NCBI RefSeq assembly: GCF_000428045.1
Contig: NZ_ATZE01000011.1
Span: forward strand, 1-64,000
DNA length: 64,000 bases
Direction: 5' to 3'
Origin: Sedimenticola selenatireducens DSM 17993
Lineage (GTDB): Bacteria > Pseudomonadota > Gammaproteobacteria > Chromatiales > Chromatiaceae
Part shown: positions 1 through 64,000 of the stretch, one piece after another
Layout of the letters: every line of letters begins with the position of its first letter
How positions within the stretch are numbered: position 1 is the first letter of the stretch
Translations under genes and position numbers: made by a program
The notes under the pieces: generated by a model
Told to the model about the DNA's origin: nothing
The model's input: only the letters and a program-made list of their open reading frames with translations
The model's database searches: none

Positions 1-1
1 A

Positions 2-448
2 ATGGCCCAGGCCTTCACAAAAACTATGGCGCGGAACATCTTTTACGGTGGTTCTGCGTTTTTCTTCCTCCTTTTCCTGGCTCTGACCTTTGATTCAGTT
101 GGCCAACTGCCCAATCGCGACAATCGTGCCGCACTTGAAGGGGCTGTCGGCGAACAGGTAGCCAAAGGCAAGATACTCTGGGAAGAGAATAACTGTATCG
201 GCTGTCACACGCTGCTCGGTGAGGGTGCCTACTTCGCACCGGAACTGGGCAATGTCTACAAACGCTTCGGCAATTCCAAAGACGGCATCATCGGCTTTAT
301 CAAGAGCCGTCCTGCCAACGGCATTCCCGGTCGCCGCAGCATGCCTCAGTTCAACTTCTCCGATGACGAGCTCGACGCCATCGCGGAGTTCCTGAAGTAT
401 GTCTCCGAGATCAATGCCGCCAACTGGCCGCCAAACATTCAGGGTTAA
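2..448 (+). CDS. norC: Nitric oxide reductase cytochrome c subunit NorC
   Basis: NorC passes electrons from periplasmic cytochrome c to NorB, which reduces NO to N2O. The 148-aa protein has one N-terminal membrane anchor (about residues 13-31) and a periplasmic monoheme domain. The heme motif CIGCH has C65, C68 and H69, and M114 in the RRSMPQF segment is the likely axial ligand. Length and layout are those of cNOR NorC. It lies 15 bp before norB. The start codon is the second base of the window, so the promoter is out of view, but the N-terminus looks complete. Confidence 0.96.
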   Translation: MAQAFTKTMARNIFYGGSAFFFLLFLALTFDSVGQLPNRDNRAALEGAVGEQVAKGKILWEENNCIGCHTLLGEGAYFAPELGNVYKRFGNSKDGIIGFIKSRPANGIPGRRSMPQFNFSDDELDAIAEFLKYVSEINAANWPPNIQG

Positions 449-1855
<1,407 letters not shown>

Positions 1856-1890
1856 CCAACATCCTCCGGAGGGGTTCCCCCTCCCCCCTT

Positions 1891-1921
1891 AAGGCCGGCT
1901 CCTGGAGCCGGCCTTTTTTTT
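1891..1921 (+). terminator. Rho-independent terminator after norCB
   Basis: The arms AAGGCCGGCT and AGCCGGCCTT form a GC-rich hairpin followed by a run of T. It starts 36 bp after the norB stop and ends the norCB transcript, so norEFQD probably has its own promoter. Confidence 0.9.
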
Positions 1922-2286
1922 GTCCAGGGATGGAGGAGGTAGAGCGAAGCAGGAGCCTGGGCCGAGTGATGGCCGAGAGCGGATTTGTCCAGGGATGGAT
2001 TTATACCGCGAGGGGTGGTGTCGCATCGCTTTTGGCAACAGCTTCTCAGCCCAAATAATGCATATTGACTGGACACCATCGCTTACTTGAGTAAAATAGT
2101 CGGATATTTTTTATCTTATTTAACATTTGTCAATTCGCCCCCCACTATCTTTCTGGTAACTTATTCGACGAATCGTATTAACTACCTGATTTAAAAGGTC
2201 TATTGAATATTTATTCAAACGATTGACAAATTACCCGCCGCTCCCGGCCAGCCTTGGCCTTCGCGGCATCAGTCCATCCCTGGACA
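1921..2286. repeat. Three copies of TGTCCAGGGATGGA, one inverted
   Basis: The 14-mer occurs directly at 1921-1934 and 1986-1999, and as its exact reverse complement at 2273-2286. The outer copies therefore bracket the whole region between the norB terminator and norE. No transposase lies between them. Whether this is a remnant small mobile element or a dispersed repeat cannot be told from the window. Confidence 0.8.
2203..2218. promoter_or_regulatory. Palindrome TTGAATATTTATTCAA upstream of norE
   Basis: Perfect 7-bp inverted repeat (TTGAATA and TATTCAA) with a 2-bp spacer, 85 bp before the norE start in AT-rich DNA. Position and symmetry suggest a regulator site. The half-site spacing differs from the FNR/Dnr consensus, so no regulator is assigned. 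Confidence 0.4.
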
Positions 2287-2302
2287 CAATGGAGCTTAAC
2301 TG

Positions 2303-2917
2303 ATGACACAGGCAGTAGATGCACTCGATCCTGATCAAGGAACATTCGATCCTGATCAGGCAAATCGCTATCCTCCCGGGGATCTGGCGATCTGGATATT
2401 CATCCTCGCCGAGCTTTTGGTATTCGCGGTCTTTTTTGGCGCGTATGCCTTCACCCGAATGGACAATGTCGAGCTGTTCAACGAATTCCAGCTTCACCTG
2501 GATCGCCAGGCAGCCTTGATCAATACCCTCGCCTTGATTACCAGCTCCTATTTTGTGGTGCGCGCGGTCTCGGCAATCAAGCAAAACCACAGCGCAGCCT
2601 GTACCCGCTGGCTGATTGCCGCGATGGGCATGGGAGCGGTCTTCCTTGCCGTCAAGACCGGTGAGTACAGTCACCATATAGAACAGGGCATCAATCTCAG
2701 CACCAACACCTTCTATATGTTTTACCTGTCTCTCACGTTCTTCCATTACATGCACGTGATCATGGGAATGGTGATACTCGCCGCAGTCGCTATCAAGGCA
2801 AAGAAAGGCGGCTACACCGCACAGGAGCATACCGGCGTCGAGACCGGCGCCTCCTACTGGCACATGGTGGACCTGGTGTGGCTGATCCTGTTTCCACTCG
2901 TTTACGTAATGCGCTGA
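2303..2917 (+). CDS. norE: NorE, cytochrome c oxidase subunit III-like protein of nitric oxide reductase
   Basis: This 204-aa membrane protein of the heme-copper oxidase subunit III family has about five helices (near residues 27-50, 75-92, 102-120, 140-162 and 182-201). In denitrifiers norE and norF accompany norCBQD and support full NOR activity. Their exact role is less settled than that of NorCB. Here norE heads norEFQ-x-norD. The N-terminus holds a small tandem duplication: the bases GATCCTGATCA occur twice and encode two DPDQ peptides. Start supported by GGAG at 2291-2294. Confidence 0.9.
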   Translation: MTQAVDALDPDQGTFDPDQANRYPPGDLAIWIFILAELLVFAVFFGAYAFTRMDNVELFNEFQLHLDRQAALINTLALITSSYFVVRAVSAIKQNHSAACTRWLIAAMGMGAVFLAVKTGEYSHHIEQGINLSTNTFYMFYLSLTFFHYMHVIMGMVILAAVAIKAKKGGYTAQEHTGVETGASYWHMVDLVWLILFPLVYVMR

Positions 2918-2925
2918 GGTGATCC

Positions 2926-3201
2926 ATGAGTAATAAACCTTTTCTCGGCATACTCCCCAGTACCTGGGTATACGGAATCCTGATTGCGTTGACCTTCGTT
3001 ACCTACTCGATCGGTGAAGAGGGATTGGGCGGTCTTGAATTGTCCCTGCTTGTGCTTGGCATCGCCATAATCAAGGGCCACTTGGTGGGCGCCTATTTCA
3101 TGGGCCTGGGCAAACTGCGTGGACCGTGGCGCTGGCCTGTGTCAGTCTGGCTGATTATCCCGGGCGGACTGATCGCCACGGCCTTTATTTTCTCCAACTG
3201 A
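2926..3201 (+). CDS. norF: NorF, small cytochrome c oxidase subunit IV-type membrane protein
   Basis: The 91-aa protein has three predicted membrane helices (about residues 13-27, 35-58 and 69-88) and belongs to the prokaryotic cytochrome c oxidase subunit IV family. It starts 8 bp after norE, with GAGGTGA in between serving as ribosome binding site. The norE-norF pair is typical of denitrification clusters, where NorF is an accessory membrane partner of the NO reductase. Confidence 0.88.
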   Translation: MSNKPFLGILPSTWVYGILIALTFVTYSIGEEGLGGLELSLLVLGIAIIKGHLVGAYFMGLGKLRGPWRWPVSVWLIIPGGLIATAFIFSN

Positions 3202-3228
3202 ACATTCATTGATAACGGAACTAACGGC

Positions 3229-4047
3229 ATGAGCAACGCGCCCCAGACCGCGGAACAGACCGTGGCACTCGACACCCCTTTCTACAAGCCACAGGGTAAT
3301 GAGGTGGAGCTGTTCCAGCACGCCTACAAACACCAGCTGCCGATGCTGATCAAGGGTCCGACCGGTTGCGGCAAAACCCGTTTTATCAACTACATGGCCG
3401 CCCGTCTGGGGAGGCCGGTATACACCGTCGCCTGCCATGACGATCTGACAGCCGCCGATCTGGTGGGCCGGCACCTGATCGGTGACAGCGGCACTTATTG
3501 GAGCGATGGCCCCCTGACCCGGGCCGTCCGGGAAGGCGCCATCTGTTATCTGGACGAGGTGGTTGAAGCACGTAAGGACACCACGGTGGTGTTGCATCCG
3601 TTGACCGATGACCGGCGCATCCTGCCAATCGAACGTACTGGCGAGACCCTGCATGCCCCCCCTGAGTTCATGCTGGTAGTCTCCTACAACCCGGGTTATC
3701 AGAACCTGCTCAAGGGCATGAAGCCAAGTACCCGGCAGCGCTTTGTTGCGGCACGCTTCGATTTTCCCAACGCCGAACTGGAGCAGGAGGTAATTATTGG
3801 CGAGACGGGGATCGATGCCATGATGGCCAGGCGGCTGGTCAACCTGGCCAACAGTCTGCGCGCCCTCAAGGACCATGACCTGGAAGAGGCCGCATCAACC
3901 CGTCTGCTGGTCTACACGGCAACACTTATTCTTGGTGGCTACGATCCCGTTGAGGCCTGTCGGGCGGCCATGGTGGAACCATTGACCGATGACGAAGAAA
4001 CCACCCGGGCATTGATGGAAGTAGTCGATATCGCTTTCGGGAACTGA
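3229..4047 (+). CDS. norQ: NorQ/CbbQ-family MoxR AAA+ ATPase
   Basis: NorQ is a cytoplasmic AAA+ ATPase that works with the VWA protein NorD to activate NO reductase, thought to involve insertion of the FeB iron. The 272-aa sequence has Walker A GPTGCGKT at residues 43-50 and Walker B ICYLDE ending at D109-E110, followed by the C-terminal CbbQ domain. It follows norF by 27 bp and precedes the polyferredoxin gene by 5 bp, so the genes are co-transcribed. The partner norD lies downstream. Confidence 0.95.
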   Translation: MSNAPQTAEQTVALDTPFYKPQGNEVELFQHAYKHQLPMLIKGPTGCGKTRFINYMAARLGRPVYTVACHDDLTAADLVGRHLIGDSGTYWSDGPLTRAVREGAICYLDEVVEARKDTTVVLHPLTDDRRILPIERTGETLHAPPEFMLVVSYNPGYQNLLKGMKPSTRQRFVAARFDFPNAELEQEVIIGETGIDAMMARRLVNLANSLRALKDHDLEEAASTRLLVYTATLILGGYDPVEACRAAMVEPLTDDEETTRALMEVVDIAFGN

Positions 4048-4052
4048 TTTTT

Positions 4053-5072
4053 ATGGATCTGGTCAAGAGCGCAACCAAGCAGCAAAAGAACCGGTTCTGG
4101 TTTCAGGCCGGATTCTTCACCCTGTTTGTGCTGGCCCCACCCCTGGATCTGTTCCGCTTTGACCTGACCCAGAACCATTTCTTCTTTCTGGGCCAACATT
4201 GGACATTGGGTCTGGACGCCTTCATCGCAGGCGAAATTGGCCCCGGACAAGCGGCCTTTAATCTGATCTTCCGTGGCTTCTTACCCATCGCCATGGTTGG
4301 CGGCGGCCTGATCTGGGCGGCCTGGCGCTTTGGCAGGCTCTATTGCGGCTGGCTCTGCCCCCACTTTTCGGTAGTCGAGACGATCAATAAACTGATGTAT
4401 CGCGCCAGTGGCAAGCCGAGCATCTGGGAGAAGAATCCGTTACCGGAACTGCAACCCAACGGCTCGGTACAAAAACCGGACAGGCGCTTCTGGCCGGTAA
4501 CGGTGCTGGCGGCACTGTTTTTCGCCTTTCTCTGGGCGTTGTCACTGCTGACTTATCTGTTGCCGCCATTTGAGATCTATCACAACCTGATCACCGCCTC
4601 CCTGACGCCCAATCAGATGCGCTTCCTCGGCATTGGCACGCTGCTACTGTTCATTGAGTTCATGTTTGCCCGCCACCTGTTCTGTCGTTTCGGCTGCGCG
4701 GTGGGCCTGTTCCAAAGCCTGGCCTGGATGGCCAACGACAAGGGCATGGTAGTGGGCTTTGACCGCAAGCGGGCCAACCTCTGTTCCGATTGTAATAACG
4801 CCTGTGACAACGCCTGTCCCATGCGGCTGAAGCCGCGCTCGATCAAGCGAAAAATGTTCACCTGCACCGAATGTGCCCAGTGCATATCGGCCTGCAACCA
4901 GGTGCAGGCACAGCAGACACGCCCCGGGCTGCTCAAATGGGTGGCCGATCTGGAAGCACTGCCGGTGGTCACGGGACGCGAGGCCAGTGGCAAAAAAGCA
5001 TCACCGCCCACATCGATACCAGACAAACCACAGCACCAGGCCGATATTACAACAGGGTTCCAGGAACAGTAG
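4053..5072 (+). CDS. NapH/CcoG-like polyferredoxin membrane protein inside the nor cluster
   Basis: The 339-aa protein combines several membrane helices (about residues 17-35, 75-92, 150-175 and 195-210) with cysteine motifs. YCGWLCP has C98 and C102, and a CRFGC pair follows near residue 215. Two ferredoxin-type clusters lie at about 243-260 (CSDC ... CDNACP) and 270-281 (CTECAQCISAC). This is the NapH/NosR/CcoG architecture for electron transfer across or along the membrane. It sits between norQ and norD, with 5-bp and 2-bp gaps, so it is probably a redox or assembly factor for NOR. The tail after about residue 305 is polar and unconserved-looking. Confidence 0.85.
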   Translation: MDLVKSATKQQKNRFWFQAGFFTLFVLAPPLDLFRFDLTQNHFFFLGQHWTLGLDAFIAGEIGPGQAAFNLIFRGFLPIAMVGGGLIWAAWRFGRLYCGWLCPHFSVVETINKLMYRASGKPSIWEKNPLPELQPNGSVQKPDRRFWPVTVLAALFFAFLWALSLLTYLLPPFEIYHNLITASLTPNQMRFLGIGTLLLFIEFMFARHLFCRFGCAVGLFQSLAWMANDKGMVVGFDRKRANLCSDCNNACDNACPMRLKPRSIKRKMFTCTECAQCISACNQVQAQQTRPGLLKWVADLEALPVVTGREASGKKASPPTSIPDKPQHQADITTGFQEQ

Positions 5073-5074
5073 GC

Positions 5075-6910
5075 ATGGAAGAGAAAGTCGGCGAGCTCTG
5101 GCACCGCATGATTACCCGGATAGCCGATACCCGCTATCCGGAAGCCGCCGTTCACCTGGAGGAGATGGAACTAACCGTCGGTATCATGTTCCGTGCCCTG
5201 GGTGGAGATGGTGGCCTGGAGGTTTCCGCAGCCAATGCCACGGAACATGGTGCACGACGTGGTCTGTTGCAGCGTATCGCCGGCAGCAACAAACGGATCG
5301 AACTGGCCTGGCGGGATGAACAATCGCTACGGCTTCCCGCATCCATCGACTACTTTCCGGAAAAACAACTCAATCACTATCTCTATACCTGGCTGGCCGC
5401 CCTGGCCGTCGGGGATCACCAGGAGGAAGAGGCCTGGCTGACCAAGAACCAGCGCCTGACCGTAAAAACCCTGCATGATTACCCCGGGATAACCAGGCGC
5501 TACAAACTGCTGGTTGAAGCTCACCTGGCGGAACGCATGCCGGTGGACCAGCTACCCCCATCGGAGGCAGCCCAGGAATCCGCCATCCGTCAGGCCTTGC
5601 TGCATCCCGGCAGTATCGACCGTCTGCCGGTGGCTAAACGACCACCACAACCGGTCCCGCTCTGGCTGCACCCCTTCCCGCCGATTGCCACCCCCTCCTC
5701 CGGCAACGCGGGAGACCAAGAGGGTGAACGCGGTAGTGGCGAAACCAAGGAGATCGATGACCAACAGCGACACAAGGCGGAGCGAGCCAAAAAACCCGAG
5801 AAGGAGGACCAGGGCCTGATCACCATCCGCATGGAGAATATCTTTACCTGGGGTGAGTTCATGAATCTGGACCGCGGCTCCGAGGAGAACGAAGACCTGG
5901 ACAGCGCCGCGGATGCCCTGAAGGATATGGATAATCTCAGCGTCAGTCGTGATGCCAAGGCATCGGCCGGCAAACTGCGCTTTGATCTGGATCTGCCCTC
6001 AGAAGCCAACGACGATCTGGTCCTCGGCGTAGGCATCCTGCTGCCGGAGTGGGACTTCAAGAAGCAGAAACTGATCCCGGATCACTGTCGCGTACTGCCG
6101 ATGATGGCAGCCGATGCCCAGCCGCGGGACCTGCCTGACAGCCTGCGCAAGACCGCAAAAAAACTGCGCGCCCAGTTTCAGCACCTGACACCGGCCCGTA
6201 TCTGGCACCGGGGCCAGCAGGATGGCTGCGAGATCGATCTCGATGCCTATCTGCGCTATGCCAGCGACCGCGCGGCCGGCCATACTTCCGCCAGTGACGG
6301 CCTGTACAAGGACTTGCGCGTAGGTGCCCGCGATCTTGCCTGCCTGCTATTGGCCGACCTTTCGCTATCTACCGATACCTGGGTAAACAACCACACCCGG
6401 GTTATCGATGTTATCCGTGACTCACTGTTCCTGTTTGCCGAGAGTCTCTCTGCCACGGGTGATCAGTTCGCCATGTATGGATTCTCTTCCCGCAAGCGGG
6501 ATCCGGTACGGGTGCACCAGCTGAAAACCTTCGATGAACACTATTCCGGGACCGTCCGGGGTCGCATCGATGCCATCAAGCCTGGCTACTACACCCGTAT
6601 GGGGGCGGCTATCAGACACTCCAGCGACCTCCTCAAGGAGCAGCCGGCCGGCCGCCGACTGCTATTGATCCTTACCGATGGCAAACCTAACGACCTGGAT
6701 AAATATGAAGGACGCTATGGCATCGAGGATACCCGCCGTGCCATCCATGAAGCGCGTCAACTGGGACTACAACCCTTCTGTGTCACCATCGATGCACAGG
6801 CTAATGACTACCTCCCCCACCTGTTTGGTACCGGTAGCTACGTGGTTATCCACAAACCCTCACAGCTACCGCGCGAACTGCCACTGCTCTATGCCAAACT
6901 CACCGCCTGA
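5075..6910 (+). CDS. norD: NorD, VWA-domain NO reductase activation protein
   Basis: NorD works with the AAA+ protein NorQ to activate NorCB. The 611-aa protein has a helical N-terminal half, a charged low-complexity linker near residues 205-250 and a C-terminal von Willebrand A domain. The MIDAS motif DLSLS lies at residues 428-432 and a second conserved LILTDGKPND segment follows near 530. The reading frame is open further upstream, but the ATG at 5075, 2 bp after the previous stop, fits coupled translation and NorD homology. Last gene of the nor cluster. Confidence 0.94.
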   Translation: MEEKVGELWHRMITRIADTRYPEAAVHLEEMELTVGIMFRALGGDGGLEVSAANATEHGARRGLLQRIAGSNKRIELAWRDEQSLRLPASIDYFPEKQLNHYLYTWLAALAVGDHQEEEAWLTKNQRLTVKTLHDYPGITRRYKLLVEAHLAERMPVDQLPPSEAAQESAIRQALLHPGSIDRLPVAKRPPQPVPLWLHPFPPIATPSSGNAGDQEGERGSGETKEIDDQQRHKAERAKKPEKEDQGLITIRMENIFTWGEFMNLDRGSEENEDLDSAADALKDMDNLSVSRDAKASAGKLRFDLDLPSEANDDLVLGVGILLPEWDFKKQKLIPDHCRVLPMMAADAQPRDLPDSLRKTAKKLRAQFQHLTPARIWHRGQQDGCEIDLDAYLRYASDRAAGHTSASDGLYKDLRVGARDLACLLLADLSLSTDTWVNNHTRVIDVIRDSLFLFAESLSATGDQFAMYGFSSRKRDPVRVHQLKTFDEHYSGTVRGRIDAIKPGYYTRMGAAIRHSSDLLKEQPAGRRLLLILTDGKPNDLDKYEGRYGIEDTRRAIHEARQLGLQPFCVTIDAQANDYLPHLFGTGSYVVIHKPSQLPRELPLLYAKLTA

Positions 6911-7308
6911 GATACAGGCTGCCAGCCGAAAAACCTCCATTCAATTTTCTGATTGAAGCACAGCAAATATCAATACCCCATAAACTCCCAATATATCACT
7001 CAATAATCACCTGTTAAATCAATAAGATAACAATATTTTTACTGGTTTCCCCCAACTATCGAAAGCGACTTAGATCATATAGTGGAAAACCACCAGCTGC
7101 TTTGCAAAAACCCCGAATATCCCGTACCATCATTGTGAATAATAAAGAGAAATTCTGTGTTTAGAGGGGCATAAGAAGCGGGGATCAGGCACTAATCAGC
7201 GAGGCTTGGGGTATTTTCGTTAAATATTATTATCCTTCCCTGCCGCCCTTTTCCCAATATTCACGCAAAACCCACGCCTAAGTTCATGGATATATTTGAG
7301 GGTTGTGT
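6911..7308. other. AT-rich intergenic region norD to the NapC-type gene
   Basis: These 398 bp are AT-rich and contain no gene I can support. They must include the promoter of the tetraheme cytochrome operon. I saw no convincing FNR, Dnr or sigma-54 element and no strong terminator hairpin after norD. Confidence 0.6.
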
Positions 7309-7881
7309 ATGACAGGCAGTTCCAACGGTGGAAACACCTCAAGGAAAAAATTCATCGTCATCCTTGTATTGGTATTTTCAGCGGGAATACTCTTTACCGG
7401 GCTATTCAATATAGGCCTCTCCTCGACTAATGAAATGGAGTTCTGCACGTCATGTCACTCCATGAAGGTCAACTTTGAGGAGTACAAGGAGACTGTTCAT
7501 TACCTCAACACCTCAGGTGTCCGGGCGACTTGTTCTGATTGTCATGTTCCCAAGGAGTTTGGGCCCAAGATTGTGGCCAAAGTGCTGGCCTATAAAGACG
7601 TAGTGCATGAAATTCTGGGCACTATCGACACTAAAGAGAAATATGAAGCCCATCGCTGGAATATGGCCAGTCGGGTATGGGCCAAGATGAAGGCAACAGA
7701 TTCGCGCGAATGCCGCAGCTGCCACAATTTTAATCAGATGGACCTTAGCACACAGAGCCGGATGGCCCGCAAACGGCATTCTGGCGCAGTCGATGAGGGT
7801 TTGACCTGTATTGACTGCCACAAGGGCATAGCCCACATGGAACCCGATGAACCTGAAGAGAATACAGATAACAAGGGTTGA
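7309..7881 (+). CDS. NapC/NirT-family tetraheme cytochrome c
   Basis: The protein (190 aa from the ATG at 7309) has one N-terminal membrane anchor (about residues 12-32) and four CxxCH heme motifs: CTSCH, CSDCH, CRSCH and CIDCH. That is the membrane-anchored quinol dehydrogenase fold of NapC, NirT and CymA, which moves electrons between the quinone pool and periplasmic proteins. GAGGG at 7298-7302 supports the ATG rather than the TTG two codons earlier. An ankyrin protein and fccAB follow, so sulfide dehydrogenase or another periplasmic redox protein may be its partner (inference). No napA or nirS is in view. Confidence 0.93.
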   Translation: MTGSSNGGNTSRKKFIVILVLVFSAGILFTGLFNIGLSSTNEMEFCTSCHSMKVNFEEYKETVHYLNTSGVRATCSDCHVPKEFGPKIVAKVLAYKDVVHEILGTIDTKEKYEAHRWNMASRVWAKMKATDSRECRSCHNFNQMDLSTQSRMARKRHSGAVDEGLTCIDCHKGIAHMEPDEPEENTDNKG

Positions 7882-7920
7882 TCATTATTCACGGTTCAAA
7901 TAAGGGAGACGGTTAAGATC

Positions 7921-8862
7921 ATGAAGCAGAACTGGATCTTCGCCATACTGTTACACTTGGTTATTGTCGCTCCCGCTCTTGCGGGAGACAGTGCCAAAGA
8001 GGCTGAATATCGACTGGCCGCGAGTATCGGGGATATCGACACGGTAACGCGTCTCTTGAATGAGGGTGTGGATGTAAACAGTGGCAATCAGTTTGGCGTT
8101 ACCGCCCTGATGATGGCCATACAGAATGACAATTTTGAGACTACGGCCTATCTATTAACCCGTGGTGCCGATGTCAACGCCGTAGCATCCGCTGGCTGTA
8201 CCGCGCTCACCTTTGCCGCGGAGAATGGACATTCGGCCCTCACCGCCATGCTGCTGGAGCGCGGTGCCGACCTTAATGCACGAACCCGTGCCGGATGGGA
8301 TTCACTCAGTATAGCGGCACGTTACGGCCTGACGGATATGGTCGAACAGTTGCTGTACAAGGGCGCAAACCCCAATCAGGGCGACAATGACGGACGCACT
8401 GCTCTGATGCATGCGGCGGAGAAAGGGCATACGGAAACCGCCACCAAGCTCATTGAACGGGGCGCCGACCCCGAAGCCCGTGACGCACATGGCAGTTCGG
8501 CACTGATTATTGCGGCTGACAAAGGACACCTGGAAGTGATGGAAGCACTTTTGGAAAAGGGCGCCAATGTGAACGCCAGGGACCATGACGGTGCCACTGC
8601 ATTGATCTGGGCAGTCGGCCGGGGCCGACTGGAGGCCGTTGAACTGCTACTTCGGCGCAAGGCGGATGTGAATAGCGCCGACAATGACGGTGTCACCGCA
8701 CTGATGGAGGCGGCCACCCTGCGGGACGAGCAGCTGGTCAAGCTACTGCTGATCAACGGCGCGGATACCGCCCTGACGGACAAAAGTGGACGTACCGCTG
8801 CCGATATTGCTAAAAAGAAACGGAATAAAAAAGTGATTTCACTGCTGGCCGGTGAATCCTGA
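7921..8862 (+). CDS. Secreted ankyrin-repeat protein
   Basis: The 313-aa protein has a signal peptide (hydrophobic residues about 5-20, ending ALAG) and about eight ankyrin repeats of 33 residues, recognisable by recurring G-x-TALMxAA and LLxxGA(D/N)xN. It is probably periplasmic and binds protein partners. It lies 39 bp after the tetraheme cytochrome and before fccAB, so a role in organising or protecting the periplasmic redox proteins is plausible but unproven. No enzymatic domain is visible. Confidence 0.88.
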   Translation: MKQNWIFAILLHLVIVAPALAGDSAKEAEYRLAASIGDIDTVTRLLNEGVDVNSGNQFGVTALMMAIQNDNFETTAYLLTRGADVNAVASAGCTALTFAAENGHSALTAMLLERGADLNARTRAGWDSLSIAARYGLTDMVEQLLYKGANPNQGDNDGRTALMHAAEKGHTETATKLIERGADPEARDAHGSSALIIAADKGHLEVMEALLEKGANVNARDHDGATALIWAVGRGRLEAVELLLRRKADVNSADNDGVTALMEAATLRDEQLVKLLLINGADTALTDKSGRTAADIAKKKRNKKVISLLAGES

Positions 8863-9044
8863 ACAAACAGGAAACGATAATAGATTTGTATCCGGCATGC
8901 CGGTACATCCGGACATGAAAACGCTATATTCATGTCGTAACAAGTGGTGCAAGAGAAGCCAGGTAACTGGTATATCATGCATTGTATAAAAGAGGCTCCT
9001 AAACCCTCTTGCCAAAGAAAAGCCTGAAAACCAAAGGAGGTATC

Positions 9045-9665
9045 ATGGCGTATAAAACCTTAACTAGGGCCGCACTGGTCGCTGGTCTCGCGGTTGGCGC
9101 CGCGTTCTCAGCTACTGCAGCCGATGAGCCAAAAACAATGATGGGCGCGGATGCCGCCATGCTGTCCAACACCTGCGCCGGTTGCCACGGAACCAATGGC
9201 AACAGCATGGGACCCGCAGCACCCAGCATCGCCGGACTCTCTCCCACTTATTTTGAAGAGACCATGGTTGGCTTTGCCAGCGGTGATATCCCTTCAACCA
9301 TCATGACCCGCATCGCCAAGGGTTACACCGAAGATGAAATCAAGGCCATGGCCAAGTTCTACGCCGGCCAATCTTTCGTCAAGGCAAAACAGTCCTTCGA
9401 TGCCAACCTGGCTTCGAAAGGTGCCAAACTGCACGACAAGTATTGTGAAAAATGCCATGCCGATGGTGGACAGTCGGCTGAAGACGACGCGGGCGTTCTC
9501 GCTGGCCAGTGGACACCCTATGTAAACTGGACCCTCGCCGACTACAAGGCGGGCGATCGTGAAGCCACTAAGAAGATGAAGAAAAAACTATCAGAATTGC
9601 TGGAAAGAGAGGGCAGCGACGGTGTTATCGCCCTGCTCAACTTCTACGCAAGCCAGCAGAAATAA
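9045..9665 (+). CDS. fccA: Diheme cytochrome c subunit of flavocytochrome c sulfide dehydrogenase
   Basis: FccA accepts electrons from the flavin subunit FccB during periplasmic sulfide oxidation. The 206-aa precursor has a signal peptide and two class I cytochrome c domains (cytochrome c4-like) with CAGCH and CEKCH motifs. The frame opens 36 bp earlier, but AAGGAGG at 9034-9040 places the start at the ATG at 9045. fccB follows after 12 bp. The cytochrome c4 fold alone is not specific for FccA; the adjacent fccB decides the call. Confidence 0.9.
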   Translation: MAYKTLTRAALVAGLAVGAAFSATAADEPKTMMGADAAMLSNTCAGCHGTNGNSMGPAAPSIAGLSPTYFEETMVGFASGDIPSTIMTRIAKGYTEDEIKAMAKFYAGQSFVKAKQSFDANLASKGAKLHDKYCEKCHADGGQSAEDDAGVLAGQWTPYVNWTLADYKAGDREATKKMKKKLSELLEREGSDGVIALLNFYASQQK

Positions 9666-9677
9666 GATAGGGGACAT

Positions 9678-10973
9678 ATGAACATGAAGATTACACGTCG
9701 AGGATTTATTCAAACTGCTGGCGCGGCAACCGCTGCAGGTCTGATCGGTGTGCCCTATATCGCACTGGGCGCGTCAAAAAAAGTGGTTGTGGTCGGTGGT
9801 GGTACCGCCGGTGCCACCGCTGCAAAATATATTCGCATGGCGGACCCCAGCGCGGATGTCACCCTGATCGAGGCCAACAGCAACTACTACACCTGCTATA
9901 TGAGTAACGAGGTGCTGGGTGGCGATCGTTCCCTGGACTCCATCAAGTTCGGCTACAGCGGCCTGGGCAAACATGGCGTCAAAGTGGTACACGCCAAGGT
10001 CACCGGTATCGATGCCAAGGCCCGTGTCGTCAAGGCTTCCGATGGCAACACTTATAACTATGATCGCTGCGTGGTCGCACCCGGTATTGATTTCCAGTGG
10101 GACAAGATAGAAGGATACGACGAAAAAGTCGCCGAAAAAATCCCCCACGCCTGGAAGGCCGGCCCGCAGACCGCCATGCTGCGTCAGCAGCTTGAGGCCA
10201 TGAAGGATGGTGGCACCGTGGTCATCGCTGCGCCGCCGAACCCGTTCCGCTGTCCGCCGGGACCCTACGAACGCGCCAGCCAGATCGCCATGTATCTGAA
10301 GCAGCACAAGCCGAAATCAAAGGTAATGATCTTTGACCCGAAGCCGAAGTTCTCCAAACAGGGCCTGTTTGTCGGCGCCTGGAAAAAGATGTACGGCTAC
10401 GAGAGCGACAATGCCATGATCGAGTGGCACGGCCAGCAGGAAGAGGCCGGTGTTGTGAAGGTGAACGCGGCCAACAATTCGGTCGTGACCGCCTTTGGTG
10501 ACGAGATCAAAGCTGATGTACTGAACGTCATCCCGCCGCAGAAGGCAGGCGCCATCGCCTTTGCAGCCGGATTGACCAACGACAGCGGCTGGTGTCCGAT
10601 TGACCTTGGAACCTTCGAATCAACAATTCACCCGAACATCCATGTCATCGGTGATGCCAGCATCGCCAGCAGCATGCCGAAATCAGGCTACTCCGCCAAC
10701 TCCCAGGCCAAGGTCTGCGCCGCTGCCATCGTGGCCATGCTGAATGGCCAGGAGCCCGGCACTCCTTCCTATATCAACACCTGCTACTCCATTGCCGGTA
10801 AAGACTATGCCTTCTCCGTGGCAGCCGTCTACCGCCTGACGGAAGATCGCTCGAAGATCGCTTCGGTCTCCGGCGGGTTGACTCCAGGCGATGCCAGCCC
10901 AGAGGTGTTCAAGCGGGAGGTGGCCTACGCCCACAGTTGGTTCAACAACATCACGCACGACATCTTTGGCTGA
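9678..10973 (+). CDS. fccB: Flavocytochrome c sulfide dehydrogenase flavin subunit FccB
   Basis: FccB oxidises sulfide in the periplasm using covalently bound FAD and a redox cysteine pair. The 431-aa precursor begins with a twin-arginine signal (TRRGFIQ, residues 6-12). The FAD-binding motif GGGTAG lies at about residues 40-45. The two catalytic-site cysteines are present: C192 in [10 protein letters not shown] and C369 in NTCYS. It pairs with fccA upstream and ends at a bidirectional terminator. Start: ATG at 9678 or the second ATG at 9684, both behind AGGGGA. Confidence 0.95.
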
Positions 10974-10994
10974 CATTCAGCTTGACGCATAAAA

Positions 10995-11025
10995 GAAACG
11001 GGGCCGATTGGCCCCGTTTCTTTTT
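10995..11025. terminator. Bidirectional terminator between fccB and the facing cytochrome gene
   Basis: Perfect 11-bp stem GAAACGGGGCC / GGCCCCGTTTC with GATT loop (10995-11020), followed by T5 on the plus strand and preceded by AAAA for the minus strand. It serves the convergent fccAB and the diheme cytochrome gene. Confidence 0.92.
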
Positions 11026-11044
11026 CCTCAACCTGCCCCCTTGA

Positions 11045-11791
11045 CTAGCGCGCCATCTGATATGCCGGCAAAGTCTGCCAGGGGTGGCGGGCATAATCGG
11101 GGAAATCGGGATTCTGCCATCCGGGCTGTGCCAGCTTATTCTCCGGCGGCCTGATTCTGGAAACGTAGTCCAGCACGGAATACTCTTCACGCGGAGTGAA
11201 ACGCTGAATCTGCTTGACCATTTTTGAGTCCGCATTGCGACGCTTGCCGGAGCGTATCCAGTCAAACTGACGAATCAGATAGAAGTAGTTCTGCCCCTGG
11301 ATCAGGGGAATATGGTCCTTCTTGTCACCCTCACCTGCGGGACCATGGCACTCGGCACACTCATCCTTATACAGGCGCTCACCCAGCTCAAGATCAAATC
11401 CGGGGCCAACCATATTGTTGGGATTCATCGGAAGGGCAGAAATATAAGCCGCCACATCAGCAATCTCCTGTGCCCCGCCCAGCAGCCGTGGTGAAGTGAA
11501 AGGCAACATGGTCGGATTATCACGGTTTCGCGCCCGAATATCCGCCAGTTGCTTGATCAGCACACTGGCCTGTTGGCCGGCAATCTGCGGATACATACCA
11601 TCCGGGCTGGCCCAGCCTTCAGGACGATGACAGACGGTACAGACCATATATACCTTTCTGCCGTTTTCCGCATCGGGGGTCAAATGCAGCGCTTCCTCCA
11701 CCTCCCTGGCAGCCTCTTCCAGCCCCTGGGCAGAAACCCCGGACGAAAGCAGCGCAAACACAACTCCTACTCCACCTCGTTTTAACATCAT
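11045..11791 (-). CDS. Periplasmic diheme cytochrome c (c4-like)
   Basis: The 248-aa precursor has a signal peptide ending near SAQG (residue 23) and two class I cytochrome c domains, with CTVCH near residue 52 and CAECH near 138. Such proteins carry electrons in the periplasm, for example from flavocytochrome c or the bc1 complex to oxidases or NO reductase. It converges on fccAB and has its own promoter; GGGAGG lies just before the ATG pair. The substrate is not deducible from sequence. Confidence 0.88.
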   Translation of the reverse strand: MMLKRGGVGVVFALLSSGVSAQGLEEAAREVEEALHLTPDAENGRKVYMVCTVCHRPEGWASPDGMYPQIAGQQASVLIKQLADIRARNRDNPTMLPFTSPRLLGGAQEIADVAAYISALPMNPNNMVGPGFDLELGERLYKDECAECHGPAGEGDKKDHIPLIQGQNYFYLIRQFDWIRSGKRRNADSKMVKQIQRFTPREEYSVLDYVSRIRPPENKLAQPGWQNPDFPDYARHPWQTLPAYQMAR

Positions 11792-12032
11792 TACAGCCTC
11801 CCAGTCGGATTCCCTTCAGTACCGCTTAATATTGTTATTACCCAGCCTTGATGGGGTCAAGGTGGCCTTGCAGGGTAACTGGATAAAAGTTATCACTTCA
11901 ATTGGGTATTTCCCTTAACAGGGGTTTCGATCTCAGGATCAATTAAGCTTATTAGTTCGCCAGAATCACCGGCTTCAAGCGCTTCTGTTGTACACTGTGA
12001 CCTGGCTGACAAGGACCCGATATTCCCACACC

Positions 12033-14036
12033 ATGAACATCCGTTGGAAGCTTTTCACCACGATCAGCACCGCGCTCGTCATCAACCTGGCGGTAGGCTA
12101 TTACGCCTTCATGAGTCTCAGGCAGGCCACTGTTGATAGCAACAGGATAACCGAGCATACATTCAACGTTGTCACCCAGAGCCTCACTACCCAGGTCCAT
12201 TTCAAAAAGCAGGTTCAGGAGTGGAAAAACATCCTGATTCGGGGACACCAGGCTGAACTTTATGCGCAGTACCTTGATCAGTTTCAGCGCGCAGAACAAC
12301 TGACTCAGCAGAGCATCAACAATCTGCTCGAACTGCTGGAACCGGGAACAGTCTCCTGGAAAGCCGCCCGCGATTTTCAGCAGGCACACGAAACTCTCGG
12401 CGGGCAATACCGGAACGCGCTGAACACAAACCGCAATATCACCGGGGGCACCTATATCGATATTGACCGGGATGTAAGGGGCATTGATCGCCAGCCGACA
12501 AAACTGATGGATCAGGTGGTGGACGCCACTCTCGACTACAAGACGGCCAGACTGGAGCAGATTGCCCAACAACAGTCGGAGGTTGAACAGGGCATTCTGT
12601 TTGCGGTGATCGGACTCCTGACACTCACGGTGATAACGCTGGTCTGGTTTGCCGATCGCTTGATCGCCCGGCCCATCGCTGAGGCCACCCAAGTGGCCCG
12701 ACGTATATCCCGGGGGGATCTCAATGGCGTCATACCGGCACGGGGAGACGATGAGGCCGGTGAACTGCTGCAGGCGCTGAAGTCCATGCAAGAGAGTGTT
12801 GCCATATCTCAGGGCAGACTCAAACAGGAGCAATCACGTCTGGCTGAGCGCGTGGAACGGCGCACCCGGGCACTCAACATTGCCAATGCGGAACTGGCAC
12901 GCGCGGCCAAGACCAAGGACATGTTTCTGGCCACCATGAGTCATGAGTTGCGCACTCCGCTGACGACCATCATGGGACTGACAGAAATGTTGCAGGACCA
13001 ACTCTACGGTCCAATAAATAGTGGACAGGGCCGTTCCCTGGCCACTATCCAGGAGAGCTCCCGCCACCTGCTCACCCTGATCAACGATATCCTGGATGTC
13101 GCCAAGGTGGAATCGGGAAAAATGGTGCTTAAATGGGACTATCTACCGGTCGACCAGCTCGCCGAAGCCAGCCTGCGAATGGTCCGGCAACCCGCTATCA
13201 GCAAAAAACACCACCTGATACAGCAGATCGACCCGGCGGTGAAACTGATCCACGGCGATGGCCGTCGACTGAAACAGCTCCTGGTCAACCTGCTTGGAAA
13301 TGCGATCAAGTTCACCCCTGAAGGAGGAACGATCGGTCTTGAGATCACCACAGCTGGAGACAATGCCGGCATTGAATTAGCCGTCTGGGACAACGGTATC
13401 GGCATCGAGAAGGAACAGCAGCAGCACCTGTTTGAGCCCTTCGTGCAGCTGGACAATGACTCAACCAGGCGTTACAGCGGCACCGGACTCGGCCTGACCC
13501 TGGTCAAACGAATGGCAGAACTGCATGGTGGTGAGGTCAAGGTGGAGAGTACGCCCGGCACAGGTAGCCGGTTTACCGTAAGACTACCCTGGTGCAGCGA
13601 TGACAACACGGCGCATCATCACAAGTTATCCCAGGAACATACCGATGAGTCCCCCATACAACCGCAATCGCTACAGGAAACCAAGCTTCTGTTAGTCGAA
13701 GACAACCCGGCCAATAGCGCCATGCTAAGTGATTTTCTGCGGCTGCAGGACTTCAATGTACTGAGCGCCAGTAGCGGTATGGACGCTCTCAGACTGGCCT
13801 ATGAGCATCTGCCCGACATCATACTCATGGATATTCAGCTCAGTGACATGGATGGGCTGGAGGTGACACGACAACTGCGCAAACACCCGGTGCTGGCCAA
13901 GACGCCTATCATCGCACTGACCGCACTCGCCATGCCTGGTGATCGGGAGCGCTGCCTGGAAGCCGGCATGGATGACTACCTGAGCAAACCGGCCGGGTTG
14001 AAGGAGATCTACCAGCTGCTGGCGAACTACCTCTGA
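12033..14036 (+). CDS. Hybrid sensor histidine kinase with C-terminal receiver
   Basis: The protein (667 aa from the ATG at 12033) has TM1 near residues 4-26, a helical periplasmic sensor of about 165 residues, TM2 near 190-212, HAMP, a HisKA domain with H304 in MSHELRTP, and an HATPase domain (NAIKFTPEGG, GTGLGL). The C-terminal receiver has phospho-acceptor D600 in LMDIQLSD. No output domain follows, so phosphate must pass to an external HPt or regulator, which is not in the neighbourhood. The input is unknown. The open frame starts at a TTG 45 bp upstream; the ATG is preferred because it begins the typical N-terminal helix. Confidence 0.9.
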   Translation: MNIRWKLFTTISTALVINLAVGYYAFMSLRQATVDSNRITEHTFNVVTQSLTTQVHFKKQVQEWKNILIRGHQAELYAQYLDQFQRAEQLTQQSINNLLELLEPGTVSWKAARDFQQAHETLGGQYRNALNTNRNITGGTYIDIDRDVRGIDRQPTKLMDQVVDATLDYKTARLEQIAQQQSEVEQGILFAVIGLLTLTVITLVWFADRLIARPIAEATQVARRISRGDLNGVIPARGDDEAGELLQALKSMQESVAISQGRLKQEQSRLAERVERRTRALNIANAELARAAKTKDMFLATMSHELRTPLTTIMGLTEMLQDQLYGPINSGQGRSLATIQESSRHLLTLINDILDVAKVESGKMVLKWDYLPVDQLAEASLRMVRQPAISKKHHLIQQIDPAVKLIHGDGRRLKQLLVNLLGNAIKFTPEGGTIGLEITTAGDNAGIELAVWDNGIGIEKEQQQHLFEPFVQLDNDSTRRYSGTGLGLTLVKRMAELHGGEVKVESTPGTGSRFTVRLPWCSDDNTAHHHKLSQEHTDESPIQPQSLQETKLLLVEDNPANSAMLSDFLRLQDFNVLSASSGMDALRLAYEHLPDIILMDIQLSDMDGLEVTRQLRKHPVLAKTPIIALTALAMPGDRERCLEAGMDDYLSKPAGLKEIYQLLANYL

Positions 14037-14053
14037 CCGAATACCCGCCATCC

Positions 14054-14085
14054 AAAAAAAGCGCCGGCTGATGCCGGCGCTTTTT
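14054..14085. terminator. Bidirectional terminator between histidine kinase and TonB receptor
   Basis: Stem GCGCCGGC / GCCGGCGC with TGAT loop (14061-14080), flanked by A7 on the left and T5 on the right. It lies between convergent genes and can terminate both. Confidence 0.93.
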
Positions 14086-14106
14086 CTGTCCAACAAGCCT
14101 GCAGGT

Positions 14107-16404
14107 CTAGAAGCTGTAATTGACCCCGGCATACAGGGAACGTCCCATGCCCGGTACTGCAATACCCCAGGGCACACCGGTCCCGGACATGGTCTTGCCC
14201 TGGCCCACATAGGCGCCAGCCAGGGGATGGTTGTAGAACTTGTCGAACAGGTTCTCCACGCCCAGGTCCAGGCGCAGCTGTTTCCACTCGTAGCTGCTAC
14301 GCAGATGCAGTAGAGCGTAGGAGTCGGTTTCCAGCTCGTTCCGGACACTGGAGACATCGGACTTGTTATCCACCAGTTCAGCCTCCAGGGAGTTGGTCCA
14401 GCCGCCATACTGCTGCTCAACCGCCAGCTTGAGATTCAACGGCATCATATTATAGAGATTGTCACCGGTATCCCGGTTTTCACCACGCACGTAGCTCAAC
14501 GCACCGCGGGCAGTAAACCGGCCAAACCGGGTGCCCTTGGCAAGTGGATAGTGCCCGGAGATATCGAGACCGTACAACCTGGCCGACTGGTTAACAAACT
14601 GCAGGTAGACAAAGGCATCCGTCGCCGTCTGGTTGGCTGCTCCGCAGTTCGAATTGGCCGAGCTACAACGCTTCGCGTCAATATAGTCATCAACATAGGT
14701 GAAGTAGGGGGTCAGTTTCAGGCCCCAGTCCTCACCATCGGCTGCATGCCAGTCAAAGGTTGCACTCAGGGTGTGCGCTATCTCAGGTTCCAGGTCAAGA
14801 TTGCCTACATAGCCATTGCCGTCACCAGCCATGTTGATCATGCGCATCGCCATACCACCGGTCGACCAGGCGTAGCGTTCATACAGGTTGGGTGAGCGGG
14901 TCTTGCGGGCATAACCGAATTCGATGGAGCGATTCCGGTCCGGTGTAAAGCGGGCAAGCGCCGTCAGGTCCAGGTTATTGTCGGTCTTGTCACGATCGGC
15001 CGTATTGAACGCTGCGGCTTCAGCAGCGTAGGTCGCGTTGTACCCCTGAACCTCACCGGTATCCATGCTCACCCGCTCTCCCCGCACGCCAAACTGGGTC
15101 AGCCACTGCGGATCCCACTGGGCCTCCCATTCTGCGAACAGTGCCAGGCGATCGCGTTGGCCATCGTTGATATTCAGGAAGGTATCGGGCCACATGCCCT
15201 TGCCGGAAGGTTCCCACCAGTCATCCAGTCGGTAACGTTGTACCTCACCACCGACCCGCAGCATATCCCGTAACGACAGGGCAATGTCCGTCTTTATAGT
15301 CAGCCCTCTGTTATCACCCTCGGTATCCATCGGCATACCAGCAGCGCAACCATTCATCCCTGGACTCGGCGTGCAGGGCACGCCATCGGGATTGGGGGCA
15401 CCTGCATTGGATCCGTACCAGAAGAGTTTATCGTCACCAAACTGCATCTTGTGCCGGGTATGCTCGCGGTAGGCACGTGCATCAAGACTACCCCAGTCAA
15501 ACTCCCCTTTGTAACCTAGATTAATCTGGGTACTGTCGTTGCCGGTCATATCCATGCGTTGATTGGGATATCCCTGGTCGGAGATATCCTGCAGACCCAG
15601 TGTCAGCTCAAACAGGTGATTTCCATTCCGAAGCCCAAGATCCAGCGCATGGTTGGTGGAGTCGTAGTAAGTAGAGCCGACCTCATCGGCATCCAGCCAG
15701 TCCCGGCCAGCCGCCGCGGGACCAGCCGGCTTGAAGGCGCCACCTGCCTTGTAGTCATCTGCCTTGATGGTGGAACCACGGTAAGTGAGGCTGATGCTCT
15801 CATTGGCCAGGGTGGCCTTCACATTGCCGCCCCGCACATTCCCGTTGCTGCGGAAGGTGGCACCCACCTCCCCTTTCTGCAGCAGGCCAGCCCCTGGTTG
15901 GGCAAATTCCGGTTCCGGTGAGTCGACCAGGATCGCACCACCGATACTGTCACCACCCACACTGACCGGAGTGATACCGGCAAATACCTGGGCATTGTTG
16001 ACGCTGGTTGGATCGATATAGGAGAGCGGCGGGTTCATGTGGTTACCACAGGCCGAGATCAGATCCATACCGTCCACCTTGATACGCAGACGATCATCCG
16101 CCAGACCGTGGATCACCGGAAGACTGGAGACACCACCCGCGCCGTAGGTCGTCACACCGGGAACATTTTCCAACAGGCTGGCGGTATCGCTGGTGGCGGC
16201 TCGCGAGCGTTTCACCACGGCGGCATCAACAGCTGTTCGGTCGGGAGCTTCACCGTCCACAATGGGTTCCGCAGTGACCGTAATGCTTGGAGCTTCCGAC
16301 TTTTCCTCAGCCAGGGCCCCACCCTGGATCAGACAGGCTGTTACTAGGACCAGTAAGCGTTTGGTATAGGGCGGAGCGTGAAGTATCCCGTGATTGTTGT
16401 TCAT
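14107..16404 (-). CDS. TonB-dependent outer membrane receptor with OprC-type copper site
   Basis: The 765-aa precursor has a signal peptide (cleavage near residue 32, LAEEKS), a plug domain (about 45-165) and a 22-strand barrel ending in the terminal aromatic residue of NYSF. In the plug, C119 and M123 form a CxxxM motif, and H318-K-M320 gives HxM. The CxxxM plus HxM pair is the copper site known from Pseudomonas OprC, and a relative, NosA, serves N2O reductase in denitrifiers. Further methionines cluster near residue 535 (MRMINM). Copper is the best-supported substrate but needs testing. Monocistronic, with a terminator downstream. Confidence 0.85.
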   Translation of the reverse strand: MNNNHGILHAPPYTKRLLVLVTACLIQGGALAEEKSEAPSITVTAEPIVDGEAPDRTAVDAAVVKRSRAATSDTASLLENVPGVTTYGAGGVSSLPVIHGLADDRLRIKVDGMDLISACGNHMNPPLSYIDPTSVNNAQVFAGITPVSVGGDSIGGAILVDSPEPEFAQPGAGLLQKGEVGATFRSNGNVRGGNVKATLANESISLTYRGSTIKADDYKAGGAFKPAGPAAAGRDWLDADEVGSTYYDSTNHALDLGLRNGNHLFELTLGLQDISDQGYPNQRMDMTGNDSTQINLGYKGEFDWGSLDARAYREHTRHKMQFGDDKLFWYGSNAGAPNPDGVPCTPSPGMNGCAAGMPMDTEGDNRGLTIKTDIALSLRDMLRVGGEVQRYRLDDWWEPSGKGMWPDTFLNINDGQRDRLALFAEWEAQWDPQWLTQFGVRGERVSMDTGEVQGYNATYAAEAAAFNTADRDKTDNNLDLTALARFTPDRNRSIEFGYARKTRSPNLYERYAWSTGGMAMRMINMAGDGNGYVGNLDLEPEIAHTLSATFDWHAADGEDWGLKLTPYFTYVDDYIDAKRCSSANSNCGAANQTATDAFVYLQFVNQSARLYGLDISGHYPLAKGTRFGRFTARGALSYVRGENRDTGDNLYNMMPLNLKLAVEQQYGGWTNSLEAELVDNKSDVSSVRNELETDSYALLHLRSSYEWKQLRLDLGVENLFDKFYNHPLAGAYVGQGKTMSGTGVPWGIAVPGMGRSLYAGVNYSF

Positions 16405-16905
16405 CCTGCTTATTCTCCCGATTCCGGTTTTTGTACAGCACCCTCATCGCCTGGCACTGCATTGATAGTTACGCGTGCGGCAGTTTATCGACTTCGATAA
16501 TGGAGAGGTTGATGAATATCAACTTCAATCAGCCCATATATCAAAAACAAAATATGAACACCTCGAGTGTGCCATATGACATAGAGCTTCGAGTGATTTG
16601 CAGTATTTGGATGGGGATCAATCAGGCATCTAATATTGCCAAAAAGGATTCAGGCAGGCTCAACACAATCGACCACGACAAGTTGGACAAGAACCCTTGG
16701 CTCAGGGCTCGCATTTAGTTCCAATATTGATATGGTCCTACCCTGGTACTGATGCGGGTAAGGGGGGGCTACACCTTCAGCTTGACCTTCCAACAAGCGT
16801 GCCCCGTTCCGGGTGATGAAGATGCTCCGGGGTGGAGGTTATACCAAAGCCGTACAAATAAGCGGCAGCTAGCATTGCTGTATTGAAATACACTTGCCGA
16901 CCCGT
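16405..16905. other. Intergenic region upstream of the TonB receptor
   Basis: This 501-bp stretch should hold the receptor promoter (minus strand) and the 3' end of the formate dehydrogenase transcript. A short frame of 68 codons (16512-16718, plus strand) follows GGAGAGG at 16502-16508. It resembles nothing I know and has little coding character, so I do not call it. An interrupted CCCCG / CGGGG pairing at about 16800-16838 could fold. No riboswitch motif was recognised. Confidence 0.4.
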
Positions 16906-18174
16906 TCACTGTGCCGATTTGGTGGTGAGATACTCGGCCACCAGTTCTGTCAGCCCAATCACTTCAACATCCATTTCACGATCTTCGATCCCTTCCTCGA
17001 GTACGATTCGACAGTTCGCGCAGGCGGTGACCATAGTCTTGACGCCCAGCTCTTCAAGCTGTTTGCGTTTGCGATCAAACACCTTGAGGCGCAACTCCTC
17101 GGCACGCTCATTGGCGCTGACGCCGCCACCGCCTCCACAGCACCAGTTCATCGTCCCGTGGTCGGCCATCTCGACAAAACCGCTGGCGACCTTGCCCAGC
17201 AGATCCCTGGGTGGTCCGACCACGCCGCCACGCCGCACGATCTGGCAAGGATCATGGAAGGTCAGCGGGGTATCCGTGTGACCGGAGAGTTGCAGACGCC
17301 CATCCTTTTGCAACTGGTCCAGCAGCTCCAGGATATGAATTATCTCGAATTTATAGGGCCGCCCGATCAGGTTCGGCCCCTCCCAGCGAATCGCACTGTA
17401 CGCATGCCCGCACTCGGGACTGATCACAAATTTCACACCCAGTGATTCGGCCGCGTTCACCACCCGGCTGACCAACTCCCCGGCCGCCTCGTGGCTACCA
17501 ATCTGTATGCCGCTGTTGGTGGCCTCAAACGCCTCGCTGCTAATCGTCCAGGAGACACCGGCGGCATCAAAGATACGTGCCACACTCTCGATGTACTCCG
17601 GGAAGTTGACGATCTCCATGGACGAAAACAGGGTCATGTAGTCCGCACCCTGTTGATCCATCGGTATCTTCAGGCCGGTATCCTTCTCGACGTGGGCCAG
17701 TGCCGCCTTCAGCGTCTTCAGCGTCACGCCCATCGGGCTACCGATAGTCAGGGCGCGATGGGTCGCCTCCTGCATACCGACTGGCGAGTAGCCAGCCGTG
17801 GAGAAACCCTCCCGCTCCTTGCGAATCATGTAGGCGATATCGTTACCGACCGGACAGACCATGGAACAACGGCCACACATGGTGCAGCTGTCATACACCA
17901 GCTCCTCCCAGTCGGCGAAGTCCTGTTCGGTCAATGGCTTGCTCAAGCCCAGCTTGACGGCAAACTTGCCCCAGAAGGTGTGCTGCTCCTTCCACAGCCG
18001 GCGCATCGGCTCCAGCTTGTAGATCGGTGTGTAACGCGGGTCTCCGGTCTCGGTATAGAACAGGCACGCCTCGGCACAGAGTCCGCAGTGAACGCAGGAA
18101 GAGAAGTAGGAGGCAATTCTCGAATCGATCTGGCGACCCAGCTCTTCCACCCCTTTTGCAAAGTCATGTTCCAT
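16906..18174 (-). CDS. CCG-domain iron-sulfur protein (HdrD/DsrK-like), last gene of the formate dehydrogenase operon
   Basis: The 422-aa protein has two N-terminal [4Fe-4S] motifs, CVHCGLCAEAC near residue 27 and CTMCGRCSMVC near 97. The C-terminal half is of the heterodisulfide reductase CCG type. The second CCG motif is complete (DPCQ, CCGGGGG, ACANC), while the first is degenerate (SPECGHA). This resembles DsrK/HdrD, which handle electrons from a membrane cytochrome b for a thiol-disulfide or related reaction. The upstream gene encodes just such a cytochrome b, 14 bp away. The substrate is unknown. Confidence 0.85.
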   Translation of the reverse strand: MEHDFAKGVEELGRQIDSRIASYFSSCVHCGLCAEACLFYTETGDPRYTPIYKLEPMRRLWKEQHTFWGKFAVKLGLSKPLTEQDFADWEELVYDSCTMCGRCSMVCPVGNDIAYMIRKEREGFSTAGYSPVGMQEATHRALTIGSPMGVTLKTLKAALAHVEKDTGLKIPMDQQGADYMTLFSSMEIVNFPEYIESVARIFDAAGVSWTISSEAFEATNSGIQIGSHEAAGELVSRVVNAAESLGVKFVISPECGHAYSAIRWEGPNLIGRPYKFEIIHILELLDQLQKDGRLQLSGHTDTPLTFHDPCQIVRRGGVVGPPRDLLGKVASGFVEMADHGTMNWCCGGGGGVSANERAEELRLKVFDRKRKQLEELGVKTMVTACANCRIVLEEGIEDREMDVEVIGLTELVAEYLTTKSAQ

Positions 18175-18188
18175 GATCTCTCCCGCTC

Positions 18189-18830
18189 TCAGGCGTTGAC
18201 GCCCTTGCGTCCCATGATGGCGCCGGTATAACCGCGGCTGAACACAAAGGTGAAGGTGTGCATCAGGCTGCTGAACGGGAAATAGATCAACAGAAGTTCA
18301 GCCAGAAACAGGTGTAGCAGACGCAACGGTTCAAAAGATTGCGCCAGGGCCAGGCAACCGGTCAGCATGACCAGGAATACCAGGCCGGTACCAATGTGGT
18401 CATCGGCTGTTGAGAGCAACCGGGTTACCGGATGCAACAAACGGTGCAGCCAGAGCAGCAGCAGACCGATGAAGGCAATTTCCGCACTGATGATAAAGGC
18501 CCAGTAAGGCAGCGCCGGCCAGTCAAAGCCGGTAATCCGTTCGGCATAGAAATCCACATGGGGCCGGGCGAAAAACAGCAGCGCAAACAACCCCAGGTGA
18601 AACAGATAACCGGCAACCAGGGTCAGCCGGCCGCGCGTCGCCACATCCCGCCGGGGAACAAAGCGGGTGAACAGGTTACGCAGGGCGCCGGCCGCCCCAC
18701 CTGCGCGGGGTATGGCGAGATCCGGCTTCAGACCGGCCCGCAGGATGGTGAAAAAACGAAATAACACACCCAGGCAGAACACCGCCAGGGAGAAGTACCA
18801 GAGCGGTCCGTCAATCAGCTGTCCGATCAT
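18189..18830 (-). CDS. NarI/DsrM-like membrane cytochrome b
   Basis: The 213-aa integral membrane protein has about five helices and histidines in helices suited to heme b (for example GYLFHLG near residue 78 and LHRLLH near 133). It fits the nitrate reductase gamma / DsrM family, which exchanges electrons with quinones. Its ATG overlaps the stop of the formate dehydrogenase cytochrome b gene (ATGA), and the CCG-domain FeS gene follows. The pair looks like a DsrMK- or HdrED-type module attached to the formate dehydrogenase operon. Confidence 0.8.
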   Translation of the reverse strand: MIGQLIDGPLWYFSLAVFCLGVLFRFFTILRAGLKPDLAIPRAGGAAGALRNLFTRFVPRRDVATRGRLTLVAGYLFHLGLFALLFFARPHVDFYAERITGFDWPALPYWAFIISAEIAFIGLLLLWLHRLLHPVTRLLSTADDHIGTGLVFLVMLTGCLALAQSFEPLRLLHLFLAELLLIYFPFSSLMHTFTFVFSRGYTGAIMGRKGVNA

Positions 18831-19927
18831 TGCCCGGACTCCTGTGCCCCAGCCGGCGGGATATGACCGCCGGACGACTCTCCACGTAACCGGGATACCT
18901 CGGCCTCTGATACCACCTGTCCCTCCTGCTCACAGCGCTCGGCCCACTGGGCATGATGTTCACGCGCCCAGTTCAGATCACAATATCCGGTGGTCATGCC
19001 ATCCAGTGCCCCTTCCATCCCCACCGAACCGATATAGATATGCCCCATGATCACCAGGATCATCAGCAGCGTGGTGATGGCATGGGAGAGATGAGCCAGT
19101 TCCATGGTCACTCGTGTCTGGCCAAAGAGCGGGAACACCAGTATCAGCCCGGAACCGATGATCACGATACCCAACAGCACCAGCAGCCAGAACATGCTCT
19201 TCTCACCCATGTTGAAGAAATTGGACGGCACGTGACCCTTGCCGATGATGCCACCGCCTTTCAGCAGCCAGGTGAGATCACCCCTCTGATAGATATTGCG
19301 CCGGACAAAGCGGATAAAGATCAGCAGCAGCGCCACCACGAATACCGGACCGAACAGGTTGTGCCCCTCCTTGCTGGCGGAGGCGAGCAGAGAGAACAGC
19401 TCCTGCCCCACCCAGGGAATCAGTAGTGAACGGCCGAACAGCAGTATCAGACCGGTCAGGGCGAGAAACAGGAACACCGAGGCGATGAACCAGTGGATCA
19501 TCCGTTCATAGAGGCTGTAACGAAACAGCTTCTTGTCACTCATCCCGGCATTCACCTTCACCTTGCCCCGGATGGCGAAGAACAGCAATAACAGCAGCAG
19601 CATCCCCACCAGCAGATAACCGCTATAGGGGATCAGTTGCTGCATGCGGAAATTACGCCAGGTTTCACCATAAGGGTTGATCAGGGCCCCGCTGTCCACA
19701 CCCGCCACCTGAGTCTTGCCCACCACGATTCCATCACGCTGGCGCACTTCCCGCCACAGATCGGCACTTGGATTGGGGACCGGTATGGCTTGTGCCTGTT
19801 CGGCTGTTTCCGCGCCTATGGCGGCGGTGGACGTCACAAGCAGCAATAACATCAACACGCAGAGCAGAAACAACCATCCGCCCTTCATTGCATCTGCCAC
19901 ATTTTGCGGGAACAAGACCCTGCCCAT
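18827..19927 (-). CDS. Formate dehydrogenase cytochrome b556 (gamma) subunit
   Basis: The 366-aa protein belongs to the FdnI/FdoI family, which passes electrons from formate oxidation through two b hemes to the quinone pool. After a short leader it has a signal-like helix (about residues 14-39), a periplasmic stretch of about 65 residues containing GETWRNFRMQ, one extra helix, then the four-helix cytochrome b domain (about 145-320). The periplasmic insertion makes it longer than E. coli FdnI. AGGAG lies 7 bp before the chosen ATG. It overlaps the next gene by 4 bp. A 185-bp gap with a hairpin separates it from the FeS subunit gene. Confidence 0.92.
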   Translation of the reverse strand: MGRVLFPQNVADAMKGGWLFLLCVLMLLLLVTSTAAIGAETAEQAQAIPVPNPSADLWREVRQRDGIVVGKTQVAGVDSGALINPYGETWRNFRMQQLIPYSGYLLVGMLLLLLLFFAIRGKVKVNAGMSDKKLFRYSLYERMIHWFIASVFLFLALTGLILLFGRSLLIPWVGQELFSLLASASKEGHNLFGPVFVVALLLIFIRFVRRNIYQRGDLTWLLKGGGIIGKGHVPSNFFNMGEKSMFWLLVLLGIVIIGSGLILVFPLFGQTRVTMELAHLSHAITTLLMILVIMGHIYIGSVGMEGALDGMTTGYCDLNWAREHHAQWAERCEQEGQVVSEAEVSRLRGESSGGHIPPAGAQESGQ

Positions 19928-20112
19928 TATTCTCTCCTGCTGTCATGCTCCGGAACACCACGGAGTGATGCCGTGGTGGATGCGCTGTCACTTATCCCGA
20001 TCTGACCTGGCTTGAAGAGCCCACCCGCAGGAGCGGCTTCAACTGCGAATTTCGCGGCTGGTGCCACTCCTGCGAAAAACACTCCAATGCGGCAGGTAAT
20101 CTGGGATATAGC
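19928..20112. repeat. Hairpin and REP-like palindrome between formate dehydrogenase FeS and cytochrome b genes
   Basis: Two structures lie in this otherwise tight operon. One is a perfect 8-bp stem CACCACGG / CCGTGGTG with a 7-nt loop at 19956-19978. The other is a REP-like palindrome at about 20028-20080 built from CGCAGGAGCGGCTTC and its interrupted complement. They could stabilise the upstream mRNA or lower transcription into the cytochrome b gene. Similar repeats occur near 43316-43375. Confidence 0.7.
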
Positions 20113-20742
20113 CTATTTTTTCATGCTGCTCTTGCCCTCCATGCCGCGTGAAGCTCGGAATGCGGCATTCTGGTAGGAAACCCCACGGTTCAGCACGCTG
20201 GCTCCCCGGTTGATGACCCGTTCGCGGTAAATATCCGCGATCACATTCGCATCACCGGCCAGCAGGGCCTTGGTGGAACACATCTCGGCACACAGCGGCA
20301 GCTTACCCTCGGCCAGTCGGTTGGAGCCATACTTGCGCCGCTCCTCGGCACTGAGGTCTTCCTCGGGACCACCGGCACAGAAGGTGCATTTATCCATTTT
20401 GCCACGCGACCCAAAGGCCCCTTCCTGGGGAAACTGCGGTGCCCCGAAGGGGCAGGCGTAGAAGCAGTAACCACAACCGATACAGATGTCCTTGTTATGC
20501 AGCACCACGCCGTCGAGGGTATCGTAGATACAATCCACCGGGCAGACCGCGATACAGGGCGCATCGGAGCAGTGCATGCAGGCGACGGAGAGCGAACGCT
20601 CACCCGGCTCGCCATCCTTGATAGTCACCACGCGGCGGCGATTCACCCCCCAGGGCACCTCGTTCTCGTTTTTACAGGCGGTGACACAGGCGTTGCACTC
20701 GATGCAGCGTTCAGCGTCACAATAGAATTTCATTCGAGCCAT
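20113..20742 (-). CDS. Formate dehydrogenase iron-sulfur (beta) subunit
   Basis: The 209-aa four-cluster ferredoxin carries electrons from the molybdopterin subunit to cytochrome b. Four [4Fe-4S] motifs are visible: CIECNACVTAC (from residue 14), CMHCSDAPCIAVCP (from 56), CIGCGYCFYACP (from 87) and a last cluster made from CTFC and the CAEMC segment. There is no signal peptide, so it would be exported with the TAT-borne catalytic subunit or stay cytoplasmic. It follows the catalytic subunit by 16 bp. Confidence 0.94.
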   Translation of the reverse strand: MARMKFYCDAERCIECNACVTACKNENEVPWGVNRRRVVTIKDGEPGERSLSVACMHCSDAPCIAVCPVDCIYDTLDGVVLHNKDICIGCGYCFYACPFGAPQFPQEGAFGSRGKMDKCTFCAGGPEEDLSAEERRKYGSNRLAEGKLPLCAEMCSTKALLAGDANVIADIYRERVINRGASVLNRGVSYQNAAFRASRGMEGKSSMKK

Positions 20743-20758
20743 CGTCTTATCCTCTTGT

Positions 20759-23656
20759 CTACGCTTTGCTGATCTTGCACAGGCTACACTTGGTCTCCTG
20801 CATCTGGGTCACCGAGTCATAGCCGTAGGTCATGGCCGTGTTACATGCCTCACCCAACACATAGGGATCGGCACCCTCGGGATATTTCGAACGCAGATCC
20901 TTGCCTTCGAAATGTCCGCCGAAGTGGAATGGCATAAAGGCCACTCCGGAGGCGACGCGACGGGTAACCTGGGCCTTCACCTTCAGCCGGGCACCCTCGG
21001 CACCCTCCAGCCAGACGTCATCACCATCCTTGATCCCCGCGTTATTGGCATCGCGCGGATTGATCTCCACAAACATCTCCTGCTGCAACTCCGCCAGCCA
21101 TGGATTGGAGCGGGTCTCATCGCCACCGCCCTCATACTCCACCAGACGGCCCGAGGTGAGAATCAGGGGATAATCCTTGGAATAATCCTTCGCCTGAATC
21201 GAAGCATAGCGAGTGGGCAGCCTGAAGAACGATTTGCGATCCTCGTAGGTGGGATACTTCTCCACCAGATCACGCCGACTGGTGTAGAGCGGCTCGCGGT
21301 GAATCGGCACCGGGTCGGGGAAGGTCCAGACCACGGTACGCGCCTTGGCATTACCGAACGGCGAACAGCCATGCTTGATGGCAACCCGCTGAATGCCTCC
21401 GGACAGGTCGGTCTTCCAGTTTTTGCCTTCCGCCTGTTTCTGCTCCTCCGGCGTCAGGTCATTCCACCAGCCCAGCTTCTGCAACAGTTCATCGGTAAAC
21501 TCGGGATAACCGTCCTTGATTTCCGAGCCCTTGGAGTAGGAACCATTGGCCAGCAGGCTCTCGCCATTACGCTCCACGCCAAAGCGGGCGCGGAAGGTCA
21601 GTCCGCCCTCCGCCACCGTCTTGCTGGTGTCGTAGAGGTTCGGCGTTCCCGGGTGTCCCATCTCGGCAGTTCCCCAGCAAGGCCAGGGCAGCCCGTAATG
21701 TTCACCGTCGCAGGGGCCACCCTCTGCCAGCAGCGTATCGTAATCAAAAGTACCCCAGTTCTGCTGCTGTTTTTTCATCCGTTCCGGGCTCTGACCGGTA
21801 TAGCCGATCGTCCACATGCCCCGGTTGTATTCACGGGTAATGTCCTCGATCAGTGGCTCTTCGCCATTGAGCTGGATGTTTTTCACCAACTGTTCGCCAA
21901 AACCGAGTTTTTTGGCGAACTTGTACATGATGGTCTGATCGGGCAGCGACTCGAACATGGGTTCAATCACCTTGTCCCGCCACTGCAGTGAACGGTTGGA
22001 TGCGGTGACCGAGCCGGATGTCTCGAACTGGGTTGAGGCCGGCAACAGATAGACCCCATCCGTGCGGTCGTGCATCACTGCGGAAACCGTGGGATAGGGA
22101 TCGACAATCACCAGCATGTCCAGTTTCTCCATGGCACTCTTCATCTCCTTGCCACGAGTCTGGCTGTTGGGAGCATGCCCCCAGAGCACCATCGCCTTCA
22201 CGTTGTCTTTCTGTGCGATGTTCGCCTTGTCCTCCAGCACGCCGTCAATCCAGCGTGAAACCGGGATGCCGGCCGCGTTCATTTGACTCACTTCCTTGCC
22301 ATTGCCCTGCGCATAAGTGCCGTCATCAAAGCGCCCCTTCAACCACTCGAAATCGAGATCCCAGACGCCGGCCCAGTGTTTCCAGGCACCCTCGGAGAGT
22401 CCGTAATAACCCGGCAGGGTATCCATAAGGACACCCAGATCGGTCGCCCCCTGCACATTGTCATGACCGCGGAAAATATTGGTGCCGCCACCGGCAACAC
22501 CGACATTGCCCAATGCCAGCTGAAGGATGCAGTAGGCACGGGTGTTGTTGTTACCAATGCTGTGCTGAGTCCCTCCCATGCACCAGATCAGGGTTCCGGG
22601 TCGGTTATCCGCCATGGTCTTGATGGCGGCAAACACCTGGTGTTCCGGTATACCGGTCACCCGCTCCACCTCATCCGGCGTCCACTTGGCGACCTCTTTC
22701 CTCACCTCATCCAGGCCGTAGACACGCTGACTGATGTACTCCTTGTCTTCCCAGCCGTTCTGGAAGATGTGCCAGAGCATGCCCCAGATCAGCGGCACGT
22801 CCGTGCCGGGACGCAGCCGCAAATATTGATCGGCATGGGCGGCGGTGCGGGTGAACCGCGGATCAACCACGATCAGCGGCGCATTGTTGCGCTCTTTTGC
22901 CCGGAAGATGTGCTGTAACGAGACCGGGTGGGCCTCGGCCGGATTACCACCGATCAGCAGGATGGACCGGGAAAAATGGATGTCATTGTAAGAGTTGGTC
23001 ATGGCCCCGTAGCCCCAGGTATTGGCGACGCCGGCTACGGTGGTGGAGTGACAGATTCTGGCCTGGTGGTCCACGTTGTTGGTACCCCACAGGGCGGCAA
23101 ACTTGCGGAACAGGTAGGCCTGTTCATTGTTGTGCTTGGCGGAGCCGAGCCAGTAGACCGAGTCCGGCCCTGAACTCTCGCGGATCTGCAGCATCTTGTC
23201 GCCGACCTCGTTGATCGCCTCATCCCAACTGATGCGTTTCCACTTGCCATCCACCAGCTTGGTGGGATACTTCAAGCGCCGTTCGCCATGGCCATGCTCC
23301 CGTACCGAGGCGCCCTTGGCACAGTGGGCACCGTGACTGAAGGGATGATCAAAGGCCGGTTCCTGGCCGGTCCAGACGCCATTCTCGACTTCCGCGATAA
23401 TGCCGCAGCCGACCGAGCAGTGGGTGCAGATGGTCTTTATCTGTTGCACCTCTCCGGCAGTTGCCGATTCGGCGGCCTGTACCCGCTTGATCATGCTGGG
23501 CGTGTAGCTACTGGCCAGTACCGCACCACCGGCCATCAGGCCGGAGTTGCGCAGGAATGCGCGACGACTGATGGCACTCCTGCCGGACGCCATACCGCTA
23601 TTGCTGTCGTTGCCCGGCTGCGCGGGTATCTGGTCGGATCTCTTTGTCAGTTTCAT
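20759..23656 (-). CDS. fdhA: Molybdopterin formate dehydrogenase catalytic (alpha) subunit, cysteine type
   Basis: The 965-aa subunit oxidises formate to CO2 at a bis-MGD molybdenum or tungsten centre. A twin-arginine signal (SRRAFLR, residues 30-36) is followed by the [4Fe-4S] ligands C77, C80, C84 and C112. The metal ligand is C202 in RICHSTTVAG, with H203 next to it: cysteine rather than selenocysteine, so no SECIS element is expected. The molybdopterin dinucleotide-binding domain is C-terminal. The frame is open 20 codons upstream, but AGGGGGA before the ATG at 23656 fixes the start. It lies directly after its TAT-target companion. Confidence 0.96.
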   Translation of the reverse strand: MKLTKRSDQIPAQPGNDSNSGMASGRSAISRRAFLRNSGLMAGGAVLASSYTPSMIKRVQAAESATAGEVQQIKTICTHCSVGCGIIAEVENGVWTGQEPAFDHPFSHGAHCAKGASVREHGHGERRLKYPTKLVDGKWKRISWDEAINEVGDKMLQIRESSGPDSVYWLGSAKHNNEQAYLFRKFAALWGTNNVDHQARICHSTTVAGVANTWGYGAMTNSYNDIHFSRSILLIGGNPAEAHPVSLQHIFRAKERNNAPLIVVDPRFTRTAAHADQYLRLRPGTDVPLIWGMLWHIFQNGWEDKEYISQRVYGLDEVRKEVAKWTPDEVERVTGIPEHQVFAAIKTMADNRPGTLIWCMGGTQHSIGNNNTRAYCILQLALGNVGVAGGGTNIFRGHDNVQGATDLGVLMDTLPGYYGLSEGAWKHWAGVWDLDFEWLKGRFDDGTYAQGNGKEVSQMNAAGIPVSRWIDGVLEDKANIAQKDNVKAMVLWGHAPNSQTRGKEMKSAMEKLDMLVIVDPYPTVSAVMHDRTDGVYLLPASTQFETSGSVTASNRSLQWRDKVIEPMFESLPDQTIMYKFAKKLGFGEQLVKNIQLNGEEPLIEDITREYNRGMWTIGYTGQSPERMKKQQQNWGTFDYDTLLAEGGPCDGEHYGLPWPCWGTAEMGHPGTPNLYDTSKTVAEGGLTFRARFGVERNGESLLANGSYSKGSEIKDGYPEFTDELLQKLGWWNDLTPEEQKQAEGKNWKTDLSGGIQRVAIKHGCSPFGNAKARTVVWTFPDPVPIHREPLYTSRRDLVEKYPTYEDRKSFFRLPTRYASIQAKDYSKDYPLILTSGRLVEYEGGGDETRSNPWLAELQQEMFVEINPRDANNAGIKDGDDVWLEGAEGARLKVKAQVTRRVASGVAFMPFHFGGHFEGKDLRSKYPEGADPYVLGEACNTAMTYGYDSVTQMQETKCSLCKISKA

Positions 23657-23687
23657 TGCATTCCCCCTGCTGGGCGTTGGGTGCCGA

Positions 23688-23897
23688 TCAGCTTGCCGTG
23701 GTTTTGTAGTATTCAAGGATATGCGGGGTCAGGCGATAGCCCTTCTGCTCCTTTGGCTGACCGGGAGAATCCTCTTCAGTCGCCACCACCACACCCGGCA
23801 ACACCGTAGCGGTTGCCACGCCCACACCGGTCACCAGCGAACCCTTGATGAATTTCCGTCGTTCACTATCAAGGTGCTTTTTCTGATCCTGTTTCAT
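23688..23897 (-). CDS. Small twin-arginine formate dehydrogenase-associated protein
   Basis: The 69-aa protein has the twin-arginine motif ERRKFIKG (about residues 10-17), a hydrophobic segment and a short polar tail. It matches the 'formate dehydrogenase region TAT target' family, found next to formate dehydrogenase catalytic genes and thought to be a small exported partner. GGAGGAG stands just before the ATG at 23897. Its function is not established. Confidence 0.85.
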   Translation of the reverse strand: MKQDQKKHLDSERRKFIKGSLVTGVGVATATVLPGVVVATEEDSPGQPKEQKGYRLTPHILEYYKTTAS

Positions 23898-23938
23898 TGC
23901 AACTCCTCCCGCAGGGGACAAAAAGATTAAGGGCTCCA

Positions 23939-24604
23939 TCAGACCTGCATGGACAGGTAACGCCGCTCTACCTCCATGAAGGCAATACCGAAGCGGCCCA
24001 CCGCGCGATAAAACACGGCGGATCGCGCCTCACTCAGATCAATAAAAAAACGCTTACACCAATCGGCCATATGGGTATTGAAGAAATCTGCCTGACGGTC
24101 GTGTGGTACGGCATCGCTGATCAGCAACTGCATCACCTCACACAAGGCCGCCGCATGATCTTCCGGCTCGTGTACCCCGGGATCGCGCTGAAATCCCAAT
24201 GCCGCCAGGTCATCCCGCAGGCGTCCCAGTGGCCGCTCCATCAGAAACCCGGTGAGATACCAGGAGCCATAAGGCACCAGCTCGCCCCGGCCCAGGCCGA
24301 TAAACAGCGCGTGATATTCATCATCAATGGCTTCGGGTCGACAGGTTGTGGCCGCCAGTCCCAGCATGGACATGGCCAGGGCCATCTCATCGCCGGTTTG
24401 TTCGACCGGGGCAAAACCGGACACCCAATCCAGCCGCTCCTGATCCGGTGGGCGGCTCAAGAGTGAAGCCAGCAATCCATAGGCACCGGCACGATAGCGC
24501 TGCTCCGGAGATTGCTCATTGTCACCCGCTGAGATCGTGGCGGTATTGGTTTGTGATTGTTGTTCCAATAACTCTGTCCGCATAGCTTCGACCTGATTCG
24601 CCAT
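23939..24604 (-). CDS. TorD/DmsD-family molybdoenzyme chaperone
   Basis: The protein (221 aa from the ATG at 24604) is all-helical with the TorD-type core: LLASLLSRPPD near residue 46, EYHALFIGLGRGE near 96, and the LTGFLMERPLG region. These chaperones bind the TAT signal or apo form of a molybdoenzyme until the cofactor is inserted. Its place in the formate dehydrogenase operon points to the catalytic subunit as client. GAGGAAG supports the ATG at 24604 over the longer frame. Confidence 0.9.
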   Translation of the reverse strand: MANQVEAMRTELLEQQSQTNTATISAGDNEQSPEQRYRAGAYGLLASLLSRPPDQERLDWVSGFAPVEQTGDEMALAMSMLGLAATTCRPEAIDDEYHALFIGLGRGELVPYGSWYLTGFLMERPLGRLRDDLAALGFQRDPGVHEPEDHAAALCEVMQLLISDAVPHDRQADFFNTHMADWCKRFFIDLSEARSAVFYRAVGRFGIAFMEVERRYLSMQV

Positions 24605-24698
24605 CACATCTTCCTCGTAGTAGCTATGAGCAATGGACGGGCCAACAGGCCCGGTAAAAAAGTGACCGATAAGGCGTAAAACAACCAAACCCGACCGC

Positions 24699-26321
24699 TC
24701 ACTGGAGTGTTTCGCCCTTTACTCCCTGGGCCATGGCCTGGGGATCCTGCACGATATCCACCACGCGGCAATCCTCACACAGGGTCAGCCGGTGGCGAGC
24801 CTTGCTGTCCTGGAACATCCAGTGACCCTCCAGCTTCTTTAACATGTTTTCAATAACCGACCGGGTGGCAAAGGGCTTGCCGCATTCGCTGCAGCAGAAA
24901 GGGGGCTCCCGGTGCAGCAGGCGTATCCGGTTGCGTTCCTCCCGATCGAACAGCAGTCTTGGGGTGATCCAGATGGCATCCTCGGGACAGGTCCGGGTAC
25001 AGATACCGCACTGCAGACAGTTGGCCTCGATAAAACGCAATTGAGGTTCATCCTCCCCCGCCAGCAGCGCCCTGCCGGGGCAGGCACCGACGCAGGCAAG
25101 ACAGAGTGTGCAGGCATCCGCCTCCACCTGGGCGGTACCGAAGGGTGCACCCACCGTCAGATTGACCATCGGACGGGCCCGTGTGGACTGCTCGAACAGA
25201 TGATCGATGGCCATGTAGGCGACCTGTCGTTTCCCGCCATTGGCAGAAAAATTGGCCGGAGTGATCGCTACCTGTGCGTTCTCGACATCAGCCGACAGAC
25301 TCTGCTCATCGACCAGCCGAACAGCGCTGCCCGGATAACCCAGGGCCGCCAGTATCTCTCCAGCGCTCCCAATCTGCTGTTTAACCGCTTCCCCCACGCG
25401 CTCCGGCATCGCCCCCCGATCAAGCAGCAGCACCGATTCGGCGCCATAGGCCAACGCACTCAGCCAGGTCTCCAGTCCGACGCTGGCCAACTCCTCGACC
25501 TCAAGCGGGATCAGGTGGGGTTCAAGTGGCGGCGGCGCGCCGTCGGTATCCGCGCTGATCACCAGGACCGGATTCAGTCCACCCGCCTGCCGATAGGTCT
25601 TGAGTAACAGACGGACCTGCTCCAGGGTGTCCCTGGGTTGCGGGTAACTGTAGCGGATGGCGCCACTGGGACAGACGGTGGCGCAAACACCACCCCCCTG
25701 ACAGCGATGAACATCCACGGTGACCTTTTCGATCAGCGAGCTGATCGCCTCGGCCGGACAGGCGTCAATACAGCGGGTACAGGCGATCTGCCCGGAACGC
25801 CCGTGGGCACAGATCGAGGCGTCGTAATTGAAGTAGCGTGGCTTGTCGAAAGTACCCACCAGGTCCCTGAGCTGTTCAGCCGCCTGCTCCAGACTGGGCT
25901 CATCGGTACCGCTGCAGAGATAACCCGGCGGCTTCATCGGCATGTCCAGCTGCGGTTCGGTTTCCAGATCCAGGATCAGATCCGCCGTGAGTAATTCGGC
26001 ATTGGGTTTGCCCGGCTCGCCCAACTGTAGCCGGAACGCCCCCAGATGCCCGTCAATGCGCAATGTCCGCCCTGCCTGCGGGATTACCGGTACGCCGGGC
26101 AGCTCTTCACCTTCGGTCAACAGCACCTGCGCCCGTAACGGCGGTTGCAACCGGCTGGCAAACTCCAGCGCCTCGTTTCCGCCGATGATCACCACCCTGC
26201 CCCGGGACTGAAACTCGATCAGGTCGGTGGCCTCGACCTTGACGCCGGCAAGTGCGGCCAGGGCCGCTGCGCGGGCTCGCTCGTTGCGCACCCGGATGGT
26301 ATCGGTTATCTGCTCACTCAT
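24699..26321 (-). CDS. 4Fe-4S polyferredoxin of the formate dehydrogenase operon
   Basis: The 540-aa cytoplasmic protein has ferredoxin-type clusters in pairs. One pair lies near residues 171-222 (CAHGRSGQIACTRCIDACP, CQGGGVCATVCP) and another near 400-445 (CTLCLACVGACP, CLQCGICTRTCP). Zinc-finger-like cysteine pairs follow at the C-terminus (CSEC, CEDC). Proteins of this type recur with DUF3305 and DUF3306 proteins in proteobacterial formate dehydrogenase operons. They probably carry electrons or help assemble the enzyme; the exact role is unknown. Its start overlaps the DUF3306 stop (ATGA). Confidence 0.88.
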   Translation of the reverse strand: MSEQITDTIRVRNERARAAALAALAGVKVEATDLIEFQSRGRVVIIGGNEALEFASRLQPPLRAQVLLTEGEELPGVPVIPQAGRTLRIDGHLGAFRLQLGEPGKPNAELLTADLILDLETEPQLDMPMKPPGYLCSGTDEPSLEQAAEQLRDLVGTFDKPRYFNYDASICAHGRSGQIACTRCIDACPAEAISSLIEKVTVDVHRCQGGGVCATVCPSGAIRYSYPQPRDTLEQVRLLLKTYRQAGGLNPVLVISADTDGAPPPLEPHLIPLEVEELASVGLETWLSALAYGAESVLLLDRGAMPERVGEAVKQQIGSAGEILAALGYPGSAVRLVDEQSLSADVENAQVAITPANFSANGGKRQVAYMAIDHLFEQSTRARPMVNLTVGAPFGTAQVEADACTLCLACVGACPGRALLAGEDEPQLRFIEANCLQCGICTRTCPEDAIWITPRLLFDREERNRIRLLHREPPFCCSECGKPFATRSVIENMLKKLEGHWMFQDSKARHRLTLCEDCRVVDIVQDPQAMAQGVKGETLQ

Positions 26322-26929
26322 GATGCCGTTCCATCGTCCGTTGTTAAGCCAGGTTGGCCATTGGCCGCAGAAATCGAATCATTCGCCCCGCTGCCACGGG
26401 GATGGGTATCGTCATGGGTCATGGCAGTCTGCCCCCTGGCCTCGGGTTCCGATTCCTGATCCGGGACCGGTGGCCGCTCTTCAGCAGCGGCAGTTGTCGG
26501 ATCTGTCTGGTCCGACTCCATAGCCGCTTTCAGTCGCTCCTCCGCCATGGCCAGCTGATGCCGCATGTCCGCGGTGATGACGTCTCCCAGTTTGGTAAAA
26601 CTGGTGTAATCGTCATCGTAATCATCCAGGCCGTCCCGGACATTGAAGGCCGCCTGATGAAACAGCTTACGCAACGCCTGCCGGCGCAACGATTCGCTCA
26701 CCTTTTCCGACAGGAAACCGGTGTAATCGGATGTCTCGTCCAGAGATTCCAGGGGCGGCATATCCGCATCCGTGAGTGGCTGCTCCGAAACTTCCTCGGG
26801 AAGCGACGCCTCAGAGGACTCCGCGACCGCCTGGGGCGGTGATGCAGCAGCCCGCTTCAGGCGGGACCAGCGGGAAATAAAACCGCCGGGTGATTGACTA
26901 TCCACGGCATCCTTCTCGCGTCCACTCAT
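26318..26929 (-). CDS. DUF3306 family protein
   Basis: The protein (203 aa from the ATG at 26929) is acidic and proline-rich with low-complexity ends. The family hallmark FISRWSRLKR stands near residue 18, and a short structured core (about 80-130) holds LRKLFHQAAFN and DGLDDYDDDYT. DUF3306 proteins accompany DUF3305 proteins and formate dehydrogenases; the function is unknown. The chosen ATG overlaps the stop of the upstream gene (ATGA), which supports this start over the longer frame. Confidence 0.82.
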   Translation of the reverse strand: MSGREKDAVDSQSPGGFISRWSRLKRAAASPPQAVAESSEASLPEEVSEQPLTDADMPPLESLDETSDYTGFLSEKVSESLRRQALRKLFHQAAFNVRDGLDDYDDDYTSFTKLGDVITADMRHQLAMAEERLKAAMESDQTDPTTAAAEERPPVPDQESEPEARGQTAMTHDDTHPRGSGANDSISAANGQPGLTTDDGTAS

Positions 26930-27444
26930 AACGCCGCACTCCCGCCAGTCTCCTTGCGCCAATCCGTCAAACGGCGCTTTTGCCTTTTTTCCGGCACAAA
27001 GTGATTCAGCACAAACAGCTCGCACCAGCGATAAAGCTCCGGCGGCATGGCAACCGCGTAGACGGTTTCGTCAACCTCCTCGCAGGCATTGGCCTGATCG
27101 AAACTGAGGCTGAGCAGAAAAGGGACCGGTGTGCCCTCCCCGTTCTCCCGGGCCATCACAAAACAGCGGGGCGTGGGGGAACAGAGGTTGTGGTAATAGC
27201 TCTCACACTCATCGGCATGCAGCTGCAGGCGGAATCCACTGTACAGGTAGTGGCATATTTCACCCTGCTGGTGCACCAGGCTTACCGCCTGCGGTGCCGC
27301 CTCCCACGGGGCGGCGGTGACGCCGACTGCCTCCCACAGATATGTTTGCCAGGGACTTGTCGCGGGTGATCGCTGCATCACTACCGACAGTGAGAAATCG
27401 GTTGGCGCCGGCCCATTCAGATCATCGACAGGTTTTTCGGACAT
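26926..27444 (-). CDS. DUF3305 family protein, first gene of the formate dehydrogenase operon
   Basis: The 172-aa protein has the DUF3305 hallmark MQRSPATSPWQTYLWEAVGV near residues 22-41. It is the first gene of a ten-gene minus-strand operon that runs to 16906. DUF3305 proteins are known only by association with formate dehydrogenase operons. A GAGGCG ribosome binding site precedes the ATG at 27444. A sigma-54 promoter lies at 27484-27499, predicting a leader of about 28 nt. Confidence 0.82.
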   Translation of the reverse strand: MSEKPVDDLNGPAPTDFSLSVVMQRSPATSPWQTYLWEAVGVTAAPWEAAPQAVSLVHQQGEICHYLYSGFRLQLHADECESYYHNLCSPTPRCFVMARENGEGTPVPFLLSLSFDQANACEEVDETVYAVAMPPELYRWCELFVLNHFVPEKRQKRRLTDWRKETGGSAAL

Positions 27445-27483
27445 CACACATCGCCTCGTATCCACTCTCCGTCAGAACTCCAA

Positions 27484-27499
27484 CGCAAAGAACATACCA
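27484..27499 (-). promoter_or_regulatory. Sigma-54 promoter of the formate dehydrogenase operon
   Basis: On the minus strand the sequence reads TGGTATGTTCTTTGCG. It has GG at -24 and GC at -12 with exact 10-bp spacing, and TTTGC at -12. It differs from the consensus TGGCACG-N4-TTGCW at three positions. The predicted start lies near 27472, 28 nt before the first gene. Confidence 0.78.
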
Positions 27500-27574
27500 G
27501 CCGCTCTGCTAGCGCTCTTAATCAAGGACAGGTGGAACTGCCAGACCAGCCAAAGAACTAAATGCAATGAAAAT

Positions 27575-27591
27575 TGCGGCAAAATGTCACA
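27575..27591. promoter_or_regulatory. Palindromic upstream site 1 (fdh/moaA)
   Basis: TGCGGCA-AAA-TGTCACA matches the palindrome TGNGRCA-N3-TGTCNCA. The same motif occurs at 33155 and 36286. It lies about 76 bp upstream of the -24 element of the formate dehydrogenase promoter and 108 bp upstream of that of moaA, a normal distance for an NtrC-type activator site. Confidence 0.65.
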
Positions 27592-27607
27592 GCTAAACCT
27601 GGACATT

Positions 27608-27631
27608 GGGACAAATGGCACCAGTTGTCCC
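27608..27631. promoter_or_regulatory. Inverted repeat GGGACAA-N10-TTGTCCC
   Basis: Perfect 7-bp inverted repeat with a 10-bp spacer, in the middle of the fdh-moaA divergent region. Its half-sites resemble those of the 17-bp palindrome, so it may be a second activator site, here about 70 bp from the moaA -24 element. Confidence 0.5.
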
Positions 27632-27698
27632 ACCGGACAAACAAGCACCACCGGGACAACTTGACCGGCGGCCGCATGGAGCAATAACCCTAGTAATT

Positions 27699-27714
27699 AG
27701 GTATGGTATTTGCT
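27699..27714 (+). promoter_or_regulatory. Sigma-54 promoter of moaA
   Basis: AGGTATGGTATTTGCT has the GG-N10-GC spacing and a perfect TTTGCT -12 element. It shares GGTATG-N3-TTTGC with the formate dehydrogenase and HTH/PBP regulator promoters. Predicted start near 27726, 25 nt before the moaA ATG. Confidence 0.75.
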
Positions 27715-27750
27715 CGGAGCTGACTCTACACTTTGTCTTGAGGAGTGGTT

Positions 27751-28782
27751 ATGGATGAGTCAGAGTACATCAGCAGCAGTGCTACGACAGAGCGTCAGGG
27801 CCTGATCGACCGATTTGGCAGGGAGATTAAGTATCTGCGTATCTCGGTTACCGACCGGTGTGACCTGCGCTGTGTCTACTGTATGTCGGAGGAGATGCAG
27901 TTTGTACCCCGCTCCCAGCTGCTGACCCTGGAAGAACTCTACCGTATCGGCAAAACATTCGTCGAACTGGGGGTCAACAAGATCCGCATCACCGGTGGCG
28001 AACCCTTGACCCGCCGGAACATCATTCATCTGTTTCAGTCGCTGGGCCAACTGGATGGCCTGAACGATTTCACCCTTACCACCAACGGCACCCAGCTGCC
28101 GAAATATGCCAAAGCACTCAAGGCGGCCGGTGTCACCCGGATCAATATCAGCCTGGATACCCTGCAACCGGACCGTTTCCACGCCATCACCCGCACCGGT
28201 GAGCTGCAACGCACCCTGGATGGTATCGATGCCGCGCTGGATGCCGGTTTCGGGCGCATCAAGATCAATTCGGTTATTCTGAAACACCGTAATCACGACG
28301 AGGTGGTGGATCTGGTGCAGTTCTGCCAGGCGCGCGGCATGGATATAAGCTTCATCGAGGAGATGCCCCTGGGGATAATCAGCGAGCATGATCGCGCCGA
28401 GGCCTACTACTCCAGCGACCAGATTCTGCAGGATCTGCAACAGGTGTACTCCCTGCTGCCCACGACGGAAACCACTGGCGGTCCCTCACGCTACTACCGG
28501 ATCAGCGACAGCGAGACCCGGGTGGGCTTTATCTCTCCCCACAGCCACAACTTCTGCGACAGTTGCAACCGGGTACGTATGACAGCCGAAGGCCGATTGC
28601 TGCTCTGCCTCGGTCAGGAACACTCCATGGATCTGCGCCGTGTACTGCGTGCACATCCGCTGGATGATGCACCGTTGCGCGCCGCCATACGAGAATCCAT
28701 GAATATAAAACCCAAAGGTCACGATTTCGATCTCACCAGTCAACCTGTGCTATTCAGACACATGAACGCCACCGGCGGCTGA
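27751..28782 (+). CDS. moaA: GTP 3',8-cyclase MoaA
   Basis: MoaA is a radical SAM enzyme that, with MoaC, makes cyclic pyranopterin from GTP, the first step of molybdenum cofactor synthesis. The 343-aa protein has the N-terminal cluster motif CDLRCVYC (about residues 30-37), the ITGGEP motif, the C-terminal cluster CDSCNRVRM ... C and the conserved C-terminal GG. GAGGAG at 27740-27745 selects the ATG at 27751 over the GTG two codons earlier. It diverges from the molybdenum-dependent formate dehydrogenase operon, which needs its product. Confidence 0.96.
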   Translation: MDESEYISSSATTERQGLIDRFGREIKYLRISVTDRCDLRCVYCMSEEMQFVPRSQLLTLEELYRIGKTFVELGVNKIRITGGEPLTRRNIIHLFQSLGQLDGLNDFTLTTNGTQLPKYAKALKAAGVTRINISLDTLQPDRFHAITRTGELQRTLDGIDAALDAGFGRIKINSVILKHRNHDEVVDLVQFCQARGMDISFIEEMPLGIISEHDRAEAYYSSDQILQDLQQVYSLLPTTETTGGPSRYYRISDSETRVGFISPHSHNFCDSCNRVRMTAEGRLLLCLGQEHSMDLRRVLRAHPLDDAPLRAAIRESMNIKPKGHDFDLTSQPVLFRHMNATGG

Positions 28783-28871
28783 TCGTAAAATCTGGTGATG
28801 TGAATCAACACACGTTCCTCCGTAACGTGCCATAGTTACACGTGAGAGTATCCAACCGGAGGAATCAACCC

Positions 28872-29147
28872 ATGCTGACTTTTGAAGACTGTCTCGGCCT
28901 CTGTGAACTGGATGAAGATGAAATCATGGCCATTGCCGAGCATGAACATGTTCCGGAAATCGTCGCACTGGAGATGGCCCAGTATCTTATCCAACTACCG
29001 GACGGAACGGTGACCATCAAGCGCATGATAGTGGAGGATATCCAGCACGCCAGGGAGAACAACAACCTGGCCCATGCGGAACTGCTGCAAAGTGCGCTGA
29101 AGCATTTTATCGCCACTCACCCCGAGTTTGACGCATACCGCCGCTGA
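28872..29147 (+). CDS. Small conserved-looking acidic protein downstream of moaA
   Basis: The 91-aa soluble protein begins MLTFEDCLGLCEL and is rich in acidic residues and predicted helices. It has no signal peptide or known motif, and I do not recognise the family. GGAGG at 28857-28861 fixes the start. It lies 89 bp after moaA in the same direction. The gap contains CACGTT-N7-AACGTG. Co-transcription with moaA is possible but no function can be assigned. Confidence 0.7.
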   Translation: MLTFEDCLGLCELDEDEIMAIAEHEHVPEIVALEMAQYLIQLPDGTVTIKRMIVEDIQHARENNNLAHAELLQSALKHFIATHPEFDAYRR

Positions 29148-29277
29148 TCCGTGCGCCCTGCTGACGAACGTCATTCCGGCGCTGGGACTGTTGCATGCTG
29201 AAATCTGAATCCCGCCTCATTTCATCGGATTTTGCCGGCCACAGGTTGAAGAAGGCCGGCGGAGTCTGTACTGGTTG

Positions 29278-29922
29278 TTACATATAGATCCTCTGTTGCT
29301 CTCCCGGATCAGCGAATAACGGTGCCTGAGGGTGCAACCCCGCACCCTTCAGGGGTATGGCACGAATTACGAAACGGCCCGTGCCTCCCGGCAACAGTGC
29401 ATCAAAGGGGTAACAGGTGATCAGCGTGAGCAGGGATTGACCCTGATCCAGCAGCCAGAGATCGCCCTGGTCATGCACTTCCGCACTGACAACCGCATAC
29501 ATCAGCCTGGCACCACTTGCCGGTATCAGTTCAATCAGGTCACCCGGTTGCAGATCCCGGAGAAACCGGAAATGGGTGTCCCGGTGACCACTGAGCACAC
29601 TGTTGCCATCCATACCGGGAGTGGCGGTTCCCGCAATATGTCCTGGTCCGAAAGCCAGAGTCCGGCCGCTGGCACCTGACAGGACAACTTGATCAACACC
29701 GAGCCGTGGCACCCTCAGCCGGGCCACCGGCCAGGTATCGGCCCAGGGCCAGGGGCGCACCCGCGCCTCACCCGCCTGGGTGGTCTCCCAGGCCGACTGC
29801 AGCAGATACTGGGCCAGCCAGGCTTTTGCCTTGATATATCCGCCCTCAGCAATCTGCCAGATACCGGCCAGTATCATCCCGACGACCAGCCAATGCATCA
29901 GGCGATCCCGGGACCGGTTCAT
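29278..29922 (-). CDS. Class GN (marine proteobacterial) sortase
   Basis: This 214-aa membrane-anchored cysteine transpeptidase has an N-terminal helix (about residues 9-26) and a sortase fold with catalytic H113 (LSGHRDTHF), C170 (LITCYPF) and R187. It is predicted to cleave the sorting signal of the VIT/VWA protein encoded directly upstream, whose stop overlaps its start (ATGA). This family occurs as a dedicated one-target system in proteobacteria, with PdsR/PdsS regulators, which are also present in this window. Confidence 0.92.
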   Translation of the reverse strand: MNRSRDRLMHWLVVGMILAGIWQIAEGGYIKAKAWLAQYLLQSAWETTQAGEARVRPWPWADTWPVARLRVPRLGVDQVVLSGASGRTLAFGPGHIAGTATPGMDGNSVLSGHRDTHFRFLRDLQPGDLIELIPASGARLMYAVVSAEVHDQGDLWLLDQGQSLLTLITCYPFDALLPGGTGRFVIRAIPLKGAGLHPQAPLFADPGEQQRIYM

Positions 29923-32120
29923 AGAACATTCCCCCCATGCACCTTACCATCACTCACCGGTCCCACCCGCACCCCGAAGCCGACACCCGGCCAGCGGGAA
30001 AAGAGCACTCCGCAGGCCAGCAGCAACAGACCAACCAGGAGGTTCCATTCCGACGTCGTTGCCGTTTGCGGCAGGCTGCCGAACACCCTGGCCGCACTCC
30101 AGCCTTGCGGCAGGTTGGTCGGCACCGCCTTGTTTTCCAGCCCCTGATCCGCCGGTCGGGACGGCGTCTTGTCCACGGCCACCAGGCTGGTATAGCGACT
30201 CACCAGCCGGTGGGTCAAGGCAACGTCCAGCACCGCCTTGCGCACCTCGGGCTCGGCAACACCCTGCGCCCGCTGGTCCATCAGATCGGCGATCTTGCGA
30301 CGGGCCCAGAGCTGATGCACCCCGGACCGTGCCGCCCCGCCCCGCAGGGTGACCTGCTGTTGCCAGGGGACGCCGGCGGCATCCCCCGTGAGGGTCAGCG
30401 GCAGGTTCGGTTGTTGCAGCTTCAGCGCCACCAGAACCGGCTCTCCCAGATAGAGATCGGGTATCCGCGCCGGCCACATCTCCACTGGCTGATCTTGCGG
30501 CCAGTGGATCTCGATATCGGTAAGTCGCGGCGTCTCCAGCTTGCTGAACAGGGCCGCCATCTTCTCACCCACTTCCGCCACCTTGCCGATGTAGGTGAAG
30601 GTGCCCCGACCAAACTGCGCCGCCCGGGTCATGAAAAAGCTGTTCGGTGCCGAGCCGATTCCCACGGTGAACAGACGACTGTCACCAAGTTGCTGATGAA
30701 TCAGGCTGAACAGCGCCTGCTCGTTACCCACGCTGCCATCGGTGAGAAAGATAATCTGGCGCAACACCCCCTGCTCCGGCTGCTGGCCCAGGGCCAGTTG
30801 CAGCGCCGGCAACATCTCGGTCCCGCCATCCGCCACCAGTCGATCGACGTAAGAAAGGGCCCGCTGCAGGTTGTCCGCAGTAGCCGCCACGGCCCGGGAA
30901 AACAGCGCCGAGGTTTGATGATTGAACTGGATGACATTGAATCGATCGGCCGTTGTCAGCCGCTCCAGTGCCAGTTTGAGTGCGGCGCGGGCCTGGATGA
31001 TGGAATCGCCATGCATCGACCCCGATGTGTCGATCACATAGATGACCTCCCTCGGCACACGCAGTGCCGTGGCCCCTGCCGGTGCCGGTGCTGGCGGCAT
31101 CAACATCAGCAACGCATACTCATCACCCTGCCACTGTTCATTGAACAGTGCCGCCTGGGGCGCATTCCCTGGCGCGGGCACCCAGAGCAGCTCAAAATCC
31201 CGATTCGCCGGCACCTGCGCATCCTGCAGTGTCAACTGATAGATTCCCTGGGCATTTTTTTCTGTATTCACCGCATGATAGACGCTCTCCAGATGTGCCA
31301 GCGGCATACCCGGATCCAGCCGAATATGCATCGACACCGGATTGACCGGAGCTTCTGTCGGCGCCACCACCGGTGGCGTGATACGCGAGGCATCGGGCAC
31401 TTCAGGGGTATCCCGCGCCCAGCCATTGCCCTGAAATGCCGTCACCTCAGGACTCCCCGATGGATATCCCGGAATATAGCGGGGTGCCACCACCAGTGGA
31501 AAACGGAGTCTGAACTGCCCCTGGCTGTAGGGAATCGCCTGCTGATACTCGATCTCCACCTGCACCGTCTCACCGGGTGCGATATTGGCCACGGCGGTGG
31601 TAAAGATATTCGGGCGCTCCTGGTCCAGCAGGCTGGCCTTTTTCCCTTCCCGCCTGGCCGCTTCGTAGGCTTTTCGCGCCTCGCCCTTTTCGCGGATCTC
31701 GCCCTCAATCAGGCGTTCACCGATACGCAACCGCATCCGGTCAACCGCCGCCTCCTCGGGCAGGGGAAACACGTAGCTGCCCTCCACCCATTCAGCGGCG
31801 GGATTCCTGAAGCGCTGACGCACCGTCACCCGCGCCAGCATGCCGCTGATATTCATCGCTACATCGGTATGCAGCACCGGCGCTTCCACGACCACACCGC
31901 CACTGGCCTGTTTCAGCAGCAGCGAACCACGCTGTACCAGGTCAGGCCGAATCCGTTCTGACTGCAGTGAGCCGACGTTGTCAGCCGCCTCCACCGGCCT
32001 GATGAAGATGAACACCAGTAACCCGAGCAACAGCGATGTAACAACACCCGCCAGCAGGGACGCCAGGGAGGTGAACCACATATCCCGTCCCAGATGATTA
32101 ACCGGTTTTTGCTTTGGCAT
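29919..32120 (-). CDS. Marine proteobacterial sortase target protein (VIT and VWA domains)
   Basis: The 733-aa secreted protein has an N-terminal helix (about 18-40), a VIT domain (about 70-190) and a von Willebrand A domain with MIDAS motif DTSGSMHGDS near residue 365. At the C-terminus is a sorting signal: LPQTA at residues 683-687, a hydrophobic segment (NLLVGLLLLACGVLF) and then a basic, glycine-rich tail of about 25 residues. It resembles the inter-alpha-trypsin inhibitor heavy chain layout and is the family target of the adjacent sortase. AAGGGG precedes the ATG. The tail after the membrane segment is longer than in usual LPxTG signals. Confidence 0.93.
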   Translation of the reverse strand: MPKQKPVNHLGRDMWFTSLASLLAGVVTSLLLGLLVFIFIRPVEAADNVGSLQSERIRPDLVQRGSLLLKQASGGVVVEAPVLHTDVAMNISGMLARVTVRQRFRNPAAEWVEGSYVFPLPEEAAVDRMRLRIGERLIEGEIREKGEARKAYEAARREGKKASLLDQERPNIFTTAVANIAPGETVQVEIEYQQAIPYSQGQFRLRFPLVVAPRYIPGYPSGSPEVTAFQGNGWARDTPEVPDASRITPPVVAPTEAPVNPVSMHIRLDPGMPLAHLESVYHAVNTEKNAQGIYQLTLQDAQVPANRDFELLWVPAPGNAPQAALFNEQWQGDEYALLMLMPPAPAPAGATALRVPREVIYVIDTSGSMHGDSIIQARAALKLALERLTTADRFNVIQFNHQTSALFSRAVAATADNLQRALSYVDRLVADGGTEMLPALQLALGQQPEQGVLRQIIFLTDGSVGNEQALFSLIHQQLGDSRLFTVGIGSAPNSFFMTRAAQFGRGTFTYIGKVAEVGEKMAALFSKLETPRLTDIEIHWPQDQPVEMWPARIPDLYLGEPVLVALKLQQPNLPLTLTGDAAGVPWQQQVTLRGGAARSGVHQLWARRKIADLMDQRAQGVAEPEVRKAVLDVALTHRLVSRYTSLVAVDKTPSRPADQGLENKAVPTNLPQGWSAARVFGSLPQTATTSEWNLLVGLLLLACGVLFSRWPGVGFGVRVGPVSDGKVHGGNVL

Positions 32121-32255
32121 GACGATCCCCTTGGGTTTTTTTCGGTTTTTGGCTGAACCCGGCCCGCGGAGGCGGGGACAATCGGTAAAGTTCCCGGTTC
32201 ATCGTCTCCGGGGAACAGTAGAGAAAGTGCTCACTCAGCGGTTGGATGAGCCGAC

Positions 32256-33002
32256 TCATGAGGTGGCCCCCGACAGGAACCGGATCACCACCTGGCGGTC
32301 GTAGCCCAACCCCTCGCGGTCCTCGGCCGGATAACGCGCATCCGCCTCGCCATGCGCCTGCCGGACAATGCGCTCCGGGTCCACGCCATGCAGGATCAAC
32401 TGCCGGCTGACCGCCTCCGCTCGCGCCACACTCAGATTCTGGTTGCCCCCCTCCCTGCCACGACGGTCTGCATGGGCATGAATCACTATCCGCAGCTCGC
32501 CGATAGTCCGCAGCGCCACTGCCAGATGTGTCAGCTCACGCAGATCATCCGGTTCCATGACGTTTTGCCCGGTTCGAAAATGGATGCGGTGGACAAAGCC
32601 GTTGGCTATGGCATCCAACTGCTGTTGATAGCTCGATTTTGCCGACTCCAGCCGTTGTGTCAGTTGCTGCACCTGCGATAGCTGTTGCTGTTCAAGCTGC
32701 TCCACCTCCTGCCGGGCACTGCGCAGATCGGATTCGAGCCCCGCACTTCTGCCTGCCAGCACACCCCCGGCGGCACCCAGGATAAGTCCCGGTGGACCAG
32801 CCAGGAGCGCACCGGCGATGGCACCGATTCCGGCACCTTGCCACTCACCCGCATAGTGAACGTAACCAGCCATCTGGTCGTCTTCACCAGCCTGCCACTG
32901 TTCCAACCCCAACGCCGTTCCCTGCCCCCGGGTCTGATAAGCATTGGCATTGCCAGCCAACATCACACCGACGATCAGGGAATTAACTACCAGTCTATTC
33001 AT
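32256..33002 (-). CDS. OmpA-family protein of the sortase locus
   Basis: The 248-aa precursor has a signal peptide (ANA cleavage near residue 21), a glycine-zipper hydrophobic stretch (about 55-85), a coiled coil of glutamine-rich heptads (about 90-130) and a C-terminal OmpA-like peptidoglycan-binding domain. That domain contains VIHAHADRRG, NLSVARAEAV and the closing GYDRQVVIRF. It probably spans outer membrane and peptidoglycan. It is 135 bp upstream of the sortase target, same strand, and such proteins recur in these sortase loci. GGGAG supports the ATG at 33002. Confidence 0.88.
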   Translation of the reverse strand: MNRLVVNSLIVGVMLAGNANAYQTRGQGTALGLEQWQAGEDDQMAGYVHYAGEWQGAGIGAIAGALLAGPPGLILGAAGGVLAGRSAGLESDLRSARQEVEQLEQQQLSQVQQLTQRLESAKSSYQQQLDAIANGFVHRIHFRTGQNVMEPDDLRELTHLAVALRTIGELRIVIHAHADRRGREGGNQNLSVARAEAVSRQLILHGVDPERIVRQAHGEADARYPAEDREGLGYDRQVVIRFLSGATS

Positions 33003-33154
33003 CACACGCTCCCGATTGGTCCAGCGCACCATCCCTGGTGAAGCAGTCATCCTGACTTGCGCCGGTTGCTTGTTATGTTGCGGACATTAAAAGGGAGTGG
33101 GATGGCAGGTGGATTTCCTTCTCCGGGCAATCTGCTGACGGATTCGGGCAAAAT

Positions 33155-33171
33155 TGTGGCAATTTGTCCAA
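33155..33171. promoter_or_regulatory. Palindromic upstream site 2 (HTH/PBP regulator)
   Basis: TGTGGCA-ATT-TGTCCAA matches TGNGRCA-N3-TGTCNCA except near its last bases. It lies 107 bp upstream of the sigma-54 -24 element of the regulator gene. The flank CAAAATTG resembles the flanks of the other two copies. Confidence 0.6.
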
Positions 33172-33277
33172 GCCGGCCAGCAGCATTGGTACAAATCTGA
33201 CCACATTCGGGGAGCCGGTTTCGACAAACAGGCGGAAAAACCGACTAACTATCGGGAGAACGGATATAAAACCATCG

Positions 33278-33293
33278 CGGTATGAAATTTGCC
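33278..33293 (+). promoter_or_regulatory. Sigma-54 promoter of the HTH/PBP regulator gene
   Basis: CGGTATGAAATTTGCC keeps GG-N10-GC and the GGTATG-N3-TTTGC core seen at the formate dehydrogenase and moaA promoters. Predicted start near 33305, which requires translation to begin at 33337 or later and not at the first in-frame codon at 33289. Confidence 0.7.
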
Positions 33294-33336
33294 TGAAGTA
33301 TCAGGGCACATTCGAGCAAGACTAGAGAATCCACTG

Positions 33337-34251
33337 ATGGCGGCCTTAATGTCACCCCACAGCGATGCGTTCATGAGTGTCAAGCAGGTGGCCGAATACC
33401 TCCACCTGAACGAAAAGAAAATCTACGCACTGGTCAATGAGGGCGGCATTCCGGCCACCAAGGTTACCGGCAAATGGATGTTTCCACGTGAGTTGGTTAA
33501 CCGCTGGATGCTGGACTCGACTCACGGTGGCCTGCTGAGCGATCGGCTGGTGATCTCCGGCGGGGAAGACCCGCTGCTCTATCATCTGGTCCAGGAATTT
33601 GCCCGGGCGACGGGGGCGCATGCCCTGATCAGTTATACCCCTACCAGCACCCGTCTGGGGCTGGACCTACTGCAATCCAACCGGGTGGACACCTGCGGCA
33701 TTCACTGGGGACCGGATACTGAAAGCCACATCCGTCACCCGGCACTGTTGAGCCAGTATCCCCAGCATCGTCAGTGGGTGCTGATTCGCGCCTTCAAACG
33801 GGAACAGGGACTGGTAATCACTCCGGCGATTACCGGGCGGGTCAAAGAGCCACAACCACTGTTTGATCCCCGGTATCGCTGGGTACTGCGGCAGACCGGA
33901 TCGGGGGCACAGCGATTCCTGCTGGAGCTGCTGAGTCACTACGGCATCGACAAGGACCAATTAAACTGTTGCATCACCGCGCTGTCCGAACGGGAGGCAG
34001 CCGCCGCCATCGCCATGCAGCGGGCCGATATCGCACCCGGCACCCGAGCCACGGCAACCGCGTATGGCTTAGGTTTTATACCCTGTGGCTGGGTCTCATT
34101 CGATCTCGCCCTACCCCGGGCGATCTGGTTCAGAAAACTGTTTCAGGAACTCCTGACACGATTGAAATCCCAACCGTGCCAGGCAATGGCTGACCTGTTT
34201 ACCGGCTACAACCTGGATGGTGCCGGAGAGTTGGTTTGGGGGGATGAATAA
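33337..34251 (+). CDS. Excisionase-type HTH regulator with PBP-like substrate-binding domain
   Basis: The 304-aa cytoplasmic protein has an N-terminal MerR/excisionase-type winged HTH (MSVKQVAEYLHLNEKKIYAL, about residues 13-32) fused to a periplasmic-binding-protein-like domain of the COG1910 type, some of which bind molybdate or tungstate. This suggests an oxyanion-sensing regulator for molybdoenzyme genes (inference). The predicted sigma-54 transcript start excludes the earlier frame opening. Starts at 33337, 33349 or 33373 all remain possible. It converges on the small gene at 34275. Confidence 0.82.
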   Translation: MAALMSPHSDAFMSVKQVAEYLHLNEKKIYALVNEGGIPATKVTGKWMFPRELVNRWMLDSTHGGLLSDRLVISGGEDPLLYHLVQEFARATGAHALISYTPTSTRLGLDLLQSNRVDTCGIHWGPDTESHIRHPALLSQYPQHRQWVLIRAFKREQGLVITPAITGRVKEPQPLFDPRYRWVLRQTGSGAQRFLLELLSHYGIDKDQLNCCITALSEREAAAAIAMQRADIAPGTRATATAYGLGFIPCGWVSFDLALPRAIWFRKLFQELLTRLKSQPCQAMADLFTGYNLDGAGELVWGDE

Positions 34252-34274
34252 CGGATGGAAACCCCGGCAGGCTC

Positions 34275-34523
34275 CTAGTCGAGATTTTTCAGACCTTTCA
34301 GGGCAATATCCAGCCGCTCTCCCTCCAGATACTGGAAGCAGCGGGCACTCCACTCATCGGGCGTCATACCGCCATCGGCAAGCATCGCCGAGACCACCTG
34401 CCCCCACTGGATCAGGTAGGCATTCGTTTCCAGCAGTTTGGTGTGCTGCTCGAGAATTTCCCGGCGTCTTTTATCCAGCTTCTCAAGCTCTCTTTCAACA
34501 AATAACCCATGCTCATCGGTCAT
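34275..34523 (-). CDS. Small helical protein of unknown function
   Basis: The 82-aa protein has a charged coiled-coil N-terminus (VERELEKLDKRRREILEQH) and no signal or known motif. AAAGGT six bases before the ATG at 34523 fixes the start and shortens the open frame by 30 codons. It lies downstream of the sigma-54 activator gene on the same strand, 205 bp away, and may belong to the same regulatory block. I do not recognise the family. Confidence 0.6.
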   Translation of the reverse strand: MTDEHGLFVERELEKLDKRRREILEQHTKLLETNAYLIQWGQVVSAMLADGGMTPDEWSARCFQYLEGERLDIALKGLKNLD

Positions 34524-34728
34524 GACAGTACCTTTAATTAATCGATCAATATCTTTGCGGTATTTGCATGGATAGTATCCTGACACCACAGCCTGCCTCA
34601 ACTGACAGTCCATATAACTTTCGGAACCTGCAGCCGCAACGTCGACGGAATAACTTATTGATCACAGCCGACCAAAAACAGATTTCTGAACGGAAACACC
34701 AACAGCAAGAAAAAATCAACCGGGATAC

Positions 34729-36138
34729 TCAGTCACCCCGTTTGCCGCGCTGCCCACTCATTTCCCAGGCCTGAACTTTTCTCTCCAGCGTCTTGCGCGA
34801 TATACCCAACAGTCGCGCCGCGGCGGATTTGTTGCCCCCTTCGCGCTCCAGTACTCTGAGAATATGCCGCTTTTCCACACCTTCCAGCTGCAGATCGGCA
34901 TCGCTATCCCGCGCTACAACTGCCACATCTGCGCTACTTGGCCGGGCCAGGCATTGACTGGGACTACTGTTGAGCAGCAGGCATCGTTCAATTACATTTT
35001 TTAGTTCGCGCACATTACCCGGCCAGTTGTAACTACTCAGGCAGGCCAGATCGCCAGCAGAAAATTCCGGCGGCTCAACCCCCAGTTCCGACGCCAGCGA
35101 CTTGCTGAAGTAGTCGGTCAACACCGGAATATCGTCCAATCGTTCCCGCAACGAAGGCATACGGATGGAGAGTACATTCAAGCGGTAAAAGAGATCCTCA
35201 CGAAACTCCCCGGAGCTCACCAGCTCACCCAGATCCTGGTTGGTTGCGGCGATAATCCGTACCACTACGGGAACCTCCTTGTTGGAACCGACCGGCCGCA
35301 CCGTTCGATCCTCCAGCACGCGCAACAGATGAGCCTGCATGGAGAGCGGCATCTCGCCAATCTCATCCAGGAAAAGAGTCCCCTCATTGGCATAGGTAAA
35401 CAACCCTTCACGCGCCTGATGGGCTCCGGTAAAGGCGCCCTTGATATGACCGAACAGCTCACTTTCCAGCAACTCGGCAGAAATAGCGCCGCAATTCACC
35501 GGCACAAAACTGCCGGAACGGCCACTCCACTGATGAATCGCCCGGGCGGCCAGCTCTTTCCCCGTGCCGGACTCGCCTTCAATCAGTACGGTCGAGGGCA
35601 TGGGCGCAACCCGTTTGATCACCTGGCAGAGGCTTCGGATCAGCTCGCACTCCCCCACCATTCCCGACTTGTCAAAAATGTGCTCCACTTGGCGGCGTAG
35701 CACGAAATTCTCCCGCTGCATCTTTTGGCGATCCATGTAACGTTTCACCGAAGCCAGCATCTGCTCCATGCGAAAAGGTTTCATGATGAAATCCTCCGCA
35801 CCGGCACGAAGTGCGGCGACGGCAGTCTCCAGATCGGCATAGGCGGTCATGAAAATCACCCCGGTTGCGGCTCCCTGCCCGCGCAATGCATTCACCCATT
35901 CAACGCCGGTGCGTCCCGGCAACCGGATATCCGCAATGATCAGGTCAAAATAGCAGCGATCATTCAGTACCTCGGCGGCGGCGGCACTGTCGGCAGTCTC
36001 CACCAAACCGAAATACTTCTGCAGCCCTCGCTGCAGAAAGCTGCGTATTTCCGGCTCGTGATCCACAATCAGTACCGAGGTCATGCGAGTGTTCGACTCA
36101 ACCCGGTCTGGGTCCACTAGATGTTCTCCCACTATCAT
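34729..36138 (-). CDS. NtrC-family sigma-54-dependent response regulator
   Basis: The 469-aa activator has a receiver domain (about 20-135; phospho-acceptor D70 in IIADIRLPG, conserved K120). An AAA+ domain follows with Walker A GESGTGKE (188-195) and the sigma-54 contact loop GAFTGA (234-239), then a Fis-type HTH (GGNKSAAARLLGISRKTLERKV) at the C-terminus. The usual Asp-Asp acidic pair of the receiver reads Asp-His (IVDHEPEI). No partner kinase is adjacent. Palindromic sites and sigma-54 promoters beside it and at the fdh operon make it the likely activator of formate/molybdopterin genes. The start is uncertain: a GTG at 36141, ATGs at 36138 and 36084. Confidence 0.9.
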   Translation of the reverse strand: MIVGEHLVDPDRVESNTRMTSVLIVDHEPEIRSFLQRGLQKYFGLVETADSAAAAEVLNDRCYFDLIIADIRLPGRTGVEWVNALRGQGAATGVIFMTAYADLETAVAALRAGAEDFIMKPFRMEQMLASVKRYMDRQKMQRENFVLRRQVEHIFDKSGMVGECELIRSLCQVIKRVAPMPSTVLIEGESGTGKELAARAIHQWSGRSGSFVPVNCGAISAELLESELFGHIKGAFTGAHQAREGLFTYANEGTLFLDEIGEMPLSMQAHLLRVLEDRTVRPVGSNKEVPVVVRIIAATNQDLGELVSSGEFREDLFYRLNVLSIRMPSLRERLDDIPVLTDYFSKSLASELGVEPPEFSAGDLACLSSYNWPGNVRELKNVIERCLLLNSSPSQCLARPSSADVAVVARDSDADLQLEGVEKRHILRVLEREGGNKSAAARLLGISRKTLERKVQAWEMSGQRGKRGD

Positions 36139-36191
36139 CACCTTGCTTCTGGAATCTGAGAATTAAAAAGCACAAGGAACCACGCGTCCCT

Positions 36192-36208
36192 GGGGACATA
36201 TTGTTATT
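36192..36208. promoter_or_regulatory. Degenerate palindrome copy near the activator promoter
   Basis: GGGGACA-TAT-TGTTATT keeps the left half-site and TGT of the right half of the 17-bp motif. It overlaps the predicted transcript start of the activator gene, where binding would more likely repress than activate. Confidence 0.35.
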
Positions 36209-36212
36209 CTGA

Positions 36213-36228
36213 TGCAAAAGGGTGACCG
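36213..36228 (-). promoter_or_regulatory. Possible sigma-54 promoter of the activator gene
   Basis: Minus-strand CGGTCACCCTTTTGCA has GG-N10-GC and a perfect TTTTGCA -12 element, but a weak -24 element. It would start transcription near 36201, about 60 nt before the gene, suggesting self-activation. Confidence 0.45.
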
Positions 36229-36285
36229 ATCAGCCCATGCCTATCCGGACAGAAGGGTAAAATCTGCCCCTGCGCTCTCCAAGTA

Positions 36286-36302
36286 TGGGACATTTTGTCA
36301 CA
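36286..36302. promoter_or_regulatory. Palindromic upstream site 3 (activator/mobB)
   Basis: TGGGACA-TTT-TGTCACA is the most symmetric copy of TGNGRCA-N3-TGTCNCA. It lies 58 bp from the probable -24 element of the activator promoter and about 180 bp upstream of the mobB -24 element. Confidence 0.65.
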
Positions 36303-36484
36303 ATTGCCAGCAAGCACTCTTGGACAGTCTGACCTTACAGCGGGGGCATCTATCCCCCAGCCCGGGCGCAGAATAGCCAAACGGGTCCACCCACTCCGAT
36401 AAACAGCCCGTTTTGTTGATTTTATTCTGACCAGCCAGAGGGAATACCAGGCAAGGTTGCATCAAATCCGACACTCTCGCCAAT

Positions 36485-36500
36485 TGGCATTTTTATTGCT
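36485..36500 (+). promoter_or_regulatory. Sigma-54 promoter of mobB
   Basis: TGGCATTTTTATTGCT matches the sigma-54 consensus TGGCAC-N5-TTGCT at all but one conserved base. Predicted start near 36512, about 58 nt before the mobB ATG. Confidence 0.85.
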
Positions 36501-36569
36501 AAAACGTATAACAGACGATCAGTCTGAACACACTCTCGCGCCCTGAAGCCTGCCCAGGAGGCAAGACGT

Positions 36570-37145
36570 ATGATTGAATTCCCGCTCCCGATCCTGGGAT
36601 TCAGCGCCTTCAGTGGCACCGGAAAAACCACGTTATTAACCCGATTACTGCCGATACTGACAACGCAGGGCCTGCGTATCGGTGCGATCAAACATGCCCA
36701 TCACCTGTTCGAGGTGGAGCATCAAAAAAAGGACAGTTATCAATTGCGCCAAACGGGAGCGGACCAGATGCTGGTGACGTCGCGTAACCGGATGGCCCTG
36801 ATTACCGAACTGCAGACACGGCACCCGGAACCGACCCTGGCCGAACTGCTCAACGCCCTGAACCTCTCCACGCTGGATCTGGTACTGGTGGAGGGATTCA
36901 AAAAAGAGCGTTTTCCAAAGATTGAACTGCACCGACCCAGTCTGGGCAAGCGACTGCTGTATCCGGATGACCCCGATATCATCGCCATCGCGACTGATGG
37001 GCATCTCAGTACCCGGCCGTGCCATATTCCGGTGCTGAATCTCAATCAGCCTGACGAAATCGCCGGTTTTCTCCTCGACTACTGTTTTCAGCAACCGGGA
37101 CAGCCATCTCATTTGCCGCCGCTGCTTGGGCAACGGCGACTGTAG
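36570..37145 (+). CDS. mobB: Molybdopterin-guanine dinucleotide biosynthesis adaptor MobB
   Basis: MobB is a P-loop GTPase that assists MobA in attaching GMP to molybdopterin, giving the MGD cofactor used by formate dehydrogenase. The 191-aa protein has Walker A GTGKTTL near residues 15-21, the conserved KHAHH segment near 40 and VEGFKKE near 108. The ATG follows GGAGG at 36558-36562. A near-consensus sigma-54 promoter drives it, and the activator gene diverges from it. No mobA is adjacent. Confidence 0.93.
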   Translation: MIEFPLPILGFSAFSGTGKTTLLTRLLPILTTQGLRIGAIKHAHHLFEVEHQKKDSYQLRQTGADQMLVTSRNRMALITELQTRHPEPTLAELLNALNLSTLDLVLVEGFKKERFPKIELHRPSLGKRLLYPDDPDIIAIATDGHLSTRPCHIPVLNLNQPDEIAGFLLDYCFQQPGQPSHLPPLLGQRRL

Positions 37146-37347
37146 CGATCTCCCGCATAGACTATACCGGCGCATCGTCCAAAACAGGGCGGAGCGTGCC
37201 GGCAGCCATAACCCCGGCACCCACGGGTGCCCAAACACTCATAAGTTGCAAACAGGCCGGCCAGGCCAATCTTTCGTGCCAGCTCGGCCACTTATTGCCG
37301 ACCCGGATATGGTGTAGAGTGAGCGGCAAAAGCCACACACCGAGACT

Positions 37348-38058
37348 ATGAAAAAACTGATTGCCATCGTTGAAGACGAACCCGCCATTCGGGAAAACTA
37401 TGCCGACCTGCTGCGTCGCCACGGCTACGAGGTGCGGGGTTACGCCTCACGCCAGGAGGCCGATGAAGCTTTTCGCGAACGACTGCCCGATCTGGCGATT
37501 CTGGATATCGGACTGAATGACGAGATGGAGGGGGGCTTTACCCTGTGTCGTGAGTTGCGCGCCCGCTCCACCACCCTGCCGATCATTTTCCTCACCGCCC
37601 GGGACAGCGAGCTGGACACCGTCTCCGGCCTGCGTCTTGGAGCTGACGACTACCTGACCAAGGACATCAGCCTGGCCCACCTGGCGGCGCGTATCTCTGC
37701 CCTGTTCCGGCGTATGGAGGCGCTGCGCCAGCCGGTCCAGGAGGAGAAGGTGATGCTGCGTGGCCCATTGCGACTGGACCTGGACCGGCTGCAGGTGAGC
37801 TGGAACGACACCCCCATCGACCTGACCCTGACCGAGTTCTGGTTTGTACACGCCCTCTGCCAACGCCCCGGCCACGTGCGCAGCCGGGACCAGCTGATGG
37901 ATGCCGCCAACATCCTGGTGGACGCCACCAGCATCAGCACCCACATCAAACGCATCCGGCGAAAATTCGAGGAGTGTGACAGTCAATTCAACGCCATCGA
38001 GACCGTTTACGGCATCGGCTATCGCTGGAACAACACCTCGCCCCCTGCCCCGGAATGA
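37348..38058 (+). CDS. pdsR: Proteobacterial dedicated sortase system response regulator PdsR
   Basis: The 236-aa OmpR-type regulator has a receiver with phospho-acceptor D53 (AILDIGLND) and a C-terminal winged helix (about 140-230; ending TVYGIGYRW). It overlaps the histidine kinase gene by 4 bp (ATGA). The pair corresponds to the regulators that accompany the marine sortase and its VIT/VWA target, encoded 5 kb away. It presumably controls that locus. Confidence 0.88.
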   Translation: MKKLIAIVEDEPAIRENYADLLRRHGYEVRGYASRQEADEAFRERLPDLAILDIGLNDEMEGGFTLCRELRARSTTLPIIFLTARDSELDTVSGLRLGADDYLTKDISLAHLAARISALFRRMEALRQPVQEEKVMLRGPLRLDLDRLQVSWNDTPIDLTLTEFWFVHALCQRPGHVRSRDQLMDAANILVDATSISTHIKRIRRKFEECDSQFNAIETVYGIGYRWNNTSPPAPE

Positions 38059-40172
38059 CCCGCAAACGGCGTTTTTTTCAGAGCATTCGCTTCAAGCTGC
38101 TGCTGGTCTCCCTCGCACTGCTGGCTATTCCCTGGGCTGGCTACCGCTACCTGCAGGAGACCGAGCGGTTTTTGCGCCAGACCCAGGAGACCATGCTGCT
38201 GGGTACGGCACAGGCAGTGGCTGCCATCCTCCACAACAGTCCGGCCATGATCAACCCTACCCGACACACGACGGGGGACCTGTCCGGCGATCCGCTACAG
38301 TATGTCAATCAACTGGAGCGACCGATCCAGTTGGACGGTTACACCGAGGACTGGCTGCCCTATATGGGAAACCTGCAGCGTTTTCCAGAGCAGGGTGAAT
38401 GGCTGTTCGACAGTATCCTGGGCGAGTACGGTGGTTATCTCTACCTGCTGCTGCGGGTGAATGACCGGCGGGTTCTGTATCACCCCCCAGGCAGCACCCG
38501 GCTGGACCAGGGGGATTACATCGACCTCAGGCTGGAATCACCCGATGGAAAGATTACCCGCTACCGTATCGCCACCACCTCACCCGGCTGGGTCAGCGCC
38601 CGCGAGATGCCGGACAGGTCTGAAAACCCAATGCCGATTGGCCGTGAAGACAGGATTCAGGGTGAATGGCAGACCTCGGAGAATGGTTACACCCTGGAAC
38701 TGAGGATTCCCCGCTACCTGATCGGGGAGCGCATCGCAGTTACCGTGGCGGACCTGGATGATACGGCCGGAGCGCTGACCCGTCACCTGGTAAGTTCCAC
38801 CGGAAACGGCCAACCCGCCCCGCTGGGACGTATCGTACGACCGGACCCGGAGATCGGCCGTCTGATCGGCGGACTGGAACATGAGAATGCCCGCATCTGG
38901 GTAGTGAACAACCAGCGACTGGTGCTGGCCAGACGCGGCCGTCTGCAACCACCGGAGACGGTAATCGAAAACGATGAGCCGGTTCAATTCTCCCCACTGC
39001 AACCGCTGATGCGACTGATCCTGGACCAGCCCAGCGCGCATTTCCAGGATGACTTCTCCCGCAGCGCCCGTCTGGGAGGTCGCGAGATCGATGCCGCCCT
39101 GGCAGGTCAACCGCAGTCGCGCCGCCGCAGCACGACCGATGGGCGGGCAGTGATCCTCTCTGCCGCGTGGCCGATCCAGTCATCCAGTGGCGTGGCCGGA
39201 GCCGTGCTGGTAGAGCAGACCACCAACCGGATTCTCAGTCTGCAAAACCAGGCACTGGAACAGATCACCGGCATTACCCTGGCACTGTTTCTGTTCATCG
39301 GACTGGCGATTCTTGGTTTTGCCAGTCTGCTGACAGCGCGCATCCGCCGGCTCAGCCAGCGCATTGAAAAGGCGGTAACCACCGATGGCCGGATTCTCGG
39401 TCCGCTGACGGCAGACAGATCCAATGATGAAATTGGCGATCTGAGCCACAGCTTCTCGGGCGTACTGAATCGACTCGCGGAGTACAACCGCTATCTGGAG
39501 GCGATGGCCTCGCGTCTCGCCCATGAGTTCCGAACCCCGTTGACCATTGTCCGCTCCTCCCTGGAAAATCTCCAGACTGACACCGCGGACGGGGATCAAC
39601 AGCGCTACATCCTGCGGGCCCAGGAAGGGATCGAACGGCTCGGACTGATCCTGCATCGTATGCGCGAGGCGACCCGGCTGGAACAGCAGCTGGCGCAGAC
39701 CGAGATGCTGTCGTTCGATCTCGGTGCGCTACTGGATATGGCCCTGGAAGGATATGGCAGCGCCTTCCCGCAGGTGATGTTCCAGCTCGATCGGTGCGAA
39801 AGCCCGGTTATGATCCATGGCGCCCCCGATCTGATCAGTCAGGCGCTGGATAAATTGATCAGCAACGCCGTCGACTTCCATCAGCCCGGCACCGCTATTC
39901 AACTGATATTGAAAAGAACCGACCGGCATCATGTCCGGCTAAGCGTCCGCAACAGCGGCCCGCCACTCCCGCAGGGCATGGAGCAGGAGCTGTTTTCATC
40001 CATGGTTTCCATCCGCAAAAACAGCGGCAACGAACCGCACCTGGGACTGGGACTCTATCTGGTGCGACTGATCAGCGAGTTTCACGGCGGGCGTGCCGAG
40101 GCGGATACCCTGGAATCACCGTCAGCCGTCGAGTTCAGCCTGCTGCTACCGGTCATTCCGCAATCCCGCTAA
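38055..40172 (+). CDS. pdsS: Proteobacterial dedicated sortase system histidine kinase PdsS
   Basis: The 705-aa sensor kinase has TM1 near residues 10-28, a large periplasmic sensor of about 375 residues, TM2 near 406-428, HAMP, a HisKA domain with H490 in HEFRTPLT, and an HATPase domain (SNAVDFHQ, NSGPPLP, GLGLYLVRL). The big extracytoplasmic part, with strand-rich segments typical of carbohydrate- or protein-binding domains, fits sensing of the envelope. It is translationally coupled to pdsR and matches the kinase of dedicated sortase systems. Confidence 0.88.
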   Translation: MTRKRRFFQSIRFKLLLVSLALLAIPWAGYRYLQETERFLRQTQETMLLGTAQAVAAILHNSPAMINPTRHTTGDLSGDPLQYVNQLERPIQLDGYTEDWLPYMGNLQRFPEQGEWLFDSILGEYGGYLYLLLRVNDRRVLYHPPGSTRLDQGDYIDLRLESPDGKITRYRIATTSPGWVSAREMPDRSENPMPIGREDRIQGEWQTSENGYTLELRIPRYLIGERIAVTVADLDDTAGALTRHLVSSTGNGQPAPLGRIVRPDPEIGRLIGGLEHENARIWVVNNQRLVLARRGRLQPPETVIENDEPVQFSPLQPLMRLILDQPSAHFQDDFSRSARLGGREIDAALAGQPQSRRRSTTDGRAVILSAAWPIQSSSGVAGAVLVEQTTNRILSLQNQALEQITGITLALFLFIGLAILGFASLLTARIRRLSQRIEKAVTTDGRILGPLTADRSNDEIGDLSHSFSGVLNRLAEYNRYLEAMASRLAHEFRTPLTIVRSSLENLQTDTADGDQQRYILRAQEGIERLGLILHRMREATRLEQQLAQTEMLSFDLGALLDMALEGYGSAFPQVMFQLDRCESPVMIHGAPDLISQALDKLISNAVDFHQPGTAIQLILKRTDRHHVRLSVRNSGPPLPQGMEQELFSSMVSIRKNSGNEPHLGLGLYLVRLISEFHGGRAEADTLESPSAVEFSLLLPVIPQSR

Positions 40173-40195
40173 AAACCCGGGAGCCTGTCGGACTG

Positions 40196-40972
40196 TCAAT
40201 TCTTGATACCGATGCCCCGGTTGAGCAGATAGAGACTGAAGCCGGTAAGCGCCACGATAAACAGGACGACAATGCCCAGCGCCACACCCATGGGAATATC
40301 CGACACACCGAGCAGGCCATAGCGGAAGGCGTTGACCATATAGAGTATGGGATTGGCCAATGAGACCTGCTGCCAGAACTCCGGCAGCATACTGATGGAG
40401 TAGAAGACGCCGCCCAGGTAGGTCAACGGGGTGAGAATAAAGGTCGGTACAATGGAAATGTCATCAAAGCTGTTGGCATAGACCGCATTGATGAAACCGG
40501 CGAGGGAGAAGAGGATCGCGGTGAGAATGAACACCGTCAGGGTCCAGCCATAGCTCTGCACCTGGATGTCGGTAAAAAACAGCGACACACTGGTGACGGC
40601 GATGCCCACCATCACGCCACGCGCCACGCCACCCGCCACGTAGCCGGCCAGGATCACCCAGTTGGGTACCGGCGATATGATCAACTCCTCCACATGGCGC
40701 TGGAACTTGCTGCTGAAGAATGACGAGACCACGTTGGAATAGGAATTGGTGATCACCGCCATCAGGATCAGTCCGGGTACGATGAAATCGATATAGCTGA
40801 AGCCATCCATTTCGCCGATACGCGAGCCTATCAGATTACCGAAAATAATGTAGTAGAGCACCGTGGTGATCACCGGCGGCAGGATGGTCTGCAGCCAGAT
40901 GCGGGTAAAGCGCAGCAACTCCTTGGTGAAAATGGTCTGGAAGGCGGTCAGGTAGCGACTATAACGGGTCAT
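40196..40972 (-). CDS. ABC-2 type exporter permease (YadH-like)
   Basis: The 258-aa membrane protein has six helices of the ABC-2 permease family (about residues 22-42, 60-80, 105-130, 142-165, 172-192 and 225-248). Its start overlaps the stop of the ATPase gene (ATGA), so the two form one exporter. The YadGH pair is the closest familiar type; the substrate is unknown. Confidence 0.9.
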   Translation of the reverse strand: MTRYSRYLTAFQTIFTKELLRFTRIWLQTILPPVITTVLYYIIFGNLIGSRIGEMDGFSYIDFIVPGLILMAVITNSYSNVVSSFFSSKFQRHVEELIISPVPNWVILAGYVAGGVARGVMVGIAVTSVSLFFTDIQVQSYGWTLTVFILTAILFSLAGFINAVYANSFDDISIVPTFILTPLTYLGGVFYSISMLPEFWQQVSLANPILYMVNAFRYGLLGVSDIPMGVALGIVVLFIVALTGFSLYLLNRGIGIKN

Positions 40973-41898
40973 TGCGCCGCTCCATTCCTGGCGCTCTCCA
41001 CCATGTTCATGAACAGTTGCTCCAGGCGGTTCTGCTTATTGCGTAACGAGGTGACACCGATTTCGTGCAATGAGAGTTGCTCGAAGAGCTGGTTGATGCT
41101 CTGTTCGCTGTTGACCGCTACCTCGACCCGCTGTCCATCCAGCCGTTTCAGTTCAAAGCCCTGCAGCGACGGTAGTTCATTCAACGGATCCCGCAGATTC
41201 AGCACAAAGGTTTCGGTGTGCAACTGATGCAGCAACCGATCCATGCGCGAATGCTCCACAATGCGCCCCTGGTTGATAATGGCGATATTGCGGCAGAGAC
41301 TCTCCGCCTCTTCCAGATAATGGGTGGTGAGGATAATGGTGGTCCCCTGACGGTTCAGCTCACTCATGAACTCCCACATGGAACGGCGGATCTCGATATC
41401 CACCCCGGCCGTCGGCTCATCCAGGATCAGCAGCTTCGGCCGGTGTACCAGCGCCCGGGCGATCATTAACCGACGCTTCATACCACCCGACAGGGTACGC
41501 GACATCTGCTGGCGTTTGTCCCACAAATCCAGCTGTCTCAGACTCGCCTCGGCGCGCCGCCACGCCTCTTTCCGGGGTATACCGTAGAAGCCGGCCTGAT
41601 TGACCACAATCTCGCCGATCGGCTCCCACATGTTGAAATTGAACTCCTGCGGCACCAATCCGATGCAGGATTTGACCCCTTCGGGGTCGTTATCCAGATC
41701 GTGGCCGAACACCTCCACGTGACCAGAGGTTTTATTGACCAGAGAACTGATAATACCGATAGCCGTCGACTTGCCGGCCCCGTTGGGTCCCAGCAGGGCG
41801 AAGAAGTCGCCCTGCTGTACGGTGATATCCACCCCCTTGAGGGCCTCAAAACCGTTCTTGTAGACCTTTCTCAGGTCCCTGATATTCAGTGCATTCAT
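40969..41898 (-). CDS. ABC transporter ATP-binding protein (YadG-like)
   Basis: The protein (309 aa from the ATG at 41898) has Walker A GPNGAGKST near residue 39, the Q-loop PQEFNF, the signature LSGGMKRR near 137 and Walker B LLILDEPTAGVD near 157, with a C-terminal accessory domain after about 220. It energises the permease encoded downstream. The frame opens 15 codons earlier, but the ATG at 41898 aligns better with family N-termini (MNALNIRDLRK). Confidence 0.92.
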   Translation of the reverse strand: MNALNIRDLRKVYKNGFEALKGVDITVQQGDFFALLGPNGAGKSTAIGIISSLVNKTSGHVEVFGHDLDNDPEGVKSCIGLVPQEFNFNMWEPIGEIVVNQAGFYGIPRKEAWRRAEASLRQLDLWDKRQQMSRTLSGGMKRRLMIARALVHRPKLLILDEPTAGVDIEIRRSMWEFMSELNRQGTTIILTTHYLEEAESLCRNIAIINQGRIVEHSRMDRLLHQLHTETFVLNLRDPLNELPSLQGFELKRLDGQRVEVAVNSEQSINQLFEQLSLHEIGVTSLRNKQNRLEQLFMNMVESARNGAAQ

Positions 41899-42159
41899 GG
41901 GGTAACGATAAATCCGGATAACCGATCTGGGATGCAGGCGCACAATAGTTGAACTGTATCACCGGATCAACCACCCGGATGGATCCCGCACCTACTCTCA
42001 AGGCCATCCAGCCTATATGGTGTCGCCACCGGTGAAATCAACCGTGGGCAAAGCATACAACCCGAGCAATGTCGGGGAGACGATCCAGGCAAAACCGATA
42101 TAATGGGGCAAAGCGTTTGGGACATCTCCCGGCCATAACAATATCCTTGAGGTATAGGC

Positions 42160-43287
42160 ATGAACAGAATCACCCTCGTCGGGGCCGGCTTCGCGGCACT
42201 GACCGCCGTGCAGAAACTGCGCGCCGCCGATCCGACCGCCGAGATCACCCTGGTCGCACCGGCAGCCGAATTCACCTACCTTCCCGGCACCATCTGGATC
42301 CCGTCCGGACTGCGTCAGCCTGAGGATCTGAAGATCGATCTGGGCAACTTCTTCCGCCGCATGCGCGTGAACTACCATCAGGGATCGGCTAGCGGGCTCA
42401 AGGCAGGGGGGCGCATCCTGGTAACCGACCAGGGCGAGATCGAAAACGACGGGCTGATCATCTGTTCCGGCGGACGCTTCATCAAAAAACTTCCCGGTAT
42501 CGAACACGCCATTACCCCCTGCGAGGGCATCCCGGCGGCAGTAAAAATAAAAGACCGGCTGCGGGCGTTGCAGGGCGGCACCATCGCCGTAGGTTTCTCG
42601 GGCAATCCGAAAGAGCCCTCGGCCATGCGCGGTGGCCCGATGTTTGAATTTCTCTTCGGTATCGACCGGCAACTGCGCCGCGAGGGCCGTCGGGACCGCT
42701 TCAAGCTGGTGTTCTTCACCCCGGCACCGGAACCGGGCAAGCGTCTCGGTCCCAAGGCGGTCGCGGGCCTGCTTCGGGAGATGCAAAAGCGCGGCATCGA
42801 GACCCATCTGGGGCACAAGATGAAACAGTTCACCGACAGCAAGGTGATTACCGAGGGAGGGGAGTTCGCCGCCGACCTGATCCTGTTCATGCCCGGAATG
42901 ACCGGAAACCAGTGGTTTGATAACACGGATCTTCCCAGGTCGGAGGGCGGCCTGATCAGGGCGGATGCCCAGTGCCGGGTGGAGGGGATGGAGCGGGTTT
43001 ATGTGGCGGGCGATTCCGGCAGCTATCCCGGCCCCGACTGGATGCCGAAACAGGCCCACATGGCCGACCTGCAGGCGGAGGCCGCGGCGGCCAACCTGCT
43101 GGCCGAGCTGAACGGCGAGCAGCCGACCCGGACCTTCAAGGTGGAGCTGTTCTGTATTGTTGACAGCCAGACCACCGGCAGCCTGGTGGCACGTACGCCG
43201 AAGTACAACATTGCACTACCACAGATGCGGGCATTCCACTGGATGAAGCGGTTGTTCGAGTGGTGGTATCTGCGGCAGTACCGCTAA
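42160..43287 (+). CDS. SQR/FCSD-like FAD-dependent oxidoreductase
   Basis: The 375-aa flavoprotein has the N-terminal FAD motif GAGFAA (about residues 8-13), a second dinucleotide-binding region, and the conserved GDSGSYPGPDWMPKQAHMA segment of sulfide:quinone oxidoreductases near 284-302. C121 and C332 match the outer SQR cysteines, but the middle cysteine is absent: the equivalent region reads NPKEPSAMRGGP, where FccB in this window has PFRCPPGP. So sulfide oxidation is uncertain. GAGG precedes the ATG. It stands alone between divergent and convergent neighbours. Confidence 0.8.
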   Translation: MNRITLVGAGFAALTAVQKLRAADPTAEITLVAPAAEFTYLPGTIWIPSGLRQPEDLKIDLGNFFRRMRVNYHQGSASGLKAGGRILVTDQGEIENDGLIICSGGRFIKKLPGIEHAITPCEGIPAAVKIKDRLRALQGGTIAVGFSGNPKEPSAMRGGPMFEFLFGIDRQLRREGRRDRFKLVFFTPAPEPGKRLGPKAVAGLLREMQKRGIETHLGHKMKQFTDSKVITEGGEFAADLILFMPGMTGNQWFDNTDLPRSEGGLIRADAQCRVEGMERVYVAGDSGSYPGPDWMPKQAHMADLQAEAAAANLLAELNGEQPTRTFKVELFCIVDSQTTGSLVARTPKYNIALPQMRAFHWMKRLFEWWYLRQYR

Positions 43288-43387
43288 CCCCACTGCCTGT
43301 GGGAGGCTCGCCCTCGAGCCGATTGGTCGCAACACCGCTGCAGGGTCAAACATCGCGGCGGGGGCGCCGCTCCTACCGGTTCGGCGG
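43288..43387. repeat. REP-like palindromic sequence between the SQR-like gene and ptsP
   Basis: The gap holds GGAGGCTCGCCCTCGAGCC and ATCGCGGCGGGGGCGCCGCTCCTAC, GC-rich imperfect palindromes. The GCTCCTAC / GTAGGAGC type resembles the repeat at 20028-20080. It lies between convergent genes and may act as terminator or mRNA end. Confidence 0.55.
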
Positions 43388-45652
43388 CTATTTACCCGGA
43401 CGTACCAGCCCGCCCAGGCCCATCTCATCGAGGGATTTCTCCATCAGTTCACGCACCTGACGCGCATCGGTCATGCGCAATGCCGCCTGCAGCAGGCTCT
43501 TCGCCCGGGCCCGGCTGTAGCTGCGGATCACCCACTTGATCTTGAGCAGGCTGCCGGCACTCATACTGAGACTATCCACCCCCATGCCGAGCAGCAGTAC
43601 CGCGGCCAGCGGGTTGCCCGCCAGTTCGCCACAGACACTCACCGGCCGGCGATAGATCGCTGCCCCCTCGACTATCTGCACCAATGCCCGCAGCACGGCG
43701 GGATGCATATCATCAAAAATGGCGGCAACACGGGGATTGTTCCGGTCCACCGCCAGCAGATACTGGGTCAGATCATTGGTGCCGACAGAGAGAAAATCGA
43801 CCCGGCGCGCAATCTCGTCAATCTGGTAGACCGCCGATGGCACCTCGATCATCACCCCCACCGGGGGCATCACCACGTCGTAGTTCTCTTCCAGCAGCTC
43901 ATCATGGGCGCGTTGAATCAGCATCTGCAGCTCATCCACTTCCGAGACCTTACTGATCATGGGCAACATGATCTGCAGATTGTTCAGCCCGATATTGGCT
44001 CGTATCATGGCGCGAATCTGGGTCAGGAAGATCTCCGGATGATCAAGGGAGATGCGCACCCCGCGCCAGCCGAGGAACGGATTGGATTCCACAAAGGGGA
44101 AATAGGGCAGCGGCTTGTCGCCGCCGATATCCAGGGTACGCAGAATCACCGGACGCGGTGCGAACGAACTCAGCATCTGCTGATAGCTCTCGACCTGAAC
44201 CTCCTCGCCCGGAAAACGATCCCGCACGATATAGAGCAGTTCGGTACGGTGCAAACCGACCCCTTCCGACTCCTCCAGCCCCACAGTCATGACATCGGAT
44301 ATCAGACCGGTATTCAGATAGAGCGGCACAGTCACACCATCGGTGGTCTCCGCCTTCAGGCCCTTCATGGCTTCCAGGTCCCGGGATATCTCGGACTCTT
44401 CCTTGGCCAGGCGGGCGTATTCATCACTAACAGACGGATCAGGCGAGACATAAACCCGGCCGCGGTACCCGTCTACGATAATCTCCAGACCTTCCAATCT
44501 GCCCACTGGCAGATCGGTCACGCCCATCACTGCCGGAGCACCCATGGCGCGCGCCAGGATCGCCACATGAGAGGAGCTGGAGCCCTTGGCAGAGACGATA
44601 GCCGCCAACCGTTCCGTCGGCACCTCGGCCAGTTGCACGGCGCTGATATCATCCCCAACCAGGATGGTCTTTTCCGGGTAATGGATCTCGCGGGGCTTAT
44701 CCAGTTGCAGGTGCATCAGAATACGCCGGCCAAGATCACGGATATCCGAGGCTCGCTCGCGCAGATAGACATCATCCATGTTATCGAATACCCGGGCATG
44801 GATTTCGATGGTGTGGCGTAGCGCACTCTGCGCCCACTGCCCCTGCTCGATACGCTCCACGGTCTGACTCACCAGGGCGTCACTGCCGAGCATCAACAAC
44901 AGTGCATCAAACAGCGCCTGCTCTTCAACCGGCAGTTCGGTTGAGAGACGCTCCTTGAGGGATTTCAGCTCCTGCCGGGTCATGGCAACAGCTTCCTTGA
45001 ACGCGGTCACTTCCGACTGGATATTCTCTGTCGTGCGATCCGGTACCGCATCAAGATCCGCCAGTTGATAAGCCACCACAGCCTTTCCCGTGACCACCCC
45101 TGGAGCACTCGGCTGTCCACTGAGATAGCGATTCAGCGGACTACGCGTGGGCTGCAGTTGGGTCAGTTCACCACTGGCCCGGGCATAGGTAATCGCACCA
45201 GCCAGTTGTGCCGCCAGGGTGAACAGGAAGGTAACCTCGTTATCATCGAATTTACGCGACTGCACCTGCCGCACCACCAGCACCCCCAGCACCTTACGGT
45301 TCTGGATAATGGGTACACCGAGGAAACCCCGGTATTGGGTTTCACCCGTGGCGTGAATAAAGAGGTAGCGGGGATGCTCCGTCGCATCATCGAGATTGAC
45401 CGGCTCGGCGCGCTCACAAACCAGACCTACCAGGCCACGGTGCATCGGCAGGCTGACCTTGCCGACCGCCTCCTGACGCAGACCCTCGGTAGCCAGCAGA
45501 ACATGCTCGCGTCGATCAAAATCGGTCAAATAGACCGAACAGACATCGGCCTTAATCGCCTGCTTTACCCGCTGCACGATCAGCTTTAACGCCTCTCCCA
45601 GATCCGGAGCCGCATTAACCTCTTGTACAATCCGATGAAGTATTTCAAGCAT
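43388..45652 (-). CDS. ptsP: Nitrogen-type PTS enzyme I PtsP (GAF + EI)
   Basis: PtsP takes phosphate from PEP and passes it to NPr, starting the regulatory PTS-Ntr relay. The 754-aa protein has an N-terminal GAF domain (about 15-160), which distinguishes it from sugar EI. The EI phosphohistidine domain follows (H362 in GSSSSHVAIL), then the PEP-utilising barrel with CGELAGNP near residue 670. rppH lies directly upstream on the same strand, the usual gammaproteobacterial order. Confidence 0.96.
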   Translation of the reverse strand: MLEILHRIVQEVNAAPDLGEALKLIVQRVKQAIKADVCSVYLTDFDRREHVLLATEGLRQEAVGKVSLPMHRGLVGLVCERAEPVNLDDATEHPRYLFIHATGETQYRGFLGVPIIQNRKVLGVLVVRQVQSRKFDDNEVTFLFTLAAQLAGAITYARASGELTQLQPTRSPLNRYLSGQPSAPGVVTGKAVVAYQLADLDAVPDRTTENIQSEVTAFKEAVAMTRQELKSLKERLSTELPVEEQALFDALLLMLGSDALVSQTVERIEQGQWAQSALRHTIEIHARVFDNMDDVYLRERASDIRDLGRRILMHLQLDKPREIHYPEKTILVGDDISAVQLAEVPTERLAAIVSAKGSSSSHVAILARAMGAPAVMGVTDLPVGRLEGLEIIVDGYRGRVYVSPDPSVSDEYARLAKEESEISRDLEAMKGLKAETTDGVTVPLYLNTGLISDVMTVGLEESEGVGLHRTELLYIVRDRFPGEEVQVESYQQMLSSFAPRPVILRTLDIGGDKPLPYFPFVESNPFLGWRGVRISLDHPEIFLTQIRAMIRANIGLNNLQIMLPMISKVSEVDELQMLIQRAHDELLEENYDVVMPPVGVMIEVPSAVYQIDEIARRVDFLSVGTNDLTQYLLAVDRNNPRVAAIFDDMHPAVLRALVQIVEGAAIYRRPVSVCGELAGNPLAAVLLLGMGVDSLSMSAGSLLKIKWVIRSYSRARAKSLLQAALRMTDARQVRELMEKSLDEMGLGGLVRPGK

Positions 45653-45805
45653 GATTTTGTCTTTACAGATCGCGTTGCGAAATAGGTGGCCTGCCTCCGG
45701 GCATCAGCGAGAAGGCAGCGTTTCTCCCACTCTGAAATACCCGCATCAAGGAAAGCAGCCATTCAACCGTCCTCTCCAAGAGGCCAGCTGAATGGCTACG
45801 ACTGG

Positions 45806-46333
45806 CTAGGAGCGCCGGTTCTGGCGAAGATAGTTGGTCTGCGTCCGGGCAGGGGCGCCCTCAGGAAACAGCAGTGGTGCCAGTTCCTCAAGTGCCTGCA
45901 CATAGACCTTGCGCTTGAAATAGACCACCTCGCGTAACGGGTGCCAATACTTTACCCATCGCCAACTATCAAATTCCGGCTTGGGCGCATGATCCAGACA
46001 GAAATCTGTCTCTTCACACAGCACCCGCAACAGATACCAGAGCTGTTTCTGGCCAATGCAGAGCGGTTTGCAGTGGTGGCGCAGAAACCGCTTCGGCAAA
46101 CGGTACCTGAGCCAGCCCGACGTCACACCGATGATCTCAACCTGGTGCTGTCGCAGTCCCACCTCTTCCTCAAGTTCGCGAAACATCGCCTGTTCCGGCG
46201 TCTCGCCCTTGTTGATCCCACCCTGGGGGAACTGCCAGGCATCCTGCCCTATCCGTCTTCCCCAGAATAGTTGCCGCTGATTATTGCAAAGTATGATGCC
46301 GACGTTAGGTCTATACCCTTCTGAATCAATCAA
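45806..46333 (-). CDS. rppH: RNA pyrophosphohydrolase RppH (TTG start)
   Basis: RppH is a Nudix enzyme that removes pyrophosphate from the 5' end of mRNA to trigger decay. The Nudix box is complete ([23 protein letters not shown]). From the TTG at 46333 the protein is 175 aa and begins (M)[11 protein letters not shown], exactly like E. coli RppH (176 aa). TATAGG lies at SD distance. The open frame runs 40 codons further upstream, but that part is non-conserved and would overlap the divergent promoter region. Confidence 0.93.
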
Positions 46334-46518
46334 AGGAAAACCTATATAAGAATCAATAAACTGACTTGATTGTTCCACAATCCACCGTACTCCGGCAACC
46401 ACTAGCATCCTGCTCCTCCTCCCAGCCACCCGCTTTTTCCACCTCCGCACCACGGCGGCTTATACCGACACTGAGTTCTGGGTTAGAATGGCCGCCCATT
46501 TCACCAGGAGCAGTGACC

Positions 46519-47175
46519 TTGCCTTTAGCCATATTTGATCTCGACAACACCTTGCTTAATGGTGATTCAGACCATCTCTGGGGCCAGTTTCTGGCCGAGC
46601 AGGGCATTGTTGATGGCGACTGGTACGAGCGCGAAAACGACCGTTTCTACCAGGAATATAAGGAGGGGACGCTGGATATACATGAGTTCCTGCGCTTCTC
46701 CCTGAAACCACTCAGCCAGCATTCACCGGAGCAGTTGCGCCAGTGGCACCAGGCATTTATGCATGAAAAGATCGAACCCATCCTGCTACCGGCCGCTCAA
46801 ATACTGATCGACAAACACCGGGCCACGGGCGATACCCTGATGATCATTACCGCCACCAACGCCTTTGTGACCGCACCAATCGCCGCCGCCTTTGGCATTG
46901 AACACCTGATTGCCACCGACCCGGAGATGGTCGGTGGCCGCTATACCGGTGAAGTGGCTGGAACCCCCTGCTTTCAAGAGGGCAAGGTGACCCGATTGAA
47001 GCAATGGCTGGAACAGCATCGGCAGAATCTTGCCGGAAGCAGTTTTTACAGCGACTCTCACAACGACTTGCCGCTGTTAAGGCAGGTGGAACACCCGATT
47101 GCCGTTGATCCCGATGAAACCCTGGCACAACACGCCCGCAAGCACGGCTGGCCCATCATCACCCTGCGCGAATAA
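46519..47175 (+). CDS. HAD-IB family phosphatase (TTG start)
   Basis: The 218-aa HAD hydrolase begins (M)PLAIFDLDNTLL. It has catalytic motif I DLDNT, motif II in IITATN, a lysine in QEGKVTRL and motif III YSDSHNDLPLL, close to the SerB-like HAD-IB group. The substrate is unknown. AGGAG at 46506-46510 points to the TTG at 46519; a GTG at 46513 is the alternative. It diverges from rppH, which also starts with TTG. Confidence 0.88.
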   Translation: MPLAIFDLDNTLLNGDSDHLWGQFLAEQGIVDGDWYERENDRFYQEYKEGTLDIHEFLRFSLKPLSQHSPEQLRQWHQAFMHEKIEPILLPAAQILIDKHRATGDTLMIITATNAFVTAPIAAAFGIEHLIATDPEMVGGRYTGEVAGTPCFQEGKVTRLKQWLEQHRQNLAGSSFYSDSHNDLPLLRQVEHPIAVDPDETLAQHARKHGWPIITLRE

Positions 47176-47225
47176 ACCGCATGCTATAGTCGACCTATCT
47201 GGTGCGGATTGAGCAGGCAAAGAAT

Positions 47226-47432
47226 ATGAAGCAGAAACCCTTTCTTCTGATAGTCGCCGTCCTGATCGGTGTCATTATCTACGCCTACTACGCCCCGAAG
47301 GAGTCCCCGGAGCGGGCCACCACACTGACACCAAAACAGTACATCGAACTGGTGGAACAGAAAAAGCAGGAGCGGAAGGCAGAGGCGGCGGAAGAGGAAA
47401 AACAGCAGGATTCGGAGAAAGCACAGCAGTAG
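47226..47432 (+). CDS. Small membrane-anchored protein
   Basis: The 68-aa protein has one N-terminal helix (about residues 5-23, FLLIVAVLIGVIIYAYY) and a highly charged Glu/Lys/Gln-rich tail likely to form a coiled coil, facing the periplasm or cytoplasm. It follows the HAD gene by 50 bp on the same strand. Function and family are unknown. The ATG at 47226 is chosen because it begins the membrane helix. Confidence 0.6.
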   Translation: MKQKPFLLIVAVLIGVIIYAYYAPKESPERATTLTPKQYIELVEQKKQERKAEAAEEEKQQDSEKAQQ

Positions 47433-47510
47433 CATCCACGCTGCCAAATGCAGGTGAGACGTTCACCGACCTACGAACCACAAGGCTAATGGCAGAAAAT
47501 CAGCAGGAAA

Positions 47511-47918
47511 TCACAACCGCCGACAGACGGAGCGCTCATCCGGATGCTCCACCGCATCGACAATGGAATTGATGAACCGGCCCAGTTCATCTGTGCTCAG
47601 CACTTCGAGAATCCGGTTCAGCAGTGCCGGGTCCACCAGAGCCTGCACGGATCGCCCATCGCTGAGATTGACGCTGACACCGGCGGCATGCACATGCTCG
47701 GTTGCATCGGCCTGTTCCACAAACAGCGCCTCGTTCATATCCAGCATCTCATCATAAAAGGCCTCGATGTCATCCATCAGGCTGTCATCGGTATCATCCG
47801 GCAACCGCACCATAAAGCCCTGATCCTCGCTGGCAGAGAGAGGCTGCAGCCCCTTCTGTTCCAGAAAGGCGATGAATTGCTGCCAGGGGCGTTCGTCAAA
47901 AAAGATATATTCCAACAT
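47511..47918 (-). CDS. Conserved-looking hypothetical protein
   Basis: The 135-aa acidic cytoplasmic protein begins MLEYIFFDERPWQQF, has a ferredoxin-like alpha/beta pattern and no catalytic motif. AAGG lies 8 bp before the ATG. It follows the kinase-HDOD-GAF gene by 45 bp on the same strand and may be co-transcribed. I do not recognise its family with certainty. Confidence 0.65.
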   Translation of the reverse strand: MLEYIFFDERPWQQFIAFLEQKGLQPLSASEDQGFMVRLPDDTDDSLMDDIEAFYDEMLDMNEALFVEQADATEHVHAAGVSVNLSDGRSVQALVDPALLNRILEVLSTDELGRFINSIVDAVEHPDERSVCRRL

Positions 47919-47963
47919 GGGGAGCGACCTTGATCCTGCCGATACAACTGAGTGGAAACATTT

Positions 47964-50348
47964 TCACATTCGCGACCTGAATGCAAGAATCAACTGATTG
48001 CGCAGGGTCTTGACCAGGTTCAACTGCTTGGCCGTCAGCACGATACCGTCCGCCTGGGGATGATCGGCATAGATCAGCCCCAAAGGACGTTGCTTGATAA
48101 CCAACGGAAAGACCAGGAACGAGCCGGCGTTGGAGAGCTTTTTGTACCACTCCGGCAGGTTATCCTTGATCCGGGGATCGCTGGTATTGGAGACCGCCAG
48201 GTCCACGCCATTTTTCAGCGCGGCATGAAACACATCCGCGCTGTACTGTCTGGAAAAATGGAACCCGGTGATGAAGTTGTCGATATCGCTACCAAATCCC
48301 AGCTTCGCCTTAATCTTCTGTTTGCTCTGATCCTGCAGGCAGAGTACCACCCGGTGGAAGGCCAGGGCCCGGTAGATCGTCTCCAGTACCACATTGAACA
48401 CCTGGATGATATTGCTGTTGTCATCCAGCAGCATATCGGTCACTTCCTGCAACCCCTCGGTCAGCACAATCTCTGCATTGATCGCCGGGTCATCCGGGGT
48501 AATCTCAGCAACCGGTTCTTCTGTGTAAGATGATTTCCCCGGTTCCAGTGCAAGCGTGGTAGTCATATCCTCCTTGCGCCCCTTGCCCCGGGTCACGTGG
48601 GATGTATCGGGATGGGCAGGCCGGGACAGCCGGCGCATAAACGGATCGTTGGCCGCCTTGGCTGACAGACTTCCGCTCAGTTCAATAAACTCCTTTCTCG
48701 CTTCGTCCAGCATGCCCTCAAAGCGCCGCTCACTGATCGCCAGGCCGCGGCGAAACCTTTTCAGCAGCTGCTTTATCTGCTGCTCTCCGCCATCGTCCGA
48801 CTCGCCAATAATCCGCGTTGCCTCATTGGAAAAATTGGCAATCAGCCGCAGCTTTACATCCGTATCCTTGAGGTCACCGGGGGCGGCTGGATCAACCTTG
48901 ACCATGCCCCGGGTAATGGTGGCGGGAAAATTCCACTGTTCGGCAATGGCAATCCCCATCTCCTGAAAGGTCATGCCCAGCACACGACGCTCCGCCTGCT
49001 CCTGAGACACCGATTCGGTTTTGACCAGACGCCGGATCTCCTCACTCTCGTCATTCAGGTAGTAGGTCACCAGGATCTTGCCCAGGGTGTGCAGCATGCC
49101 GCAGAGGAACCCCTCTTCAACATGCTCCATCTCCGCATCTTCCGCGGCCTGCCGCGCCAGGGTCGCGCTGAAAATGGCCGCCGCTATCTCATTTTTGAGT
49201 TTGACCGCCTGGGTCTTGTTGTGCAGATGTTCAAAAAAGATCAGCGAGGCGGCAATGGAACGGATGGTCTGGATACCAAGCACCACAATCGCCCGCGATA
49301 TGGTGCCGATGCGCCCGGCAAAACGGCTGTAATAGGCCGAGTTCACCACCTTGAGAATTTTACTCGCCAGGGCAAAGTCACGAATGATTATGCGGGCCAG
49401 ATGATCCATGCCCTTGTCATCCGACTCGGTCAGGCGGTTAAGGGTTCGAATCGATTCCGAAAGCACTGGAAAATCACTTTTATGCTGCATTCTCCGCAAC
49501 AGAAAATCGACCGTCCCCTTGGCCGCCTGCCCGGTGATCTCGTCACGGCTTTTACGGTACTCAACAATCGCTCCCAGCATCTCTCCGGCATCCGCAAACC
49601 GCGCACCGGGCTCTTTTTCCAGGGATTTCTGCACGATCGCATCCAGCTGTTCACTGACTTCCGTATTGAAACAGGAGGGATTTTCCACGCCATTGGCGCG
49701 GATGTTCTTCAGCAGGGTCTGTTGATCCCGGGCGTCAAACGCCATCTTGCCGGTCAGTAGTTCGAACAGAATCGCCCCCAGGGCGAACACATCGGCCTGA
49801 GGGCTTACCTTTCCCTGGTCGATATATTCCGGTGCCATGTAGCGCGGGGTACCGGTCAGCTCCATATCCCGGCTCACCGCGCCACCGAGCAGCCGGGCAA
49901 TACCGAAATCCATGACTTTTGGTGTGCCGTCACCATTAAGAATTATATTCGCTGGTTTCAGGTCGCGATGCACAATGCCTTTCCGGTGCACCTGATCAAT
50001 CCCGGAAAGAATACCCGTAATAATCTCCAGCGCCTCATGCAGGCTCAGCGTTCCGCGTCGCAGGCGATCCGACAACAGTTCGCCCTCGACAAATTCGAAT
50101 ACCAGAAAAGGCCGTGCCCGCTCCTTGCCCACATCGAAAATCGACACGATATTGGGATGCTGAATCTGGCTGATGGTGCGCGCCTCACTCAGCAGAGTGT
50201 CCACGCTGGAGTTGGCACCCGGCATGACACGATCGAACAGTTTGATCGCTACCGGCCGGTGCAACTCGGAATCGACACATCGATAGACCGAGCCCTGGCT
50301 CCCGGCCCCCAATTTCTCCTTGATGTCAAACCGACCAATCTGTGGCAT
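47964..50348 (-). CDS. Ser/Thr protein kinase fused to HDOD and GAF domains
   Basis: The 794-aa soluble protein has three signalling domains. First is a eukaryotic-type kinase (about 1-265) with glycine loop GAGSQGS (14-20), K36, HRDLKPAN (catalytic D129), DFG (D147) and APE. Next is an HDOD domain (about 285-490), and last a GAF domain (about 630-785). All kinase catalytic residues are intact, so it should be active. HDOD domains occur in regulators of motility, DNA uptake and stress. No phosphatase or substrate gene is adjacent. The small gene at 47511 follows, and hoxF diverges from it. Confidence 0.9.
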   Translation of the reverse strand: MPQIGRFDIKEKLGAGSQGSVYRCVDSELHRPVAIKLFDRVMPGANSSVDTLLSEARTISQIQHPNIVSIFDVGKERARPFLVFEFVEGELLSDRLRRGTLSLHEALEIITGILSGIDQVHRKGIVHRDLKPANIILNGDGTPKVMDFGIARLLGGAVSRDMELTGTPRYMAPEYIDQGKVSPQADVFALGAILFELLTGKMAFDARDQQTLLKNIRANGVENPSCFNTEVSEQLDAIVQKSLEKEPGARFADAGEMLGAIVEYRKSRDEITGQAAKGTVDFLLRRMQHKSDFPVLSESIRTLNRLTESDDKGMDHLARIIIRDFALASKILKVVNSAYYSRFAGRIGTISRAIVVLGIQTIRSIAASLIFFEHLHNKTQAVKLKNEIAAAIFSATLARQAAEDAEMEHVEEGFLCGMLHTLGKILVTYYLNDESEEIRRLVKTESVSQEQAERRVLGMTFQEMGIAIAEQWNFPATITRGMVKVDPAAPGDLKDTDVKLRLIANFSNEATRIIGESDDGGEQQIKQLLKRFRRGLAISERRFEGMLDEARKEFIELSGSLSAKAANDPFMRRLSRPAHPDTSHVTRGKGRKEDMTTTLALEPGKSSYTEEPVAEITPDDPAINAEIVLTEGLQEVTDMLLDDNSNIIQVFNVVLETIYRALAFHRVVLCLQDQSKQKIKAKLGFGSDIDNFITGFHFSRQYSADVFHAALKNGVDLAVSNTSDPRIKDNLPEWYKKLSNAGSFLVFPLVIKQRPLGLIYADHPQADGIVLTAKQLNLVKTLRNQLILAFRSRM

Positions 50349-50552
50349 AACCTGGATACTTGTACTCTCAAATCAATATGTACAGAGGTTAGCGGCACGC
50401 CAGCGCAAATCTTTCCGATTTAAATCACCCGTCCCCGAAGCCAACCGAATTGCGCTATAGTGAACGGAGTTGAATGTGGCCGCCTGCACATTCGTATCAG
50501 TGAAATCCACGGATTCCAGAATGGCTGAGGATAATTCCAAGCTGACTCCAAT

Positions 50553-52313
50553 ATGCATACTGTCCAGGAAAACGATCCATCAAATCTGCTACAGCGACTG
50601 ATTGGGCTGCAGCAAGCCTTTCGGCATATACCGAGTGATGCCATAGATCATCTCGCGGAATCACTCGGTCTGAGCCGGGCGTTCATTCTCGGTGTCATTC
50701 AGTTCTACAGCTTCCTGCACAGCTCACCCCGGGGCGAGTACGACATTCTGTTCAGCGACAATATCACGGACCAGATGCAGGGCAGCCGGCTGCTGGCGCA
50801 ACGCCTCGCCAGCAAACTGGGTGTTGATATCGGTCGCACCCGTGACGACCAGCGCGTCACGCTGGATTACACATCCTGCACCGGCATGGGCGACCAGGGG
50901 CCTGCCGCACTGGTCAATGGACACCCCATCACCCGTTTAACCATGGAACGCGTAGACCAACTGGCTGCCCTGATCGAACAGGCAGTCCCGCTCGACAACT
51001 GGCCGGCTGAACTTTTTCAGGTCAGTGCCGGGGTTGAGCGCCGCGACATCGTACTCAACAGTGACTATAAACCGGGAACCGCCATCCTGCGCTGCCTGGA
51101 AGAGGGTGCAGAGGAGTTGCTGCGCCGACTGGAACAGGCCGGGCTCAGGGGCTGCGGGGGTGCCGGTTTCAGCACGGCGAAAAAATGGCGATTCTGTGCG
51201 TCCACCGAATCGGCAGAACGCTACGTGGTCTGTAATGCCGACGAGGGGGAGCCGGGCACCTTCAAGGATCGTTACCTGTTACAGGCCCACGCCGACCGGC
51301 TGTTCGAGGGCATGACCCTCTGTGCGGCCGTGATCGGTGCACGCCGCGGTTTCCTCTATCTGCGTGGTGAGTACCGTTATCTGCTGGGGCCGCTGCAACA
51401 GATCCTGCAACAGCGCCGAGAAAACGGTCTGCTGGGCCAGGCCATTCTCGGCCGGGACGGCTTTGACTTCGACATCGACATCCATCTGGGCGCCGGTGCC
51501 TACATCTGTGGTGAAGAGTCGGCGCTGATTGAATCACTGGAGGGAAAACGCGGTATTCCCCGTAACCGCCCCCCCTTCCCGGTGACCCGGGGCTATCTCG
51601 GCATGCCCACCGTGGTGAACAATGTGGAGACCCTCGCCAACGCCGCCCTGATCGCCCAGCAGGGTGTGGAGTGGTTCCGCTCCGTGGGCACGGCCCAGTC
51701 ACCCGGCAGCAAGCTGCTGAGCATCTCGGGAGACTGCGAAAGGCCCGGCATCTACGAATTTCCCTTCGGCACACCCATTAGCGAGATACTGGCCGCCTGC
51801 CAGGCTCACCACACCCAGGCGGTTCAGATTGGCGGGGCGGCGGGACGCCTGATCCCACCGGCCGAGTTCAACCGCACCCTGGCCTTCGAGGATCTCGCCA
51901 CCGGGGGGTCATTCATGGTGTTCAATCAGAGTCGTGAACTGCTCAATGCGATCGATAATTTCACCCGCTTTTTCCGCCATGAGAGCTGTGGTTTCTGCAC
52001 CCCCTGCCGGGTCGGCACCGCCATGCTGACCAAACAGTTGGGCAAGGTGATGGTGGGACACGCCACCAGCAAGGACCTGGATGAACTCGGCACCCTCGGC
52101 AGCCTGATGCGACAGACCAGCCACTGTGGCTTGGGCCAGACGGCAGCCAATCCCATTCTCGACGGCCTGGAAAAGTTTCCCGACATTTTCCAGTCACGCC
52201 TGCGCTCCACCAGCTTTGAGCCGGCATTCGATCTGGACGCCTCACTGGAGGAGGCTCGTGCCATCACCGGCCGTAGCGACCCTGGTGCCCACCTGGAAGG
52301 AGGCGGTGTATGA
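50553..52313 (+). CDS. hoxF: NAD-reducing hydrogenase diaphorase subunit HoxF
   Basis: HoxF carries FMN and the NAD(H) site of the group 3d bidirectional hydrogenase. The 586-aa protein has an N-terminal NuoE-like domain (1-150) fused to a NuoF-like part. The NuoF part contains GLRGCGGAGFSTAKKW and NADEGEPGTFKDR (FMN/NAD binding) and the [4Fe-4S] ligands CGFCTPC plus a later cysteine. The NuoE-like domain has only one cysteine (TSCTG), as usual for fused HoxF, so no separate hoxE is needed. First gene of hoxFUYHW; stop overlaps the hoxU start. Confidence 0.94.
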   Translation: MHTVQENDPSNLLQRLIGLQQAFRHIPSDAIDHLAESLGLSRAFILGVIQFYSFLHSSPRGEYDILFSDNITDQMQGSRLLAQRLASKLGVDIGRTRDDQRVTLDYTSCTGMGDQGPAALVNGHPITRLTMERVDQLAALIEQAVPLDNWPAELFQVSAGVERRDIVLNSDYKPGTAILRCLEEGAEELLRRLEQAGLRGCGGAGFSTAKKWRFCASTESAERYVVCNADEGEPGTFKDRYLLQAHADRLFEGMTLCAAVIGARRGFLYLRGEYRYLLGPLQQILQQRRENGLLGQAILGRDGFDFDIDIHLGAGAYICGEESALIESLEGKRGIPRNRPPFPVTRGYLGMPTVVNNVETLANAALIAQQGVEWFRSVGTAQSPGSKLLSISGDCERPGIYEFPFGTPISEILAACQAHHTQAVQIGGAAGRLIPPAEFNRTLAFEDLATGGSFMVFNQSRELLNAIDNFTRFFRHESCGFCTPCRVGTAMLTKQLGKVMVGHATSKDLDELGTLGSLMRQTSHCGLGQTAANPILDGLEKFPDIFQSRLRSTSFEPAFDLDASLEEARAITGRSDPGAHLEGGGV

Positions 52314-53032
52314 GTGGCAGCTTCAGCATTGACGGCGTGACGGTGCCGTTTGAGACGGGACAGAGCATCATGGATGCCGCCCTGGCGGCGAAAATCTATA
52401 TCCCGCATCTCTGCCACAATCCGGAGTTCCAGCCCCACGGCAGCTGTCGGCTCTGCTGCGTCACCGCCAACGGCCGCACAGTCGCAGCCTGCACCACCCT
52501 GGCAACCGACGGTCTGGAGGTGGCCAACGAAACCCATGAGATCACCACCCGCCGACGCCTGCTGCTGAAACTGCTGTTTGTCGAGGGCAATCACGTCTGT
52601 CCGGCCTGCGAGAAGAGCGGCGCCTGCCAGCTGCAGGCGGTGGCCTACCACTGCGGCATGCTGGCGCCGGAGTTTGTGCACTTCTACCCGAAGCGGGCGG
52701 TCGACGCCTCCCATCCCGAGACGATCATCGACTTCAACCGCTGCATCCTGTGCGAACTCTGCGTCAGGGCCAGCCGGGATCATGACGGCAAATCGGTGTT
52801 CAATATCAGCGGACGGGGCATTGATGCCCACCTGACCATCGACTCACCCAGCGGCAGGCTGGGTGACTCCCGCTTCAGCGCCAGTGACAAGGCAGCCCGG
52901 GTCTGCCCGGTGGGAGCGATACTGCCCAAACACCGGGGCTATGAGATCCCCATTGGCCGGCGGCTATACGACCAGGAGTCGATCAGCCAGGTCGGCGACG
53001 TGGCCAGCCATCGGGAGCAGGAAGATGGCTGA
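52310..53032 (+). CDS. hoxU: Hydrogenase diaphorase iron-sulfur subunit HoxU
   Basis: HoxU relays electrons between the hydrogenase and diaphorase halves. The 240-aa protein resembles the N-terminus of NuoG: a plant-type [2Fe-2S] domain (CHNPEFQPHGSCRLC, about residues 35-49), then CPAC ... C ligands with a conserved histidine, and CILCELC near 145-151 for [4Fe-4S] clusters. It overlaps hoxF by 4 bp and hoxY by 8 bp, showing translational coupling. Confidence 0.94.
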   Translation: MSGSFSIDGVTVPFETGQSIMDAALAAKIYIPHLCHNPEFQPHGSCRLCCVTANGRTVAACTTLATDGLEVANETHEITTRRRLLLKLLFVEGNHVCPACEKSGACQLQAVAYHCGMLAPEFVHFYPKRAVDASHPETIIDFNRCILCELCVRASRDHDGKSVFNISGRGIDAHLTIDSPSGRLGDSRFSASDKAARVCPVGAILPKHRGYEIPIGRRLYDQESISQVGDVASHREQEDG

Positions 53033-53564
53033 CAAGATCAGGATTGCCACCGCCTCCCTGGCCGGCTGTTTCGGCTGTCACATGTCTCTGCTGGACATTG
53101 ACGAGCGCCTGATCGATCTGGTGGCGCATATCGAGTTTGACCGCACCCCGCTGACCGACATCAAGCAGATCGGCCGTTGCGATGTGGGGTTGATCGAGGG
53201 TGGCGTCTGCAATGCGGAGAATGTGGAGGTACTGAAGGCGTTCCGCCGCCACTGCAACCTCCTGGTGGCAGTGGGTGCCTGTGCCATCAATGGCGGCATT
53301 CCCGCCATGCGCAATCAATATTCCCTGACTGAGTGCCTGGAAGAGGCCTATCTGCATGGCAGCGGTATCGACCAGCCCCAGATCCCCAGCGATCCGGAGC
53401 TGCCGCTGCTGCTGGACCAGGTGCATCCGATTCACGACGTGGTCTGGATAGACTATTTCCTGCCCGGCTGCCCGCCCTCCGCCGACACGATTTTTACTTT
53501 TCTGGATGAGCTGCTCTCGGGCAAGCCGATCCGGTTCGCCTACCGGCAGATTCATTATGACTGA
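53025..53564 (+). CDS. hoxY: NiFe hydrogenase small subunit HoxY
   Basis: HoxY holds the proximal [4Fe-4S] cluster next to the NiFe site. The 179-aa protein shows the ligand motif CFGCH (C15, C18) and further cysteines in EGGVCNAEN, AVGACAING and PGCPPSAD. There is no signal peptide, so it is cytoplasmic, as in other group 3d enzymes. The frame opens upstream, but the ATG at 53025 matches HoxY N-termini. It overlaps hoxU and hoxH. Confidence 0.94.
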   Translation: MADKIRIATASLAGCFGCHMSLLDIDERLIDLVAHIEFDRTPLTDIKQIGRCDVGLIEGGVCNAENVEVLKAFRRHCNLLVAVGACAINGGIPAMRNQYSLTECLEEAYLHGSGIDQPQIPSDPELPLLLDQVHPIHDVVWIDYFLPGCPPSADTIFTFLDELLSGKPIRFAYRQIHYD

Positions 53565-55062
53565 CAGCACGCCCACCGACATCAGCCGACTGGAGACGGC
53601 GGAGCATCCGGAAAACCTCCGGCGCATCGCCATTGAACCGCTCACCCGGGTGGAGGGCCATGGCAAGGTGACCCTGCTGCTGGACCATGACAACCGCATC
53701 CGGCAGGCGCGCCTGCACATCGTCGAGTTCAGGGGTTTCGAGAAATTCATCCAGGGCCGTCCCTACTGGGAGCTGCCGGTGCTGGTGCAGCGACTCTGCG
53801 GCATCTGTCCGGTCAGCCATCACCTGGCGGCCGGCAAGGCGATCGACCAACTGGCTGGTGTCGATCAACTGACGCCAACCGCGGAGAAGGTGCGCCGCTT
53901 GATGCACTATGGACAGATCCTGCAGTCCCACGCCCTGCACTTCTTCCATCTCTCCTCCCCTGACCTGCTGTTCGGGTTCGACAGCGACATCGGTCAGCGC
54001 AACGTGGTGGGGCTGATTGAGCGACATCCCGATCTGGCCAAGCAGGGCGTGCTGCTGCGCAAGTTTGGCCAGGAGGTGATCCGGGTCACCGCCGGTAAGC
54101 GGATACACGGCACCTGCGCCATCCCGGGCGGCGTCAACAAGTCGCTGGACAGCAGTGAACGGAACTACCTGCAACAAGATCTTCCGCAGATGATCAGATG
54201 GGGGCAGGAGGCGCTGAGCCTGGCCCAAAACCTGTTCCTGGAGGCGCGCGAACAGCACCGGCGGTTTGCCCGCATCGACACCCCGATGATGAGTCTCTGC
54301 CGTGATGACGGGGGGCTGGAGCTCTACCATGGCGGCCTGCGGGTAGTCACCGGCGATGGCCACAAACTGCTGGACCGGATCGACTCCCGGGAATACCACC
54401 GGCATATTCGGGAGCAGGTCAAGTCCTGGAGCTACATGAAGTTCCCCTATCTGCAGCAACTCGGTCCGGAACACGGCTCCTACCGGGTGGGCCCGCTGGC
54501 CCGCATCAACAGCTGCGACTATATCGATACTCCGCTGGCGGAACGGGCAAGGGTCGAATTTCGCGCCCTGGAACCGGATGGACTGGTCCAGTCCACCCTC
54601 GCCTACCACTGGGCACGCATGATCGAACTGCTGCACTGCGCCGAGAAGATCGAGCAGTTGCTGGACGACGCGGACCTGCTGGGCAGCGATCTGCAGCAAA
54701 GCGGTGAGATGCGGCCACGCGGCATCGGCGTCATCGAGGCACCCCGCGGCACCCTGATCCACGACTACGAAATCAATCCGGACGGCCTGGTGACCCGCGC
54801 CAACCTGATCGTCTCCACCACCCACAACAACCGCGCCATGAACGAGTCGGTCAGAACGGTAGCGGCCGATCTGTTCGACGGCCGGGAGATCAGCGAGGGC
54901 ATGCTGAACAGCATCGAGGTGGCGGTGCGCGCCTACGACCCCTGCCTCTCCTGCGCCACCCATGCCCTGGGCAAGATGCCGCTGGTGGTTGAATTACAGG
55001 AGCCGGATGGACGCATCATCGACCGACTGATCAAGGATACCCGGGGTGAACTGAGCCGGTGA
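53557..55062 (+). CDS. hoxH: NiFe hydrogenase large subunit HoxH
   Basis: HoxH carries the NiFe(CN)2CO active site. The 501-aa precursor has both ligand pairs: C81 and C84 in RLCGICPVSHH, and C463 and C466 in DPCLSCATH. The 32 residues after H469 form the C-terminal extension removed by the maturation protease after nickel insertion; that protease (hoxW) is encoded next. The start at 53557 overlaps the end of hoxY. hyp maturation genes are not in the window. Confidence 0.95.
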   Translation: MTDSTPTDISRLETAEHPENLRRIAIEPLTRVEGHGKVTLLLDHDNRIRQARLHIVEFRGFEKFIQGRPYWELPVLVQRLCGICPVSHHLAAGKAIDQLAGVDQLTPTAEKVRRLMHYGQILQSHALHFFHLSSPDLLFGFDSDIGQRNVVGLIERHPDLAKQGVLLRKFGQEVIRVTAGKRIHGTCAIPGGVNKSLDSSERNYLQQDLPQMIRWGQEALSLAQNLFLEAREQHRRFARIDTPMMSLCRDDGGLELYHGGLRVVTGDGHKLLDRIDSREYHRHIREQVKSWSYMKFPYLQQLGPEHGSYRVGPLARINSCDYIDTPLAERARVEFRALEPDGLVQSTLAYHWARMIELLHCAEKIEQLLDDADLLGSDLQQSGEMRPRGIGVIEAPRGTLIHDYEINPDGLVTRANLIVSTTHNNRAMNESVRTVAADLFDGREISEGMLNSIEVAVRAYDPCLSCATHALGKMPLVVELQEPDGRIIDRLIKDTRGELSR

Positions 55063-55547
55063 GCAGGGCACCGGTTGCAGTTATCGGTTACGGCAATCCT
55101 TCCCGGGGCGATGACGCCCTGGGGCCGCTGCTGCTGGAGCGATTGGGGCAATCTCAGGATATCGATCCAAGGCAGTATGAATCCGTTACCGATTTCCAAC
55201 TGCAGATTGAGCACGTCACCGACCTGGAACAACGTGATTTACTGCTGTTTATCGATGCCTCGGTCTCGGCCCGGCCGCCGTTCGAGTTTTCCCGCCTGAC
55301 CCCGCAACGGGACCACAGCTACAGCAGCCACAGCCTGAGTCCGGCCACCCTGCTGTCGGTGTACCAGGATGTCTACAAAATCGCACCGCCGCCCGCTTAT
55401 CTGCTCACTATTCCAGGCTATCTGTTCGAACTGGGCCAGCCGTTGAGCCAGAGGGCAGCGGAGCATTTGGAGCAGGCCGTCAGTTTCGTTGAAGAGCTAT
55501 TGCAGCACCCGCAGAGGAGATTCTGGGAGTCGAAAATTCGCAGCTAA
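55059..55547 (+). CDS. hoxW: Hydrogenase maturation protease HoxW (GTG start)
   Basis: The 162-aa aspartic-type endopeptidase belongs to the HycI/HoxW family. Its N-terminal IGYGNPSRGDDALGP holds the nickel-sensing acidic residue, with a second one in LLLFIDA near residue 65. It removes the C-terminal peptide of HoxH. The GTG start overlaps the hoxH stop (GTGA), so it is translationally coupled. Confidence 0.9.
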   Translation: MSRAPVAVIGYGNPSRGDDALGPLLLERLGQSQDIDPRQYESVTDFQLQIEHVTDLEQRDLLLFIDASVSARPPFEFSRLTPQRDHSYSSHSLSPATLLSVYQDVYKIAPPPAYLLTIPGYLFELGQPLSQRAAEHLEQAVSFVEELLQHPQRRFWESKIRS

Positions 55548-55622
55548 AGCCGCGACCAACGCTGTAGCGTCGCATTAGCGCAGGGTAATCCGACAACCTA
55601 TGCCCCCCTGAGCGCAAACCCT

Positions 55623-55650
55623 GTCGGGTTACGCCATCGGCTAACCCGAC
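55623..55650. repeat. REP-like hairpin GTCGGGTTA / TAACCCGAC
   Basis: Perfect 9-bp inverted repeat around a 10-bp spacer, between convergent hoxW and clpB. Related copies lie at 63146-63172 and 63201-63233, so it is a dispersed intergenic repeat, possibly also working as a transcription terminator here. Confidence 0.75.
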
Positions 55651-55712
55651 CTACCCGCCGCCAATAGAGGGCGGGAACGGGCCAACCGGGTGACCCGGCC
55701 GGCCCGTTCCAC

Positions 55713-58289
<2,577 letters not shown>

Positions 58290-58359
58290 GGAAATTACTC
58301 CGATATTTCTAAGGTTACCCAGGAGATGGGGCACCCGATATCGAAATTCAACTGGAAAT

Positions 58360-59073
58360 TCAGATCGCTACAGAACTCTCTTGATCTTCGTCACCTTCCA
58401 GGATTCCCTGAACCAGGGTCTGCAACTGATCCCGGCCCCACTCCTCGGGATAGATCGCGGAACCCGCCTTGATACTGGCCCGGCCACGCAGCAGCACCCC
58501 GCCGATCACGCCACCCTCTCCACGAATACCGCAGATGCGATGGGGGAAGATTGGCGCGCCGGTGATCTGGGAGAGACGGATGGCACCAGCCTTGATGCGA
58601 CGCGGCGGATCCGAGTCCAGATGGATCTTGCCATGGGGAAACAGCGCCACCACCTCGCCGCCACGCAGGCAGCGCAGCGCCTCCCGCAGCGCCTGCTCCG
58701 GGCGTTTTTCCCGGTCCACCGGGATACAGCCGATGGCTCGAAACAGCCAGGTGAGGCCAAAGCGCTGATACTCCTCGCGGGCGATGATAAAACGCAGGGG
58801 ACGCCGGGCCGAGGCGACCAGCAGCAGCGGATCGAGTCCGGAGACATGGTTAGCCACCACAATCGCCGGCCCGGACTTCGGCAGGCGGATGCCGATCCGA
58901 TTGAGCCGGTGATAGCGGTAGCAGAACAAGCGGTTGAGTCCATCCAGCAGGTTCACCCAACCACGCCCCCAGTCAACCCGGTTGGCACGGTGGCAGGCCC
59001 GGTAGAGCCGCAAGAGCTGCCACAGCAGCAGGGCGGCCAGCAGGGATGAAATGACTACGGCGGTGGATGGCAC
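58360..59073 (-). CDS. Lysophospholipid (1-acylglycerol-3-phosphate) acyltransferase family protein (GTG start)
   Basis: The 237-aa PlsC-type acyltransferase has an N-terminal membrane helix (about 5-25), the catalytic HX4D motif in NHVSGLD near residue 76 and the downstream motifs [10 protein letters not shown] and FPHGKIH. It transfers acyl chains in phospholipid synthesis or repair. It lies 70 bp upstream of clpB on the same strand. The start is a GTG behind GGGAG. Confidence 0.88.
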
Positions 59074-59117
59074 AACTCCCTCGTAAACTTAAGCCGCGAA
59101 TGATCGCGAGTAGTATG

Positions 59118-59145
59118 CATTTCCACGCGGAGCGTGGGAACGAGA
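59118..59145. repeat. Dispersed palindromic repeat (CACGCGGAGCGTG)
   Basis: TTCCACGC-GGA-GCGTGGGAA is a short palindrome of the kind scattered in intergenic DNA of many gammaproteobacteria. It lies between the acyltransferase gene and def. Only one copy is in this window. Confidence 0.5.
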
Positions 59146-59252
59146 AACGAGAAAAGGCGGATGGCAGTTTAATCGCAGCGAAAGCAACTCCTACACCCGC
59201 CCTGATTACGGATAGATAATCCCGATCGTAGGAACGGCTAAAATCAATCCGG

Positions 59253-59777
59253 CTATTTTTTAGGCTTGCCGCCTTTCTGATACACCTTGCGCTGAAACAG
59301 GTCGGTACGCCGGCTCACCACCCGATCGATGAACAGCATGCCGTCGAGGTGGTCCAGCTCGTGCTGCACGGCGCGCGCTTCGTAGCCCTCCATCTCATAC
59401 TCCAGCGGCTGCCCCCAGGGGTCCTGGGCACGGATCTTGATCTGGGTGGCGCGAATCACGTTACCGGTGTAATCGGGCACCGAAAGGCACCCCTCCCGAC
59501 CCATCTCGAAACCGTCCCAGTGGGTGATCTCTGGGTTCACCAGGATCATGTAGCCGTGGTTGGGCACCGGCTTGCGGGTATTGGAGACATCGACAATCAC
59601 CACCCGTTGAAACCGGCCCACTTGCGGAGCGGCAATGCCGACTGCGGCGGGACCGTCACGACGGGTCTGTTCCAGGTCATCGATAAAGGCGCGCAGTTCA
59701 TCGTCGAACTGTTCCACCGGCTCCGATACCTGCTTCAGACGGTCGTCGGGGATTTTTAATATTTCCAGAACTGCCAT
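59253..59777 (-). CDS. def: Peptide deformylase
   Basis: Peptide deformylase removes the N-formyl group from nascent proteins. The 174-aa enzyme has all three motifs: GIAAPQVG (motif 1), EGCLSVP with the metal-ligand cysteine (motif 2) and QHELDHLDG (HExxH type, motif 3). It lies 2 bp after the gcvR-like gene on the same strand and is not next to fmt, so it may be one of several copies. Confidence 0.95.
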   Translation of the reverse strand: MAVLEILKIPDDRLKQVSEPVEQFDDELRAFIDDLEQTRRDGPAAVGIAAPQVGRFQRVVIVDVSNTRKPVPNHGYMILVNPEITHWDGFEMGREGCLSVPDYTGNVIRATQIKIRAQDPWGQPLEYEMEGYEARAVQHELDHLDGMLFIDRVVSRRTDLFQRKVYQKGGKPKK

Positions 59778-59779
59778 TG

Positions 59780-60286
59780 TTATCCAATCAGTGTCTCAAT
59801 GGGAGATACGCGCACATCGATATCACCCAGATTATCCAGCGCCGCCTCCAGCGACTCTAACGGCAGATCCGCATAACCCTGGATATGCATGATGTAGACC
59901 GGCCGCTCACTGGAGCCGGCCACGTCCGATTCCAGTTCCAGAATATTAAAGCCCTGCTCCGCCAGCACGGCGGTTACCTGTGCGACTATGCCGGCCCGGT
60001 CGGCTCCGGCTACCCGCACCTGGATATTGGGGACTACATGCTGATGCAGCGAGCCGGCAATATTATCCACATGCATGTGCAGTCCCAGGGCATCCACGAC
60101 CGGCTGCAACACCGGCTCCACCACGCCCTCACCGGTCACCATCATCATGATGGTGAAGTTGCCCCCCAGGCGGATCATCGAGGCCTCGCCCAGGTTCCAG
60201 CCCGCCCGGTAGAGGGCATTCGTCACCTGCCCCACAATCCCGGGTTGATCGGCGCCGACCAGTGTCAGCATTTTCCAGTCATTCAT
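59780..60286 (-). CDS. Double-ACT-domain protein, glycine cleavage repressor (GcvR)-like
   Basis: The 168-aa protein consists of two ACT domains (about 5-80 and 90-165), as in GcvR, which regulates glycine cleavage through protein contact with GcvA. The first begins LTLVGADQPGIVGQVTNAL and the second VRVAGADRAGIVAQV, both typical ligand-binding loops. GGGAG is directly before the first ATG (60295), so the second ATG at 60286 has the better spacing. It is probably co-transcribed with def. Confidence 0.85.
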   Translation of the reverse strand: MNDWKMLTLVGADQPGIVGQVTNALYRAGWNLGEASMIRLGGNFTIMMMVTGEGVVEPVLQPVVDALGLHMHVDNIAGSLHQHVVPNIQVRVAGADRAGIVAQVTAVLAEQGFNILELESDVAGSSERPVYIMHIQGYADLPLESLEAALDNLGDIDVRVSPIETLIG

Positions 60287-60329
60287 CTTTTTCATCTCCC
60301 GTTATTAAACGGACCTTGGTATCAACCCA

Positions 60330-60412
60330 TAGGTTGGGGTGAGGAACGAACCCCAACATCATGGCGCACACACATGCCCCCCGTTGGGGTTCGCAAGCTC
60401 ACCCCAACCTAC
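60330..60412. repeat. Inverted pair of GTTGGGG-type repeats
   Basis: TAGGTTGGGGTGAG...ACCCCAAC (60330-60357) and its inverted copy CGTTGGGGTTCG...CCCCAACCTA (60382-60410) face each other over a 24-bp spacer in the gap upstream of the gcvR-like gene. Each copy is itself palindromic. This is a REP-type dispersed sequence. Confidence 0.7.
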
Positions 60413-60429
60413 GAACTCGTATCGATTTT

Positions 60430-61173
60430 TCACTCGATCCAGATCAGCGACGCCATGCGTCCCGTCACCCCGTCCCGGCGATAGGAAAAAAAACGCTTAA
60501 TATCGGTTACTGTACAGTAATCCCCACCACCGATAAAACCGACCCCTGCCCGCTCTAACCGCAAACGCGCCAGCCGGTAGATATCCGCCAGCCAGTGTCC
60601 CGGCCGGCCCGGATGGAACGCACTGGCAGCCTGCGGATCATCCTGTAAGAACCGTTCCCTGACCTCGGGACCCACCTCAAAGGCATCCGGACCAATCGCC
60701 GGACCCAGCCATGCCAGCAGTTGGTCGGCCGGGCCCTCAAAACCTGCCAGCGCCGCCTCGATGACGCCATCGGCCAGACCACGCCAGCCGGCATGCACGG
60801 CTGCCACCCGGCTGCCCGCCCGGTTACAGAACAGGACAGGCAGGCAGTCAGCGGTCATCACCACGCACACCTGGCCCGGCTGGCTGGTCACGCTCGCATC
60901 GGCCTCCCGGCTTGTTACTGATCCCGCACAATCCAGCACCCGAGTACCGTGTACCTGATTGAGCCAGATTGGAGTTGCCGGCAACCGTGCCACAACTTCC
61001 AGCCGCTTGCGGTTCTCCGCCACTGCCGCCGGATCATCACCCACATGGTCTGCCAGATTGAGACTGTCAAACGGGGGCAGGCTCACCCCACCGACCCGGG
61101 TGGAGATCACGGCATGCACGGCAGCTGGGGCAGGCCAGACCGGAATCAGCAGTTCGGGGATTGGCTCAGGCAT
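60430..61173 (-). CDS. pgeF: Purine nucleoside phosphorylase / polyphenol oxidase family protein (YfiH)
   Basis: The 247-aa protein of the multicopper-oxidase-like YfiH family has conserved STRVGG near residue 24, NQVHG near 72, TADCLPV (metal-ligand Cys) near 109 and HAGWRG near 128. Members act as purine nucleoside phosphorylases and in peptidoglycan editing (PgeF). The ATG at 61173 overlaps the rluD stop by 8 bp; the much longer open frame runs inside rluD and is rejected. rluD-pgeF-clpB order is common in gammaproteobacteria. Confidence 0.92.
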   Translation of the reverse strand: MPEPIPELLIPVWPAPAAVHAVISTRVGGVSLPPFDSLNLADHVGDDPAAVAENRKRLEVVARLPATPIWLNQVHGTRVLDCAGSVTSREADASVTSQPGQVCVVMTADCLPVLFCNRAGSRVAAVHAGWRGLADGVIEAALAGFEGPADQLLAWLGPAIGPDAFEVGPEVRERFLQDDPQAASAFHPGRPGHWLADIYRLARLRLERAGVGFIGGGDYCTVTDIKRFFSYRRDGVTGRMASLIWIE

Positions 61174-62125
61174 GTTGCAGATCCATTCGCAGGGCCTCCA
61201 GCAACTGCCGCATATCCTCCGGCAAGGGCGCCTCCCATTCCATCCATTCACCCGATTGCGGATGGGTGAGCCCCAGCTTGAGAGCGTGCAGCGCCTGCCG
61301 ATGGAATTGGCGAAGCGTCTCGCGCAGCTGTTCCGAGGCGCCCGCCGGCTGACGCAGCCGTCCGGCATAGACCGGATCACCCACCAGGGGATAGCGCAGA
61401 TGGGCCATATGGACCCGAATCTGGTGGGTTCGGCCGGTCTCCAGCTTGACCTTCAGATAGGTATGGGCGCGAAAACGCTCCAGCACCCGATAGTGGGTGA
61501 CGGCCTCCTTACCGGCATGGTGGACCGCCATCTTGACGCGCTGGGTCGGGTGACGGCCAATCGGCTCATCCACCGAACCACCTGCCGTCATCACCCCGGT
61601 GGCGATCGCCCGGTACTCACGCTCGAACTCGCGCGCCTGCAGTTGCTCCACCAGGAACTTGTGGGCGGCCGGCGTACGGGCGATCACCAGCAGGCCGGTG
61701 GTCTCCTTGTCGAGCCGGTGAATAATTCCTGCCCGAGGCAGCTGGATCAGTGACGGGTCGTGGTGCAACAGCGCGTTCTGCAAGGTGCCATCGGGATTTC
61801 CGGCAGCCGGGTGAACCACCAGACCGGCCGGTTTGTTGATCAGGATCAGGGCCTCATCCTCATGGACGATATCCAGCTCAATCGCCTGTGGCCGGCACTC
61901 AACCTGATCCTCCAGATGCGCTTCCAGCGCCACCCACTCGCCGCCCAACACCTTGTCCCGCGGTCGGCAGGTTACCCCGTCCAGGGTGACCAGCCCCTCT
62001 TTCACCCACTGTTGCAGGCGGCTTCGGGAGTAATCCGGAAACAACTGGGCCAGCGCCTGGTCCAGCCGTTTGCCCGCCAACTCAACTCCCACCCGTGCAC
62101 TGAGATGCTCTACTCTTTCAGACAA
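61166..62125 (-). CDS. rluD: 23S rRNA pseudouridine synthase RluD (TTG start)
   Basis: RluD makes pseudouridines in helix 69 of 23S rRNA. The 319-aa protein has an S4 RNA-binding domain (about 15-75) and an RluA-type catalytic domain with the aspartate in HRLDKETTGLL near residue 141. The start is TTG behind GGGAG with 8-bp spacing. It diverges from bamD, as in many gammaproteobacteria, and its end overlaps pgeF. Confidence 0.95.
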   Translation of the reverse strand: MSERVEHLSARVGVELAGKRLDQALAQLFPDYSRSRLQQWVKEGLVTLDGVTCRPRDKVLGGEWVALEAHLEDQVECRPQAIELDIVHEDEALILINKPAGLVVHPAAGNPDGTLQNALLHHDPSLIQLPRAGIIHRLDKETTGLLVIARTPAAHKFLVEQLQAREFEREYRAIATGVMTAGGSVDEPIGRHPTQRVKMAVHHAGKEAVTHYRVLERFRAHTYLKVKLETGRTHQIRVHMAHLRYPLVGDPVYAGRLRQPAGASEQLRETLRQFHRQALHALKLGLTHPQSGEWMEWEAPLPEDMRQLLEALRMDLQHA

Positions 62126-62310
62126 TGCCGCCGCTCCCGATCATTCTGTCCAGTCTCTGCCCAACTCCTCTGAGGGAGGGGAGTTTAACGCATTCCACCC
62201 CTCCGCTGCTCACCTTACCAACCTGCTGAACCTTATTTTTCCATAATCGCCCAACAGAAACCTTTCGGGTATACTTTTCGACTCTAATCATCATCCAGTT
62301 ACGATCACAA

Positions 62311-63138
62311 ATGGCCAGACATCGCATTTTCACCGCTGTACTTATTCTGTTCCTGCTCTCGGGCTGTTCCCTGCTCCCCAAAGAGAAGGACGAAACCATC
62401 GGCTGGAGCGCCCAGAAATTCTATTCCGAGGCCAGCTTCGCCATGTCTGACGGTGATTATGAAACCGCCATCAAATATTTCGAAGGCCTGGAATCCCGCT
62501 ACCCCTTCGGACGCTATGCCATGCAGGCCCAGCTTGACGTGGCCTACGCCTATTACAAGGATGGCAATCATGAATCAGCCATCGCCGCGGCCGATCGCTT
62601 CATCCGGCTGCACCCGCGCGATCCCCATGTAGATTACGCCTACTATCTCAAGGGTATTGTCAACTTCAATCGTAACCTGAGTTTTATTACCCGGTTTATT
62701 CCAACCGACACCTCCCAGCGCGACCCCGGCTCGACCATTGACTCTTTTAATGATTTTGCCGAACTGGTGCGCCGCTTCCCGGAAAGCCAGTATGCCGAGG
62801 ATGCCCGCAAGCGCATGTTCTATCTGCGCAATAATCTGGCCAGCCATGAAGTTCATGTGGCCCGTTACTACATGAAGCGCGGCGCCTACCTGGCAGCCGC
62901 CAATCGCTGCGTTACCGTGGTAGAGAAGTACCAGCGCACACCATCGGTCAAGGAGGCACTTGAAATCATGATCTCGGCCTATGACAAACTGGGACTGGAA
63001 GAACTCTCTGCCGACGCCCAACGGGTACTGGCGCTGAACCTGCAGAGCGGCGCCCTGGATGTGGCAGAGACCAGCTATGAAGAGAAAAAGTCGCTTGGCA
63101 AGGCGGTCTGGGATTATCTGGAGCTGGACAAGAACTGA
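62311..63138 (+). CDS. bamD: Outer membrane assembly lipoprotein BamD
   Basis: BamD is the essential lipoprotein of the BAM complex that inserts beta-barrel proteins. The 275-aa precursor has a lipoprotein signal with lipobox LLSGC (C19) and five TPR-like repeats (about 35-240), starting with the family segment AQKFYSEASFAMSDGDY. It diverges from rluD and ends 115 bp before a strong hairpin. Confidence 0.96.
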   Translation: MARHRIFTAVLILFLLSGCSLLPKEKDETIGWSAQKFYSEASFAMSDGDYETAIKYFEGLESRYPFGRYAMQAQLDVAYAYYKDGNHESAIAAADRFIRLHPRDPHVDYAYYLKGIVNFNRNLSFITRFIPTDTSQRDPGSTIDSFNDFAELVRRFPESQYAEDARKRMFYLRNNLASHEVHVARYYMKRGAYLAAANRCVTVVEKYQRTPSVKEALEIMISAYDKLGLEELSADAQRVLALNLQSGALDVAETSYEEKKSLGKAVWDYLELDKN

Positions 63139-63145
63139 GTGGATC

Positions 63146-63233
63146 GTCGGAACACGCTATCGCTAATCCGACCCACGAACCCCGCAACCGGGTTGAGCGG
63201 TAGGTCGCGTTAGCCCGAAGGGCGTAACCCGAC
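63146..63233. repeat. Two REP-like hairpins after bamD
   Basis: GTCGGA-N15-TCCGAC (63146-63172) and an imperfect palindrome TAGGTCGCGTTAGCC...GGCGTAACCCGAC (63201-63233) belong to the same GTCGGGTTA family as the copy at 55623-55650. They lie in the non-coding gap between convergent bamD and glnB. Confidence 0.7.
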
Positions 63234-63252
63234 AAATCAGCTGACGCATCGA

Positions 63253-63291
63253 CCACAAAGAAGGGGTGCATGATGCACCCCTTCTTTGTGG
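63253..63291. terminator. Strong bidirectional hairpin between bamD and glnB
   Basis: Perfect 18-bp stem CCACAAAGAAGGGGTGCA / TGCACCCCTTCTTTGTGG with a 3-nt loop. It lies between convergent genes, 12 bp after the glnB stop. The T-rich arm is inside the stem, and no long T run follows on the plus strand. Confidence 0.85.
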
Positions 63292-63303
63292 CCCTAATAA
63301 AAA

Positions 63304-63666
<363 letters not shown>

Positions 63667-63772
63667 TTACCGCATTGGCGGCGGAATTACTGTTTTATGG
63701 ATGCTCATCTTACCGGAAATAACCACACCGGCAATATTGTGGAATGATTCTTCCTTTAACAGAGCAATCCGG

Positions 63773-64000
63773 TTAAAAACCATTGGTCAGGGGATAGCGC
63801 CTGTCCCTGCCGAAGGCGCGCTGGCTGATCTTGACACCCGGCGGCGCCTGGCGGCGCTTGTACTCGTTGCGGTCCACCAGACGGACCACCCGGCGCACAT
63901 CCGCTTCATTGAACCCGGCCGCCACAATCTCCTTGATCCCTTTATCCTGTTCGATATACATCGCCAAAACCGGGTCCAGGATTTCGTAGGGTGGCAGCGA
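63773..64000 (-). CDS. nadE: NAD+ synthetase NadE, C-terminal part (runs off the window)
   Basis: The last 75 codons of a glutamine-dependent NAD synthetase are visible on the minus strand, ending RYPLTNGF. The conserved end segment contains [29 protein letters not shown] and [16 protein letters not shown], typical of the synthetase domain of the long (about 540-aa) NadE. The gene continues beyond position 64000, so its start and the amidase domain are not seen. Confidence 0.9.

Follow-up and report, generated by a model that had tools for sequence, protein, structure and literature searches.

The 64,000-nucleotide stretch of Sedimenticola selenatireducens DNA analysed here (the window) carries a 17-bp palindrome at three places beside genes for formate oxidation and molybdenum-cofactor synthesis. 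The locus raises the question of whether these palindromes control the neighbouring genes and, if so, which of two nearby regulators reads them. The initial annotation proposed a regulon of formate dehydrogenase (fdh) and molybdenum-cofactor genes under the adjacent NtrC-type activator, and this proposal is well supported by cross-genus conservation, neighbouring sigma-54 promoters, and tandem spacing. The whole model, in which the palindromes would be upstream activating sites of the activator at 34729-36141 and would drive FDH3 and cofactor genes via sigma-54, has been assigned a probability of about 0.86.

Palindromes and second copies

The three 17-mers have been confirmed at 27575, 33155, and 36286, and all three are intergenic, as had been claimed. 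The consensus first given for them, TGNGRCA-N3-TGTCNCA, is matched exactly at 27575 and 36286 and with one mismatch at 33155. The "similar flanks" described around them are second copies 32-34 bp away, of which A2 scores 12.7 bits and those at B and C are weak by the matrix introduced below.

27575..27591, + strand: palindrome A1, TGCGGCA-AAA-TGTCACA; 14.1 bits by a matrix without training on Sedimenticola
27607..27623, + strand: second copy A2, TGGGACA-AAT-GGCACCA; 32 bp from A1
27652..27668, + strand: possible third copy A3, CGGGACA-ACT-TGACCGG; 11.5 bits; 77 bp from A1
33155..33171, + strand: palindrome B1, TGTGGCA-ATT-TGTCCAA, 5' of the HTH/PBP gene; 12.1 bits
33187..33203, + strand: second copy B2, TGGTACA-AAT-CTGACCA; only 1.8 bits; 32 bp from B1
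36286..36302, + strand: palindrome C1, TGGGACA-TTT-TGTCACA, between the activator gene and mobB; 20.3 bits, top site of the window
36320..36336, + strand: second, weak copy C2, TTGGACAGTCTGACCTT; 4.6 bits; 34 bp from C1; partly conserved

A1 is unchanged in 5/5 aligned Sedimenticola loci, and A2 is partially conserved among them. From its position, A1 may act as an enhancer common to the divergent fdh operon and moaA. In the alignment, A3 corresponds to sites of 18.7 bits in L074 and 7.3 bits in L075; it is missing from L071 and L072. A site is present at the B1 position in 9/9 aligned Sedimenticola loci. B2 is a conserved block in the same 9/9 loci, and its support comes from this conservation and not from its matrix score.

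Sigma-54 promoters and putative target genes

The initial annotation had placed sigma-54-type promoters near the sites. Such promoters, 98-205 bp from the palindromes, are found for the fdh operon, moaA, the HTH/PBP gene, and mobB, and not for the activator gene.

27484..27499, - strand: sigma-54 -24/-12 promoter of the fdh operon, TGGTATGTTCTTTGCG; 11/12 consensus; 98 bp from the site centre; conserved
27699..27714, + strand: sigma-54 promoter of moaA, AGGTATGGTATTTGCT; 11/12; 130 bp from the site centre; conserved
33278..33293, + strand: sigma-54 promoter of the HTH/PBP gene, CGGTATGAAATTTGCC; 10/12; 129 bp from the site centre; conserved
36485..36500, + strand: sigma-54 promoter of mobB, TGGCATTTTTATTGCT; 11/12; 205 bp from the site centre; conserved
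18827..27465, - strand: probable fdh target operon (Pfam/NCBIfam), presumed from its layout to be a single operon
27745..28782, + strand: moaA (GTP 3',8-cyclase), putative target gene; TIGR02666 above cut-off
33289..34251, + strand: HTH_17 + PBP_like (PF12727) regulator; Pfam 3e-39 and 8.8e-13
34729..36141, - strand: NtrC-type activator (receiver-AAA+-Fis HTH; Pfam), proposed reader of the palindromes
36570..37145, + strand: mobB, putative target gene; PF03205, 1.6e-46

The fdh operon encodes a DUF3305 protein, an ORF without a match, a 4Fe-4S protein, a TorD-like chaperone, an FdhA-like protein, FdhB (FDH3 beta), and a cytochrome b561-type subunit. FDH3 beta is above the curated cut-off of NF038355 (343 vs 240 bits), and the Fdh-alpha model is matched below its cut-off (471 of 666 bits). 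The TTG start of the HTH/PBP gene overlaps the sigma-54 promoter; therefore, the ATG at 33338 is the more likely start.

A candidate sigma-54 promoter for the activator gene (36213-36228, 8/12) has been rejected; among 53 activator upstream regions, none reaches 11/12 and one reaches 10. The sigma-54 promoter in the gap between the activator gene and mobB is predicted to serve the divergent gene and not the activator. Further short blocks are kept in Sedimenticola, for example AACCCTAGTAAATA beside the moaA promoter and a stretch near 36397-36427.

The motif and its background

The matrix was trained on the DNA preceding the activator gene at 35 non-redundant loci (of 46), none of them from Sedimenticola, with EM started at random seeds. 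The EM log-likelihood was 212.8, compared with 27.6-28.5 for three letter-shuffled sets, which were run with fewer seeds. The learned motif is TGgGACA-AaT-TGTCcCA, and the resulting consensus, TGNGWCA-N3-TGWCNCA, is broader than the one first proposed. Within the window, the matrix gives its highest score to 36286 (20.3 bits) and its second highest to 27575 (14.1), with 33155 in fifth place (12.1). Four of the five top sites fall within three intergenic regions that comprise 945 of the 64,000 bases (binomial 2.3e-7, with the cut at five chosen post hoc).

Plain pattern counts, by themselves, are weak evidence, and the case is carried by conservation. The exact original pattern occurs at three places in the 4.59-Mb genome, two of which are in the window. 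The third (C24:149001) falls within an ORF of 530 aa in a polysaccharide locus, and the genome match at 145590 is likewise inside a polysaccharide gene. With up to two mismatches, the window contains 18 matches against 12.0 expected, a number reached by 8/100 shuffles. Genome-wide, there are 46 strand-matches with at most one mismatch vs 34 for the reversed control, and the refined pattern with at most two mismatches is found at 41 places vs 59. Three of these 41 places are in the window and 24 are in inspected stretches, and the better ones were placed against ORFs of at least 120 aa. The initial annotation had named many random intragenic matches as evidence against the proposal, and other matches do occur: 11 inspected genome sites equal or exceed the score of 27575, and nine of them are inside such ORFs. 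At 12 genome loci examined in more detail (L001, L131-L136, L138, L140, L142, L144, and L148), neither a second site at 30-35 bp nor a sigma-54 box of 11/12 has been found.

Conservation across relatives

The palindromes recur 5' of orthologous genes in relatives, as predicted from the window. There, the arrangement is found ahead of moaA-fdhD-HTH/PBP, of the FDH3 operon, and of mobB or a tupA-like gene, whichever is divergent from the activator. Positions, conservation, spacing, and sigma-54 boxes have been observed directly. In the 54 loci from L071 to L124, the 72.6 kb preceding regulon genes contain 64 sites with 12 bits or more vs 21 in the remaining 677.6 kb, some of these regions having trained the matrix. 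The fdh regions are outside the training set; 30/40 of them have a site scoring 12 bits or more and 10/40 do not, and in 28/30 a sigma-54 box matching 11/12 or better lies between site and gene (shuffled 0.3%).

For moaA, the sigma-54 box reaches at least 11/12 in 11/23 regions and 10/12 in 19/23 (shuffled 0.6% and 3.4%), and no site of 12 bits is found in 6/29 regions. The box is present at 10/12 in 12/13 mobB rows (11/13 Sedimenticola, repeats included) and in 7/7 HTH/PBP gene rows (6/7 Sedimenticola, repeats included). Away from the activator, it is found in 45/52 (shuffled 0.5%). Close relatives are among the rows counted, and some genomes are counted twice. Second sites of at least 4 bits within 17-80 bp lie at 31-34 bp in 17/22 cases at fdh and in 43/49 at the activator, the latter in the training set, both counts being uncorrected for random spacing. 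L110, L111, and L123 have good sites before fdh or moaA, yet no activator above 45% identity has been found in these possibly incomplete MAGs; on the fdh side, a sigma-54 box is lacking in L110 and L123.

The site C11:95279 (TGCGGCATTATGCCACA, 7.8 bits) before fdhD-mobA was considered as a fourth member and dropped. The other four Sedimenticola genomes keep only (T)GGCATAAT there, a sigma-70 -10 box. A good site precedes tupA in 2/5 Sedimenticola genomes (G061 and G112; 18.5 and 18.7 bits), without a convincing sigma-54 box. Upstream of tupA, no good site is present in the window genome (4.6 bits) or in two other Sedimenticola genomes. Therefore, tungstate uptake is probably outside the regulon of the window genome.

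The probable reader of the sites

The palindrome is very probably the docking site of the NtrC-type activator, whose AAA+ domain has the GAFTGA loop, Walker A, and arginine finger, and which carries a Fis-type HTH. We consider it rather doubtful that two regulators share the task, with the activator acting via the palindromes while molybdate, tungstate, cofactor, or formate is co-sensed by the HTH/PBP protein. The two genes co-occur in many genomes, the PBP part partially matches a molybdopterin biosynthesis protein model (NF011068), species without the kinase discussed below still require an input, and Sedimenticola keeps extra conserved short blocks such as AACCCTAGTAAATA and the one near 36397-36427. 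On the other hand, this candidate role comes with no identified HTH/PBP site.

It is far less probable that the HTH/PBP regulator binds the palindromes in place of the activator. Its gene belongs to the same cluster, encodes an HTH, and has one site 5' of it in Sedimenticola. However, sites are found before moaA (G031 and G071) and before the activator (G131) in genomes without an HTH/PBP gene at E 1e-20. In G031 and G071, two sites 32 bp apart are accompanied by a sigma-54-like box (11/12 and 10/12, respectively). The persistence of the sites in such genomes makes the activator the likely reader. G018, also without the HTH/PBP gene, yields no site reaching 9 bits in the 4 kb examined. Furthermore, no site of 12 bits is found upstream of the HTH/PBP gene in 63/70 regions, because this gene follows fdhD in 42/53 loci. 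Paired sites with sigma-54 boxes are the established layout of AAA+ activators, which the present arrangement fits. Chance palindromes beside functionally related genes would agree with pattern counts that scarcely exceed the control, but the independent matrix, the cross-genus conservation, the spacing, and the sigma-54 boxes leave this explanation hardly credible.

A missing kinase and an altered receiver

In most relatives examined, the activator gene is followed by one for a Cache-domain histidine kinase. VC1521/VC1522 of V. cholerae may be the corresponding pair. In the window genome (G000), no cognate kinase has been found, the best match (115 bits, 33%) covering the kinase core only. 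Kinase orthologues are present in 3/5 Sedimenticola genomes searched (76-100%, the 100% one probably being the query's own genome), and the kinase is also absent from other lineages. The absence of the kinase is accompanied by an observed change in the receiver, in which the pocket has D-H instead of D-D. With D-H, D, T, and K, the window activator lacks the complete acidic pocket of a typical response regulator. It keeps D71, T99, and K121, so another kinase could still phosphorylate it.

Where the kinase is present (35 rows), the receiver is intact (D27, D/E28, D71, T/S99, K121) in 35/35 and altered in 0/35. Where it is absent (18 rows), the receiver is altered in 16/18 and intact in 2/18 (L062 and L093). 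This count leaves out two rows of unknown kinase state, 13 repeat-genome loci, and activator fragments of up to 380 aa; L019 and L097, which do not differ in the tree columns, may represent a single species. Some of the changes are mild, with only T to A in L075 and L078 and only D to H in the window and in L045. The tree gives 11 changes of kinase state, or six counting only well-supported branches, with the caveats that long branches meet, MAGs may be incomplete, and change counts are blind to gain vs loss. In six independent pairs, kinase absence and receiver change go together in four, in opposite directions in none, and without difference in two (sign test p 0.125). As a result, the association is not significant when relatedness is allowed for.

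Kinase-less orthologues keep the ATPase motifs and most DNA sites, and in 14/18 kinase-less loci the activator or fdh has a site scoring 12 bits or more. L114 and L116 have no such site, and L024 and L025 have none in the short or other stretches scored. Because the kinase is missing, the activator of the window genome probably works unphosphorylated or takes another input. Tentatively, the unphosphorylated activator might be the active form and the Cache kinase an off-switch or tuner. The kinase might then have been repeatedly discarded and the receiver have decayed, with retention of the AAA+ domain and, in most cases, of the DNA sites, leaving a one-protein formate/molybdenum/tungsten regulator with input perhaps via the HTH/PBP protein.

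Comparison with known systems

With AtoC, ZraR, and GlrR of the NtrC family, the activator has in common the receiver, AAA+ with GAFTGA, Fis-type HTH, sigma-54 promoters, and paired upstream sites. Unlike them, it has its own palindrome, and no cognate kinase was found in its genome. It is below the curated cut-off of all 25 listed of the 118 NCBIfam models matched (AtoC, 403 of 714 bits). The enterobacterial FhlA/HyfR formate regulons share sigma-54-dependent formate metabolism with the present system. FhlA senses formate via GAF domains, whereas the window activator has a receiver and no GAF domain at E 0.001 (Pfam).

HoxA is an NtrC-type activator, and activators of its type control hydrogenase genes. 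According to PMC11540253, HoxA is active unphosphorylated and is switched off by its kinase; in the family of the window activator, lineages without the kinase occur in nature, and their activators may be active. Pseudo-receiver response regulators are likewise orphan regulators with an altered phosphorylation pocket, and the accessible part of a review terms their activation a mystery (PMC12632262). Unlike pseudo-receivers generally, orthologues of the window activator with and without the kinase can be compared within one genus. The fdh operon of Geobacter sulfurreducens (GSU0777-0781) is RpoN-dependent and also has a sigma-54 promoter, and the sections available describe no activator site (PMC2725144). 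In the open-access literature searched, including the accessible parts of PMC4641369, PMC12316311, PMC4464133, PMC4441509, and PMC6147048, no description of the site or regulon has been recognised. VC1522 is listed without function in the available portion of one publication.

Proposed mechanism and significance

Activator dimers would occupy both copies, which are separated by about three helical turns, and their AAA+ ring, once assembled, would reach sigma-54 polymerase by looping to the promoters of fdh, moaA, the HTH/PBP gene, and mobB. Looping would switch on the formate dehydrogenase FDH3 together with the cofactor genes it needs. In most relatives, the Cache-domain histidine kinase presumably phosphorylates the activator. 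Binding, activation, and phosphotransfer are predicted here from the sequence, as is the signal, for which formate is a candidate.

As judged from genome comparison, a short palindrome marks a small set of formate-oxidation and molybdenum/tungsten-cofactor genes in many sulfur bacteria. For the control of a widespread formate dehydrogenase in sulfur-oxidising and symbiotic Gammaproteobacteria, the analysis supplies a DNA site together with a likely regulator and a set of targets. In relatives, a single switch would also link formate oxidation and cofactor synthesis to a probable operon for tungstate uptake. Orthologues with and without the kinase exist, in some cases in the same genus, and provide a natural experiment on how a response regulator outlives its kinase.

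Gene setting and copies of the palindrome

The window belongs to a genome of 4.59 Mb, and the closest named relatives of its genes are from Sedimenticola, a genus of sulfur-cycle Gammaproteobacteria. The genes that flank the palindromes are the following:

18827-27465, leftward: FDH3-type formate dehydrogenase (fdh) operon
from 27745, rightward: moaA
33289-34251: HTH_17/PBP_like regulator gene (HTH/PBP gene)
34729-36141, leftward: gene of the NtrC-type response regulator ACT
36570-37145: mobB

Sortase-like, VIT/VWA-like, and OmpA-like genes (29278-33050, named by inspection) separate moaA from the HTH/PBP gene in the window, whereas most relatives have fdhD in this interval. Sedimenticola loci retain, next to the HTH/PBP gene, an ORF of 112 aa (34275-34613, minus strand) for which Pfam gives no match.

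The three 17-mers that the initial annotation placed at 27575, 33155, and 36286 have exactly those coordinates. Their consensus, TGNGRCA-N3-TGTCNCA, occurs without mismatch at three places in the genome, two of them inside the window. With at most one mismatch, it gives 46 strand-matches and its reversed control 34; a refined pattern with at most two mismatches gives 41 against 59. Such match counts alone are weak evidence for the palindrome, and therefore its conservation has been sought in relatives.

Conservation of the palindrome

Loci for the footprint have been collected by protein similarity, with the motif playing no part. Once symmetrised, the consensus is matched at 10 or more of 12 positions in 30/40 fdh regions and 44/59 ACT regions, compared with 4–5% of letter-shuffled regions. 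When 35 non-redundant regions upstream of ACT, none from Sedimenticola, were searched without bias by EM, 8/8 refined runs settled on TGgGACA-AaT-TGTCcCA, with a log-likelihood of 212.8 against 27.6 to 28.5 for three shuffled sets. This is the palindrome originally proposed, except that a core position read as R prefers A/T. The conservation expected upstream of orthologous genes in relatives is seen. The EM matrix, trained without the window sequence, gives its best score in the window to the copy at 36286, the second best to that at 27575, and the fifth best to that at 33155. The fourth rank is a second copy at 27607, 32 bp from 27575, and the third is at 61401, distant from the cluster; four of these five sites fall within 945 of the 64,000 bases.

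Site anatomy and sigma-54 promoters

A pair of palindromes spaced by about three turns of the helix, close to a sigma-54 promoter, as seen here, is the usual layout for an enhancer-binding protein. In aligned Sedimenticola loci (5, 9, and 8), the intergenic DNA is poorly conserved apart from islands, mainly the palindrome, a second copy 32–34 bp away, and the -24/-12 boxes, plus a few other short blocks. By matrix score, the second copies are low at the HTH/PBP gene (1.8 bits) and between ACT and mobB (4.6 bits). Where there is a second site of at least 4 bits, its spacing is 31–34 bp in 17/22 fdh cases and in 43/49 ACT cases, the latter being the training set. The distance from site centre to -12 in the window is 98 bp (fdh), 130 bp (moaA), 129 bp (HTH/PBP), and 205 bp (mobB). 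Within Sedimenticola, the stretch at 36397-36427 (GATAAACAGCCCGTTTTGTTGATTTTATTC), which lies between enhancer and mobB promoter, is partly conserved and is possibly a site for a bending protein or a second regulator.

A 12-bit site is present in 30/40 fdh regions, which lie outside the training set, and a sigma-54 box of at least 11/12 stands between site and gene in 28 of these 30 (shuffled, 0.3%), at some 50–270 bp from the site. The site is present in 23/29 moaA regions, 11 of these with a box at 11/12 and 19 at 10/12 or better; the fdh and moaA regions form one divergon, hence their counts are not independent, and all row counts take in near relatives and repeats. For mobB, 13/28 regions have the site and 12 of the 13 a box at 11/12 (11 of the rows are Sedimenticola); for the HTH/PBP gene, 7/70 regions have the site, all seven with a box at 10/12, and six are Sedimenticola. 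The site is also found in 53/57 regions in the direction of ACT. Sigma-54-type promoters had been proposed beside all copies, which stands for fdh, moaA, HTH/PBP, and mobB but not for the ACT direction (0/53 at 11/12); away from ACT, the box is present in 45/52.

The probable reader of the site

ACT carries the domains that an enhancer-binding protein needs. All 18 kinase-less ACT proteins checked, that of the window included, have GAFTGA and Walker A, and one of two search expressions finds the arginine finger in each, the second catching nine that the first missed. The site goes with ACT even where the HTH/PBP regulator is missing. A PBP search at E 1e-20 finds none in genomes G031 and G071, where ACT is more distant (51–52%) and two sites 32 bp apart with a sigma-54-like box lie upstream of moaA. 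The regulator is also absent from G131, which has ACT and the site, and from G018, where the site was not found in 4 kb. Good sites upstream of fdh or moaA are also seen in three soil MAGs (L110, L111, L123) in which a close activator was not found.

The HTH/PBP gene follows fdhD in 42/53 loci, with moaA preceding fdhD in 23 of the 42, and mostly lacks its own site because of this position. In Sedimenticola, fdhD is elsewhere, other genes lie between moaA and the HTH/PBP gene, and the latter is preceded by a site and a sigma-54 promoter of its own. From this, we read the palindrome as the "address label" of the regulon.

Extent of the predicted regulon

Across relatives, three units make up the predicted regulon: the fdh operon, moaA-fdhD-HTH/PBP, and an operon transcribed divergently from ACT. 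The last starts with a tupA-like gene in 36/54 loci (TupA/tungstate by similarity and inspection only) and may extend to mobA, mobB, and moeA. The predicted formate dehydrogenase/molybdenum-cofactor regulon is supported in the window genome for fdh, moaA, HTH/PBP, and mobB, with room for more members. The tupA and moeA homologues of this genome are on another contig, without the site. A match upstream of fdhD has been rejected as a sigma-70 -10 box.

Sedimenticola tup operons (L155-L159) have CGTTATGTGCTATAAA-CATAACG-like palindromes upstream of tupA, which we take to resemble the ModE box. The set is also present in Paraferrimonas (L118), as the fdh operon, fdhD-HTH/PBP, an activator-kinase pair, and a divergent group with tupA-like genes, mobA, a MobB-MoeA fusion, and moaA; additional sites are at 8841 and 7683.

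Control of an fdh operon by sigma-54 is already described in Geobacter (PMC2725144), and of the 176 members of one COG that are sigma-54-regulated, a 2025 survey classes 32% as formate dehydrogenases (PMC12316311). In agreement with the initial annotation, no previously described site of this form has been recognised in the open-access literature (most subscription journals are outside this scope), nor has a description of its reader and gene set.

The missing kinase and the altered receiver

In relatives, the gene that comes after ACT encodes a histidine kinase containing an sCache_3 sensor, HAMP, and HisKA. This kinase is present in 3/5 Sedimenticola genomes searched, and genome searches found none in the window genome, G003, G006, G060, and G011. 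It is likewise absent genome-wide at E 1e-60 from 16/16 genomes chosen for having no ACT-adjacent kinase, two of which are probably repeats from the former searches; two controls were detected.

The receiver is intact in 35/35 kinase-bearing rows and altered in 16/18 kinase-less rows. The change in the window ACT, shared with G003, is mild: VDHEP replaces VDDEP, with His in place of one of two metal-binding acidic residues, and the phospho-Asp, Thr, and Lys are kept. When the receiver is left out of the tree, the kinase state changes 11 times (six on well-supported branches), and four of six independent pairs agree with the receiver state while none disagree (p 0.125). Striking as the counts are, the association does not reach significance when relatedness is allowed for.

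The sites persist in 14/18 kinase-less loci (absent in two, only partly scored in two), which argues that ACT probably still works there without the sCache_3 kinase. A precedent is HoxA, an activator described as active when unphosphorylated (PMC11540253). In our estimation, the missing kinase gives this regulon an unusual evolutionary twist.
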